DNA from: Deltaproteobacteria bacterium
GTDB taxonomy: Bacteria > Desulfobacterota > Syntrophia > Syntrophales > UBA2210
Direction: 5' to 3'
Length of the DNA: 33,634 nucleotides
Assembly: GCA_019313385.1 (NCBI GenBank)
Contig: JAFDBG010000031.1
Location: forward strand, 1-33,634
The position numbers and the translations under genes were made by a program. Position 1 is the first letter of the stretch; each line of letters opens with the position of its first letter. Below the pieces are notes generated by a model. That model did not search any database. It saw only the letters and a program-made list of their open reading frames with translations, and had not been told where the DNA came from. This document shows positions 1-33,634 of the stretch, one piece after another.

Positions 1-35
1 ACACAGTCTTAGTTTACGGGAGGGATATGAAATAA
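1..35 (+). CDS. C-terminal tail of an upstream gene, partial
   Basis: The frame beginning at base 3 is open from the window edge and ends at TAA 33-35, giving the tail TVLVYGRDMK. Its stop overlaps the ATG of the next gene (TAATG), a typical translational-coupling arrangement. DUF35 proteins are commonly encoded next to a thiolase-like partner, so a thiolase tail is plausible, but ten residues cannot prove it. A TAG at 10-12 in another frame is an alternative end for the upstream gene. Confidence 0.3.
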   Translation, partial: TVLVYGRDMK

Positions 36-508
36 TGAGTATCACAGATGGAAAATATGCAGCTTCGATGGATATGTGGCCGCTACAGGGCAAGAAGTTC
101 ACAATGATTTACCCCTTTTTCGATAACCTTAAGGAAGGGAGATTGACGACCACCAAGTGCAAAGACTGTGGCACACTGTCGTTTCCCCCCCGCGGAGTGA
201 TCTGTCCTGAATGTTTATCGGAAAATCTGGAATGGGTTGATCTACCCACCCGCGGCAAGGCACTGAGTGTGACTTATGAAGAAGTGGGGGTGCCGCTTGG
301 CTTTGAAACTCCGCTGGTTCACGCAATGGTTGATCTTGGTGGTGTGCTAACGCTTTTCACCCGGATCAAGGATTGTCCTATGGGCGCGTTGCAAGTGGGA
401 GACGAAGTAAAATTGGTTGTTTTCCCGGTTGATCCACTGCCCTTTGACGGCAAAAAAGGTGAAGATAACGTTATACAAAGGGTCTTCTTTGCCTTTGAAA
501 AGGCCTGA
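35..508 (+). CDS. DUF35-family zinc-ribbon / OB-fold protein
   Basis: A 157-residue protein with a rubredoxin-like zinc ribbon at about residues 42-62 (CKDC, then CPEC about 15 residues later), followed by a beta-rich OB-fold region (ALSVTYEEVG onward). This is the DUF35 / acyl-CoA-associated OB-fold architecture (PF12172 + PF01796). Relatives of this family partner with thiolases or steroid-degradation hydratases and lend acyl-CoA binding or substrate channelling. The start is supported by CGGGAGGGA at 17-25. It lies just before an acyl-CoA synthetase on the same strand, which fits a role in acyl-CoA metabolism. The exact partner and substrate cannot be read from the sequence. Family call is firm, function is inferred. 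Confidence 0.85.
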   Translation: MSITDGKYAASMDMWPLQGKKFTMIYPFFDNLKEGRLTTTKCKDCGTLSFPPRGVICPECLSENLEWVDLPTRGKALSVTYEEVGVPLGFETPLVHAMVDLGGVLTLFTRIKDCPMGALQVGDEVKLVVFPVDPLPFDGKKGEDNVIQRVFFAFEKA

Positions 509-522
509 TCAAATTAGCATGT

Positions 523-550
523 TCATCCTCAGAATACGCTCTGAGGATGA
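523..550 (+). other. Perfect 11-bp inverted repeat (hairpin)
   Basis: The arms TCATCCTCAGA (523-533) and TCTGAGGATGA (540-550) flank a 6-nt loop. There is no T-tract directly after it, so it is not a classical intrinsic terminator; it may be an RNA-processing or stabilising hairpin, or a weak terminator after the DUF35 gene. The ATG at 547 falls inside the right arm, an argument against using that codon as the start of the synthetase. Confidence 0.6.
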
Positions 551-606
551 GCGAGCTATCATCGCTATTTATTTTTAGCATTCCAACGTTAAAGGGAGGG
601 TTTATC

Positions 607-2187
607 ATGGGAAGTGGAAAAACGTTTAACATAATTCCAACTCTGATTAACAGAAATTTGATGCTGTATCCGGATCGTGTGGGGCTTCAGGAAGTGGAAG
701 GCAACCGGTCATACACCTTTGCCGCCATGAAAGACCGGGCAAACAGGATGGGGAATGCTTTGGCTGAACTGGGGGTGAAAAAGGGCGAAAGGGTTGCCAT
801 TATGAGTCAAAACAGTATGGAGTACGCGGAAGCATGTTTCTACATTCCCAATGCTGGTTTCATCTTCGTCGTCACTAATTTCAGATTGGCGCCGCCGGAA
901 ATGGCTGCCATTCTCACCGACTCTGAACCGACAGTGCTGATTGTCCAGGAACAGTTTGTCGCATTGGCGGAGAAGCTTAAAGAAAACCTTCCATCAATAA
1001 AACACACGATCTATGTCGGGGCGCCCGATAAGAAACCCGCAGGGTGGCTTGATTATGAAGAAATGATCGAAAACGCTTCTCCGGCTGAAGTGGTTGTCGA
1101 AATCTTCGAGGATGATGTCGCTTTCTTAATGTACACGAGCGGCACCACGGGGCTTCCCAAAGGGGTTATGCAGACCCATGCGAATTTTGTTCATGCTGGC
1201 CGCGTATGTTCCAGATGCAACCGTTTGACCATGGATGACCATGTAGCTATCGTCTGTCCCTTGTTTCACGTTACGTCGCACTATACCCTGTTCGGCGCTT
1301 TTTATGTCGCAGCTCCATCCTATGTCTATGCGAGGTGGGATGTGGACCTCTTCCTGTCAACCACGGAAAAGCTTAAAATTACATCCGGCATGTTTGCCAC
1401 GCCTATGGTCATGATGATCCTTGATTCCCCGAATTATAAAAAATGGGATGTCTCAAGCTGGAGGAGCCTCTGGTTTGCCGGTGCAGGCATCATCCCTTCG
1501 ACTTATAAGAAATTCATTGACACCTATGGCAACATTCTCGGTGAACACCATGGGACGACTGAGACAACGGGAGTTACAACCAATTTGTCCGTCAGAGACA
1601 TCGAGGACGCCTTCGAAAGAGGCGATTTCAACATCCTTGAATCATGCGGCAGGGCATCCGAGGATATGGAATGCCTTATTGTTGATGATAAAGGCAAGCA
1701 GGTTGCCCAACCCGGCCTCGGAGAGCTGATTGTCAGAGGTCCTGGTCTGGCCGTCGGCTACTGGAGGAAGGAAGCAGAAACCAAGCATGCATTCAAGGGC
1801 GAGTGGTTTCACACGGAAGACGTTTGCTCGATTGATGCCCTTGGCTATATCCGCGTTGTCGACCGCCTGAAAGACATGGTCATAACTGGCGGTGAAAACG
1901 TGTACCCTGCAGAGGTAGAGAAGGTATTGCATTCAAACCCGGCAGTTAAGGAATCCTGCATCATCGGTACGCCGCACCCGACATGGGGAGAAGCGATTAC
2001 TGCTATTGTTGTTCTCAATCTAGGGGCAACCATTACCGCGGCTGAGGTAACAGCATATTGCAAGGGCAAAATCGCAGGTTACAAGGTGCCAAGGGTTGTC
2101 CATTTCGTGGAGGCATTGCCTCGCAGCGCTTCCGGAAAGATCCAGAAGGTAGACTTGCGGAAGCAATTCCGTGGCGAGGATAAATAG
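607..2187 (+). CDS. AMP-forming acyl-CoA synthetase
   Basis: ANL-superfamily ligase of 526 residues that activates a carboxylic acid to its CoA thioester through an acyl-adenylate. The P-loop-like A3 motif YTSGTTGLPKG is at about residues 176-186, the A5-type motif GEHHGTTETTG at about 314, the A7/A8 hinge (WFHTEDVCSIDALGYI, then DRLKDMVITGGENVYP) at about 401-437, and the A10 lysine in RSASGKIQK near 511. The longer frame starts at 547, but ATG 607 is preceded by AAAGGGAGGG at 591-600 and gives the usual N-terminus; the extra 20 residues would be translated from the hairpin. Family members act on medium/long-chain fatty acids or aromatic acids, and the substrate cannot be decided here. The neighbouring dehydrogenase and hydratase genes suggest it feeds beta-oxidation. 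Confidence 0.9.
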   Translation: MGSGKTFNIIPTLINRNLMLYPDRVGLQEVEGNRSYTFAAMKDRANRMGNALAELGVKKGERVAIMSQNSMEYAEACFYIPNAGFIFVVTNFRLAPPEMAAILTDSEPTVLIVQEQFVALAEKLKENLPSIKHTIYVGAPDKKPAGWLDYEEMIENASPAEVVVEIFEDDVAFLMYTSGTTGLPKGVMQTHANFVHAGRVCSRCNRLTMDDHVAIVCPLFHVTSHYTLFGAFYVAAPSYVYARWDVDLFLSTTEKLKITSGMFATPMVMMILDSPNYKKWDVSSWRSLWFAGAGIIPSTYKKFIDTYGNILGEHHGTTETTGVTTNLSVRDIEDAFERGDFNILESCGRASEDMECLIVDDKGKQVAQPGLGELIVRGPGLAVGYWRKEAETKHAFKGEWFHTEDVCSIDALGYIRVVDRLKDMVITGGENVYPAEVEKVLHSNPAVKESCIIGTPHPTWGEAITAIVVLNLGATITAAEVTAYCKGKIAGYKVPRVVHFVEALPRSASGKIQKVDLRKQFRGEDK

Positions 2188-2460
2188 GATAAGCTGAAAA
2201 GGACCACCGTCGTTGATTTAAGGTTTTAAATGTTAATTTGTTTTGCAAAATCAGCGATATGTGATGTATTTGCTCTCAACCGGTATAGAAAATCTCATAC
2301 AAGCTTCATCTGGAGACGATATCTAACTTTTACTACATTGATCGTCTTCATGGTGAAGCTCCTAAAAGGTTCCATAGAGGATGAACTACATGGTGCATTC
2401 TGGCTGAGGTGAGGTTGGGTTTATCGAAACATGAAAGTTTTAATTTAGTGAGGAGCCATT
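2188..2460 (+). other. Intergenic region with long imperfect hairpin
   Basis: No convincing gene. An imperfect inverted repeat lies between the synthetase and the dehydrogenase: left arm 2302-2320 (starts AGCTTCATC, ends AGACGAT), right arm 2341-2360 (starts ATCGTCTTCA, ends GGTGAAGCT), with a 20-nt loop. It could be a processing hairpin, an attenuator, or the remains of a small repeat. A 60-codon frame at 2230-2412 has no ribosome-binding site and looks spurious. GTGAGGAG at 2449-2456 is the ribosome-binding site of the next gene. Confidence 0.45.
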
Positions 2461-3594
2461 ATGAACTACGATTTAAGTGATGAGCAGAGGATGGTGCAGG
2501 AAACCGCGTACAAGTTTGCCACAAAGGAATTTCCACCATTGTCAGAGGAGTGCGACAGGGAGGAGAAGTATCCGTTGCCTTTGTGGAAGAAGGCGGCTGA
2601 GGCAGGATTGGTGGCGGCTTTTATTCCGGAAGAGTACGGGGGCTCGGGGTTTGGCTTTTTTGGCTTTGCCCTGGTAGTTGAACAGTTGTGCCGGGTGGAT
2701 ATGGGCCTGGGTTTTTGCGTGATGTCCGGATTTGGATCGGAAAATATCGTCATGTTTGGTACGGAAGAACAAAAGCAAAAATATTTGCCGTTGGTAGCTA
2801 GTGGCCAAGCCATGTTTGCCGGAGCTTACACGGAAGCAGGTTCCGGGACTGATTTGGTGGGAGCGAGGACGACAGCGGTAAAAGATGGTGATGAATACGT
2901 AATTAACGGCACCAAGATGTTTATAACGAATGGAACCATCTGCGATTATTACGTTGTATTCTGTGTGACTAATCCAACCGCGGAAAAGGCGCACAATAAA
3001 CACAGTTTGATCATCGTTGAAGCAAATAAGCCCGGAATCACGAAAAATAAAATCCATGGGAAAATGGGTATCCGCGCAAGCGATACCGCCGAAATTGCCT
3101 TTGAAGATGTGCGGGTGCCTTGCGAGAATTTGATCGGCACGGAGGGGAAAGCGTTTAATCAGCTCATGCACTTCTTCGATACAACAAGGACATTTGTTTC
3201 TGCGCAGGCCCTCGGGTTGTCGCAAGGGGCGCTGGATCTCGCCCTGCAATATGTGAAGGAGAGAACAGTCATGGGCAAGCCCCTGAACAAGTATCAGGGC
3301 GTCGAGTTTATCTTAGCCGAAATGGCGACGAGAGTTGAAATGATGAGATTGGGCACCTACAAGGCAGCTTGGCAGGTGGATCACGGGCAGATGGATGCCA
3401 AATTCAATGCAATGGTAAAATATTTTACGGCCGAGAATGCCGTGTGGGTCTGCGATAAGGCCCTGCAGCTTCATGGCGGTTATGGATACATCGACGAATA
3501 TCCTGTCCAAAGATTCTACCGTGACGCAAAAGTATTGGAGATATATGAAGGCGCAAAAGAAGCGGAGAAAATAACTATAGCGAGGAGATTATAA
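2461..3594 (+). CDS. Acyl-CoA dehydrogenase
   Basis: FAD-dependent dehydrogenase of 377 residues, a standard length for short/medium-chain acyl-CoA dehydrogenases; it introduces the alpha-beta double bond into an acyl-CoA and passes electrons to ETF. The N-terminal helical domain is followed by the family signature around residues 122-136 (AYTEAGSGTDLVGAR) and INGTKMFITNG at about 149. The C-terminal signature QLHGGYGYIDEYPVQR is at about 336, and a Glu in IYEGAKEAEK sits at the position of the MCAD-type catalytic base. The ribosome-binding site GAGGAG lies just before ATG. The gene ends one base before the next start, so the two are surely co-transcribed. Chain-length specificity is not readable; a glutaryl-CoA or aromatic-pathway role is possible. 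Confidence 0.92.
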   Translation: MNYDLSDEQRMVQETAYKFATKEFPPLSEECDREEKYPLPLWKKAAEAGLVAAFIPEEYGGSGFGFFGFALVVEQLCRVDMGLGFCVMSGFGSENIVMFGTEEQKQKYLPLVASGQAMFAGAYTEAGSGTDLVGARTTAVKDGDEYVINGTKMFITNGTICDYYVVFCVTNPTAEKAHNKHSLIIVEANKPGITKNKIHGKMGIRASDTAEIAFEDVRVPCENLIGTEGKAFNQLMHFFDTTRTFVSAQALGLSQGALDLALQYVKERTVMGKPLNKYQGVEFILAEMATRVEMMRLGTYKAAWQVDHGQMDAKFNAMVKYFTAENAVWVCDKALQLHGGYGYIDEYPVQRFYRDAKVLEIYEGAKEAEKITIARRL

Positions 3595-3595
3595 G

Positions 3596-5581
3596 ATGGA
3601 AGTTAAAAATGTTGTGGTTCTGGGAGCGGGGGCTATGGGGCACGGAATTGCTCTGGTAGCGGCAACAGCTGGTCTTAATGTAACGCTGCGTGACATAAGC
3701 GAGGAATTAGTTCAGAAGGGGTATGCTGGGATTAAAAAGACCCTGGAATCCAATGTGAAAAGAGGAAAGATGGATGAGGCGAAGAAGGATGCGATATTGG
3801 CCCTCGTCAATCCCGTTGTTGATCTGAAAGATGCCCTCAAGGATGCCGATTTTGTTATTGAAGCCGTTCCCGAAGTCATGAAGATCAAGAAGGTAGTGCT
3901 TGCCGAAGCGGAAACTGCCTGTCCCGACAAGACCATTTTTGCCTCCAACACCTCGGGCTTCAGCATTACTGAAATGTCGGAGGCTCTCAAGAAGCCGGAG
4001 AGATTGGTGGGACTTCATTTCTTTAATCCTGTCCATGTCATGCAGCTGGTAGAGATTATTTATGGTGCCAAAACCAGCGACGCAGCGGTAAAGGCTGCAG
4101 AGTCTTTTGCGAAGCAGACCCGCAAGACCGCCATCTATGTCCGCAAAGATATTCCGGGCTTTGTTGTGAACAGGATATTCTGTCAAACCGTTAACGAAGC
4201 GTCGTGGGCCCTGTATTACCAGGAATGTAAGAGTCCTGAGGAAGTGGACGCCGCCGTTAAATACCGACTTGGAATGCCGATGGGTATGCTGGAGTTGATA
4301 GACACGCTTGGGAATGGCGCCATTGACATTGAGATCCATGTTTCAAATTATTTTGCGGAAACGCGGGGTAAATCATACGGTCCTCCGACGAATATGCTGG
4401 AGCTTTTTAATGCCGGTTTCTTGGGTAAAAAGAGCGGAAAAGGATTTTATGATTGGTCGGAAGGGAAGAAAAATGAAGTTCCTTTAAGCGCCGGCAGAGA
4501 TTTTGATCCGATCCGGGTCATTGCTGTATCGATCAACGAAGCGGTCAAGATGTTGGCAGATAAGGTCACAACGAAAGAAGACATTGACGTTGGCACCATA
4601 TTGGGACTCGGTTTCCCGCGAGGCATCTTAAGGATTGCTGATGACATCGGTTTAGACATAGTTTTAAATGAACTGACACGGATCCATGAAAAGTACAAAG
4701 AAGAGCGCTATGAGCCATCGTCCATGCTGGTCGATCTGGTAAAGGAAGGGAAGTTGGGGAGAAAGGCCAGCGAAGGGTTCTATCGTTACAAAACGGGGAA
4801 GGATTTTGAGCTCATCAAATTTTCCGTCAACGACAAGAAAATCGCGAAACTGACACTGGACAGGCCTCAACGGGCCAATGCCTTGAACGTTGCCTTCATT
4901 GACGAGATTGATGAAGTGCTGGATATAGTCGAAAAGGATGCGGACATTCGATGCCTGATCATTACCGGTACCGGCAGGAATTTCTGCGCGGGTGCGGATA
5001 TGGCCGGTTTTGCGAGCGGTATTCCCGGGGATATGATTACTTTCAGTAATCGGGGGCATGAAGTATTTACGCGCTTTGAAACCCTGTCAAAACCCATTAT
5101 CGCAGCCATTAACGGCCCTGCCATGGGCGGTGGTCTGGAAATGGCATTGGCCTGCGACGTGCGGATCATGAATAACAAGACGTTCGTTCAGCTGCCGGAA
5201 ACCAATCTGGGGCTTTTCCCGGGGTGGGGCGGTACGCAACGGCTTCCGCGGCTTATTGGCATGGCCAAGGCCAAGCAGTTTATTTATCTCGGTGAAAAAA
5301 TCACAGCGGATATGGCACTGGAGTGCGGTTTGGCGAACTACGTCGCGGAGCCGAAAGAACTGGACGCTTTTGTGGATTCAATTGCTGAAAAACTGATAAA
5401 GGCCAGTCCGCTGGGGATCAAGATGGCCAAAAAGGTCATGTATTACGGTGCACAGGCGGATCAGCGGACAGGACTGTTCCTGGAAGGTGCAGCGGCAGGG
5501 GATCTTTGCCCAAGCGACGATCTCAGCGAAGGCGTCACGGCGTTCATGAACAGGCGCGCAGCGGTTTACATTGGAAAGTAA
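3596..5581 (+). CDS. Fused 3-hydroxyacyl-CoA dehydrogenase / enoyl-CoA hydratase
   Basis: Bifunctional protein of 661 residues catalysing hydration of an enoyl-CoA and NAD-dependent oxidation of the 3-hydroxyacyl-CoA. The Rossmann motif GAGAMGHGIA is at about residues 10-19, and the dehydrogenase catalytic His is in GLHFFNPVHVMQ near 140. Two C-terminal dehydrogenase lobes follow (to about 400; GKKSGKGFYDW and a duplicated GRKASEGFYRY). The crotonase domain occupies about 405-661, with the oxyanion segment GRNFCAGADM, GGGLEMALACD, and a catalytic Glu in LPETNLGLFPGWGGTQ. The domain order is the reverse of FadB (hydratase first) and matches archaeal crotonyl-CoA hydratase/3-hydroxybutyryl-CoA dehydrogenase fusions. 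The start sits one base after the dehydrogenase stop, with GAGGAG overlapping the end of that gene. Confidence 0.92.
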   Translation: MEVKNVVVLGAGAMGHGIALVAATAGLNVTLRDISEELVQKGYAGIKKTLESNVKRGKMDEAKKDAILALVNPVVDLKDALKDADFVIEAVPEVMKIKKVVLAEAETACPDKTIFASNTSGFSITEMSEALKKPERLVGLHFFNPVHVMQLVEIIYGAKTSDAAVKAAESFAKQTRKTAIYVRKDIPGFVVNRIFCQTVNEASWALYYQECKSPEEVDAAVKYRLGMPMGMLELIDTLGNGAIDIEIHVSNYFAETRGKSYGPPTNMLELFNAGFLGKKSGKGFYDWSEGKKNEVPLSAGRDFDPIRVIAVSINEAVKMLADKVTTKEDIDVGTILGLGFPRGILRIADDIGLDIVLNELTRIHEKYKEERYEPSSMLVDLVKEGKLGRKASEGFYRYKTGKDFELIKFSVNDKKIAKLTLDRPQRANALNVAFIDEIDEVLDIVEKDADIRCLIITGTGRNFCAGADMAGFASGIPGDMITFSNRGHEVFTRFETLSKPIIAAINGPAMGGGLEMALACDVRIMNNKTFVQLPETNLGLFPGWGGTQRLPRLIGMAKAKQFIYLGEKITADMALECGLANYVAEPKELDAFVDSIAEKLIKASPLGIKMAKKVMYYGAQADQRTGLFLEGAAAGDLCPSDDLSEGVTAFMNRRAAVYIGK

Positions 5582-5775
5582 CGATGTCAAATCATTAATG
5601 TCCGGTTAAGGATTTGCATAATCCTCAATGCTCATTTCATTGCGGATATTGATGGAGATTTTCTTGAGACGTTTGGCGGAAACCTTCTGAGAGGAAAAGG
5701 GGGGAAGGGAAAGGAAGCAGTGCCAAATGCGACATAGCGGAAACTTGTTTTGATATTTCAAAACAAATCATCTTT
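5582..5775. other. Intergenic region with a 9-bp palindrome
   Basis: No coding potential seen. A perfect inverted repeat, TTGTTTTGA (5745-5753) and TCAAAACAA (5758-5766) around a 4-nt spacer, could be an operator or a hairpin upstream of the permease. There is no T-tract consistent with a strong terminator for the upstream beta-oxidation genes. Confidence 0.4.
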
Positions 5776-5911
5776 GATGGTGTCGTAAAAAGTCCCAAAA
5801 CCGTCATACCTGGCTTGATCCGGTATCCAGAAGTTGCTGAATTTACTGGATTCCGGCTTCCGCCGGAATGACGAAAAATGGCGTTTTCTGACTTTTTACG
5901 AGTGCGTCATC
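5776..5911. repeat. MITE-like element, copy 1
   Basis: Terminal inverted repeats TCGTAAAAAGTC (5783-5794) and GACTTTTTACGA (5890-5901), extended imperfectly to GATGG... and ...GCGTCATC, bound a 'CCGTCATACC ... CCGGAATGAC' hairpin core. A second member of the family is at 17411-17545, with the same right-end sequence GACTTTTTACGAGTGC. No transposase is encoded. An open frame through it gives the DSGFRRND peptide often mis-annotated from such repeats. It ends just upstream of the permease ribosome-binding site and may affect its expression. Confidence 0.75.
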
Positions 5912-5944
5912 TTTAACGTTTATATTAAAAAGGAGGACTATTTT

Positions 5945-6664
5945 ATGGCGCAAGAACATAGTTTTGCATCGCCGGCCCCCGCTGGGTTGGCTTCTCTGAC
6001 AGTTGCAACTTTTGGTTTTGGTGCAGTTTTTATGGGTCTAATAGATATATCTGGTTTCCCTCTGCTCGCCGCATGGCTTCTTGCCTGCTTCGCAGTCCAG
6101 TACACCACGGCTGTTATGGAATTGAAAGATCATAACATCGCTGGTGGGAATGTCTTCTTATTCTTCGGAGCATTCTTCTGCCTTGCCGCTGCTTTCAGTG
6201 TCTTCTTCAAGTGGTATGCCGTTAGCTTCATGATCGGTCCGAAGGCAGCCAAAGAGGCTATGGATACAGCAATGGCCATGGCGGGAGTTACAGATGTCAC
6301 AATGCTGACCCCTGAGCAGCTCATGGCAGCCAAGGCCGGTATCGGCAAGGCCGTTGGTGCTGCAATGGCCAAAATGGTCGTAGTAGAAGGCTGGATGTGG
6401 ATGGCCGGCGCCTTGTTCGTAACCGGTGTAATCCCTGCTTATGTCAAAAGCCCCTTGTTCTGGCTCTGCATCCCCCTTACTATCGCCCTCTGGATGATCG
6501 TGGGGATGGATACGGGCTGGTACGGCGATCACTCCTGGAAGCCCGTCATCGGCTACATCTTGGTCGCGTCCGGCACCTATGCCGCTTACCTCTCTTCAGC
6601 CATTATAACTAATACAGTCCACGGCAAGGCAGTATTATGGGTCCCACCGGGAATAATGAAGTGA
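5945..6664 (+). CDS. satP: GPR1/FUN34/YaaH-family acetate (succinate) transporter
   Basis: Inner-membrane protein of 239 residues with about six hydrophobic segments. The family hallmark is the N-terminal SPAPAGLASLTVATFGFG segment (an NPAPLGL-type signature), with GGNVFLFFGAFF resembling the conserved FGAFW region. Family members move acetate or succinate with protons. In a fermenting or syntrophic fatty-acid oxidiser such a carrier could export the acetate end product or import it; direction is an inference. An Ala/Met-rich insert at about residues 99-140 between two membrane segments is longer than in SatP. ATG 5945 is chosen because AAGGAGGAC (5930-5938) precedes it; the open frame continues 37 codons upstream, but only through repeat sequence. 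A terminator follows. Confidence 0.82.
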   Translation: MAQEHSFASPAPAGLASLTVATFGFGAVFMGLIDISGFPLLAAWLLACFAVQYTTAVMELKDHNIAGGNVFLFFGAFFCLAAAFSVFFKWYAVSFMIGPKAAKEAMDTAMAMAGVTDVTMLTPEQLMAAKAGIGKAVGAAMAKMVVVEGWMWMAGALFVTGVIPAYVKSPLFWLCIPLTIALWMIVGMDTGWYGDHSWKPVIGYILVASGTYAAYLSSAIITNTVHGKAVLWVPPGIMK

Positions 6665-6689
6665 TCTGTCTTTAATTGTTAGTTACTTG

Positions 6690-6721
6690 AAGGGCAGGTT
6701 CGCAAGGACCTGCCCTTTTTT
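6690..6721 (+). terminator. Rho-independent terminator of the permease gene
   Basis: A perfect stem, AAGGGCAGGT (6690-6699) with ACCTGCCCTT (6708-6717), an 8-nt loop, and a run of T's to 6721. It lies 26 bases after the permease stop. Confidence 0.92.
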
Positions 6722-6856
6722 GTTGGTGCTGTTCAACAATGCCCTTGACAACATCAATACACTGTTGTGTATGATCGAATGAAACCACGATTCAACAATT
6801 GAAACTTCAGATATTACTTTTCTTTTGTCGGGATAACTTTGGATATTATGTGTCCA

Positions 6857-7138
6857 TCAACCATTGATTTTATCCCTTAACACTGAAGAGGCCTTAAACA
6901 TGGCTATTTTCCTCGATGCTATCATGATGCCTTCTCCTGTATGAGGATTTCTTCCTCTCCGGGCGTTCTTGTTATTGACATAGAATTTCCCGAACCCGCT
7001 GATCACAACTTCTTCTCCATTCTCAAGTGATTGTTTTATTATCTCTAAAAAGGATTCAAATATGTCTCCGGATCTGTTCTGTCGAAAGCCGATCTGATCA
7101 TGGATTGATTTTATCATATCTTCTTTTGTAAGAGTCAT
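6857..7138 (-). CDS. ihfA: Integration host factor alpha-type subunit (HU/IHF family)
   Basis: DNA-bending protein of 93 residues of the HU/IHF fold. It begins MTLTKEDMI as in IhfA, has the core segment GEEVVISGFGKFYVNNK at about 42-58, and the beta-arm signature ARRGRNPHTGEGI with the intercalating-type Pro at about 60-72. The open frame begins 7 codons upstream at 7159, but AAAGGAG lies just inside that extension, upstream of ATG 7138, and the shorter form matches the family N-terminus. IHF-alpha normally pairs with IhfB. A more general HU-like role cannot be excluded because both share the motifs. A strong promoter is visible upstream. Confidence 0.88.
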   Translation of the reverse strand: MTLTKEDMIKSIHDQIGFRQNRSGDIFESFLEIIKQSLENGEEVVISGFGKFYVNNKNARRGRNPHTGEGIMIASRKIAMFKASSVLRDKING

Positions 7139-7194
7139 GGGTAAAATATCTCCTTTCATGACAAACAGGTTGAGCTGCTTATGTCGTTAGAAAT

Positions 7195-7223
7195 AAATTA
7201 CTTTTATGGCTTAGTTTTGTCAA
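7195..7223 (-). promoter_or_regulatory. Predicted sigma-70 promoter of ihfA
   Basis: On the minus strand TTGACA (7223-7218) is followed after 17 bp by TAATTT (7200-7195), which would start transcription near 7188, about 50 nt upstream of the ihfA ATG. Consensus match only; no experimental support. Confidence 0.6.
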
Positions 7224-7451
7224 GGGAATAAAGATGTTACAGCAAAGGTTAAATTTATGTGTTATGTGAAAATAAGATTCGATTTCCGCATCCCCTCTTC
7301 GGCGACCTGGAGTTCCCCAGCGACGGGATCTGTGTGACAAACATCTGCGGGTATTGGGGAAGGGGAGCAAAGAATATCTGATTCCGATTTCCACGGTAAA
7401 GTCCGGAATGTGCATCTTGAAAGCGTAGTTACTGCGTAGTCATTTTTGGCC
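7224..7451. other. Intergenic region between ihfA and tRNA-Thr
   Basis: No credible gene: the open minus-strand frames here (7179-7415 and 7262-7453) lack ribosome-binding sites and recognisable protein character. No repeats or strong hairpins were noted apart from the tRNA terminator just beyond. Confidence 0.4.
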
Positions 7452-7484
7452 AAAAAAAAGGGGGTTACGGAAACTCGTAACCCC
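7452..7484 (-). terminator. Terminator downstream of tRNA-Thr
   Basis: Read on the minus strand, GGGGTTACG (7484-7476) pairs with CGTAACCCC (7469-7461) across a 6-nt loop and is followed by eight T's (7459-7452). It begins 10 bases after the tRNA CCA end. Confidence 0.85.
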
Positions 7485-7494
7485 TTGTTTTTTA

Positions 7495-7570
<76 letters not shown>

Positions 7571-7594
7571 TTTTTTGCGACTCGTAAGAGAGGT

Positions 7595-7623
7595 TTTTTA
7601 TCTTAACGTTTTCGCATTGTCAA
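7595..7623 (-). promoter_or_regulatory. Predicted promoter of tRNA-Thr
   Basis: TTGACA on the minus strand (7623-7618) with a weaker A/T-rich -10, TAAAAA (7600-7595), 17 bp away; initiation would be near 7588, shortly before the tRNA. Confidence 0.55.
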
Positions 7624-7770
7624 GAGATTAGCCGGGTTCCATTCAAAAATAACCATTTTACCGCAATCCATGCGTTATCTTGCAGTGTCTTATGCGCGGC
7701 ATGTTGCAGCGTGTCTCTGCGCAATCACGCAACTTTTCTCTTGCCCCCTTCCGATTATGTATCCTTTGCC

Positions 7771-7798
7771 TTGACTTTCATCGTTGTTTTGGTAGTAT
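7771..7798 (+). promoter_or_regulatory. Predicted promoter of the alr-ddl-mla operon
   Basis: TTGACT (7771-7776), a 16-bp spacer and TAGTAT (7793-7798), leaving a leader of about 65 nt before the alr ATG. No terminator is visible from here to 16784, so it may drive all eight downstream genes. Confidence 0.55.
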
Positions 7799-7870
7799 CT
7801 TCGCGGTGTAAGGCATATGAATTGTTGAAAAGCAGGTTATGGGATTTCGAGTGCAGGGGTTGCGTTGAAA

Positions 7871-9829
7871 ATGTCACCAAAAGGCCAAAGATACAGAAGC
7901 TGGGTGGAAATCGATCTGGACAGCTTCAGACATAACTGGAACGAAATAAACAGGTTGGTGGCCTCCAGCGTAAAGGTCCTTCAGGTGGTTAAGGCGGATG
8001 CGTATGGCCATGGGGCGATTGAGATATCAAAGGCCGCTCTGAAAAACGGTGCGTACGCCCTTGGTGTCGCCAATGCCGATGAAGGGGCGCAGCTTCGGGT
8101 CGGCGGGATAGATGCACCCATTATAATATTGAGCCCTTCCACAGTTTATGAGATTGATGAAATCCTCAAATACAATCTTATCCCCTCGGTTTCAGATATC
8201 CATTTTGCGGTTGAACTCAACAGAAAACTGATTGAGAAAGATGTTCAATGTCCCGTTCATATTGAGATTGATACGGGGATGGGCAGGAGTGGGACCATAT
8301 ACAGTGACGCAATAGTCCTGATCAGGAGGATCATTGCTCTCCCCAACATAGTAGTGGAAGGGATATTCTCCCATCTCTCTGTCAGTGAACTGAAAGACGA
8401 TGAATATAATTCTTTCCAGTGGAAACTGTTTGAGGAGATTATAACAGGGTTGGAAAAAGAGGGGATACATATTCCCATAAAACACATATCCAACAGCGGT
8501 GGCGTGCTCAATTTTCCCCGGTTCAATCTGGATATGGTGCGTCCCGGGATTATGACATACGGGGTATATCCATCATCCGATACAGTTCCAAAGGCTGCTC
8601 TTATACCGGTGATGAGTTTCAGGACAAGTGTTGTAATTATCAAGGATTTTCCCGCGGGGTACAGCATAGGTTATGGCAGGTCTCATGTCACAGAAGGCCC
8701 TGCCAGGATAGCGACAATACCGGTTGGATATGGGGACGGGTACGGTTTTATCATGTCGAATCAGGGGGAGGTCCTTATACGGGGTAGAAGGGCACCCATT
8801 GTGGGGCGTATTTCCATGGATATGTGCACTGTGGATGTTACCCATATACCCGAATGCGAAACAGGCGATGAAGTTGTCCTGATGGGGATGCAGGGGGAAG
8901 AGTGCATTTCGGCCGGTGAGATTGCCGGAAAGTCCGGAACGATGGGCTATGAGATTTTGTGCGCGCTGGGCAAGAGAGCGCCTCGCGTATTTGTGAATAA
9001 AGGAGAAACCGATACTGTTGAACCAAAATTAAGAAGGATTTTTATACCGGGTGAGGAAAAATCCATTGCCAGAATTGACAATATGATACGCGGTTGTCTC
9101 CAGGCCAGAACCAGTGACATGGAATTTGCCGACGCGATTTATTATGAGATGTTTGAGACGCTTTTCGGCAGGGAAAACCGTCAGCTGGAATTGAGGATGG
9201 GGTTCAGATATGATATCAGGATAAGCGATTTCCCCGATGGAGAAAAAGGGGCCCGTGGCCCGGATGCGGATTATTTCAGGGTTACAACGCACATTGAGTA
9301 TATAAAAACACTCAGAGACAAGTTTTTCATCATAGGCTGTGCGCGGAATGACGCTCAGCTTTCGGCGCTGTTTGAGGAGGAGAAGTGCGAATACCGGTGG
9401 CTCCTCAACGGTACGGATAATCCCCTCAGAGAAGGTGATTTCAGTGTGGCCCGTGTCAGGATCAATGGCCGGGATGCGCCTGTCATCAGCGCGGAAAATA
9501 CGGACAGGGGGTATGAGGTGCTGTGCGGTGGTGGTGAACTTGAGGAATATCTGAACAAACAGGTAAAAGTGGAGATAGAGATAGAAACAAAGAAGCACAA
9601 AAGCAGTAGGATGTTTTCCGTTTACCTGGTCTATCCTACAAGGGGTATGAATATCTCATTCAATTACGAAAAGACGGAGTTGAAGAACGTGAGAGAGGTA
9701 AGTTTTTTTGCGGGAAGACACCCATATCCGGAAATAAAGATGGAGAATGGAAAATCGATAGAACTGAACATCGGCGAGGATGAGTGGGTATTTCCCAACA
9801 GCGGTGTGACTTTCATCTGGGACCTGTAA
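7871..9829 (+). CDS. alr: Alanine racemase with an unrecognised C-terminal domain
   Basis: PLP-dependent fold-type III racemase giving D-alanine for peptidoglycan, about 652 residues against a usual 360-390. The PLP lysine lies in VVKADAYGHG (Lys41). The barrel continues with HIEIDTGMGRSG and MVRPGIMTYGVYP; SIGYG carries the second-domain catalytic Tyr, followed by ATIPVGYGDGYG and GRISMDMCTVDV. The racemase part ends near residue 380 (ALGKRAPRVFVN). The remaining ~270 residues, including an ELRMGFRYDIRISDF stretch and a beta-rich end (FSVYLVYPTRG, VTFIWDL), match no family I recognise. ATG 7871 is preferred over TTG 7865; the ribosome-binding site is weak. It is followed 37 bases on by a ddl gene, as expected for D-Ala-D-Ala synthesis. 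Confidence 0.88.
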   Translation: MSPKGQRYRSWVEIDLDSFRHNWNEINRLVASSVKVLQVVKADAYGHGAIEISKAALKNGAYALGVANADEGAQLRVGGIDAPIIILSPSTVYEIDEILKYNLIPSVSDIHFAVELNRKLIEKDVQCPVHIEIDTGMGRSGTIYSDAIVLIRRIIALPNIVVEGIFSHLSVSELKDDEYNSFQWKLFEEIITGLEKEGIHIPIKHISNSGGVLNFPRFNLDMVRPGIMTYGVYPSSDTVPKAALIPVMSFRTSVVIIKDFPAGYSIGYGRSHVTEGPARIATIPVGYGDGYGFIMSNQGEVLIRGRRAPIVGRISMDMCTVDVTHIPECETGDEVVLMGMQGEECISAGEIAGKSGTMGYEILCALGKRAPRVFVNKGETDTVEPKLRRIFIPGEEKSIARIDNMIRGCLQARTSDMEFADAIYYEMFETLFGRENRQLELRMGFRYDIRISDFPDGEKGARGPDADYFRVTTHIEYIKTLRDKFFIIGCARNDAQLSALFEEEKCEYRWLLNGTDNPLREGDFSVARVRINGRDAPVISAENTDRGYEVLCGGGELEEYLNKQVKVEIEIETKKHKSSRMFSVYLVYPTRGMNISFNYEKTELKNVREVSFFAGRHPYPEIKMENGKSIELNIGEDEWVFPNSGVTFIWDL

Positions 9830-9866
9830 GGTGTCGGAGTGTTGTAATCAGGGAGAAAGTGTCTTT

Positions 9867-10925
9867 ATGGAGTTGCTGAGAGTTGGGATCATACTAGGCG
9901 GCATGTCTTCCGAAAAAGAGGTTTCGCTGAACAGCGGCAGGAATGTCTATGATAACCTGGATGGTGAAAAATATGAGAGTATCCCCATATTCATGGATAG
10001 TGATGGAAGTCTGTGGATTATACCGTGGCAGCTTGTATCTCAGAACACCACTACCGACATCTCAGAGCATCTTGAAAGGGACGCGAGGCGGATATCTTAC
10101 GAACAGCTGAAGGATGAAATAGATTTTGCCTTCATTTCCCTCCATGGAAAATATGGTGATGACGGGTGCATCCAGGGCCTTCTGGAGATCCTGGGAATTC
10201 CCTACACCGGTCCGGGTGTCCTGGCTTCCGCTCTGGGCATGGATAAGGGCGTGCAGCAGAAGATACTGAGAGCGGCGGGGATCAATGTGCCTGAGAGTAT
10301 GCTGTTCGGGGAAGATGAATGGTTAAGGGATAAAACTCGCGTCAGGGAAAAGATAGCGGAGGCCTTTGATATCCCCTTTGTCGTAAAACCTGTCAGAGAA
10401 GGGTCAAGCATGGGGGTGACCATTGTAAGAAACGAGGAGAGGATTGAGGGCGCGATGGCCGGCGCCTTCAAATGGGACAGGGATGTGCTGGTCGAGGAAT
10501 ATCTCGAAGGCGTTGAATTTTCGTGCATCGTTCTGGAAAGTGAAAATGGGCCGGGTATCCTCGGGGTTACCGAGATTCATCCGCAGAGTGATTTTTACTC
10601 ATACGATGATAAATATATGCCGGGCAGATGCAGCAAATTTACACCCCCCAGGAATATTCCTGTCAATGTTGTTGATCGAATTAAAGCGGATGTTATCAAG
10701 GCGTTTGAAATACTGGGGTTCAGATCGTATGGTCGTATAGACGGATTTGTCCTGGAGGATGGCAGGGTCTTAATTACGGATCCCAATTCGTCTTCAGGAA
10801 TGGCGCCCTCGTCTTTCTTCTTCGAACAGGCCGCGGAAGCCGGCATGCTTCCATCCATGATAATATCCGAGTTGATAGAGATCTCAATCGGAATTCACAG
10901 AGAGAAAAAGGGTCCGCTGCAGTGA
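9867..10925 (+). CDS. ddl: D-alanine--D-alanine ligase, paralogue 1
   Basis: ATP-grasp ligase of 352 residues. It keeps the equivalents of the E. coli DdlB triad: Glu17 (GGMSSEKEVS), Ser180 (KPVREGSSMGV) and Tyr250 (FYSYDDKY). Other signatures are SLHGKYGDDGCIQG at about 91 and ASALGMDK. The metal-binding end is variant: DPNSSSGMAPSS replaces the usual E-x-N-T-x-PGMT, so Glu270 is Asp and Pro/Thr are lost. A D-Ala-D-Ala product is the parsimonious call, but a related dipeptide is possible. ATG 9867 has AGGGAGAAAG upstream; the frame is open from GTG 9831 but that start lacks a site. It is followed at short distance by an outer-membrane protein gene and a second ligase. Confidence 0.85.
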   Translation: MELLRVGIILGGMSSEKEVSLNSGRNVYDNLDGEKYESIPIFMDSDGSLWIIPWQLVSQNTTTDISEHLERDARRISYEQLKDEIDFAFISLHGKYGDDGCIQGLLEILGIPYTGPGVLASALGMDKGVQQKILRAAGINVPESMLFGEDEWLRDKTRVREKIAEAFDIPFVVKPVREGSSMGVTIVRNEERIEGAMAGAFKWDRDVLVEEYLEGVEFSCIVLESENGPGILGVTEIHPQSDFYSYDDKYMPGRCSKFTPPRNIPVNVVDRIKADVIKAFEILGFRSYGRIDGFVLEDGRVLITDPNSSSGMAPSSFFFEQAAEAGMLPSMIISELIEISIGIHREKKGPLQ

Positions 10926-10950
10926 TGTAAAGACCCGAAAGGAAAGGTGG

Positions 10951-11736
10951 ATGATGAAAAAGAGTAGGCGAACGATTGTATGTACTCTGGCGGTTTTTAT
11001 TATTTTATTGATCTGTTCCGCTTCGGTTCAGGCCATTGAATTTGGAGCACGGGGATGCTGGTGGTTGCCTGAGTTTTCCGGGGATTTCAGGGTGGACAAG
11101 AACGGAATCGTGGGGACGAGCATTGATGTGCAGAGTGCTCTTGGCATAGGCGATGAAAGCTATCCCTTTGTCGAAGCCTTTGCGGGAGTTGGGGCGCACC
11201 ATATAAGCCTTACGTATATGGAGGCAGATTATTCGGGGGAAAAGACCCTCGGGGGAAACATCCAGTTTATGGGGCAGACGTACACGGCAGGGACTTTTGT
11301 CCAGTCGGATCTCCAATTCACAATGCTCGATGTGGATTATCAGTACGATATCGTGGATCTGGAAAACATCCTGGCGGGATTATCCGTGGGTATTATCGGG
11401 AAGGTCAAGTATATTGACGGTCAATTCAGTCTGAAAGACACGGCCCTTGGATTAAATGAGGAAGATTCTTTCAAGGCGCCGATTCCCATGCTCGGTCTGG
11501 GGTTACATGTGGGTATCCTTCTCGATATCCTGGAGGCGAGGGTGCGAGGAGCCGGTATCTCTTACTCAGGCAATACCTTTTATGAAGGGCTTGCCGAGGT
11601 TTCCTTCACGCCGTTCCCCTTTCTGGATATTCAGGGGGGATATAGGGTAATGAAACTTTCTGTGGATGATATCAGTGATGTGTATGCGGATATTGAATTT
11701 AGAGGCCCGTATGTAGGCCTTACGATCAGTTTTTAA
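10951..11736 (+). CDS. Outer-membrane beta-barrel-like protein
   Basis: A 261-residue protein with a clear signal peptide (KKSRR, hydrophobic VCTLAVFIILLICSAS, cleavage after VQA at about 29). The mature part has alternating amphipathic strands, Gly- and aromatic-rich, and ends in Phe (PYVGLTISF), the usual barrel-assembly signal. It resembles small eight-stranded-type OMP families without a match I can name. Translation may start at either ATG 10951 or 10954, behind GGAAAGGTGG. It lies 25 bases after ddl paralogue 1 and 18 bases before paralogue 2, so it is embedded in what otherwise is a D-amino-acid ligase module. Its function is unknown; a link to envelope assembly is inferred only from the neighbours. 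Confidence 0.72.
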   Translation: MMKKSRRTIVCTLAVFIILLICSASVQAIEFGARGCWWLPEFSGDFRVDKNGIVGTSIDVQSALGIGDESYPFVEAFAGVGAHHISLTYMEADYSGEKTLGGNIQFMGQTYTAGTFVQSDLQFTMLDVDYQYDIVDLENILAGLSVGIIGKVKYIDGQFSLKDTALGLNEEDSFKAPIPMLGLGLHVGILLDILEARVRGAGISYSGNTFYEGLAEVSFTPFPFLDIQGGYRVMKLSVDDISDVYADIEFRGPYVGLTISF

Positions 11737-11754
11737 CGGGAGTAAAAACCGGCT

Positions 11755-12819
11755 GTGGAGAAAATAAAGCCCGAAAAAATGAGGGTGGGGATCATCATGG
11801 GGGGGATGTCCTCCGAAAAGGAAGTTTCCCTTGAGAGCGGCAGAAATATATTCAGCAAGGTAGACAGAAAGAAATATCTTCCCATACCTGTATTCATGGA
11901 TAGCAATGGGTTTTTTTGGGAAATACCGGTCAAGATGTTGATGAGAAATTCTACCGGAGATATCGAAAGTGATCTGGAGAATGAGGCGAAAGGGATTCCC
12001 TATGAGAAACTGAAGACTCTTGTGGATATAATATATCCGGGACTCCACGGCAAATACGGCGAAGATGGCTGTATCCAGGGACTTCTGGAGCTGCTGAATG
12101 TTCCCTATGTGGGGTCCGGTGTTCTTGCCTCAGCGCTCGGCATGGATAAATATGCCTCCAGAAAAGTCCTCGCAATGAGCGGGATAGATGTTCCCCGCAC
12201 CGTGGCTGTTTCTGCCGGGCGATGGAAAAGCGGCAGAGAGGATATCCTCAAGGAGATAGAAAACGAGATCGGCCTGCCCTGTGTTGTCAAACCTGCCCGG
12301 GAGGGGTGTAGTACCGCTGTCAGGAAGGTTTTATCGCTGGAGGATGTCTGTGACGGGGTTACAGATGCTCTTGCTTGGGACAATGTGGCGCTGGTTGAAG
12401 AATTTATTGCCGGAATGGAAGTTACATGTGGTGTTATAGGAAATGATTCGCCTGTTGCCCTTGTGCCTTCCGAAACTATACCGACGAAAGGGGTACTTTC
12501 GCTGGAAGACAAATTTCTGTATGGTCAGGGAGAGAACAAGACGCCCGCAAGATTGCCGGAGGATGTCCTGAAGGCGATACAGGATGTAGCTGTAAGGGCA
12601 TTTCTGGCTCTGGGCTTGAAGGCCTACGCGAGAATAGATATGTTTGTGCCCGGTGATGGGCGGATAGTGGTGCTTGAACCGAACAGTCTGCCTGGAATGA
12701 CGCCCTCTACAGTGCTTTTCCACCAGGCGGCGGCTTCCGGTATTACACAGACTGAACTGATCAGCAGGATTATACAATTATCTTTCGAGGCGCACTCGGA
12801 GAAAAAGGGACCGCTGTAG
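11755..12819 (+). CDS. Ddl-like ATP-grasp ligase, paralogue 2, altered active site
   Basis: A 354-residue D-Ala-D-Ala ligase homologue, about as long as paralogue 1 and clearly related (GGMSSEKEVS, LHGKYGEDGCIQG, SGVLASALGMDK). Glu21, Lys179, Lys253, Glu308 and Asn310 (LEPNSLPGMTPS) are kept. Two of the three residues of the DdlB Glu15-Ser150-Tyr216 triad differ: Cys185 (AREGCSTAV) for Ser150, and Phe254 (SLEDKF) for Tyr216. A Tyr216-to-Phe change is known to let DdlB make D-Ala-D-lactate, and Leuconostoc-type D-Ala-D-Lac ligases have Phe there. Product may therefore be D-Ala-D-lactate or another D-Ala-D-X; this is an inference. Start GTG 11755 behind CGGGAG; ATG 11779 is an alternative without a site. 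Operonic with mlaE 20 bases on. Confidence 0.82.
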   Translation: MEKIKPEKMRVGIIMGGMSSEKEVSLESGRNIFSKVDRKKYLPIPVFMDSNGFFWEIPVKMLMRNSTGDIESDLENEAKGIPYEKLKTLVDIIYPGLHGKYGEDGCIQGLLELLNVPYVGSGVLASALGMDKYASRKVLAMSGIDVPRTVAVSAGRWKSGREDILKEIENEIGLPCVVKPAREGCSTAVRKVLSLEDVCDGVTDALAWDNVALVEEFIAGMEVTCGVIGNDSPVALVPSETIPTKGVLSLEDKFLYGQGENKTPARLPEDVLKAIQDVAVRAFLALGLKAYARIDMFVPGDGRIVVLEPNSLPGMTPSTVLFHQAAASGITQTELISRIIQLSFEAHSEKKGPL

Positions 12820-12838
12820 AACAACCGCCGGTGCTTTA

Positions 12839-13618
12839 ATGAATAAAATTGCCGCGACAGTTGATAATTTTGGAAGGGCCATCCTGGAGAATATCGAGGA
12901 GATGGGGAGGATTCTTCTCCTCTTCCTTTCCGTTCTGATGTGGATGGTCAGGCCCCCGCTGAAACTGCGCCTGATCTTCAAGCAGATGGAATTCGTCGGC
13001 GTCAAGTCCATCTTTGTCGTCGTTCTCACCGGCACGTTTACTGGCATGGTCATGGCTTTGCAGGGTTATTACGGTTTCAAGATGTTCAATGCCGAGAGTC
13101 TTGTCGGTTCCACAGTCGCGCTGGGAATGACCAGGGAACTTGGCCCTGTTCTCACCGCTTTGATGGTAACCGCCAGGGCGGGTTCGGCCATGGCGGCGGA
13201 GCTGGGAACGATGCGCGTGACTGAACAGATAGACGCCCTGTATGTCATGGCCGCGAATCCCGTTAAACATCTTATTGTCCCAAGAGTAATCGCGGGAGTG
13301 CTGATGCTTCCCCTCCTCACCGTTGTGTCTGACTTTATGGGAATCCTGGGGGGATATTTTGTGGGGGTGCCTGTTCTGGGCATTAATTCAGGCGCTTTTA
13401 TAAGTAATATCACTAAGCTTGTAGACCTGGGTGATATTTACCATGGTCTGACCAAGGCGGCATTTTTTGGGCTCATTCTGTCTCTGGTGGGATGTCACAA
13501 AGGATTTATAGCTACAGGAGGAGCCGAGGGCGTGGGGAGGGCTACCACGGAGGCGGTGGTTCTTGCATCCGTGTCGATCCTGATAAGTGACTATTTTCTT
13601 ACGGCGATCATGTTTTAG
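12839..13618 (+). CDS. mlaE: MlaE-type ABC transporter permease
   Basis: Inner-membrane permease of 259 residues (MlaE/YrbE, PF02405) of the Mla/MCE phospholipid transport system. There are about five hydrophobic segments; the conserved coupling region GMTRELGPVLTALMVTARAGSAMAAELGTM lies at about 98-127 (read in parts: TRELGP, RAGSAMAAELG, TEQIDAL). NPVKHLIVPRVIAG follows. It starts 20 bases after the second ligase with no strong ribosome-binding site, which suggests translational coupling. It ends 4 bases before mlaF. Family and complex membership are clear; cargo direction is not. Confidence 0.93.
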   Translation: MNKIAATVDNFGRAILENIEEMGRILLLFLSVLMWMVRPPLKLRLIFKQMEFVGVKSIFVVVLTGTFTGMVMALQGYYGFKMFNAESLVGSTVALGMTRELGPVLTALMVTARAGSAMAAELGTMRVTEQIDALYVMAANPVKHLIVPRVIAGVLMLPLLTVVSDFMGILGGYFVGVPVLGINSGAFISNITKLVDLGDIYHGLTKAAFFGLILSLVGCHKGFIATGGAEGVGRATTEAVVLASVSILISDYFLTAIMF

Positions 13619-13621
13619 ATT

Positions 13622-14368
13622 ATGATTAAACTTGTTGGTATTCATAAGTCGTTTGGGCGGCAAAAAGTTCTGGATGGTCTGAGCCTTGATATCGAAGACG
13701 GTAAAACTACCGTTATTATCGGTGGCAGTGGTGGGGGGAAGAGTGTTCTCCTCAAGCATATTATCGGGCTTTTAAAACCCGACAGTGGGCAGGTGCTTAT
13801 TGATGGTGTTGACATTGCATCGCTTAATGACAGAGATCTGAATGAGATACGGAAGAAATTCGGCATGCTCTTCCAGGAAGCGGCGCTTTTTGATTCCATG
13901 AACGTAATGGAGAATGTCGCCTTTCCTTTGAGAGAGCATACTGGAAAGAAAGAGAAGGAAATAAGGGAGATAGTAAAAGAAAAACTGAAAGCGGTCGGTC
14001 TTACCGGCGTTGAAGATAAAATGCCTTCAGAATTGAGCGGGGGTATGAGAAAGAGGGTAGGGCTTGCCAGGGCAATTGCCATGCAGCCGCAAATCGTTCT
14101 GTTTGATGAACCCACTACCGGTCTGGACCCCGTGATGACGGAGGCGATAAACGAACTTATTGTTGAAACGCAGAGAAATTTTGACCTGACCTGTGTGGTT
14201 ATAAGCCATGATGTTCAGTCAATTTTTACGGTGGGCCACAAGATAGCCATGCTCTATAAGGGTAAAATCGTAGAATATGGGACTCCCGAAGAAATAAAAA
14301 GCTCCTCTGATCCTGTACTCAGGCAATTTCTTTCAGGGAGTCTTGAAGGCCCGATAAGTGTGATTTAA
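13622..14368 (+). CDS. mlaF: MlaF-type ABC transporter ATPase
   Basis: ABC ATPase of 248 residues. Walker A GGSGGGKSVLLK is at about 38-49, a Q-loop at MLFQEAALFDSM, the signature LSGGMRKRVGLARA at about 139, Walker B IVLFDEPTTGLDP at about 159, and the H-loop in VVISHD at about 195. The FQEAALFDS segment after the Q-loop is typical of the MlaF/Ttg2A group. It energises the MlaE permease and pairs with the MCE protein encoded next. ATG at 13622, two bases beyond the mlaE stop region; no independent ribosome-binding site stands out. Confidence 0.94.
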   Translation: MIKLVGIHKSFGRQKVLDGLSLDIEDGKTTVIIGGSGGGKSVLLKHIIGLLKPDSGQVLIDGVDIASLNDRDLNEIRKKFGMLFQEAALFDSMNVMENVAFPLREHTGKKEKEIREIVKEKLKAVGLTGVEDKMPSELSGGMRKRVGLARAIAMQPQIVLFDEPTTGLDPVMTEAINELIVETQRNFDLTCVVISHDVQSIFTVGHKIAMLYKGKIVEYGTPEEIKSSSDPVLRQFLSGSLEGPISVI

Positions 14369-14432
14369 GGGAAATGACAAAGCGGTGGAAATTCAAAAGT
14401 CAAGATCCCAATGACTAAGAATGGAGAAGAAT

Positions 14433-15866
14433 ATGTCTTCAATCAGCACGGAAGCAAAGGTAGGTCTATTCGTTCTGGCAGCATTGATTATATTGGCATA
14501 CATGTCCTTCAGGGTAGGAGAATACGGGTTCGGTCTCAAGAAGGGATACCTGGTGAACGTGGTATTTGATAACGCTACGGGTCTTTCGAAAGATGCCTCC
14601 GTGCAGATAGCAGGCGTGGAGGTGGGGAGGGTCGAGGAGATATCCCTCAAAGACGGCAAGGCCATGATTGTGTTGAGGATACTTCCATCAGTAGAGCTGG
14701 AAAAGGATGTTGCGGCCAAGATAAAGTCATATGGCATATTAGGTGATAAATATGTGGATATTGTGCCCGGAACAAAGGGCGAGACATATATCGCGGCAGG
14801 GGGGAATATTACCAGAACAGGACAGCAGGCCGATATCGACAAACTGCTGAGTGAACTCGGAACTATAGCTGGCGATGTTATGAAGGTGACGTCCTCGCTG
14901 AAAAATACCCTGGGGGGCGAGGAAGGAGAAGCAAATCTCAAGGCAATAATAGAGAATACCAGGTCCATTACTGAAAATCTGAACAGGGTCGTAACACAGA
15001 ACGACGAAAAGCTCAATCTGATGATAACCAATCTCGGCGAGGCATCGGCTGAGATGCGCAGGACCTTTGCGACGCTGAACAGCATCGTGGAAAAGATCGA
15101 CAGCGGAGAGGGTACTATCGGTCAGCTGGTTGAAAACAAGGACGCCTTTGACAACCTCAATCAGACCCTTGCATCACTCAAAAGCATCACCGAAAAGATT
15201 AACCGGGGGGAAGGCTCCATCGGGAAGCTGGTCAATGATGAAGATACCGTCGATAATCTGAACGCGAGCCTGAAAAGTCTTGGGAAAAGCATGGATGGGA
15301 TACAACGGTACGTGTCAAAGTCAGAGCAGTTTAAGACCTTCCTCGGCTACCGGGGGGAATACCTGTTTGACGGCGGTGACGGAAAGGGATACTTTGATCT
15401 GACGATACGTCCCAGGGAAGACACCTTTTACGTCCTTGGTCTGGTCACCGATCCCAAGGGCAGACTGACTATGACCGACAGTACTGATATGTCAACAGGA
15501 GTGACAACACGAACCGAGACCTGGGATAAGGACGGTCTGCTTTTTACCGCGCAGATCGGCAAGAGGTTCAAGGATATAGCCCTCAGGGGAGGTGTTTTTG
15601 AATCGACGGGCGGCGTCGGTATAGACTACTTTGCCTTTAACGACAATTTGCAGTTTACCTTCGAGGCCTTTGACTTTGACAGCGACCGTAACGCGCACCT
15701 CAAGACATATGCCGAATACCGGCTTCTGAAGCATATATACCTGTCGGCCGGATGGGATGATTTTATCAGCAACCAGGGTGGTGATTCCCCCTTCATAGGA
15801 TTCTCAATAAAATTCGAGGACGAAGATCTGAAATACCTCCTCGGGAGTGTCCCGATACCGAAATAA
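14433..15866 (+). CDS. mlaD: MlaD-type MCE protein with long C-terminal beta-rich domain
   Basis: A 477-residue MCE protein, far longer than E. coli MlaD (about 180). An N-terminal anchor (VGLFVLAALIILAYMSF) is followed by one MCE domain at about 32-125, with FDNATGLSKDASVQIAGVEV and YGILGDKYVDIVPG. A helical/coiled region at about 130-300 holds internal repeats (TLNSIVEKIDSGEGTIGQLV; TLASLKSITEKINRGEGSIG; then SLKSLGKSMDGI). The last ~170 residues alternate polar and apolar strands with many aromatics (YRGEYLFDGG, FIGFSIKFEDED), like an outer-membrane barrel. ATG 14433 has GGAGAAG at 14423-14429; the ATG at 14421 overlaps that site. An MlaD of this design, reported in Veillonella parvula, is proposed to span the envelope by itself. 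Confidence 0.88.
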   Translation: MSSISTEAKVGLFVLAALIILAYMSFRVGEYGFGLKKGYLVNVVFDNATGLSKDASVQIAGVEVGRVEEISLKDGKAMIVLRILPSVELEKDVAAKIKSYGILGDKYVDIVPGTKGETYIAAGGNITRTGQQADIDKLLSELGTIAGDVMKVTSSLKNTLGGEEGEANLKAIIENTRSITENLNRVVTQNDEKLNLMITNLGEASAEMRRTFATLNSIVEKIDSGEGTIGQLVENKDAFDNLNQTLASLKSITEKINRGEGSIGKLVNDEDTVDNLNASLKSLGKSMDGIQRYVSKSEQFKTFLGYRGEYLFDGGDGKGYFDLTIRPREDTFYVLGLVTDPKGRLTMTDSTDMSTGVTTRTETWDKDGLLFTAQIGKRFKDIALRGGVFESTGGVGIDYFAFNDNLQFTFEAFDFDSDRNAHLKTYAEYRLLKHIYLSAGWDDFISNQGGDSPFIGFSIKFEDEDLKYLLGSVPIPK

Positions 15867-15893
15867 CAGATCAGCTAATAAGGGAGGATCGAT

Positions 15894-16784
15894 ATGAAAA
15901 AGAGGATATTTATTTTTTTCGTTCTTTTGCCGTTTCTGTTCCTTATATCTGCAGGCATTGTTTGCGCGGCCGATGCTCAGGCTGAAGCGATGGCCCCCGA
16001 TCTTGAGGTGCGATCAGTTGTCCAGTCGGTGGATGTTTACGCGTATCCCGGTGAAGGGGAGAAGGCAAAACAGATTCACGGGAAGATGCTCTCGAAGGCA
16101 AGGGAGCGCATTCTTGTGGGGGCAAAGAAGTATCTTGATTCCAGAACAAAAATTGCCGGTATCAACCTTGAGTACAAAATCATCAAGAACAAGACAGGAC
16201 ATTTTGTTACCGTTCTGAGCGTGGGAAATTATGATATTGATGATAAGGGCCGCTACCACACGCGTATGCAGGGAGAGGTAAAATACAGGCTCGAAGGCCT
16301 GACATATGGAAACGACAGGCTGCGGGCTGTGTTGATGAAAGCCGCGGCGCCTCTTACCGTGGAGGTATGGACGGATAAAAGAGAATATAGAGAAGGCGAA
16401 CACGTAAAGATATTTTTTAGGGGAAACAGAGATTTCTATGGCAAGATAGTGAAAGTGGGTGTAAAAGGCAAAGTTCTTCAACTCCTGCCCAATAATTACA
16501 GGCAGATCTCGTTTTTTAAAAGGGGTAAAACTTATACCATCCCGGATGAGGGGGACAGATTTAATCTTGAGGTTCGCTCTCCATTCGGGGAGGAGAGAAT
16601 CATTGTGTACGCCTCCGGCCTGCCGCTCAGCCTGAGAAACATGAAAACCGTGGCAGGCGGACTTTACACCTACAGAGGGAAAGAGACCTCCCTCGGCAAG
16701 AGCGTAAGGAAGAGTATCTCAATCCCTGAAAACGGAACCGCAGAGTTCTGCGAGTCCGTCTGGAAGATAAAGAAAGTTTTTTGA
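15894..16784 (+). CDS. Secreted DUF4384-type protein
   Basis: A 296-residue exported protein with an N-terminal signal peptide (KKRIFIFFVLLPFLFLIS, cleavage near VCAADA). The middle (about 40-140) is unrecognised. From about 150 to 240 it carries PLTVEVWTDKREYREGEHVK, YGKIVKVGVKGKVLQLLPN, RGKTYTIPDEGDRFNLEV and PFGEERIIVYAS, the pattern of DUF4384 domains, which are found in periplasmic or outer-membrane-associated proteins, some fused to kinases or secretion components. It follows mlaD by 27 bases with GGGAGGAT upstream, so it is probably the last gene of the operon. No catalytic residues can be named; a structural role in the envelope is a guess. Confidence 0.7.
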   Translation: MKKRIFIFFVLLPFLFLISAGIVCAADAQAEAMAPDLEVRSVVQSVDVYAYPGEGEKAKQIHGKMLSKARERILVGAKKYLDSRTKIAGINLEYKIIKNKTGHFVTVLSVGNYDIDDKGRYHTRMQGEVKYRLEGLTYGNDRLRAVLMKAAAPLTVEVWTDKREYREGEHVKIFFRGNRDFYGKIVKVGVKGKVLQLLPNNYRQISFFKRGKTYTIPDEGDRFNLEVRSPFGEERIIVYASGLPLSLRNMKTVAGGLYTYRGKETSLGKSVRKSISIPENGTAEFCESVWKIKKVF

Positions 16785-16826
16785 CGGCTTATGGTAAAGA
16801 TCGACTTTTTGCGAAGCCTTTTTGTA

Positions 16827-16854
16827 TTGACATTTACCGATTTGGATATATATT
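16827..16854 (+). promoter_or_regulatory. Predicted promoter of the HExxH gene
   Basis: TTGACA (16827-16832), a 16-bp spacer and TATATT (16849-16854) lie about 30 bases upstream of ATG 16886, so the following gene has its own promoter. AAGCC followed by five T's at 16814-16823, which could pair with GGCTT at 16786-16790, may be a weak end for the preceding operon. Confidence 0.65.
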
Positions 16855-16885
16855 AGCCGCGGATTTACGGGAGTGGATTTGAAAA

Positions 16886-17410
16886 ATGTATTTCAATCCA
16901 TCAGAAATATCTCTTATAGGGAAAACGTTTCGCCATGCCGGGGATCTGGCTGAAGGATATTTTCATCTTGGCAGTGGTGGATTAAAGGATCACAGGTACG
17001 AGGTGGAAACTCTTGCCCGTCTTAGTGATCATGAGGTGGACAGCAAGGCTTTCGCGCATCTGTGCAGGTATCTTTATCAAAAAGAAGGCGACGCCGATCA
17101 TCCTGACAACTTCTATTTCTTCAAGATCTGTCTTCAGGATGACCGGATCCTTGAAGCTGTGAAAAGGAGCAGGCCGTTCGTTAAACTGGAGCCTCTTATG
17201 CTGTACATAGCCGCGCATGAGCTTGTTCATGTTATCCGGTTTAACGGCAGAGAGATCGAATTTGACGCGCCATTGGAAGAAAAGATTGCCGAGGAAGAGA
17301 AGGTACATTCGATTACCAGGAGCATGCTCCAGCCGGTGGCTGACACAGACATTAATCTTGTGCTTGATTGTTTCAGCAGCCGCTATAATATAGGGGACAT
17401 ATTTAACTAA
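16886..17410 (+). CDS. Putative zinc metalloprotease-like protein with HExxH
   Basis: A 174-residue soluble protein I do not recognise as a named family. It contains YIAAHELVHVIRF (HELVH at residues 111-115), a zincin-type HExxH preceded by a hydrophobic helix. A cluster of acidic and His residues follows 18-26 residues later (EEKIAEEEKVHSI; Glu131-138, His141), any of which could supply a third zinc ligand. No signal peptide is seen, so it is probably cytoplasmic. The start has CGGGAGTGG upstream. It is transcribed from its own promoter and its stop abuts a MITE-like repeat. The zinc-site call is from the motif alone; a non-catalytic function is possible. Confidence 0.68.
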   Translation: MYFNPSEISLIGKTFRHAGDLAEGYFHLGSGGLKDHRYEVETLARLSDHEVDSKAFAHLCRYLYQKEGDADHPDNFYFFKICLQDDRILEAVKRSRPFVKLEPLMLYIAAHELVHVIRFNGREIEFDAPLEEKIAEEEKVHSITRSMLQPVADTDINLVLDCFSSRYNIGDIFN

Positions 17411-17545
17411 TGACAAACTCGTAAAAAGTTGAAAAATGCACAATTTTGTCATTCCCGTGAAAACGGGAATCCAGTTTTTTCAAGTACTTAACCCTTTCTG
17501 GATTCCCGCCTGCGCGGGAATGACAGACTTTTTACGAGTGCATCA
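17411..17545. repeat. MITE-like element, copy 2
   Basis: Perfect 13-bp terminal inverted repeats ACTCGTAAAAAGT (17417-17429) and ACTTTTTACGAGT (17527-17539), extending imperfectly to TGACAA... and ...GCATCA. The core has two hairpins of the GTCATTCCCG / CGGGAATGAC type. It belongs to the same family as 5776-5911 and has no coding capacity. It begins at the base right after the stop of the HExxH gene and may serve as its terminator-like structure. Confidence 0.78.
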
Positions 17546-17619
17546 ATTAATGCCTGTCCAAAAATGAAATTTTCAAAAGGATGGACATTGATTAGTTGTT
17601 GATTGAAGGAGAAAGTTTT

Positions 17620-17916
17620 ATGCCTATTTACGAGTACAAGTGTGGAAAATGTAACAAGAAGTTCGAAGTATTTCAGGGTATCACAGATGGTGAGGTAAAA
17701 ACCTGCAAGTTCTGTGGAGGCCCGGTTAATAAACTGATATCCCTTTCCTCCTTTCATCTCAAGGGGTCGGGCTGGTATGTAACGGATTACGGCGGAAAGA
17801 AACCCTCCTCCAGTGGAGCATCCAGAAGCGAAACAGATTCCGTCGCAAGTGAAACAACAACCAGCGCACCGGATTCTAAACCTTCATCTGAACCTTCATC
17901 CGAAAAGGGTGAGTAA
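17620..17916 (+). CDS. FmdB-family zinc ribbon protein
   Basis: A 98-residue protein beginning [11 protein letters not shown], with a second knuckle TCKFCGGPV (Cys pairs at about residues 8/11 and 28/31), the CxxC-CxxC putative regulatory FmdB domain (PF09723). The C-terminal half is a Ser/Thr/Pro-rich, low-complexity tail ([12 protein letters not shown] onward) without predicted fold. FmdB was first linked to formamidase gene regulation, but most members are uncharacterised small zinc proteins. ATG 17620 has GAAGGAGAAAG upstream; the frame continues 8 codons upstream without support. It converges on gspE with 68 bases between. Confidence 0.85.
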
Positions 17917-17931
17917 TTTGAATTCCGGGGG

Positions 17932-17951
17932 CGCAATGCTAAATCATTGCG
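17932..17951. other. Small hairpin between convergent genes
   Basis: CGCAATG (17932-17938) and CATTGCG (17945-17951) form a 7-bp stem between the FmdB gene and gspE. There is no T-tract on the correct side for either direction, so terminator function is doubtful. Confidence 0.35.
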
Positions 17952-17984
17952 AAAAAGGGTGTTGTCCCTATATTTTCACTGTAT

Positions 17985-19565
17985 TTAGATCCTGGTTACT
18001 CTGAAGACTTCTTCGATGGTGGTGATCCCTTCCAGAACCTTGTTCACGCCGTCCTGGATCAGGGTGACCATTCCAAGTTTGACCGCTTCCTTTCCTATCT
18101 GATTTGTATCCGATGTCTTTAAGATCAGCTTTTTCAGGTGGTCGTCAAGGATCATCATTTCAAAGATGGCCGCTCTTCCCCGATAGCCGGTATTCATGCA
18201 GGCAGGGCATCCTTTTCTCCTGTAAATTTTACAGCCATCCGGGATGCCTTTGCTCAGGCCGATTTTTGCCAGTGATTTGTCATCCGGGATATATTCCTCC
18301 CTGCATTCAGGGCAGAGGACCCTTATCAGCCTCTGGGCTATGATGGCTATAACGGAAGACGTTATCAGAAACGGTTCTATTCCCATATCTATGAGACGTG
18401 TGACGGCGCTGGCCGCGTCGTTGGTGTGCAGGGTGGAGAATACGAGATGCCCTGTCAACGAGGACTGGATGGCGATTTCAGCGGTTTCCATATCCCGGAT
18501 CTCTCCCACCAGGATTACATCAGGGTCCTGCCTTACAATCGACCGAAGCCCCTTGGCAAAGGTAAGATCAATTTTTGGATTTACCTGAATTTGTCCTATG
18601 CCTTCGATCTGATACTCTATGGGGTCTTCTATTGTGATGATATTGATTTCCGGATTGTTTATGGTGGAGAGGGCGGCATAGAGTGTTGTCGTCTTGCCGC
18701 TTCCCGTCGGGCCTGTCACCAGAACAATTCCGTATGGTGACCTGATAAGATCGTCAAGGAGTTTGAAACGTTCCCTGTCAATTCCCAGATCAATCAGTTT
18801 GAAGGACGTATCTGTTTTATCAAGAAGTCTCAGGACAACTCTTTCACCAAAGGCAATGGGAATTACCGATACGCGAATATCGATATTTTTGTCCCCGATT
18901 TTTATATTGATTCTTCCATCCTGTGGGAGCCTCTTTTCGGCAATATTGAGCTTTGCCATGATCTTTATACGTGAAGCAAGGGAAGACTGGATCTTTTTCG
19001 GCAGGGTCAGGGCATTATACAGCACCCCGTCAACCCGGTATCTGATGGTGAGTTTGTGCTGATAGGGTTCTATGTGGATGTCGCTGGCTCGGTCCTTGAC
19101 AGCACGGGACAATATGAGATTGACCAGTTTTATTACCGGCGCGTCACTGGTATCGTCGAGCAGATCGGCTGTTTCCTCGATTTCGGAAATAATGCTGTCA
19201 GGAGATTCTTCGGTCATATCCTGAACGAACTCCTCGGCGGAACCGCTGCCCTGATCATAAGCCAGATTTATGGCGGAAAGGATGGCCGAACTGGTGGAAA
19301 GGATGATTCTGGTATCTTCCCAGTCAAGAATGCGGCGAAGGTCATCAATGGGTGGAAAATCGGAAGGATCGTTCACCGCTATGGATGTGCCATCAGCAGT
19401 TTCAATAGGTACCAATTTGTGCTTTTTAAGGTATTGAATCGGGATTTTCTTTGTAAAATCAAACCTGATATCCTCCGCGGGAAGTTCGGGCCAGAAGGGG
19501 ACATCTAATTTGACGCTCATCTCCCGGAGGAGATCTGTCTCGGTAGTATTGGTTGGTTTGGTCAA
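17985..19565 (-). CDS. gspE: Type II secretion ATPase GspE
   Basis: Cytoplasmic hexameric ATPase of 526 residues powering T2SS pseudopilus assembly. The N-terminal N1E/N2E region (about 1-150) is followed by the N-terminal RecA-like domain with SRAVKDRASDIHIEP. Walker A GPTGSGKTTTLYAAL is at about 285, the Asp box at ITIEDPIEYQIEGIGQ, Walker B in DPDVILVGEIRDMETAE, and the His box in LTGHLVFSTLHTNDA. The zinc-binding C-M pair CPEC...CPAC (about 425 and 458) is intact. It is the last gene of the minus-strand operon. The start is TTG 19565 behind AGGAT; an internal ATG (MSVKLDV) at 19520 is possible. All catalytic motifs look functional even though gspD upstream is broken. Confidence 0.95.
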   Translation of the reverse strand: MTKPTNTTETDLLREMSVKLDVPFWPELPAEDIRFDFTKKIPIQYLKKHKLVPIETADGTSIAVNDPSDFPPIDDLRRILDWEDTRIILSTSSAILSAINLAYDQGSGSAEEFVQDMTEESPDSIISEIEETADLLDDTSDAPVIKLVNLILSRAVKDRASDIHIEPYQHKLTIRYRVDGVLYNALTLPKKIQSSLASRIKIMAKLNIAEKRLPQDGRINIKIGDKNIDIRVSVIPIAFGERVVLRLLDKTDTSFKLIDLGIDRERFKLLDDLIRSPYGIVLVTGPTGSGKTTTLYAALSTINNPEINIITIEDPIEYQIEGIGQIQVNPKIDLTFAKGLRSIVRQDPDVILVGEIRDMETAEIAIQSSLTGHLVFSTLHTNDAASAVTRLIDMGIEPFLITSSVIAIIAQRLIRVLCPECREEYIPDDKSLAKIGLSKGIPDGCKIYRRKGCPACMNTGYRGRAAIFEMMILDDHLKKLILKTSDTNQIGKEAVKLGMVTLIQDGVNKVLEGITTIEEVFRVTRI

Positions 19566-19579
19566 GGCGCTATCCTGAT

Positions 19580-19684
19580 TTACGGTTCACGGTTTAACGG
19601 TTTACAGTTTACGGTTCTGCTTTCCGACTTCTCTTTCTTCCCGACCTCCGACTTTCCTTACTCCTTACTCCTTACTCCTTACGC
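19580..19684 (-). repeat. Heptamer tandem repeats between gspD and gspE
   Basis: At 19580-19615 five units with a 7-bp period: TTACGGT, TCACGGT, TTAACGGT (one extra base), TTACAGT, TTACGGT. At 19658-19684 another series, TTACTCC three times then TTACGCT. Read on the minus strand the latter is TAAGGAG repeated, and the first TAA is the gspD stop (19674-19672). CGACCTCCGAC between the blocks keeps a similar purine/pyrimidine style. The repeats carry both a stop and an AAGGAG ribosome-binding core, but lie about 100 bases from the gspE start. Confidence 0.8.
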
Positions 19685-21294
19685 TTTCTTTTGTAAGTCT
19701 TGATCACGCCCTCTTCGACCTTATTGATATGTTCCTGCTTCTCTTCATATATCGATTTAGCCTCAGTCGGGTTTTCTACGATGCGGGGGGTGATGAATAT
19801 AAAGAGATTCCGTTTTTCACGAGTCTCACTCTTGTATTTGAAGAGCCAGCCAAGACCCGGGATGTCTCCAAGGCAGGGGGTCTTGTACACGGTATTGGTA
19901 ATATCATCTCCTATGAGACCGCCGATCACTATCGTGTTTTTGTCCTTTATCGTTACTGTTGTCTTGGTTGTGCGTTTCAGTGTGGTGGGTCGTACAGTTT
20001 GCTGGCCTGCTTCAGTGACAAGTTTAGTGACTTCCTGAAATATATTGAGGCGGACAAAACGCTCCAGGTTTATCTGCGGTGTAATCCTCAGGGTTACACC
20101 CACATCCTTGTATTCGAAGCTGCTGTAATCTGTAGTGGAAGTTACCGAAGACGATTCTTGTCTGGTCTGATAGGGTACGTTTTCTCCCACATATATTTCC
20201 GCCTCTTCATTGTCGAGTGTTAGTATCTGGGGCGTGGAGAGTATATGGACATCCTGATCCTTCTGGTAGGCTTGCAGGACAGCGCCCAAGTTGGGGAATA
20301 CCGCTCCGCCTATATTAATTGCCTCGCCGAACACTCCGAGGGAAAATCCGGGTGGGTAAGAAATAACTCCGGTTGTTGCATTCGGAGTCGGAATTATACC
20401 GGCTCCGGTAAATCCACCCCCATAAACCTTGCTGCCCCCACTGTTGAATTTTTCACCACCTACCCATTCCGCGCCGATTTTAAACCCTTTATCCACATTG
20501 ACTTCCATGATGAGGGCTTCGATATATACCATTGGGCGGGGAACATCGAGTTTCTTGATCACGCCCTCAAGTACATTATAATCATCTCTCTCGGCCGTGA
20601 TGATCAGGCTGTTTGTGGCCTTGTCCGGCACTATGCCTATATTTTTTGAGAGCAGGGGAGTTTTCCCTTTTTGGGTGTCTTTCGCGTTCTTTGATGGAAT
20701 ATTCATTAAGACCTTTGACAGGTCTTCGGCATCCGCGTTCTCAAGGCGGTAAACACGCAGCCTTTCTTCTCCCTTGGGGACGTCCTTATCCAGAAGTTTT
20801 ATGAGTTGCCGTATGCGCGTGGTGTCATTTTCGCTGGCCAGGGTTATTATGATGTTTGTGCGTTCGTCAGCTACAATCTTTATGGTTGACGCGATCGTAC
20901 CTTTCTTTTGCCTGGCTGTCTTCTGAAATATCTGATTCAGCGATTTGGCAATTTCCGTGGAAGAAGCGCGCTCCAGGGGTATGACGGAAATCTGCTCCTC
21001 TATTCCCTCAATGTCCAGGGCACTTACTATTTTGAGAAGCCGGTTTATGTTGGAGAGCAGATCGGTTACTATAAGCATTCCCGTTGGTGGATAGGACAGG
21101 ATAACGCTTGATTTGGATATCAGCGGCGCTAAAACTTTTTTCATTTCATTAGGGTTTGCGTAATTCAGGGAAATAATCTGAGTTACAACCTTGTCTTCCG
21201 GGGTTATAGCTCCACTCTTCAGACGGGTTTCAATGTTTTTTGTCTTCGCGTCTTTTGAGGGCACTATTTTTATAATATCCCCGGCCGGCACCAC
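19672..21294 (-). pseudogene. gspD: GspD secretin, C-terminal fragment (frameshifted)
   Basis: The larger part of the outer-membrane secretin (540 codons). It begins VVPAGDIIKIVPSKDAKTKN in the N1 domain and continues through N2/N3 repeats (MLIVTDLLSNINRLLKIV, TNIIITLASENDTTRIRQL). The secretin core has VPYQTRQESS, GVTLRITPQIN and the TIKDKNTIVIGGLIGDD to ITPRIVENP end. The N-terminal portion is in another frame (21270-21662). Compared with E. coli GspD, about 20 residues of N1 corresponding to NEEQYYQFFLSVLDVYGF are missing at the junction. A deletion of a length not divisible by three, between ISPKK and VVPAG, explains both the loss and the frame change. GTG 21294 without a ribosome-binding site is not a likely real start. 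Confidence 0.85.
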
Positions 21295-21662
21295 TTTTTC
21301 GGAGAGATTATAGTAACCTTTCCCTTAACCCTATTATCGATCACAAAATTGCTGCCAGTCAATTCGCTGATAAATTTGATGAATACCCTTATGTCAACAT
21401 CGTCAAAATCTATGGTGACGTATCTGGCCTCTTCTTTGCGTGGCTCGGATTTTTTCTCTGCCGGCACTTTCTTTTTTTCGGTTTTCCCGGCAGGAAGAAT
21501 TTCCGGGGACTTTTTTCCAGGGCTGACAGTTTCTTTGCCGGTAGTAACGAGCTTTTCATCACCCGTTATTCGCGCACCCATTATATTCCCGGGTGCCGTG
21601 AATGACGCGACGCACAGAATGATGACAGATAACAATAAGTATTTTCTTGCTGATTTTCTCAT
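21270..21662 (-). pseudogene. gspD: GspD secretin, N-terminal fragment (frameshifted)
   Basis: A 130-codon frame with a signal peptide (KYLLLSVIILCVASFTA), a charged Lys/Glu/Pro-rich linker (about 55-80), and the N0 domain of GspD (VTIDFDDVDIRVFIKFISEL, then TGSNFVIDNRVKGKVTIISP). After ISPKK the sequence goes out of frame and ends at WCRPGIL. The C-terminal fragment begins in the overlapping bases, where GTGGTGCCG would encode VVPAG. Upstream and downstream portions are otherwise well preserved, suggesting recent loss, an assembly defect, or (less likely) recoding. ATG 21662 is the natural start. Confidence 0.85.
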
Positions 21663-21694
21663 GCCGAAAGTATCTCGTTTCCTCTGACTGATAT

Positions 21695-21776
21695 AACGGT
21701 TTACGGTTTACAGTTCACAGTTTTTACAATCCCTGTCTTTCCAACCGTGAACCGGTAACTGTAAACAGTTACTGTC
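21695..21776. repeat. Inverted-facing heptamer repeats between the TPR gene and gspD
   Basis: The first block (21695-21721) has units AACGGT, TTACGGT, TTACAGT, TCACAGT. The second block (21743-21776) has the opposite orientation: AACCGTG, AACCGGT, AACTGTA, AACAGTT, ACTGTC. The two can pair imperfectly into a hairpin. The stop of the TPR gene (TGA, 21777-21775) touches the end of the second block. Confidence 0.75.
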
Positions 21777-22542
21777 ACTCAAAAACTTTTCTAAACTCTG
21801 CCGATTCGCAAACATTCTTCATGTCCTTATCATTTTTTACCCAGTTTTTCACACTATTATTTATAGAGGCAGCCATTTTCAGATAATGGAGGCTCTCTGA
21901 AATATTTCCCGACAGAGAGTAGAGACATGCCAGGTTGTAGTATGGATCAATATAATCAGCCTTCAGAGCCATGGCTTTTATGAACATGTCCGCAGCCTCT
22001 TTGTTTTTCCTTCGGCTCATGTAAATGACCCCGAGATTGTTCAGGGCGAAGACATGTTCCGGCTCGATACTCAAGACTTTTTTGTACCCCTCACCGGCCT
22101 TATCCATGTCGCCTTTCTGCTGGTAGCCCAGGGCCTTTCGATAAAGCGTGTCCACGCCGGACATCGTATCGGCGCCAATTTTCACGTTGCCGTCATTTCC
22201 GGCCATGGGGTAGGGGAGGGCTTTCTTCTCGCCGCTGTCGTTAAGTGGAACTGCCGCTGTGCCTGTGATGATCGCTTTTTCCTGTTGTGATACCGGCGCC
22301 TTCTCCACCGCGACATTTCCGTGAGGGATTACACCCTCTCTCCCGTCACGTGCGTTGTTCTCAAACACCAGAAGGGCGATCACGGAAAGAGATATCAATG
22401 CGACAGCCGCAACGATTACCAGTCCGATCTTGCGGCCGGTATTATTTTTGTGGGTCGCCACAGGCACTATACGACTGTAACGCTGGTAGATATTATCCTT
22501 TTCCCTCTGAGCCTTTTTAAGGGCTTTATCTATATGACTCAT
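21775..22542 (-). CDS. TPR membrane protein, GspB-like, of the T2SS operon
   Basis: A 255-residue protein whose start (MSHIDKALKKAQREKDN) resembles the cytoplasmic N-terminus of GspB-like proteins. One transmembrane helix (IGLVIVAAVALISLSVIALL, about 39-58) precedes a low-complexity periplasmic linker and about three TPR motifs from about 130 to 240 (ALGYQQKGDMDKAGEGYKKV, ALNNLGVIYMSRRKNKEAAD, DPYYNLACLYSLSGNISES). In related operons such a protein sits between the ExeA-type ATPase and GspD and may help insert or localise the secretin through peptidoglycan. The start matches AAGTGGGATAG upstream. The stop lies at the edge of a heptamer repeat. Confidence 0.78.
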   Translation of the reverse strand: MSHIDKALKKAQREKDNIYQRYSRIVPVATHKNNTGRKIGLVIVAAVALISLSVIALLVFENNARDGREGVIPHGNVAVEKAPVSQQEKAIITGTAAVPLNDSGEKKALPYPMAGNDGNVKIGADTMSGVDTLYRKALGYQQKGDMDKAGEGYKKVLSIEPEHVFALNNLGVIYMSRRKNKEAADMFIKAMALKADYIDPYYNLACLYSLSGNISESLHYLKMAASINNSVKNWVKNDKDMKNVCESAEFRKVFE

Positions 22543-22551
22543 CTATCCCAC

Positions 22552-23508
22552 TTAAAAAAATGCATTTGAAAAAAATTCAAAAACCGCTTCTCTGTCCACA
22601 GTAACTGCCAGCAACAGGAGAATAAGTATAATCAGTGTAGAGAGAAGCAACAGACGTTCTCTTCTCCTCCGAGACATTGTTTTGTCTGTCAGGTAGCCGC
22701 TGCCGATATCGGATACCGTTTCCCTCACAAGATTTCTGCTGATAACGTTGCAATCCCCGCTGTACGCGATGAGCAATGCCCTGTCACAAATGGCATTTAT
22801 GCGCCGGGGGATACCTTTGGAATAGCTGTGGATCTTTCTGAATGCCTGGCTGGAAAACCGTGGGAATCCATTGTCTGCGCCCGCTACCGCCAATCTGTGC
22901 CTTATATAGTCTTCTTCCTGGCGACGATTAAACGGGGTCAAGTTGTACCTCACTGTAATCCTTTCATTGAGTTGTTTCAGAGATGGTGATGTCAGGAGTT
23001 CCTCCAATTCCGGTTGTCCAATGAGTATTATCTGCAACAGTTTTTCCCTCTCGGTTTCAAGGTTGGAAAGCATCCGGATCTGTTCCAGCACGCCACGGGA
23101 AAGGTTTTGGGCCTCATCAATAAGCAAAACCGAATTTCTACCCGAAGAGAAGTTTTTCAGAAGAAATGCATTCAAGGCGCTGATATGGCGCTTTCTGGTG
23201 GGTCTTCCCCTTCCTGACTTAATGCCAAACTCCTGATTTATAGTTGCCAGAAGCTCCATCTCTGAGAGAGAGGGATTGAATATCAGGGCGCTGTCAATCG
23301 ATTGATCCAGGACGGAAAGCAGTTTTCTGCAGATAGTCGTCTTGCCGGTTCCGATTCCTCCCGTAATCACCATGAAGCCTTTTTTTTCATTTATGCCGTA
23401 GATCAGATGGTTTAACGCTTCACTGTGCTGCGGACTGAGAAAGAGATACCTGGGATCCGGAGTCAAATTAAATGGATTTTCTTTCAAGCCGAAATATGAT
23501 GTATACAT
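22552..23508 (-). CDS. gspA: ExeA/GspA-type AAA ATPase
   Basis: A 318-residue ATPase starting MYTSYFGLKENPFNLTPDP, the standard ExeA N-terminus. Walker A GGIGTGKTTICRKLL is at about 51, Walker B VLLIDEAQNLS at about 122, and sensor region IILIGQPELEELL follows. A C-terminal transmembrane helix (LLLLSTLIILILLLLAV, about 285-305) anchors it. ExeA with ExeB uses ATP to place the secretin across peptidoglycan. The usual C-terminal peptidoglycan-binding domain seen in long ExeA is absent, as in the short deltaproteobacterial form. No clear ribosome-binding site; the gene follows gspC across a heptamer repeat. Confidence 0.88.
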   Translation of the reverse strand: MYTSYFGLKENPFNLTPDPRYLFLSPQHSEALNHLIYGINEKKGFMVITGGIGTGKTTICRKLLSVLDQSIDSALIFNPSLSEMELLATINQEFGIKSGRGRPTRKRHISALNAFLLKNFSSGRNSVLLIDEAQNLSRGVLEQIRMLSNLETEREKLLQIILIGQPELEELLTSPSLKQLNERITVRYNLTPFNRRQEEDYIRHRLAVAGADNGFPRFSSQAFRKIHSYSKGIPRRINAICDRALLIAYSGDCNVISRNLVRETVSDIGSGYLTDKTMSRRRRERLLLLSTLIILILLLLAVTVDREAVFEFFSNAFF

Positions 23509-23513
23509 AGGTA

Positions 23514-23586
23514 CAGTGACCAGTGACCAGTGACCAGTTAGCGTAGACCAGACCGTAAACTGTGAACCGTGAACTGTAAACTGATA
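23514..23586. repeat. Heptamer tandem repeats between gspC and gspA
   Basis: CAGTGAC occurs three times in exact tandem (23514-23534), followed by degenerate units CAGTTAG and CGTAGAC. Then come ACCGTAA, ACTGTGA, ACCGTGA, ACTGTAA and ACTGATA (23552-23586). The period is strictly 7 in each block. The repeat ends right at the gspC stop (23590-23588). Confidence 0.85.
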
Positions 23587-23587
23587 G

Positions 23588-24415
23588 TTACTGGAAAATA
23601 TATTCCAGATTCTGTTCTTTGCCTTTCCTTTTGATATTAAGGTTTATCGAGGAGCCGGATTTCAGACTGTCATAGAGCTTCAGCATCTCGTCCGGGCTCT
23701 TAATCGGCTGGTCGTTAACACTCTGTATGATATCCCCGTTTTGCATGCCCATTTTCTGAAAGATGCTTCCGGATTTTATTCTGCTTATTATGAAGCCGTC
23801 CGATTTTCCAGCGGAGAAATATGGTCGAATCCTGGCCTGGGTAAGAATCTTGCCCATGTCTTTCATGGCTTCGTTTATCTCGGCTTTATTCACGATTACA
23901 GAACTTACGGCGCCGGAAGTTGGCTTCCCCTCGTCTTCCCCGTCTTTGCCGGGCTTATCCATTGCCAATATCTCATCCCTGCCGTCCACGCGCAGTACAA
24001 CCATGCCGCGCATTATCCTGGCGACGGTGGCGGACGCAACGGTATCTCCAGTCTTGAAAAGCCCCTGTTTCTTTTTGTCCTTTTCCTCGATAACGGCGCA
24101 ATCGAAATTTCCTGTTCCGGAAACAGTGCCCAAAAGGGCCAGATCCAATTTTGTGGACTCCAACTCATTAACATCGATATATCTTTCTCCCGCGGCTTTA
24201 TCGATTGAGCCGAACAGGTTTCTTTTAGAAATCACGCTGTAGGAATCCAGAGGTTGTTTTTTGACAACCTGAATATTCGCTTTTTCAGTAACTGTTGTTC
24301 CGGTTTTGACGCTGGCAAGTTTTGCGTTCACCACCCTGTAAAAGATATCCACGGACAGATATGCCAGAACGGTAATTGCTATAAGGATGACTATTGTACG
24401 ATATTTTGTTGTCAT
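23588..24415 (-). CDS. gspC: GspC inner-membrane linker with PDZ domain
   Basis: A 275-residue protein with one N-terminal membrane helix (TIVILIAITVLAYLSVDIFY, about 8-27). The homology-region domain (YSVISKRNLFGS, then LALLGTVSGTGNFDCAVIEE and VLRVDGRDEILAM) spans about 55-160, and a C-terminal PDZ domain (GFIISRIKSGSIFQKMGMQN, GDIIQSVNDQPI) spans about 200-275. GspC connects the inner-membrane platform with the secretin and may select cargo. Family architecture is complete, with no visible damage. ATG 24415 has only weak ribosome-binding complementarity. It is separated from gspN by a four-helix-bundle gene flanked by repeats. Confidence 0.9.
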   Translation of the reverse strand: MTTKYRTIVILIAITVLAYLSVDIFYRVVNAKLASVKTGTTVTEKANIQVVKKQPLDSYSVISKRNLFGSIDKAAGERYIDVNELESTKLDLALLGTVSGTGNFDCAVIEEKDKKKQGLFKTGDTVASATVARIMRGMVVLRVDGRDEILAMDKPGKDGEDEGKPTSGAVSSVIVNKAEINEAMKDMGKILTQARIRPYFSAGKSDGFIISRIKSGSIFQKMGMQNGDIIQSVNDQPIKSPDEMLKLYDSLKSGSSINLNIKRKGKEQNLEYIFQ

Positions 24416-24421
24416 AATCTC

Positions 24422-24456
24422 AACTGTTTACAGTTGTCGGTTCACAGTTCACGGCT
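24422..24456. repeat. Heptamer repeats downstream of the four-helix-bundle gene
   Basis: Five units of period 7: AACTGTT, TACAGTT, GTCGGTT, CACAGTT, CACGGCT. The stop codon of the neighbouring minus-strand gene (TGA at 24451-24449) is inside this block. Confidence 0.78.
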
Positions 24457-24799
24457 TTTTCAATGAACTATGCAACGACTGAAGCATTTTGGATATTGAT
24501 TTCAATTCTTCAATTAATTCTTTCGCATCTGAATCACAAAATATATTAACTTCTCGTGAAATATAAATTTGTGTTCTCAGTTCCGCAGCCGATCCCTGCA
24601 CAATATTTATAAACCGTTGAAAATCCGGAATACTCTTTCTTTCACTTCCCTCAGCAATATTCGACGGAATAGATACAGATGAGCGCAGCATCTGATCCTT
24701 TATTCCATAATCACGGCAATCGCTTAATAATTCATAAAGACGTACCGATAATCTGCAAGATTTTTTCCAAACTTCTAAATCTTCAAAAGAAGATCCCAC
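24449..24799 (-). CDS. Four-helix-bundle protein (23S rRNA intervening-sequence family)
   Basis: A 116-residue all-helical protein with FEDLEVWKKSCRL near the start, RSSVSIPSNIAEGSERKSIP in the middle, and RFINIVQGSAAELRTQIYIS. These motifs define the four-helix-bundle/S23 family (PF05635, TIGR02436), first found as open frames within 23S rRNA intervening sequences and related to the Avd accessory protein of diversity-generating retroelements. Nothing else of a retroelement is present. It is not part of known T2SS operons, sits between gspN and gspC, and is bracketed by heptamer repeats in opposite orientation, suggesting an insertion. Start is GTG 24799 with AGAGGGAAG upstream; the stop falls inside the repeat. 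Confidence 0.88.
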   Translation of the reverse strand: MGSSFEDLEVWKKSCRLSVRLYELLSDCRDYGIKDQMLRSSVSIPSNIAEGSERKSIPDFQRFINIVQGSAAELRTQIYISREVNIFCDSDAKELIEELKSISKMLQSLHSSLKKP

Positions 24800-24826
24800 A
24801 GCTTCCCTCTACCTTCTGTTTTTTTA

Positions 24827-24861
24827 ACCGTGAACCGATAACTGTAAACCGTAAACCGTTA
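24827..24861. repeat. Heptamer repeats upstream of the four-helix-bundle gene
   Basis: Units ACCGTGA, ACCGATA, ACTGTAA, ACCGTAA, ACCGTTA (24827-24861), opposite in orientation to the block at 24422-24456, so the inserted gene is flanked by inverted repeat arrays. The gspN stop (TAA, 24861-24859) is inside the last unit. Confidence 0.82.
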
Positions 24862-25686
24862 CTTAAACCTCGGGACTGGATTTGCTACGGTTCCCTTAAG
24901 TGTGGTCGAAACTTTTTTGCCAATGGCGTGAACTTCCACATCACCTTTTATGGCGAGCCTGCTCTGCATGATATTTTTGTTCAACGATATATCCCCGTTG
25001 AAAGACCCGCTCAACTGTCTTCCCGCCATTTTTAAGTTGTTTATTTTCAGGGTGCGATTTTTGAGAGTCATATCCGCTTCCATTTTATCAAAGTTCATCT
25101 CATTGAGGCCGAATATGTCTCCCAAAAGCTGTACCCTTCCGTCAAGGAGCGCGATGTTTGCGCTGCCTGTGCCGTTGATGAACCTGTCCCGTTCTCCATT
25201 GTACGACATGGTTCCCTCAAATATGCCGCCAATTTCGCGCCCTGTCGCTGTTTTGATGCAGGAGCACTTTCCAAGGTTGATGTCATTAAATCCGGCATTT
25301 ATTCTGACAGGTCCTTTGCGTGAAAGGCGATTTGTGAAACCTATATCCGCCTTTATATGGCCTTCGTATGCATCCGCGTTCAAAAGCAGCGTCAGTTTGC
25401 CGGTGAAGAGGCCTATAATGGCCGGCCGCAGTTTTAAGGCGCTCATCCTGAGAATCAGGTCCGGTTTGTCCCTGAAGCCGATTTCAATGTTGCCCAGTCT
25501 TATACCCGGTAGCAAGCAGGGTTTCACAGAATCAAGCAGGAGGACAACATTCGGGTTGTCGCCCTCGACAATTGATTTGATATACCTTCCCGCGCTGTCT
25601 GACGGAAATCGAACATACAGAAAAATAGCCGTAATCAGCACTCCGTATATCGTATATGCAATCCATTTTTTTGTTTTCATGGTCAT
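24859..25686 (-). CDS. gspN: Type II secretion protein GspN
   Basis: A 275-residue protein with an N-terminal membrane anchor (WIAYTIYGVLITAIFLYVRF, about 8-27) followed by a long beta-rich periplasmic part of repeated strands (GIRLGNIEIGFRDKPDLILR, ADAYEGHIKADIGF, LDGRVQLLGDIFG, LKNRTLKINNLKMAGRQLSG). This AsmA-like, repeated-strand organisation is that of deltaproteobacterial GspN. Its role is accessory and poorly defined. It lies after gspM and, before the insertion, probably adjoined gspC. The stop is embedded in a heptamer unit. Start ATG 25686; a second ATG two codons later is possible. Confidence 0.8.
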   Translation of the reverse strand: MTMKTKKWIAYTIYGVLITAIFLYVRFPSDSAGRYIKSIVEGDNPNVVLLLDSVKPCLLPGIRLGNIEIGFRDKPDLILRMSALKLRPAIIGLFTGKLTLLLNADAYEGHIKADIGFTNRLSRKGPVRINAGFNDINLGKCSCIKTATGREIGGIFEGTMSYNGERDRFINGTGSANIALLDGRVQLLGDIFGLNEMNFDKMEADMTLKNRTLKINNLKMAGRQLSGSFNGDISLNKNIMQSRLAIKGDVEVHAIGKKVSTTLKGTVANPVPRFK

Positions 25687-25690
25687 AACG

Positions 25691-25790
25691 GTTTACAGTT
25701 ACCAGTTTACAGTTACCGGTTTACAGTTTCGAGAACCTCTTACCTTCCAATCTTCTATTCTTCTCATCTTCTTACCTTCTAATCTTTCAG
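25691..25790. repeat. Heptamer repeats between gspM and gspN
   Basis: GTTTACA and GTTACC(A/G) alternate over 25691-25725 (five units) with a sixth, GTTTCGA, to 25732. A pyrimidine-rich degenerate series of 7-8-base units follows (25740-25785; for example TCTTCTA, TTCTTCT, CATCTTC). The gspM stop (TAG, 25781-25779) lies in this second series. Confidence 0.8.
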
Positions 25791-26330
25791 ATATGTCACA
25801 AGCTGCATCAAAACGGTCAGGTATTCCGAACTCCCCTTGCTCTGTTTTATCGAAATCCTTTTGATTCTGACCAGATTTCTTTGCGACTCCACAAGGTGCA
25901 GATACTCGACGAGTTGTTTCAGCGTGATGTTTTCCAGATTCATCTCCACGGATGATTCACTGTACGGGCCCTTGTCCGTTGAGGTGGAGGGTTTCATGTA
26001 TTTTATGTTTGGTTTTACCCCGCTTCGCCCCGCCTGTTTTTCCAGAAAGGAAAACAGTGTAAAATCTTTGGACCTGAGGACAAGCGCCCTTCCGATGTCC
26101 ACCGAATTTTCTTTCAGCTCCACATATTCCGAACTGAGAGAGACGAGCTCTTTTAAGGTTTTCTCCCTTGCCTGAACAGAGTGCCTGGTCTTTTCCTTTG
26201 CGTCCAGAAAAGGGAACAGGGCAAACTGGAAGACGATAAAGATGGCGACCAGGGCAATGCCCGCGGACACATAATATCTTTCCCGCTTTGTCAGTTTAAA
26301 TTTAAATTTTGTCCAAAAATCCATCGCCAT
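25779..26330 (-). CDS. gspM: Type II secretion protein GspM (PilO-like)
   Basis: A 183-residue bitopic protein with a short cytoplasmic segment (FWTKFKFKLTKRERYYVSAG), one membrane helix (ALVAIFIVFQFALFPFLD, about 24-41), a coiled-coil, and a ferredoxin-like periplasmic domain (SSVEMNLENITLKQLVEYLH, NLVRIKRISIKQSKG). This is the GspM/PilO arrangement, which pairs with GspL in the inner-membrane platform. The gene lies directly after gspL with only a short repeat between. ATG 26330 is used; ATG 26324 is an alternative. Confidence 0.87.
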   Translation of the reverse strand: MAMDFWTKFKFKLTKRERYYVSAGIALVAIFIVFQFALFPFLDAKEKTRHSVQAREKTLKELVSLSSEYVELKENSVDIGRALVLRSKDFTLFSFLEKQAGRSGVKPNIKYMKPSTSTDKGPYSESSVEMNLENITLKQLVEYLHLVESQRNLVRIKRISIKQSKGSSEYLTVLMQLVTYLKD

Positions 26331-26336
26331 TGTTTT

Positions 26337-26390
26337 TTATCTCATCTTCTAAACTTCTAATCTTCTTATTTTCTTATCTTTTATCCCCAT
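26337..26390. repeat. Degenerate 7-8-bp repeats at the gspL 3' end
   Basis: Pyrimidine-rich units (TCTTCTA, AACTTCTA, ATCTTCT, TATTTTCT, TATCTTT). The array contains the gspL stop (TAG, 26351-26349) and encodes the last residues of GspL (DKKIRRLEV), so the repeat has either grown into the coding end or replaced the original one. Confidence 0.6.
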
Positions 26391-27902
26391 CCTCAAATCA
26401 AATCCGACCCGGCTCCCCTTTTTTATGAGACTGGCCGAGCTTATTGTGACGTCTTTAAACCAGTCCGATTTGCCGAGATTGTTTTTTATTCCGTCAACGC
26501 TGTTGAAGTTGTCGGTTTCGCCCTTGATTTTCACAGTTTCCCCGTCAAACGTGAAACTCGTGATAAGAAGCTCTGTGGATTCTGGAATAAGCCGGGAGAT
26601 ATCCTTCAAGATGTCCAGTGTCTTTATCCCGAATCCATTGCCGTTCAGTCCGGCGGAAGACCTCCGTTCCCCGGCGATTTTCACTTTGAGCTGCTGGACG
26701 GGATCGACTACCCTTGTGACTTCGGGACTGGTCTTTTTAAAGACAGCCGCTATTTCCTGGTTTACTTTGTTCAGGAGTGTCCTGTCATAATGGTAGCCCA
26801 TGTACAGATCAACTCCGAGGACGCAAAGGATTATGAGGACAAGCGCCGCTACCCACCTGAAATCTTTACGGAATTTTTCATACACCCTTTTCGGTCTGAA
26901 CCTTCCCCTGGCAAAGTTAAAACCCGCGCCCTTCTTCCCCTCCCCGGTTGCGAGAGCAATGGCCTGATTCATCAGCATGGGGTTCAAACCTTCCGCGACC
27001 CCCTCCTTTATGCTGATATCTTCCGCGGCGGAGCTGTCAACCGGCTCTACCGGAAGGGAGAAAAATGCCTCCATTTCGCCTGTGAGGGGAAGGTATAGCG
27101 CTCCTCCTCCGGTCAGGAATATCTCCGCGGGTGCTTCTTCAAGCTCGCCTTTCAACCGCAGGAATTCCAGCGTGTTCTTCACTTCAGAAAAGAATTCCCG
27201 GCACACTGCTGAAATCTTTTCTCCGGTTTTTCCTGTATCGCCCGACCTCTTTTTCTCCTCGGCTTCTGAGAATTCAATCCCGGCGGCCTCCGCTAACGCC
27301 CTGGTAATGCTAGCTCCACCGAAAGGGAAATGCCTTATGTGAAATATCCTGCCTTCCCTGAACAACACACCGGTGGTGTCTCTGTATCCGATGTCCAGAA
27401 GAAGGCCGCAGCCTTTGACACCGCCGGCTATCAGCTTTGAAACGACAGGGACGGCATCTATATTAATAGCCGATGCCTCTACATGGCATTTGTCAAGGAG
27501 CCGGATCAAATTACCGACGTTGGTTTCGGGGATCACGGCCGCGAATATCCCTGATTGATCCCGCTGGCCCAAAACCGTGTAATCTATGAGAACGTCTTCG
27601 GCAGAATAGGGGATAAGCGGTTCAAGCTCGTAAGCGATGGTTTTGTCAATCTTTTTTCTATCTTTGAATGGAAGCTTTATGTTGCGGAAGGAAAAACTTT
27701 TTGAGGGAAGCGAAGTTGCGCACACGCTGTTTCTGAATGCGTCATTTTCAAACAGTTTTTTCAGGGCGCCTTCAACGCCGCCCGCCTCATCAATATCAAC
27801 AAGAGACATGCCTGTGAGCTCGTACCCTCTCAGGCTGACTGTAGCCAGAACTGCTTTTATGCTGCTCCTGCCGATATCAAGGCTCAGAATCTTCTCCGGC
27901 AT
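26349..27902 (-). CDS. gspL: GspL with PilM-like actin-fold domain
   Basis: A 517-residue inner-membrane platform protein. The N-terminal actin-like domain has phosphate-1 type LSLDIGRSSIKAVL, IAYELEPLIPYSAEDVLIDY and the second phosphate loop LLLDIGYRDTTGVLF with ILTGGGALYLP (about 1-330). A membrane helix follows (WVAALVLIILCVLGVDLYMG, about 348-367), then a coiled region and a periplasmic domain (ELLITSFTFDGETVKIKGET). It binds GspE in the cytoplasm and GspM in the membrane. ATG 27902 overlaps the gspK stop as TGATG, indicating coupling; the TTG one codon upstream is less likely. Its final residues are encoded by repeat DNA. Confidence 0.9.
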   Translation of the reverse strand: MPEKILSLDIGRSSIKAVLATVSLRGYELTGMSLVDIDEAGGVEGALKKLFENDAFRNSVCATSLPSKSFSFRNIKLPFKDRKKIDKTIAYELEPLIPYSAEDVLIDYTVLGQRDQSGIFAAVIPETNVGNLIRLLDKCHVEASAINIDAVPVVSKLIAGGVKGCGLLLDIGYRDTTGVLFREGRIFHIRHFPFGGASITRALAEAAGIEFSEAEEKKRSGDTGKTGEKISAVCREFFSEVKNTLEFLRLKGELEEAPAEIFLTGGGALYLPLTGEMEAFFSLPVEPVDSSAAEDISIKEGVAEGLNPMLMNQAIALATGEGKKGAGFNFARGRFRPKRVYEKFRKDFRWVAALVLIILCVLGVDLYMGYHYDRTLLNKVNQEIAAVFKKTSPEVTRVVDPVQQLKVKIAGERRSSAGLNGNGFGIKTLDILKDISRLIPESTELLITSFTFDGETVKIKGETDNFNSVDGIKNNLGKSDWFKDVTISSASLIKKGSRVGFDLRMGIKDKKIRRLEV

Positions 27903-28462
27903 CAATCCACCTTCCAGGACAATATCTTTACATCTTTGCCGTTGCTGTTTCTTTCGACTGTTCCGCTTACACTTCTGCTTATACCATTCAGATAACCGCT
28001 GGATGTAATTCTGAATATATCACTCTTTGCGGTTATCAGCCCGGAGTCGATGGTTATGCCGTCCATGCCCGTAACATTATTATACCAATTTGACCCGGAA
28101 AGATCGTTTTCCTCGTCACGCCTGTATTCGTCCATGCTGGATACCATCTCTCCGGTGATTCCGTCGGCGAGCGCCATCAGCGCCAATTTGGGGGCAGTAT
28201 TGATATTTATCTTCCCTTCACCATACACGGTAAGATATCTTGCGATTCCGGGTCTCTCGTCCGTGCCGTAATACAAATCTTCAGTCATACCTTTTACCAT
28301 TAAAAGTTCATCAATACAATCCAGAGGGGTGTTTTTGCACGCGTATGGCTCTTTCAACCCCTCATAGTATATATTCTCGGCGCCGAAACCGGTTGTCTCG
28401 TCGTCTTCATCTATCCAGTCCCTGACCGCGTCCACAATATCGCGGGCCTGCTGCTCATCCAT
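27902..28462 (-). pseudogene. gspK: GspK minor pseudopilin, C-terminal fragment (frameshifted)
   Basis: Carries the C-terminal two-thirds of GspK: MDEQQARDIVDAVRDWIDED, the calcium-loop and disulfide region (TTGFGAENIYYEGL, KEPYACKNTPLDCIDELLMV) and the second SAM-like lobe (VYGEGKININTAPKLALMAL). The frame extends upstream of its first ATG without a stop, as DNQYNSKLGDLLTRFLTLPE, matching a normal GspK interior. It is therefore the continuation of the fragment at 28509-28757, not a separate gene. About 45-50 residues normally present between the two parts (the DESGKI...INRLV-type stretch) are missing, so an internal deletion with a frame change is likely. Confidence 0.82.
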
Positions 28463-28508
28463 GTCAAATTCCGGCAGGGTCAGAAACCTTGTCAGCAGAT
28501 CCCCGAGC

Positions 28509-28757
28509 TTACTGTTGTATTGATTGTCGGTTCAGGGAATCGAAACTGTTCTTGTCCTCACGCAGGAGCGCTTCGCCCGCGTAAAATCCTGACTTTGCAA
28601 CACAGGTGGCCTGGATTCCGTCGCCAAGATTCGCGGCTTCGTATATCCCGGATCTCGATAAGATATTCAGATGGAGCGTCACGGCGACAATGACGCTGAT
28701 CATCAGTATCACCAGTATCAACGCCACACCCCGTTCATTCATCAGGATCTTTTTCAT
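28509..28757 (-). pseudogene. gspK: GspK minor pseudopilin, N-terminal fragment (frameshifted)
   Basis: An 82-codon frame with the prepilin signature: NERG then VALILVILMISVIVAVTL, a hydrophobic alpha-1 helix cleaved after Gly9 by the prepilin peptidase. GEALLREDKNSFDSLN (the start of the GspK-specific insertion domain) ends the recognisable homology; then the frame runs into RQSIQQ and stops at TAA. In the frame one base later, GACAATCAATAC continues as DNQYN, the C-terminal fragment. Its ATG immediately follows the gspJ stop. Confidence 0.82.
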
Positions 28758-29429
28758 TTATTCCCCCGCTACCGGCAGAAACACCTTTGTCATAAACCTG
28801 TAAGGCCTGTCTTCATCATCGGGATTTATAAAAGCCATCTGTATGGACACGACAGTCGGCCCCTTGCCATGCTGGGCCTTCGAATCGGATTCAGAATTCC
28901 AGGAGTCGTACTCTTCCCCGACCTCGTCATAAAACGTATAAACCAGGGATTGCAATTCTTCGCAGAGGATGTATCCCCCATCCCTCGAGACCTCCTCCTC
29001 TGCCCCTTCCGGTTTTTCTCTATACAGTTCATCCTTCCGTTTCAGGATGCAGCCCTCTTCCCCATCTTCCTCTATGATAAAGTAGTTTATAGCAGCAATG
29101 CCCGAGGACCTCTCATCATAAAAGTTCAGGTGGGCGGACGAGAGGAATGACAGCTCCATGAACTCTTCTCTTTTCGTCTCGCTCTTGACGGAGACAAATC
29201 TGAAAGAGCCGTTGCTGCCGCAGACAGATCCAATGTCTTTTGTCATCCGGCCCATTGCTGTCCGTGCCATGCTGTAGATGCCATCGGCGTACTGCGTATC
29301 CTTAACAATCCTGAAGGTGCCGGTATAGGCGGCATATATCGTTGTCAGTACAGTCGTCAGTATAAATATGGCGATCAGTATCTCAATCAGCGTGAAGCCG
29401 TTTTTACCTGACATCTTCATCATTTTCAT
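28758..29429 (-). CDS. gspJ: GspJ minor pseudopilin
   Basis: A 223-residue prepilin-like protein with GKNG then FTLIEILIAIFILTTVLTT, the type IV prepilin cleavage site and N-terminal helix. The globular part includes MARTAMGRMTKDIGSV and SVKSETKREEFMELSFLSSA, the conserved GspJ pattern, and ends VVSIQMAFINPD. GspJ caps the pseudopilus together with GspI and GspK. The open frame extends to 29477 through the G-tract, which is not credible coding; ATG 29429 is chosen because the prepilin leader is short. An approximately 40-nt leader closely resembles that of gspI. It is separated from gspI by an ATPase gene. Confidence 0.88.
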   Translation of the reverse strand: MKMMKMSGKNGFTLIEILIAIFILTTVLTTIYAAYTGTFRIVKDTQYADGIYSMARTAMGRMTKDIGSVCGSNGSFRFVSVKSETKREEFMELSFLSSAHLNFYDERSSGIAAINYFIIEEDGEEGCILKRKDELYREKPEGAEEEVSRDGGYILCEELQSLVYTFYDEVGEEYDSWNSESDSKAQHGKGPTVVSIQMAFINPDDEDRPYRFMTKVFLPVAGE

Positions 29430-29459
29430 CAACGAATCATTTCTTTTTGCACCCACATC

Positions 29460-29473
29460 CCCCCCCCCCCCCC
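29460..29473. repeat. C14 homopolymer tract (G14 on the minus strand)
   Basis: Fourteen consecutive C's on the plus strand, exactly between the stop of the ATPase gene (TGA, 29476-29474) and the leader of gspJ. Such tracts are prone to slippage and to sequencing error. It marks one edge of the ATPase insertion. Confidence 0.95.
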
Positions 29474-30601
29474 TCATTTGATAACAAAATCGGAAAAGTT
29501 CTTCGGTGTAATTACAGCGGTCTCACTTCCGGGATAGGCATTCAGGAAGGTCTTCGGAAAACGGGCATTCTTCTTCGGATTCCATTTGAATTCAAAGGCA
29601 TTAAGCCTGCCATCGTATTCCTCTATGTAATCGATTTTCTGCTGGGCGTGGGTGCGCCAGAACCAGCGGTTAACATGCCGGCCCGCATAATGATTTGCCT
29701 TCATACGTTCAGCTATGAGAAAATTTTCCCACAGGACGCCCGTGTCTTGTCGCAGAGCTAAAGGGTTAAAATTCTTTATAACAGCATTGCGAATACCATT
29801 ATCATAAAAATATATCTTGCGACTTTTCTTGAGTTCATTTCTCAAGTTGCGGCTGAGGGCAGTCAGCCGAAACACAACAAAAGTCTTTTCCAGAAGATCG
29901 ACGTACCTCTCCACAGTTTCGTTGTCCGCCCCGATCAACTGGCCCACCTCCCTGTATGACACCTCACTTCCCATCTGTAATGCCAGCGCCTGAATCAGTT
30001 TTTCCAGGAGAGCCGGCTTTTTGATCTGTTCCCGGGCAAAGAGGTCTTTGTAAAGGTAACTCCCCGCCAGCAGGTTCAGAATCTCCCTTTCATCTCCCGC
30101 CTGTGTCACGACTTCGGGATAGGCGCCATAAATCATGCGATGCTCCAGCATGCGCTTTTCCTCGAGCAAACTGGTATATTCAGACATTTTCTGGAAGGAG
30201 ATTGGAAAGAGCAGATACTCAAACTTACGGCCCGTCAATGGTTCATTGATTTTATTGGCCAGCTCCAGAGATGATGACCCCGTTACCAAAACCTGCACAT
30301 TCTTCAGGTTGTCGGCCATAAGCTTCAGTGTCACTCCTATATTGACGATGCGCTGGGCCTCATCGATAATTACCAGTGAATGATGGCCAACCAGAGCCTT
30401 CAGTTGCGTAGATGTTGTATCTGAGAGCATTTCCCGAATATCGACTTCATCGCCATTCAGATAAAGAGTTGAAAGGTCGGACAGTTCGGCTATGTGATTC
30501 ACCAATGTCGTCTTTCCGACCTGACGAGCGCCCAAAACCAAAATGATCTTACCCTTATGAAATCGTTTAAGGATGCTTTTTTCGAGTGTCCTGGGAATCA
30601 T
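29474..30601 (-). CDS. AAA ATPase with C-terminal DUF4143
   Basis: A 375-residue protein of the AAA_14/DUF4143 family. Walker A LGARQVGKTTLVNHI is at about 23, Walker B SLVIIDEAQRI at about 76, sensor VLVTGSSSLELANKI at about 105, LTGRKFEYLLFPIS in the lid, a winged-helix segment (SYREVGQLIGADNETVERYV) at about 215, and the DUF4143 nuclease-like end (WENFLIAERMKAN, IDYIEEYDGRLNAFEFKWNP with E-x-K). Such genes are widespread in anaerobes, often with toxin-like or mobile contexts; function is unknown. It is not a T2SS component, and separates gspI from gspJ. It has its own AT-rich promoter with paired palindromes upstream and a G14 tract at its stop. AGGAGG lies 12 bases before the ATG. Confidence 0.9.
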   Translation of the reverse strand: MIPRTLEKSILKRFHKGKIILVLGARQVGKTTLVNHIAELSDLSTLYLNGDEVDIREMLSDTTSTQLKALVGHHSLVIIDEAQRIVNIGVTLKLMADNLKNVQVLVTGSSSLELANKINEPLTGRKFEYLLFPISFQKMSEYTSLLEEKRMLEHRMIYGAYPEVVTQAGDEREILNLLAGSYLYKDLFAREQIKKPALLEKLIQALALQMGSEVSYREVGQLIGADNETVERYVDLLEKTFVVFRLTALSRNLRNELKKSRKIYFYDNGIRNAVIKNFNPLALRQDTGVLWENFLIAERMKANHYAGRHVNRWFWRTHAQQKIDYIEEYDGRLNAFEFKWNPKKNARFPKTFLNAYPGSETAVITPKNFSDFVIK

Positions 30602-30643
30602 GACTTACTACAAACCTCCTCTCAACAAGCCGAGGCTTAACCA

Positions 30644-30687
30644 CTCGTCATTCCGAAAGGCCCTGAAAGCCGAGAAGGAATGACGAG
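30644..30687. repeat. REP-like inverted repeat upstream of the ATPase gene
   Basis: Perfect 11-bp arms CTCGTCATTCC (30644-30654) and GGAATGACGAG (30677-30687) with a 22-nt loop. The GTCATTCC/GGAATGAC motif is shared with the cores of the two MITE-like elements, but the 'CGTAAAAAGT' ends are absent. Confidence 0.7.
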
Positions 30688-30720
30688 GCAAATTCCGGGA
30701 ACCCATATCCGAAAAGTGTA

Positions 30721-30776
30721 AATATTGCGATTCAAAACGCAATATTAATATAATATATGCGATTAAGAACGCAAGC
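30721..30776 (-). promoter_or_regulatory. Promoter with two palindromic operators for the ATPase gene
   Basis: Operator A: AATATTGCG (30721-30729), 8-bp spacer, CGCAATATT (30738-30746). Operator B: TGCG (30758-30761), 8-bp spacer, CGCA (30770-30773). The two share GCGATT-A-AACGCAA and have centres about 32 bp apart, or three helical turns. On the minus strand TTGCGT (30774-30769), 16 bp, TATATT (30752-30747) forms a promoter, with operator B over the -35 and operator A at the start site: a repressible layout. Confidence 0.65.
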
Positions 30777-30825
30777 TTTATTTTAATTTGTTGCTCCGGC
30801 AATGGTCTCAGGGGTCAGTTTTCCA

Positions 30826-31206
30826 TCAGTAAACGGCAAACCTGTAAAGCACGAGCCGGTAGGAATTATTCGACTTCATTTTTTCATTTACAACCTTAAC
30901 CTCAAATTTTTTCAACTGCTCGAAGTCCGTTTCCGTCACATCCACCTGCCACGAATAATCGGAGAAATCGTCTCCAAAATCCCCGCTGTCGGAGGTAACA
31001 TCTTTCGAATTTGCCGCCTCTATTTCAGCCAGTTTACTTTGGGCAAGTAGAGCGGCAGTGGTTTCAAACCTCGCGCTGTTCGCCATCGATATGCTCTGTG
31101 ACTGGGATTGAAAAACTACAACGAGCGTTGTGGCGAGGATGGCCATGGCAATCATGACCTCAAGGAGCGTGAACCCATTTTTCTTTAATATTTTCATCAC
31201 TTTCAT
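30826..31206 (-). CDS. gspI: GspI minor pseudopilin
   Basis: A 126-residue prepilin-like protein: KKNG then FTLLEVMIAMAILATTLVVV, a complete prepilin motif with Glu5. The small globular domain has ARFETTAALLAQSKLAEIEA, SWQVDVTETDFEQLKKFEV and ends VLYRFAVY. Length is normal for GspI. It would be the first T2SS gene of the minus-strand operon, and is followed by the inserted ATPase instead of gspJ. Its real C-terminus may have been altered by that insertion; this cannot be settled without a homologue. ATG 31206 is used; a second ATG follows three codons in. Its leader is shared with gspJ. Confidence 0.87.
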   Translation of the reverse strand: MKVMKILKKNGFTLLEVMIAMAILATTLVVVFQSQSQSISMANSARFETTAALLAQSKLAEIEAANSKDVTSDSGDFGDDFSDYSWQVDVTETDFEQLKKFEVKVVNEKMKSNNSYRLVLYRFAVY

Positions 31207-31391
31207 CAGCGGACCATTTCTTCTCGCACTTCCTGATCTCCGAATCTCCTATCCCAAAGATTTTTACCACAGGATATGCGGATTTTCAACATGGGATTTG
31301 CATCGCTGTTGGCAAATGTGCTATTCCTCTGGTGTTAGAGTAAGGGAGGTTTTAATCTCCCCATGTTAGTAGAATAAACGGCTGGCTAGAA
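31207..31391. other. Divergent intergenic region between gspI and the HEAT-like gene
   Basis: Contains the purine-rich leader of gspI and an inverted repeat GGGAG (31344-31348) / CTCCC (31357-31361). No gspG or gspH sequence can be recognised. No promoter was convincing on either strand. Confidence 0.4.
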
Positions 31392-32867
31392 ATGAATGTA
31401 TTTAAAGCGCTTCTTCCAGGGCTGCTCGTGGCCCAGATTATAGCCACCATACAGGTTTACCTGTCCAATGCTGGCCTTTACCGTGCCTTCGTGGCCATGA
31501 GGGAAGCCGGCTATCTCGTGGTGCCCAACCAGAATGCCGTGCATTACCTGAAGGAATTTGCACCCGCTTTTTTCGGGGGCCTGTTTTTCACGCTGACCGT
31601 GGGGGCTGGCCTTTCTCTTCTGACTCTTGCCGCGGTATGGACATGGGATCGCGTCTTCTCCCGGAGCAGGATTTTCATGAGCCTTCTCCTTCTGTCCTGG
31701 GTGGGGTGCCTTTTATGGATAAATTCTCACGGTTTCTCCACCGCTGCCACTGCGTATTTTGTCTTTGTGCCTGTCGTGGTTTCAATGTCCACACTGAAAT
31801 GGATGCCCGCACGGTTCCGGCAGAAGACCCTGTCAGGAGAACTTGTCCCCGTTATTCCTCTCCTGCTCCTGGCGCTTCTGTGGTTGCCCCGTGCCGGTGG
31901 CGACATGTTTCTCGACATCAGGGACAATCTCCTCCTGTCCAATTCTTTTGGAACAAAGATCAGCGACTTCTATTACGGGTACACGCTGTATCCCGCGGAA
32001 GCCTTTAAATCCCTGGATCAGAAGACACTCAGGACGTGCAGGCTTGAAGGCATAAAGGATGAGTCCACGGTAAAGCTGCTGGAAAAGGAACTGCTCAAAC
32101 ACGACTATCTTAATATAAGAGGATATTCGAAGGCGGATCTGGAGATAATAGAAGAAGGCGGCATGCTCGTATTCAGAAACAGAGGGAATACGATTCTTCG
32201 GACCGCGTCCGAGGATTTTCTTGCCGCGCCCGGGGAGATGTTGAGAGAATTTTCCCTGAAGAGCGACAGGCATTCTTTCTTTCGGAAGTTTACCTTTTTC
32301 TGTCTTCTGACAGGGTCTCCCGTCATCCTCTATGTCGCACTTTATGCCCTGTTTCGTATCGTATTTAGACTTTTCATGGCCCCCAAAAAGTCTTCTGTCG
32401 CAGCCTCTATTCTCTGTGTTACAATCGTGGCAGTCATTCTCTCCTCACTCTACTTTGCCGGCAGAAAGACAACAGAAGTGGACAATCTGTCTGAAACTAT
32501 GGAGTCCGGGCACTGGCGGCAGAGAGTCATGGCCCTGAAGATTGTGGAGCAGAAAGGAATGGAGATAGGCAACTTTAGGGCTTATAAAAAGATGCTGAAA
32601 AGTCCCTATATACCTGAGCGTTACTGGCTAACAAAGGCAATGGGTAAAAGCCGGAAAACGGAGACTTACAATGACCTACGGTTCTTGCTGAATGACCCCA
32701 ATCAAAATGTGGTCTGCATGGCCTTTTATGCCCTGGGAGAGAGAAAAGATCCAGGCGCTGTCGGGGAGATCATAAAGAGGATTTCGACATCCGGCGACTG
32801 GTACAGCCAGCAATATGCCTACAGAGCGCTGAGGAGACTTGGATGGAAGCAGACAGGATCGAAATAA
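31392..32867 (+). CDS. Membrane protein with C-terminal HEAT-like repeats
   Basis: A 491-residue integral membrane protein I cannot name. About four helices occur in the first 170 residues (LLPGLLVAQIIATIQVYLS, AFFGGLFFTLTVGAGLSLLT, FMSLLLLSWVGCLLWINS, LVPVIPLLLLALLWLP). An extracytoplasmic domain spans about 175-290, one helix FFCLLTGSPVILYVALYALF near 305 and another near 345 (SILCVTIVAVILSSLYFAG). The last ~120 residues have paired helices with HEAT-type pattern (RQRVMALKIVEQKG, NQNVVCMAFYALGERKDPGA, YSQQYAYRALRRLG). It overlaps the next gene by 25 bases, so the two are a translationally coupled pair. The start lacks a good ribosome-binding site. Function unknown. Confidence 0.78.
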   Translation: MNVFKALLPGLLVAQIIATIQVYLSNAGLYRAFVAMREAGYLVVPNQNAVHYLKEFAPAFFGGLFFTLTVGAGLSLLTLAAVWTWDRVFSRSRIFMSLLLLSWVGCLLWINSHGFSTAATAYFVFVPVVVSMSTLKWMPARFRQKTLSGELVPVIPLLLLALLWLPRAGGDMFLDIRDNLLLSNSFGTKISDFYYGYTLYPAEAFKSLDQKTLRTCRLEGIKDESTVKLLEKELLKHDYLNIRGYSKADLEIIEEGGMLVFRNRGNTILRTASEDFLAAPGEMLREFSLKSDRHSFFRKFTFFCLLTGSPVILYVALYALFRIVFRLFMAPKKSSVAASILCVTIVAVILSSLYFAGRKTTEVDNLSETMESGHWRQRVMALKIVEQKGMEIGNFRAYKKMLKSPYIPERYWLTKAMGKSRKTETYNDLRFLLNDPNQNVVCMAFYALGERKDPGAVGEIIKRISTSGDWYSQQYAYRALRRLGWKQTGSK

Positions 32868-33487
32868 AGACAGTCCTCATTTCCGTTGCGGTGGTCGTTG
32901 TGATTGAGACGATCGTGGGCATTGCTGCCTCAACGGGCGCATATTCCTCGATACTTTTTTTGGGAACTGCGCGTTTTCTTGAGGCAGTTCTGATTGTGCT
33001 GATCGTTTCGACCCGGGAAAGTGGACTGTCCCCCATAGGCCTGGCCCCGTCCAGCATATTTTCCGGGCTGAAAAGGGGGCTTGTCTGGTCGACCGGTTTT
33101 GGGATAATCGTGTTTCTTGTCGCTGTGGTGTCCTTTGCCGGCGGCATCAATCCCATTGGGCTGATACACACCAGCTTTCCGGCAGGCCGGAGCGAGATCA
33201 CCCCCTTTTTCCTTATCGGAGGCATGATATCGCCCGTGGCGGAGGAGATCTTCTTCAGGGGGATAATATACAGGTTTTTCAGAAAGTGGGGGGTCTTTAC
33301 TGCCGTGGCGCTGAGTACGCTGGTGTTTGTCCTGGCTCATCCCGCAGGCTCCAGGTTTTTCCTGTCCCAGATAGTGGGCGGAATACTTTTTGCGCTGGCC
33401 TACGAGAAAGAGGGAAACCTGACAGTCCCCATAACCATCCACATCTTGGGCAATATCGCCATTTTCAGCCTTTCGCTGGGCTACTGA
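32843..33487 (+). CDS. CPBP-family (CAAX-type) intramembrane protease
   Basis: A 214-residue polytopic protein with about six to seven hydrophobic segments. It holds the glutamate protease motifs of PF02517: EEIFFRG in PVAEEIFFRGIIYRFFRKWG (motif 1), LVFVLAHPAG (motif 2, His) and HILGNIAIF (motif 4). Such proteases cleave within membranes or act as sortase-like processing enzymes. ATG 32843 is inside the end of the previous gene, preceded by GAGGAG, indicating coupled expression with the HEAT-like protein. Its substrate is unknown. Location next to a T2SS operon is notable because known members of this superfamily process C-terminal tails of secreted proteins in related bacteria. Confidence 0.9.
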   Translation: MEADRIEIKTVLISVAVVVVIETIVGIAASTGAYSSILFLGTARFLEAVLIVLIVSTRESGLSPIGLAPSSIFSGLKRGLVWSTGFGIIVFLVAVVSFAGGINPIGLIHTSFPAGRSEITPFFLIGGMISPVAEEIFFRGIIYRFFRKWGVFTAVALSTLVFVLAHPAGSRFFLSQIVGGILFALAYEKEGNLTVPITIHILGNIAIFSLSLGY

Positions 33488-33634
33488 AGTTGTCCCTACC
33501 CAATTTCGGACGCTGGCGATGTCGGTGTTAAATCTTGCATAGTGAATAATATTTCGACGAAATCGGCTGATTTTGTTAAAAGACCGGTGTGGGAAACCAA
33601 TGGCCCCCCATCACCCGGCTATCCTATGGTCGCT
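33488..33634. other. Intergenic end of window
   Basis: No gene, repeat or convincing terminator is visible in the last 147 bases. Confidence 0.3.

Follow-up and report, generated by a model that had tools for sequence, protein, structure and literature searches.

Alanine racemase makes D-alanine, a building block of the cell wall. The enzyme is essential and serves as a drug target; in most cases, it is a simple homodimer with chains of ~370 residues. Racemase domains that are fused to a partner are known from the MurF-Alr fusions (NF008897/PRK11930) and from the VanT serine racemases. Domains of the type found at the N-terminus of M1 aminopeptidases (M1_N) also occur in proteins that lack peptidase activity, such as OST1 and TAF2. 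According to passages of two reports (PMC3245724, PMC2743695), the Lys131 site of the S. aureus racemase is frequently carbamylated, and a negative charge there is considered important; in the B. anthracis enzyme, an asparagine and a chloride take that role.

The window analyzed here is a 33,634-nt stretch of DNA from a deltaproteobacterium of the order Syntrophales. To judge from its sequence, the ORF at 7865–9829 (+ strand; 654 amino acids) encodes a complete alanine racemase plus an extra domain. It is a single frame with 0 internal stops, as the first-pass annotation had claimed, and it is conserved as one frame in relatives. The NCBIfam equivalog TIGR00492 (alr) matches at full length over residues 11–376, scoring 347 bits where the cut-off is 168; Ala_racemase_N (PF01168) covers residues 15–235 (7910–8572, +), and Ala_racemase_C (PF00842) covers residues 248–374 (8609–8989, +). 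Lys42, Arg140, Arg225, and Tyr269 are all invariant in the racemase body. From the G. stearothermophilus enzyme, we take Lys42 to be the PLP lysine and Tyr269 to be the catalytic tyrosine; in our alignment, both are present in 45/45 fused racemases and in 22/22 racemases from outside the order (20 regions plus L180 and L181; henceforth, the out-group). The NF008897 model scored 337 bits against its cut-off of 804, with model positions 458–821 alone matched; the protein is thus not a MurF-Alr fusion. One out-group racemase, an 866-residue frame (L197, G199:C36:186500-190700), has a long N-terminal partner that is MurF-like by appearance.

The tail comprises residues 377–653 (8996–9826, +), about 276 residues beyond the racemase, and it has two parts: the first ~64 residues are a helical connector (377–440; 8996–9187, +), and the last ~215 are beta-rich (441–653; 9188–9826, +). 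The tail had first been placed at 9010–9829; it is real, but that start falls about five codons late. The tail sequence used for searches and modeling comprised 276 residues (8999–9826).

By sequence, the tail is unrecognized, as had been claimed. It has no match above chance in Pfam, NCBIfam, PHROGs, or PADLOC, and none among PDB sequences, whether a single sequence or a profile was used. The Peptidase_M1_N profile (PF17900) failed to match the tail at E ≤ 10 or any of 47 family members at E ≤ 1, and it was absent from 31/31 relatives. Aligned to 16 M1_N sequences with hhalign, the tail profile gave a probability of 0.3%, a weak negative because that profile is narrow (Neff 2.2). The weak Pfam names C2_C2CD3_N, LOC400499, and M64_N all fell under the cut-offs and were treated as chance; M64_N matched 3/47 members (best E 0.0055) and did not appear in a rescan of ten of the 47. 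A mobile or phage origin was rejected, with no match to the tail in plasmids, viral contigs, or PHROGs, as was a defense domain, with none for the tail in PADLOC. The genome itself holds no second copy of the tail at E ≤ 10. Also rejected was a separate tail protein made from an internal start: the sole invariant methionine of the tail, its residue 51, lies within a conserved helix. Among the open-licence papers listed by literature searches, no title or abstract opening describes such an extension. The tail is a sequence family that is undescribed in the libraries searched, and its predicted fold is one that is already known.

That fold emerged from structure prediction. An AlphaFold2 model of the tail, built with 47 sequences, had a mean pLDDT of 78.6 and a pTM of 0.74; tail residues 1–25 were below a pLDDT of 50, and from residue ~61 onward the model was mostly well predicted and strand-rich. 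When this model was compared with the PDB using Foldseek, the best 50 entries listed were, by title, all M1-type zinc aminopeptidases or their complexes: leukotriene A4 (LTA4) hydrolase, aminopeptidase N, ERAP1/2, insulin-regulated aminopeptidase, and others, including the EryP entry, which we count as an M1-type aminopeptidase. These best 50 had E-values of 1e-5 to 6e-5, a probability of 1.00, and TMq values of 0.32–0.37, among 151 matches at E ≤ 0.001. The low TMq may mean that the two lobes are oriented differently or that the match is distant. VIA-align 2 was run on 1000 of the Foldseek-matched chains. Among the best 50 listed, Z ranged from 9.5 to 11.3 across approximately tail residues 58–276, with 147–171 residues aligned at an rmsd of 3.2–4.0. 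The highest Z-scores belonged to 4g2a (11.3) and 3kd4 (11.2), followed by oligosaccharyltransferase (OST) entries (10.4–11.0), M1 aminopeptidases with LTA4 hydrolase (9.5–10.2), and a TFIID entry (7edx_B, 9.9). In a library of viral structures, the top match to the tail was an M1-like aminopeptidase. The matched entries share a saddle-like N-terminal fold, and the matched ranges in most chains agree with this. The last ~215 residues are thus predicted to adopt the two-lobed beta fold of the M1 aminopeptidase N-terminal domain, which is also present in OST1. The claim of an unrecognized domain, then, holds for the sequence, but the predicted fold is not a new one.

The connector, by contrast with the beta part, is poorly defined in both models. 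In the full-length model (pTM 0.57), residues 384–411 and 426–436 had pLDDT values below 50, and the five predictions ranged in mean pLDDT from 80.5 for the best to 59.5 for the worst. For these reasons, the model gives no support for docking of the tail onto the racemase.

The integrity of the fusion was assessed in 100 related genomes (own, genus, family, and order), with a tail match counted at E ≤ 0.001. The tail was present in 91/100, the full-length homologs being 47–94% identical, and in all 70 relatives with completeness ≥90% and contamination ≤5%. Ala_racemase_C occurred in 90/100, as a single copy in each. In 89 of the 91 tail-bearing genomes, racemase and tail are in frame, with 6, 9, or 12 nt (2–4 codons) between the matches; of the other two, G047 has pieces of the gene on two contigs, and in G071 the tail begins at a contig end. 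Because 89/91 are in frame and the remaining two are cut by contig ends, we conclude that the fusion is real and that the tail belongs to a conserved gene. Among the 100 relatives, we saw no racemase without the tail and no genome with two racemases; in the genomes searched, the tail was never found alone. Nine genomes have no tail match (G003, G041, G055, G074, G076, G083, G088, G089, and G098), and Ala_racemase_C is missing from them as well. Two of them are near-complete (G083, 99% complete and 6% contaminated; G088, 93% and 6%), and in these a contig may be missing or the absence may be real. Across the order Syntrophales, the fusion has been retained.

Beyond the order, the picture changes. 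The tail profile matched 11/297 genomes of a phylum sample, and all eleven are the genome itself or members of the same order; the unmatched remainder comprises 20 listed entries, starting with those of the same phylum, and 266 more. The racemase itself was found in 183/198 genomes of a phylum sample, and none of the 22 out-group racemases extends more than 13 residues beyond the racemase match. Searching 84,980 genomes for exact peptide words, a method that would miss distant relatives, yielded 97 relatives, of which 80 were kept; their titles are Syntrophales, Smithella, Syntrophus, or unspecific Deltaproteobacteria/Pseudomonadota. Within the phylum sample, the domain is restricted to the order Syntrophales; it has so far not been found in other groups, although it may occur outside the phylum.

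The tail is under purifying selection, and its connector is more conserved than the catalytic body. Conservation, taken as the mean majority-residue frequency over 45 full-length sequences, was 0.74 for racemase residues 1–240, 0.82 for 241–376, 0.85 for the connector (the most conserved part of the protein), and 0.68 for the beta part. In five same-genus comparisons, dN/dS was 0.11–0.21 for the racemase body, 0.00–0.07 for the connector, and 0.11–0.15 for the beta part; in three more distant comparisons, dS was not usable for the connector nor, in a single case, for the beta part.

The racemase body of the fused enzymes also differs from that of its relatives. Residue 133 (codon 8264–8266, +), the site of the often carbamylated lysine in other racemases, is glutamate in 45/45 fused racemases vs. 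lysine in 21/22 others of the phylum; the lone out-group glutamate belongs to L199, a long-branch entry. Glu133 lies seven residues ahead of the invariant Arg140, matching the spacing of Lys131 and Arg138 in the S. aureus enzyme. We propose that Glu133 supplies a fixed carboxylate at the carbamate position. In a phylogenetic tree, the Syntrophales racemases (15 of the 45) and the 22 others fall on opposite sides of one branch, which has an SH-aLRT support of 100 and whose stem measures 0.8 changes per column. Together, the long stem branch and the lysine-to-glutamate change suggest that the racemase itself was remodeled around the time that the module was acquired.

What does the tail do? We favor, at a probability of roughly 0.5, a putative accessory module without catalytic function, through which the cell's only supply of D-Ala is shaped or regulated. 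The two-part module would have been permanently fused to the sole alanine racemase in or before the Syntrophales ancestor. Its conserved connector would dock onto the racemase, most likely close to or at the dimer or the entry of the active site, and its beta part may serve as a binding or positioning surface, as in the M1_N-type domains of non-peptidase proteins. In this way, the module could tune how stable or active the racemase is, or how it assembles, and hence the D-Ala supply. Counting against this reading, the strong conservation of the tail is also compatible with an enzymatic or metal site. A more far-reaching form of it, which we regard as speculative and doubtful, has a module of M1_N-like fold captured once, the CO2-dependent lysine carbamate replaced by a fixed glutamate, and the module setting the supply of D-Ala by sensing a ligand (a peptide, a muropeptide, or the redox state); the result would be a new allosteric alanine racemase. 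An order whose sole racemase has a permanent extra domain, with a linker under tighter constraint than the catalytic body, would show that a fused module can control the supply of D-Ala. The glutamate at the carbamate position, for its part, is a natural experiment on the purpose of the carbamylated lysine.

The foremost alternative, which we nevertheless consider unlikely, is that the tail is a metabolon scaffold that binds the D-Ala-using enzymes Ddl and MurF and channels D-Ala to them. Two proteins of similar fold, OST1 and a TFIID subunit, are by their entry titles members of large complexes, and the genes downstream in the window are suggestive. As the first-pass annotation had stated, ddl follows closely: one D-alanine--D-alanine ligase homolog starts just after the fusion (9831–10925, +; PF07478 at 10263–10880), and a second lies further on (11755–12819, +; PF07478 at 12172–12777). 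The ORF between them (10951–11736) reads as outer-membrane-protein-like, and mlaE/mlaF-like genes, also named by reading, come after the second homolog; the order is similar in many relatives. We scored homologs of the window's two ddl genes at the 69 of 80 named loci that have at least 1200 nt downstream. A homolog lay within 800 nt on the same strand at 35/69; at 9/69 it was on the opposite strand, and 25/69 had neither, yet the fusion is kept. At L061, the next long frames resemble, by reading, signaling proteins. The link to ddl therefore holds in this window, but the fusion is not tied to ddl, as only 35/69 loci have the homolog downstream on the same strand.

We think it rather improbable that the tail is a cysteine or metal switch, in which C410, C491, C507, and C553 (span 9095–9526, +) act as metal ligands or as a redox-sensitive group and so toggle the racemase in these anaerobes. 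The first three are present in 45/45 sequences and the fourth in 96%, and the racemase body has two cysteines that are almost confined to the fused enzymes: C320 (8825–8827) is found in 43/45 fused vs. 1/22 out-group racemases, and C330 (8855–8857) in 45/45 vs. 0/22. However, the tail cysteines are scattered across the connector and three different strands with no CxxC pair, and conserved cysteines are common in anaerobes. A second enzymatic activity tied to D-Ala, such as a peptidase or hydrolase, is very unlikely. The conservation of the tail is strong, with E441, R592, W640, and W651 among its invariant residues, and its fold matches are peptidase entries; the matches, however, cover the N-terminal region of those chains, which we take to be non-catalytic. 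In the tail, direct reading revealed no HExxH zinc motif, and neither a Peptidase_M1 match nor any other catalytic Pfam domain was found there, nor was a catalytic-triad pattern recognized. Finally, an artifact in which a frameshift or misassembly joined two adjacent genes is practically negligible: one frame break does exist in a relative (L059:1011-1075, on the same contig as in G061; probably an assembly error), but it lies within the racemase, off the junction, and the in-frame junctions described above refute a frameshift or chimera. Neither a common domain by profile nor a frameshift thus accounts for the tail.

The accessory module that we favor can be set against several known systems. 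With the Peptidase_M1 N-terminal domain (PF17900) of LTA4 hydrolase and aminopeptidase N, the tail shares a predicted fold (~147–161 residues aligned, VIA Z ~9.5–10.2, Foldseek E ~1e-5), but it has no profile similarity to that family, no M1 catalytic domain, and a position at the C-terminus of a racemase. Lpg2210 (4g2a), BDI_1141 (3kd4), and OST1/ribophorin I (7oci, 6s7o) have the same predicted overall fold (Z 10.4–11.3); at 6–11% identity and with other architectures, their functions are not transferable to the tail. As for the usual alanine racemase (TIGR00492; PF01168 + PF00842), the fused form retains the complete racemase body with its four invariant residues, and it differs by 276 extra residues, by Glu133 in place of the often carbamylated lysine, and by its long stem branch. 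The models of the MurF-Alr fusions and VanT serine racemases match the protein in part. In those proteins, however, the partner is N-terminal, with the racemase at model positions 458–821 of 822 and 338–693 of 697, respectively, whereas the tail of the Syntrophales enzyme, unmatched by either model, is C-terminal.

Follow-up and report, generated by a model that had tools for sequence, protein, structure and literature searches.

A tandem pair of divergent D-alanine ligase genes takes the place of the canonical Ddl in many Syntrophales genomes

D-alanine ligase (Ddl), an essential enzyme and antibiotic target (D-cycloserine), is classically described as a single-chain or homodimeric enzyme. 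Escherichia coli carries two isozymes in one cell, DdlA and DdlB, each of which keeps all canonical residues (S150, Y216, E270, T278 and S281; residue columns are numbered here by E. coli DdlB) and whose genes are not in tandem. The two genes that we describe, ddl1 and ddl2, resemble the E. coli enzymes in fold, family, most of the substrate, ATP and metal columns and peptidoglycan context, but each departs from them, and at different sites. The D-Ala-D-Lac ligase LmDdl2 of Leuconostoc mesenteroides (PDB 1ehi), a structural match (TMt 0.81), likewise has Phe at the Tyr216 column. However, it is a single enzyme in a Gram-positive bacterium, whereas Ddl2 is further changed relative to canonical Ddl at positions 150, 152, 153, 210, 212 and 281, and the sequence match of Ddl2 to LmDdl2 is no better than that to other Ddls. 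The E. coli DdlB Y216F protein (PDB 1iow), also among the structural matches, contains the same Tyr-to-Phe change, but this was engineered into an otherwise canonical enzyme that has none of the further substitutions of Ddl2. Finally, the D-Ala-D-Lac ligase VanA belongs to the same family (~32% identity) but has E215 and V216 and a different omega-loop, and its vanH/vanX neighbours are absent here. No report of a tandem or heterodimeric Ddl was found in the literature searched.

The window that we analysed, a stretch of 33,634 nucleotides from a Syntrophales genome (assembly GCA_019313385.1, contig JAFDBG010000031.1), contains both genes (Table 1) in the order alr-ddl1-(omp)-ddl2-mlaE-mlaF-mlaD, which recurs across the Syntrophales. 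A search of the genome revealed no Ddl beyond these two. On balance, and by a little, we lean towards ddl1 and ddl2 jointly encoding a two-component D-alanine ligase, with one half from each gene, that fulfils the role of a single canonical enzyme.

Active-site residues of the two paralogues

The ddl2 open reading frame is intact and matches the Pfam families PF01820 and PF07478. It scores above the cut-off in the NCBIfam Ddl subfamily models NF002528 (290.6 bits, cut-off 262) and TIGR01205 (252.9 bits, cut-off 245.65) and falls below the equivalog cut-offs for both D-alanine--D-alanine ligase (best 242.5 bits, cut-off 449) and D_ala_D_lac (186 bits, cut-off 550). Alignment with DdlB and DdlA (read from MG1655) and VanA agrees with the sequence-only reading of this locus, which had placed Phe254 at the Tyr216 column and Cys185 at the Ser150 column and had assigned Tyr and Ser to paralogue 1 at these columns. 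We compared 66 distinct Ddl2 orthologues, from 60 related genomes and the GTDB contig collection, with 42 other Ddls (30 single-copy Ddls from the phylum and 12 from other bacteria). Since Phe216 occurs in all the orthologues and Cys150 in all but two, against Tyr and Ser throughout the comparison set, these substitutions are a hallmark of the clade and reflect neither chance nor sequencing error; the two exceptions, both with Ser150, are from Patescibacteria. Values of dN/dS against close relatives (~0.09–0.15 for both ddl1 and ddl2), together with the unbroken frame, support an intact gene under purifying selection. The further statement that the other ATP-grasp residues are intact stands in part: the catalytic columns E15, H63, K97, K144, K215, R255, D257, E270 and N272 are kept in 66/66 orthologues, but, besides S150C and Y216F, Ddl2 carries V152T, G153A, Y210L, Y212L and S281T.

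Table 1. Features of the alr-ddl-mla region, with positions in the window
Feature	Position	Strand	Remarks
alr, alanine racemase	7865..9829	+	TIGR00492, 347 bits, above cut-off
Alr C-terminal extension, ~270 aa	9011-9829	+	no Pfam family match
ddl1 (paralogue 1)	9867..10925	+	Ddl homologue keeping Y216, S150, G153, S281; altered at 68, 270, 275, 278
Ddl1 E68D	10158-10160	+	Glu invariant in 42 comparison Ddls
Ddl1 E270D	10779-10781	+	metal-binding column; Glu invariant in 42 comparison Ddls
Ddl1 P275S	10794-10796	+	Pro invariant in 42 comparison Ddls
Ddl1 T278A	10803-10805	+	Thr invariant in 42 comparison Ddls
omp, outer-membrane beta-barrel gene, TIGR04219-like	10951..11736	+	87.5 bits, below cut-off 105
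ddl2 (paralogue 2)	11755..12819	+	GTG start, 354 aa; Ddl homologue; F216 and C150, plus other G-loop and omega-loop changes
Ddl2 Cys185 = DdlB Ser150 column	12307..12309 (TGT)	+	alignment; Cys 64/66 orthologues, Ser 42/42 canonical
Ddl2 Thr187 and Ala188 = DdlB V152 and G153 columns	12313..12318	+	glycine-rich ATP loop; Thr 66/66, Ala 61/66; canonical Gly153 41/42
Ddl2 omega-loop codons	12496..12504	+	Leu248 (12496-12498) = Y210 column, Leu 66/66; Leu250 (12502-12504) = Y212 column, Leu 64/66
Ddl2 Phe254 = DdlB Tyr216 column	12514..12516 (TTT)	+	alignment; Phe 66/66 orthologues, Tyr 42/42 canonical
Ddl2 Thr319 = DdlB S281 column	12709..12711	+	Thr 66/66 orthologues
mlaE, mlaF, mlaD-like genes (lipid transport)	12839..15866	+	neighbours of the ddl genes

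Paralogue 1, too, departs from invariant residues of the catalytic site. Its frame is open from a GTG at 9831, and the ATG at 9867 precedes a conserved ELLRVGII motif. E68D, E270D, P275S and T278A are each fixed or nearly so across the Syntrophales; at the position equivalent to E270, BpDdl has Glu275, a residue reported in 98–100% of sequences (PMC6899670). To judge from the residues involved, E270D and T278A are conservative, and the activity of Ddl1 may survive them. The departures of the two proteins thus lie at separate sites, namely the ATP glycine loop, the omega-loop and S281 in Ddl2, and the loop around position 68 and the 270–278 metal/oxyanion segment in Ddl1. Both end in a C-terminal tail of the KKGPL/KRGPL type, seen in none of the canonical tails inspected.

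Distribution, sharing and replacement of the pair

Across 297 sampled genomes of the phylum, those outside the Syntrophales generally have one canonical Ddl. Two Ddl matches occur only in the Syntrophales genomes with the pair, one impure bin has three, and all others have one or none. We surveyed 108 Syntrophales genomes with a completeness of 90% or more, 100 of which could be scored by their PF07478 match. Pair-type matches (138–175 bits) characterize 61 of them and a canonical match (218–259 bits) the other 39, with no overlap in score between the two classes, and none of the 100 combines the pair with a canonical Ddl. The remaining 8 of the 108 have neither type, the gene being possibly truncated, divergent or not assembled. 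Where a pair genome has one listed match, the locus breaks at a contig end (G032, G050 and G670) or both genes were found on checking. In some genomes the two ddl genes are on separate contigs or widely spaced, as in G020 (379 kb), where the 836-aa open frame around ddl1, which overlaps alr, was not accepted as a fusion.

In the Alr tree, used as a proxy for the species tree, genomes with a canonical Ddl are nested among those with the pair, implying five changes (an approximate count), of which at least three are forced by well-supported branches. The canonical Ddls of these replaced Syntrophales genomes fall in three separate places of the Ddl tree; the replacements were therefore not one event, and the canonical Ddls involved are of at least three kinds. 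Their loci differ in what was left behind. In G036, a canonical ddl directly follows alr, at the spot that the pair occupies in its congener G052. G037 and G053 retain an intact alr-omp-mlaEFD from which both ddl genes are absent. G043 preserves only the final 53 codons of ddl2, between omp and mlaE, and carries its canonical ddl on another contig. Loss of only one of the two genes was seen in none of the loci examined of the losing lineages. The single Ddls of G027, G043, G036 and G025 are closely similar, with a long stem common to three Syntrophales families, and their sequences suggest that this replacement gene spread horizontally.

The pair also occurs in two genomes of Patescibacteria, where ddl1 and ddl2 are 9–11 bp apart in mur/glmS clusters (L098, 3663-5851; L099, 4789-7134) and no other Ddl match was found. 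By the gene names that we read by eye from the sequence, one pair follows murC-murB-murA-like genes and the other follows murE-glmS-yvcK-like genes and precedes mraY- and ftsW-like ones; in L099, both open reading frames share one frame with a single TAA between them. No further pair was detected at the thresholds used in 44 plus 232 more genomes from the classes of G350 and G349. Each of the two pairs has one member in each paralogue clade of the Ddl tree, which implies that the duplication happened before the pair came to be shared. Patescibacterial Ddl1 has L63, H272 and I276 and has thus lost H63, N272 and G276, whereas the corresponding Ddl2 keeps H63, E270 and N272 but has A276. The single Ddls of related genomes retain H63, N272 and G276 in 19 of 19 cases and are canonical at the columns checked save for one D257E. 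The loss of these residues from Ddl1 makes Ddl2, the Phe216 chain, the likelier catalytic member.

One two-component ligase or separate enzymes

Any account of function has to accommodate a gene pair with fixed residues in each member, mutually exclusive with the canonical Ddl, lost jointly and jointly present in two phyla. The account that we favour is that the two proteins probably act together rather than make two products. After a duplication that would have preceded any sharing of the pair by Syntrophales and the two Patescibacteria, ddl1 and ddl2 would have specialized at different active-site positions and would since have been retained, moved and lost together, standing in for the single canonical Ddl. 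Their joint task would be the terminal dipeptide of peptidoglycan precursors, with D-Ala-D-Ala as the favoured product because it is ordinary Ddls that replace the pair. Ddl2, with F216 and the H63, E68, E270 and N272 columns kept, would be the main catalytic chain, and Ddl1, with its canonical ATP loop and omega-loop and altered metal/oxyanion site, its partner. A stricter version, to which we give somewhat less than an even chance, is that the ligase is obligately heteromeric, neither chain being sufficient alone, that it is the only D-Ala-D-X ligase of most of the order and of some Patescibacteria, and that Phe216 and Cys150 are part of a redistributed active site. If the pair does work as one enzyme, the cell-wall dipeptide of most of one order would be the product of a Ddl split over two genes, a clear case of subfunctionalization of an essential enzyme for which the natural replacements by canonical Ddl would be built-in controls.

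The likeliest physical form would be a heterodimer through the usual Ddl dimer surface. Ddl enzymes dimerise via alpha3-5 and alpha8, with long C-terminal helices extending to the partner subunit (PMC6899670). In a relative of the same genus, ddl1 and ddl2 lie in the same reading frame, separated by one TAG. An AlphaFold2 model of this fused protein, with the TAG read through and a fused-only alignment containing no single chains, has a pTM of 0.77, a disordered linker and the two halves placed relative to each other; its structural matches are single Ddl chains, LmDdl2 and DdlB Y216F among them. Since the known homodimer packing may be adopted by any pair of Ddl chains, the model is compatible with a heterodimer but equally with homodimers. 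Distance correlations revealed no special rate coupling between the two genes (partial correlation 0.42 for ddl1-ddl2 given alr, against 0.75 for ddl2-alr given ddl1).

Alternatively, although we consider it unlikely, Ddl1 might make D-Ala-D-Ala while Ddl2, as an independent ligase, joins D-Ala to a different second substrate (such as D-lactate or D-serine) through Phe216 and Cys150. The precedent invoked for this by the sequence-only reading is sound: E. coli DdlB with substitutions at Tyr216 and Ser150 is reported to gain weak D-Ala-D-Lac activity (PMC7691350), and leuconostocs have Phe261 at the Tyr216 column (PMC4895993). F216 and T281 are moreover fixed in 66/66 Ddl2 orthologues, which keep K215, R255, D257, E270 and N272. 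The picture of a normal paralogue 1 accompanied by an extra enzyme with another product nevertheless fits the genomes poorly. Canonical Ddls of three kinds replaced both genes at once and ddl2 never stands beside one; such joint replacement, with no examined locus losing a single gene, is hard to square with a normal Ddl1 and an additional Ddl2. Ddl1 itself is not a normal Ddl and, in Patescibacteria, has lost H63, N272 and G276. The vanH/vanX partners of the van resistance operon were not found in the genome of the window, weak evidence given that the bin is 93.6% complete: the genome has no match to a VanX-type M15 peptidase, and its only VanH match is a 382-aa 2-hydroxyacid dehydrogenase, hydroxypyruvate-reductase-like, with 31–43% identity over fragments. 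These are also organisms with an outer membrane, presumably under no obvious vancomycin pressure. D-Ala-D-lactate as a separate product is consequently less likely, judging by gene content and residues, and a single Tyr-to-Phe change appears poor ground for reading a D-Ala-D-Lac, drug-resistance-like product.

Even less probable, in our estimation, is that Ddl1 alone catalyses the ligation and Ddl2 is a non-catalytic regulator, as its altered omega-loop and G-loop (S150C, G153A) could indicate. Y210, lost from Ddl2, corresponds to Tyr215 of BpDdl, which helps to close the omega-loop on ATP (PMC6899670). However, all charged catalytic columns checked are kept in Ddl2, and it is Ddl1, not Ddl2, that loses H63, N272 and G276 in Patescibacteria. 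That the two are ordinary active isozymes like DdlA and DdlB, diverging by neutral drift, is the most improbable reading, since their membership of the Ddl family and largely kept substrate lysines and metal ligands are outweighed by diagnostic residues fixed within each clade across the order and by the loss of both genes together, never of one, in the genomes checked.

Neighbouring genes

The C-terminal extension of Alr occurs in 57 of 60 Syntrophales relatives, in genomes with the pair and with a canonical Ddl alike, which rules it out as a pair-specific partner. AlphaFold gives it a beta-rich model (pTM 0.73) whose matches are weak and to M1 aminopeptidases alone (TMq ~0.36). The omp gene stands between ddl1 and ddl2 in some relatives and is absent there in others, including some of the same genus. 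The mla genes lie 3' of ddl2 in most pair loci and stay behind alr-omp after loss of the pair. A conserved 174-aa protein with no Pfam match (16886-17410) stays with the locus in most relatives, downstream of either ddl2 or the mla genes. Further along, on the reverse strand (17985-27905), the window carries a type II secretion/type IV pilus-like cluster with a T2SSE ATPase, a secretin and T2SSC, in which one 518-aa protein has both PilM and PilN domains.
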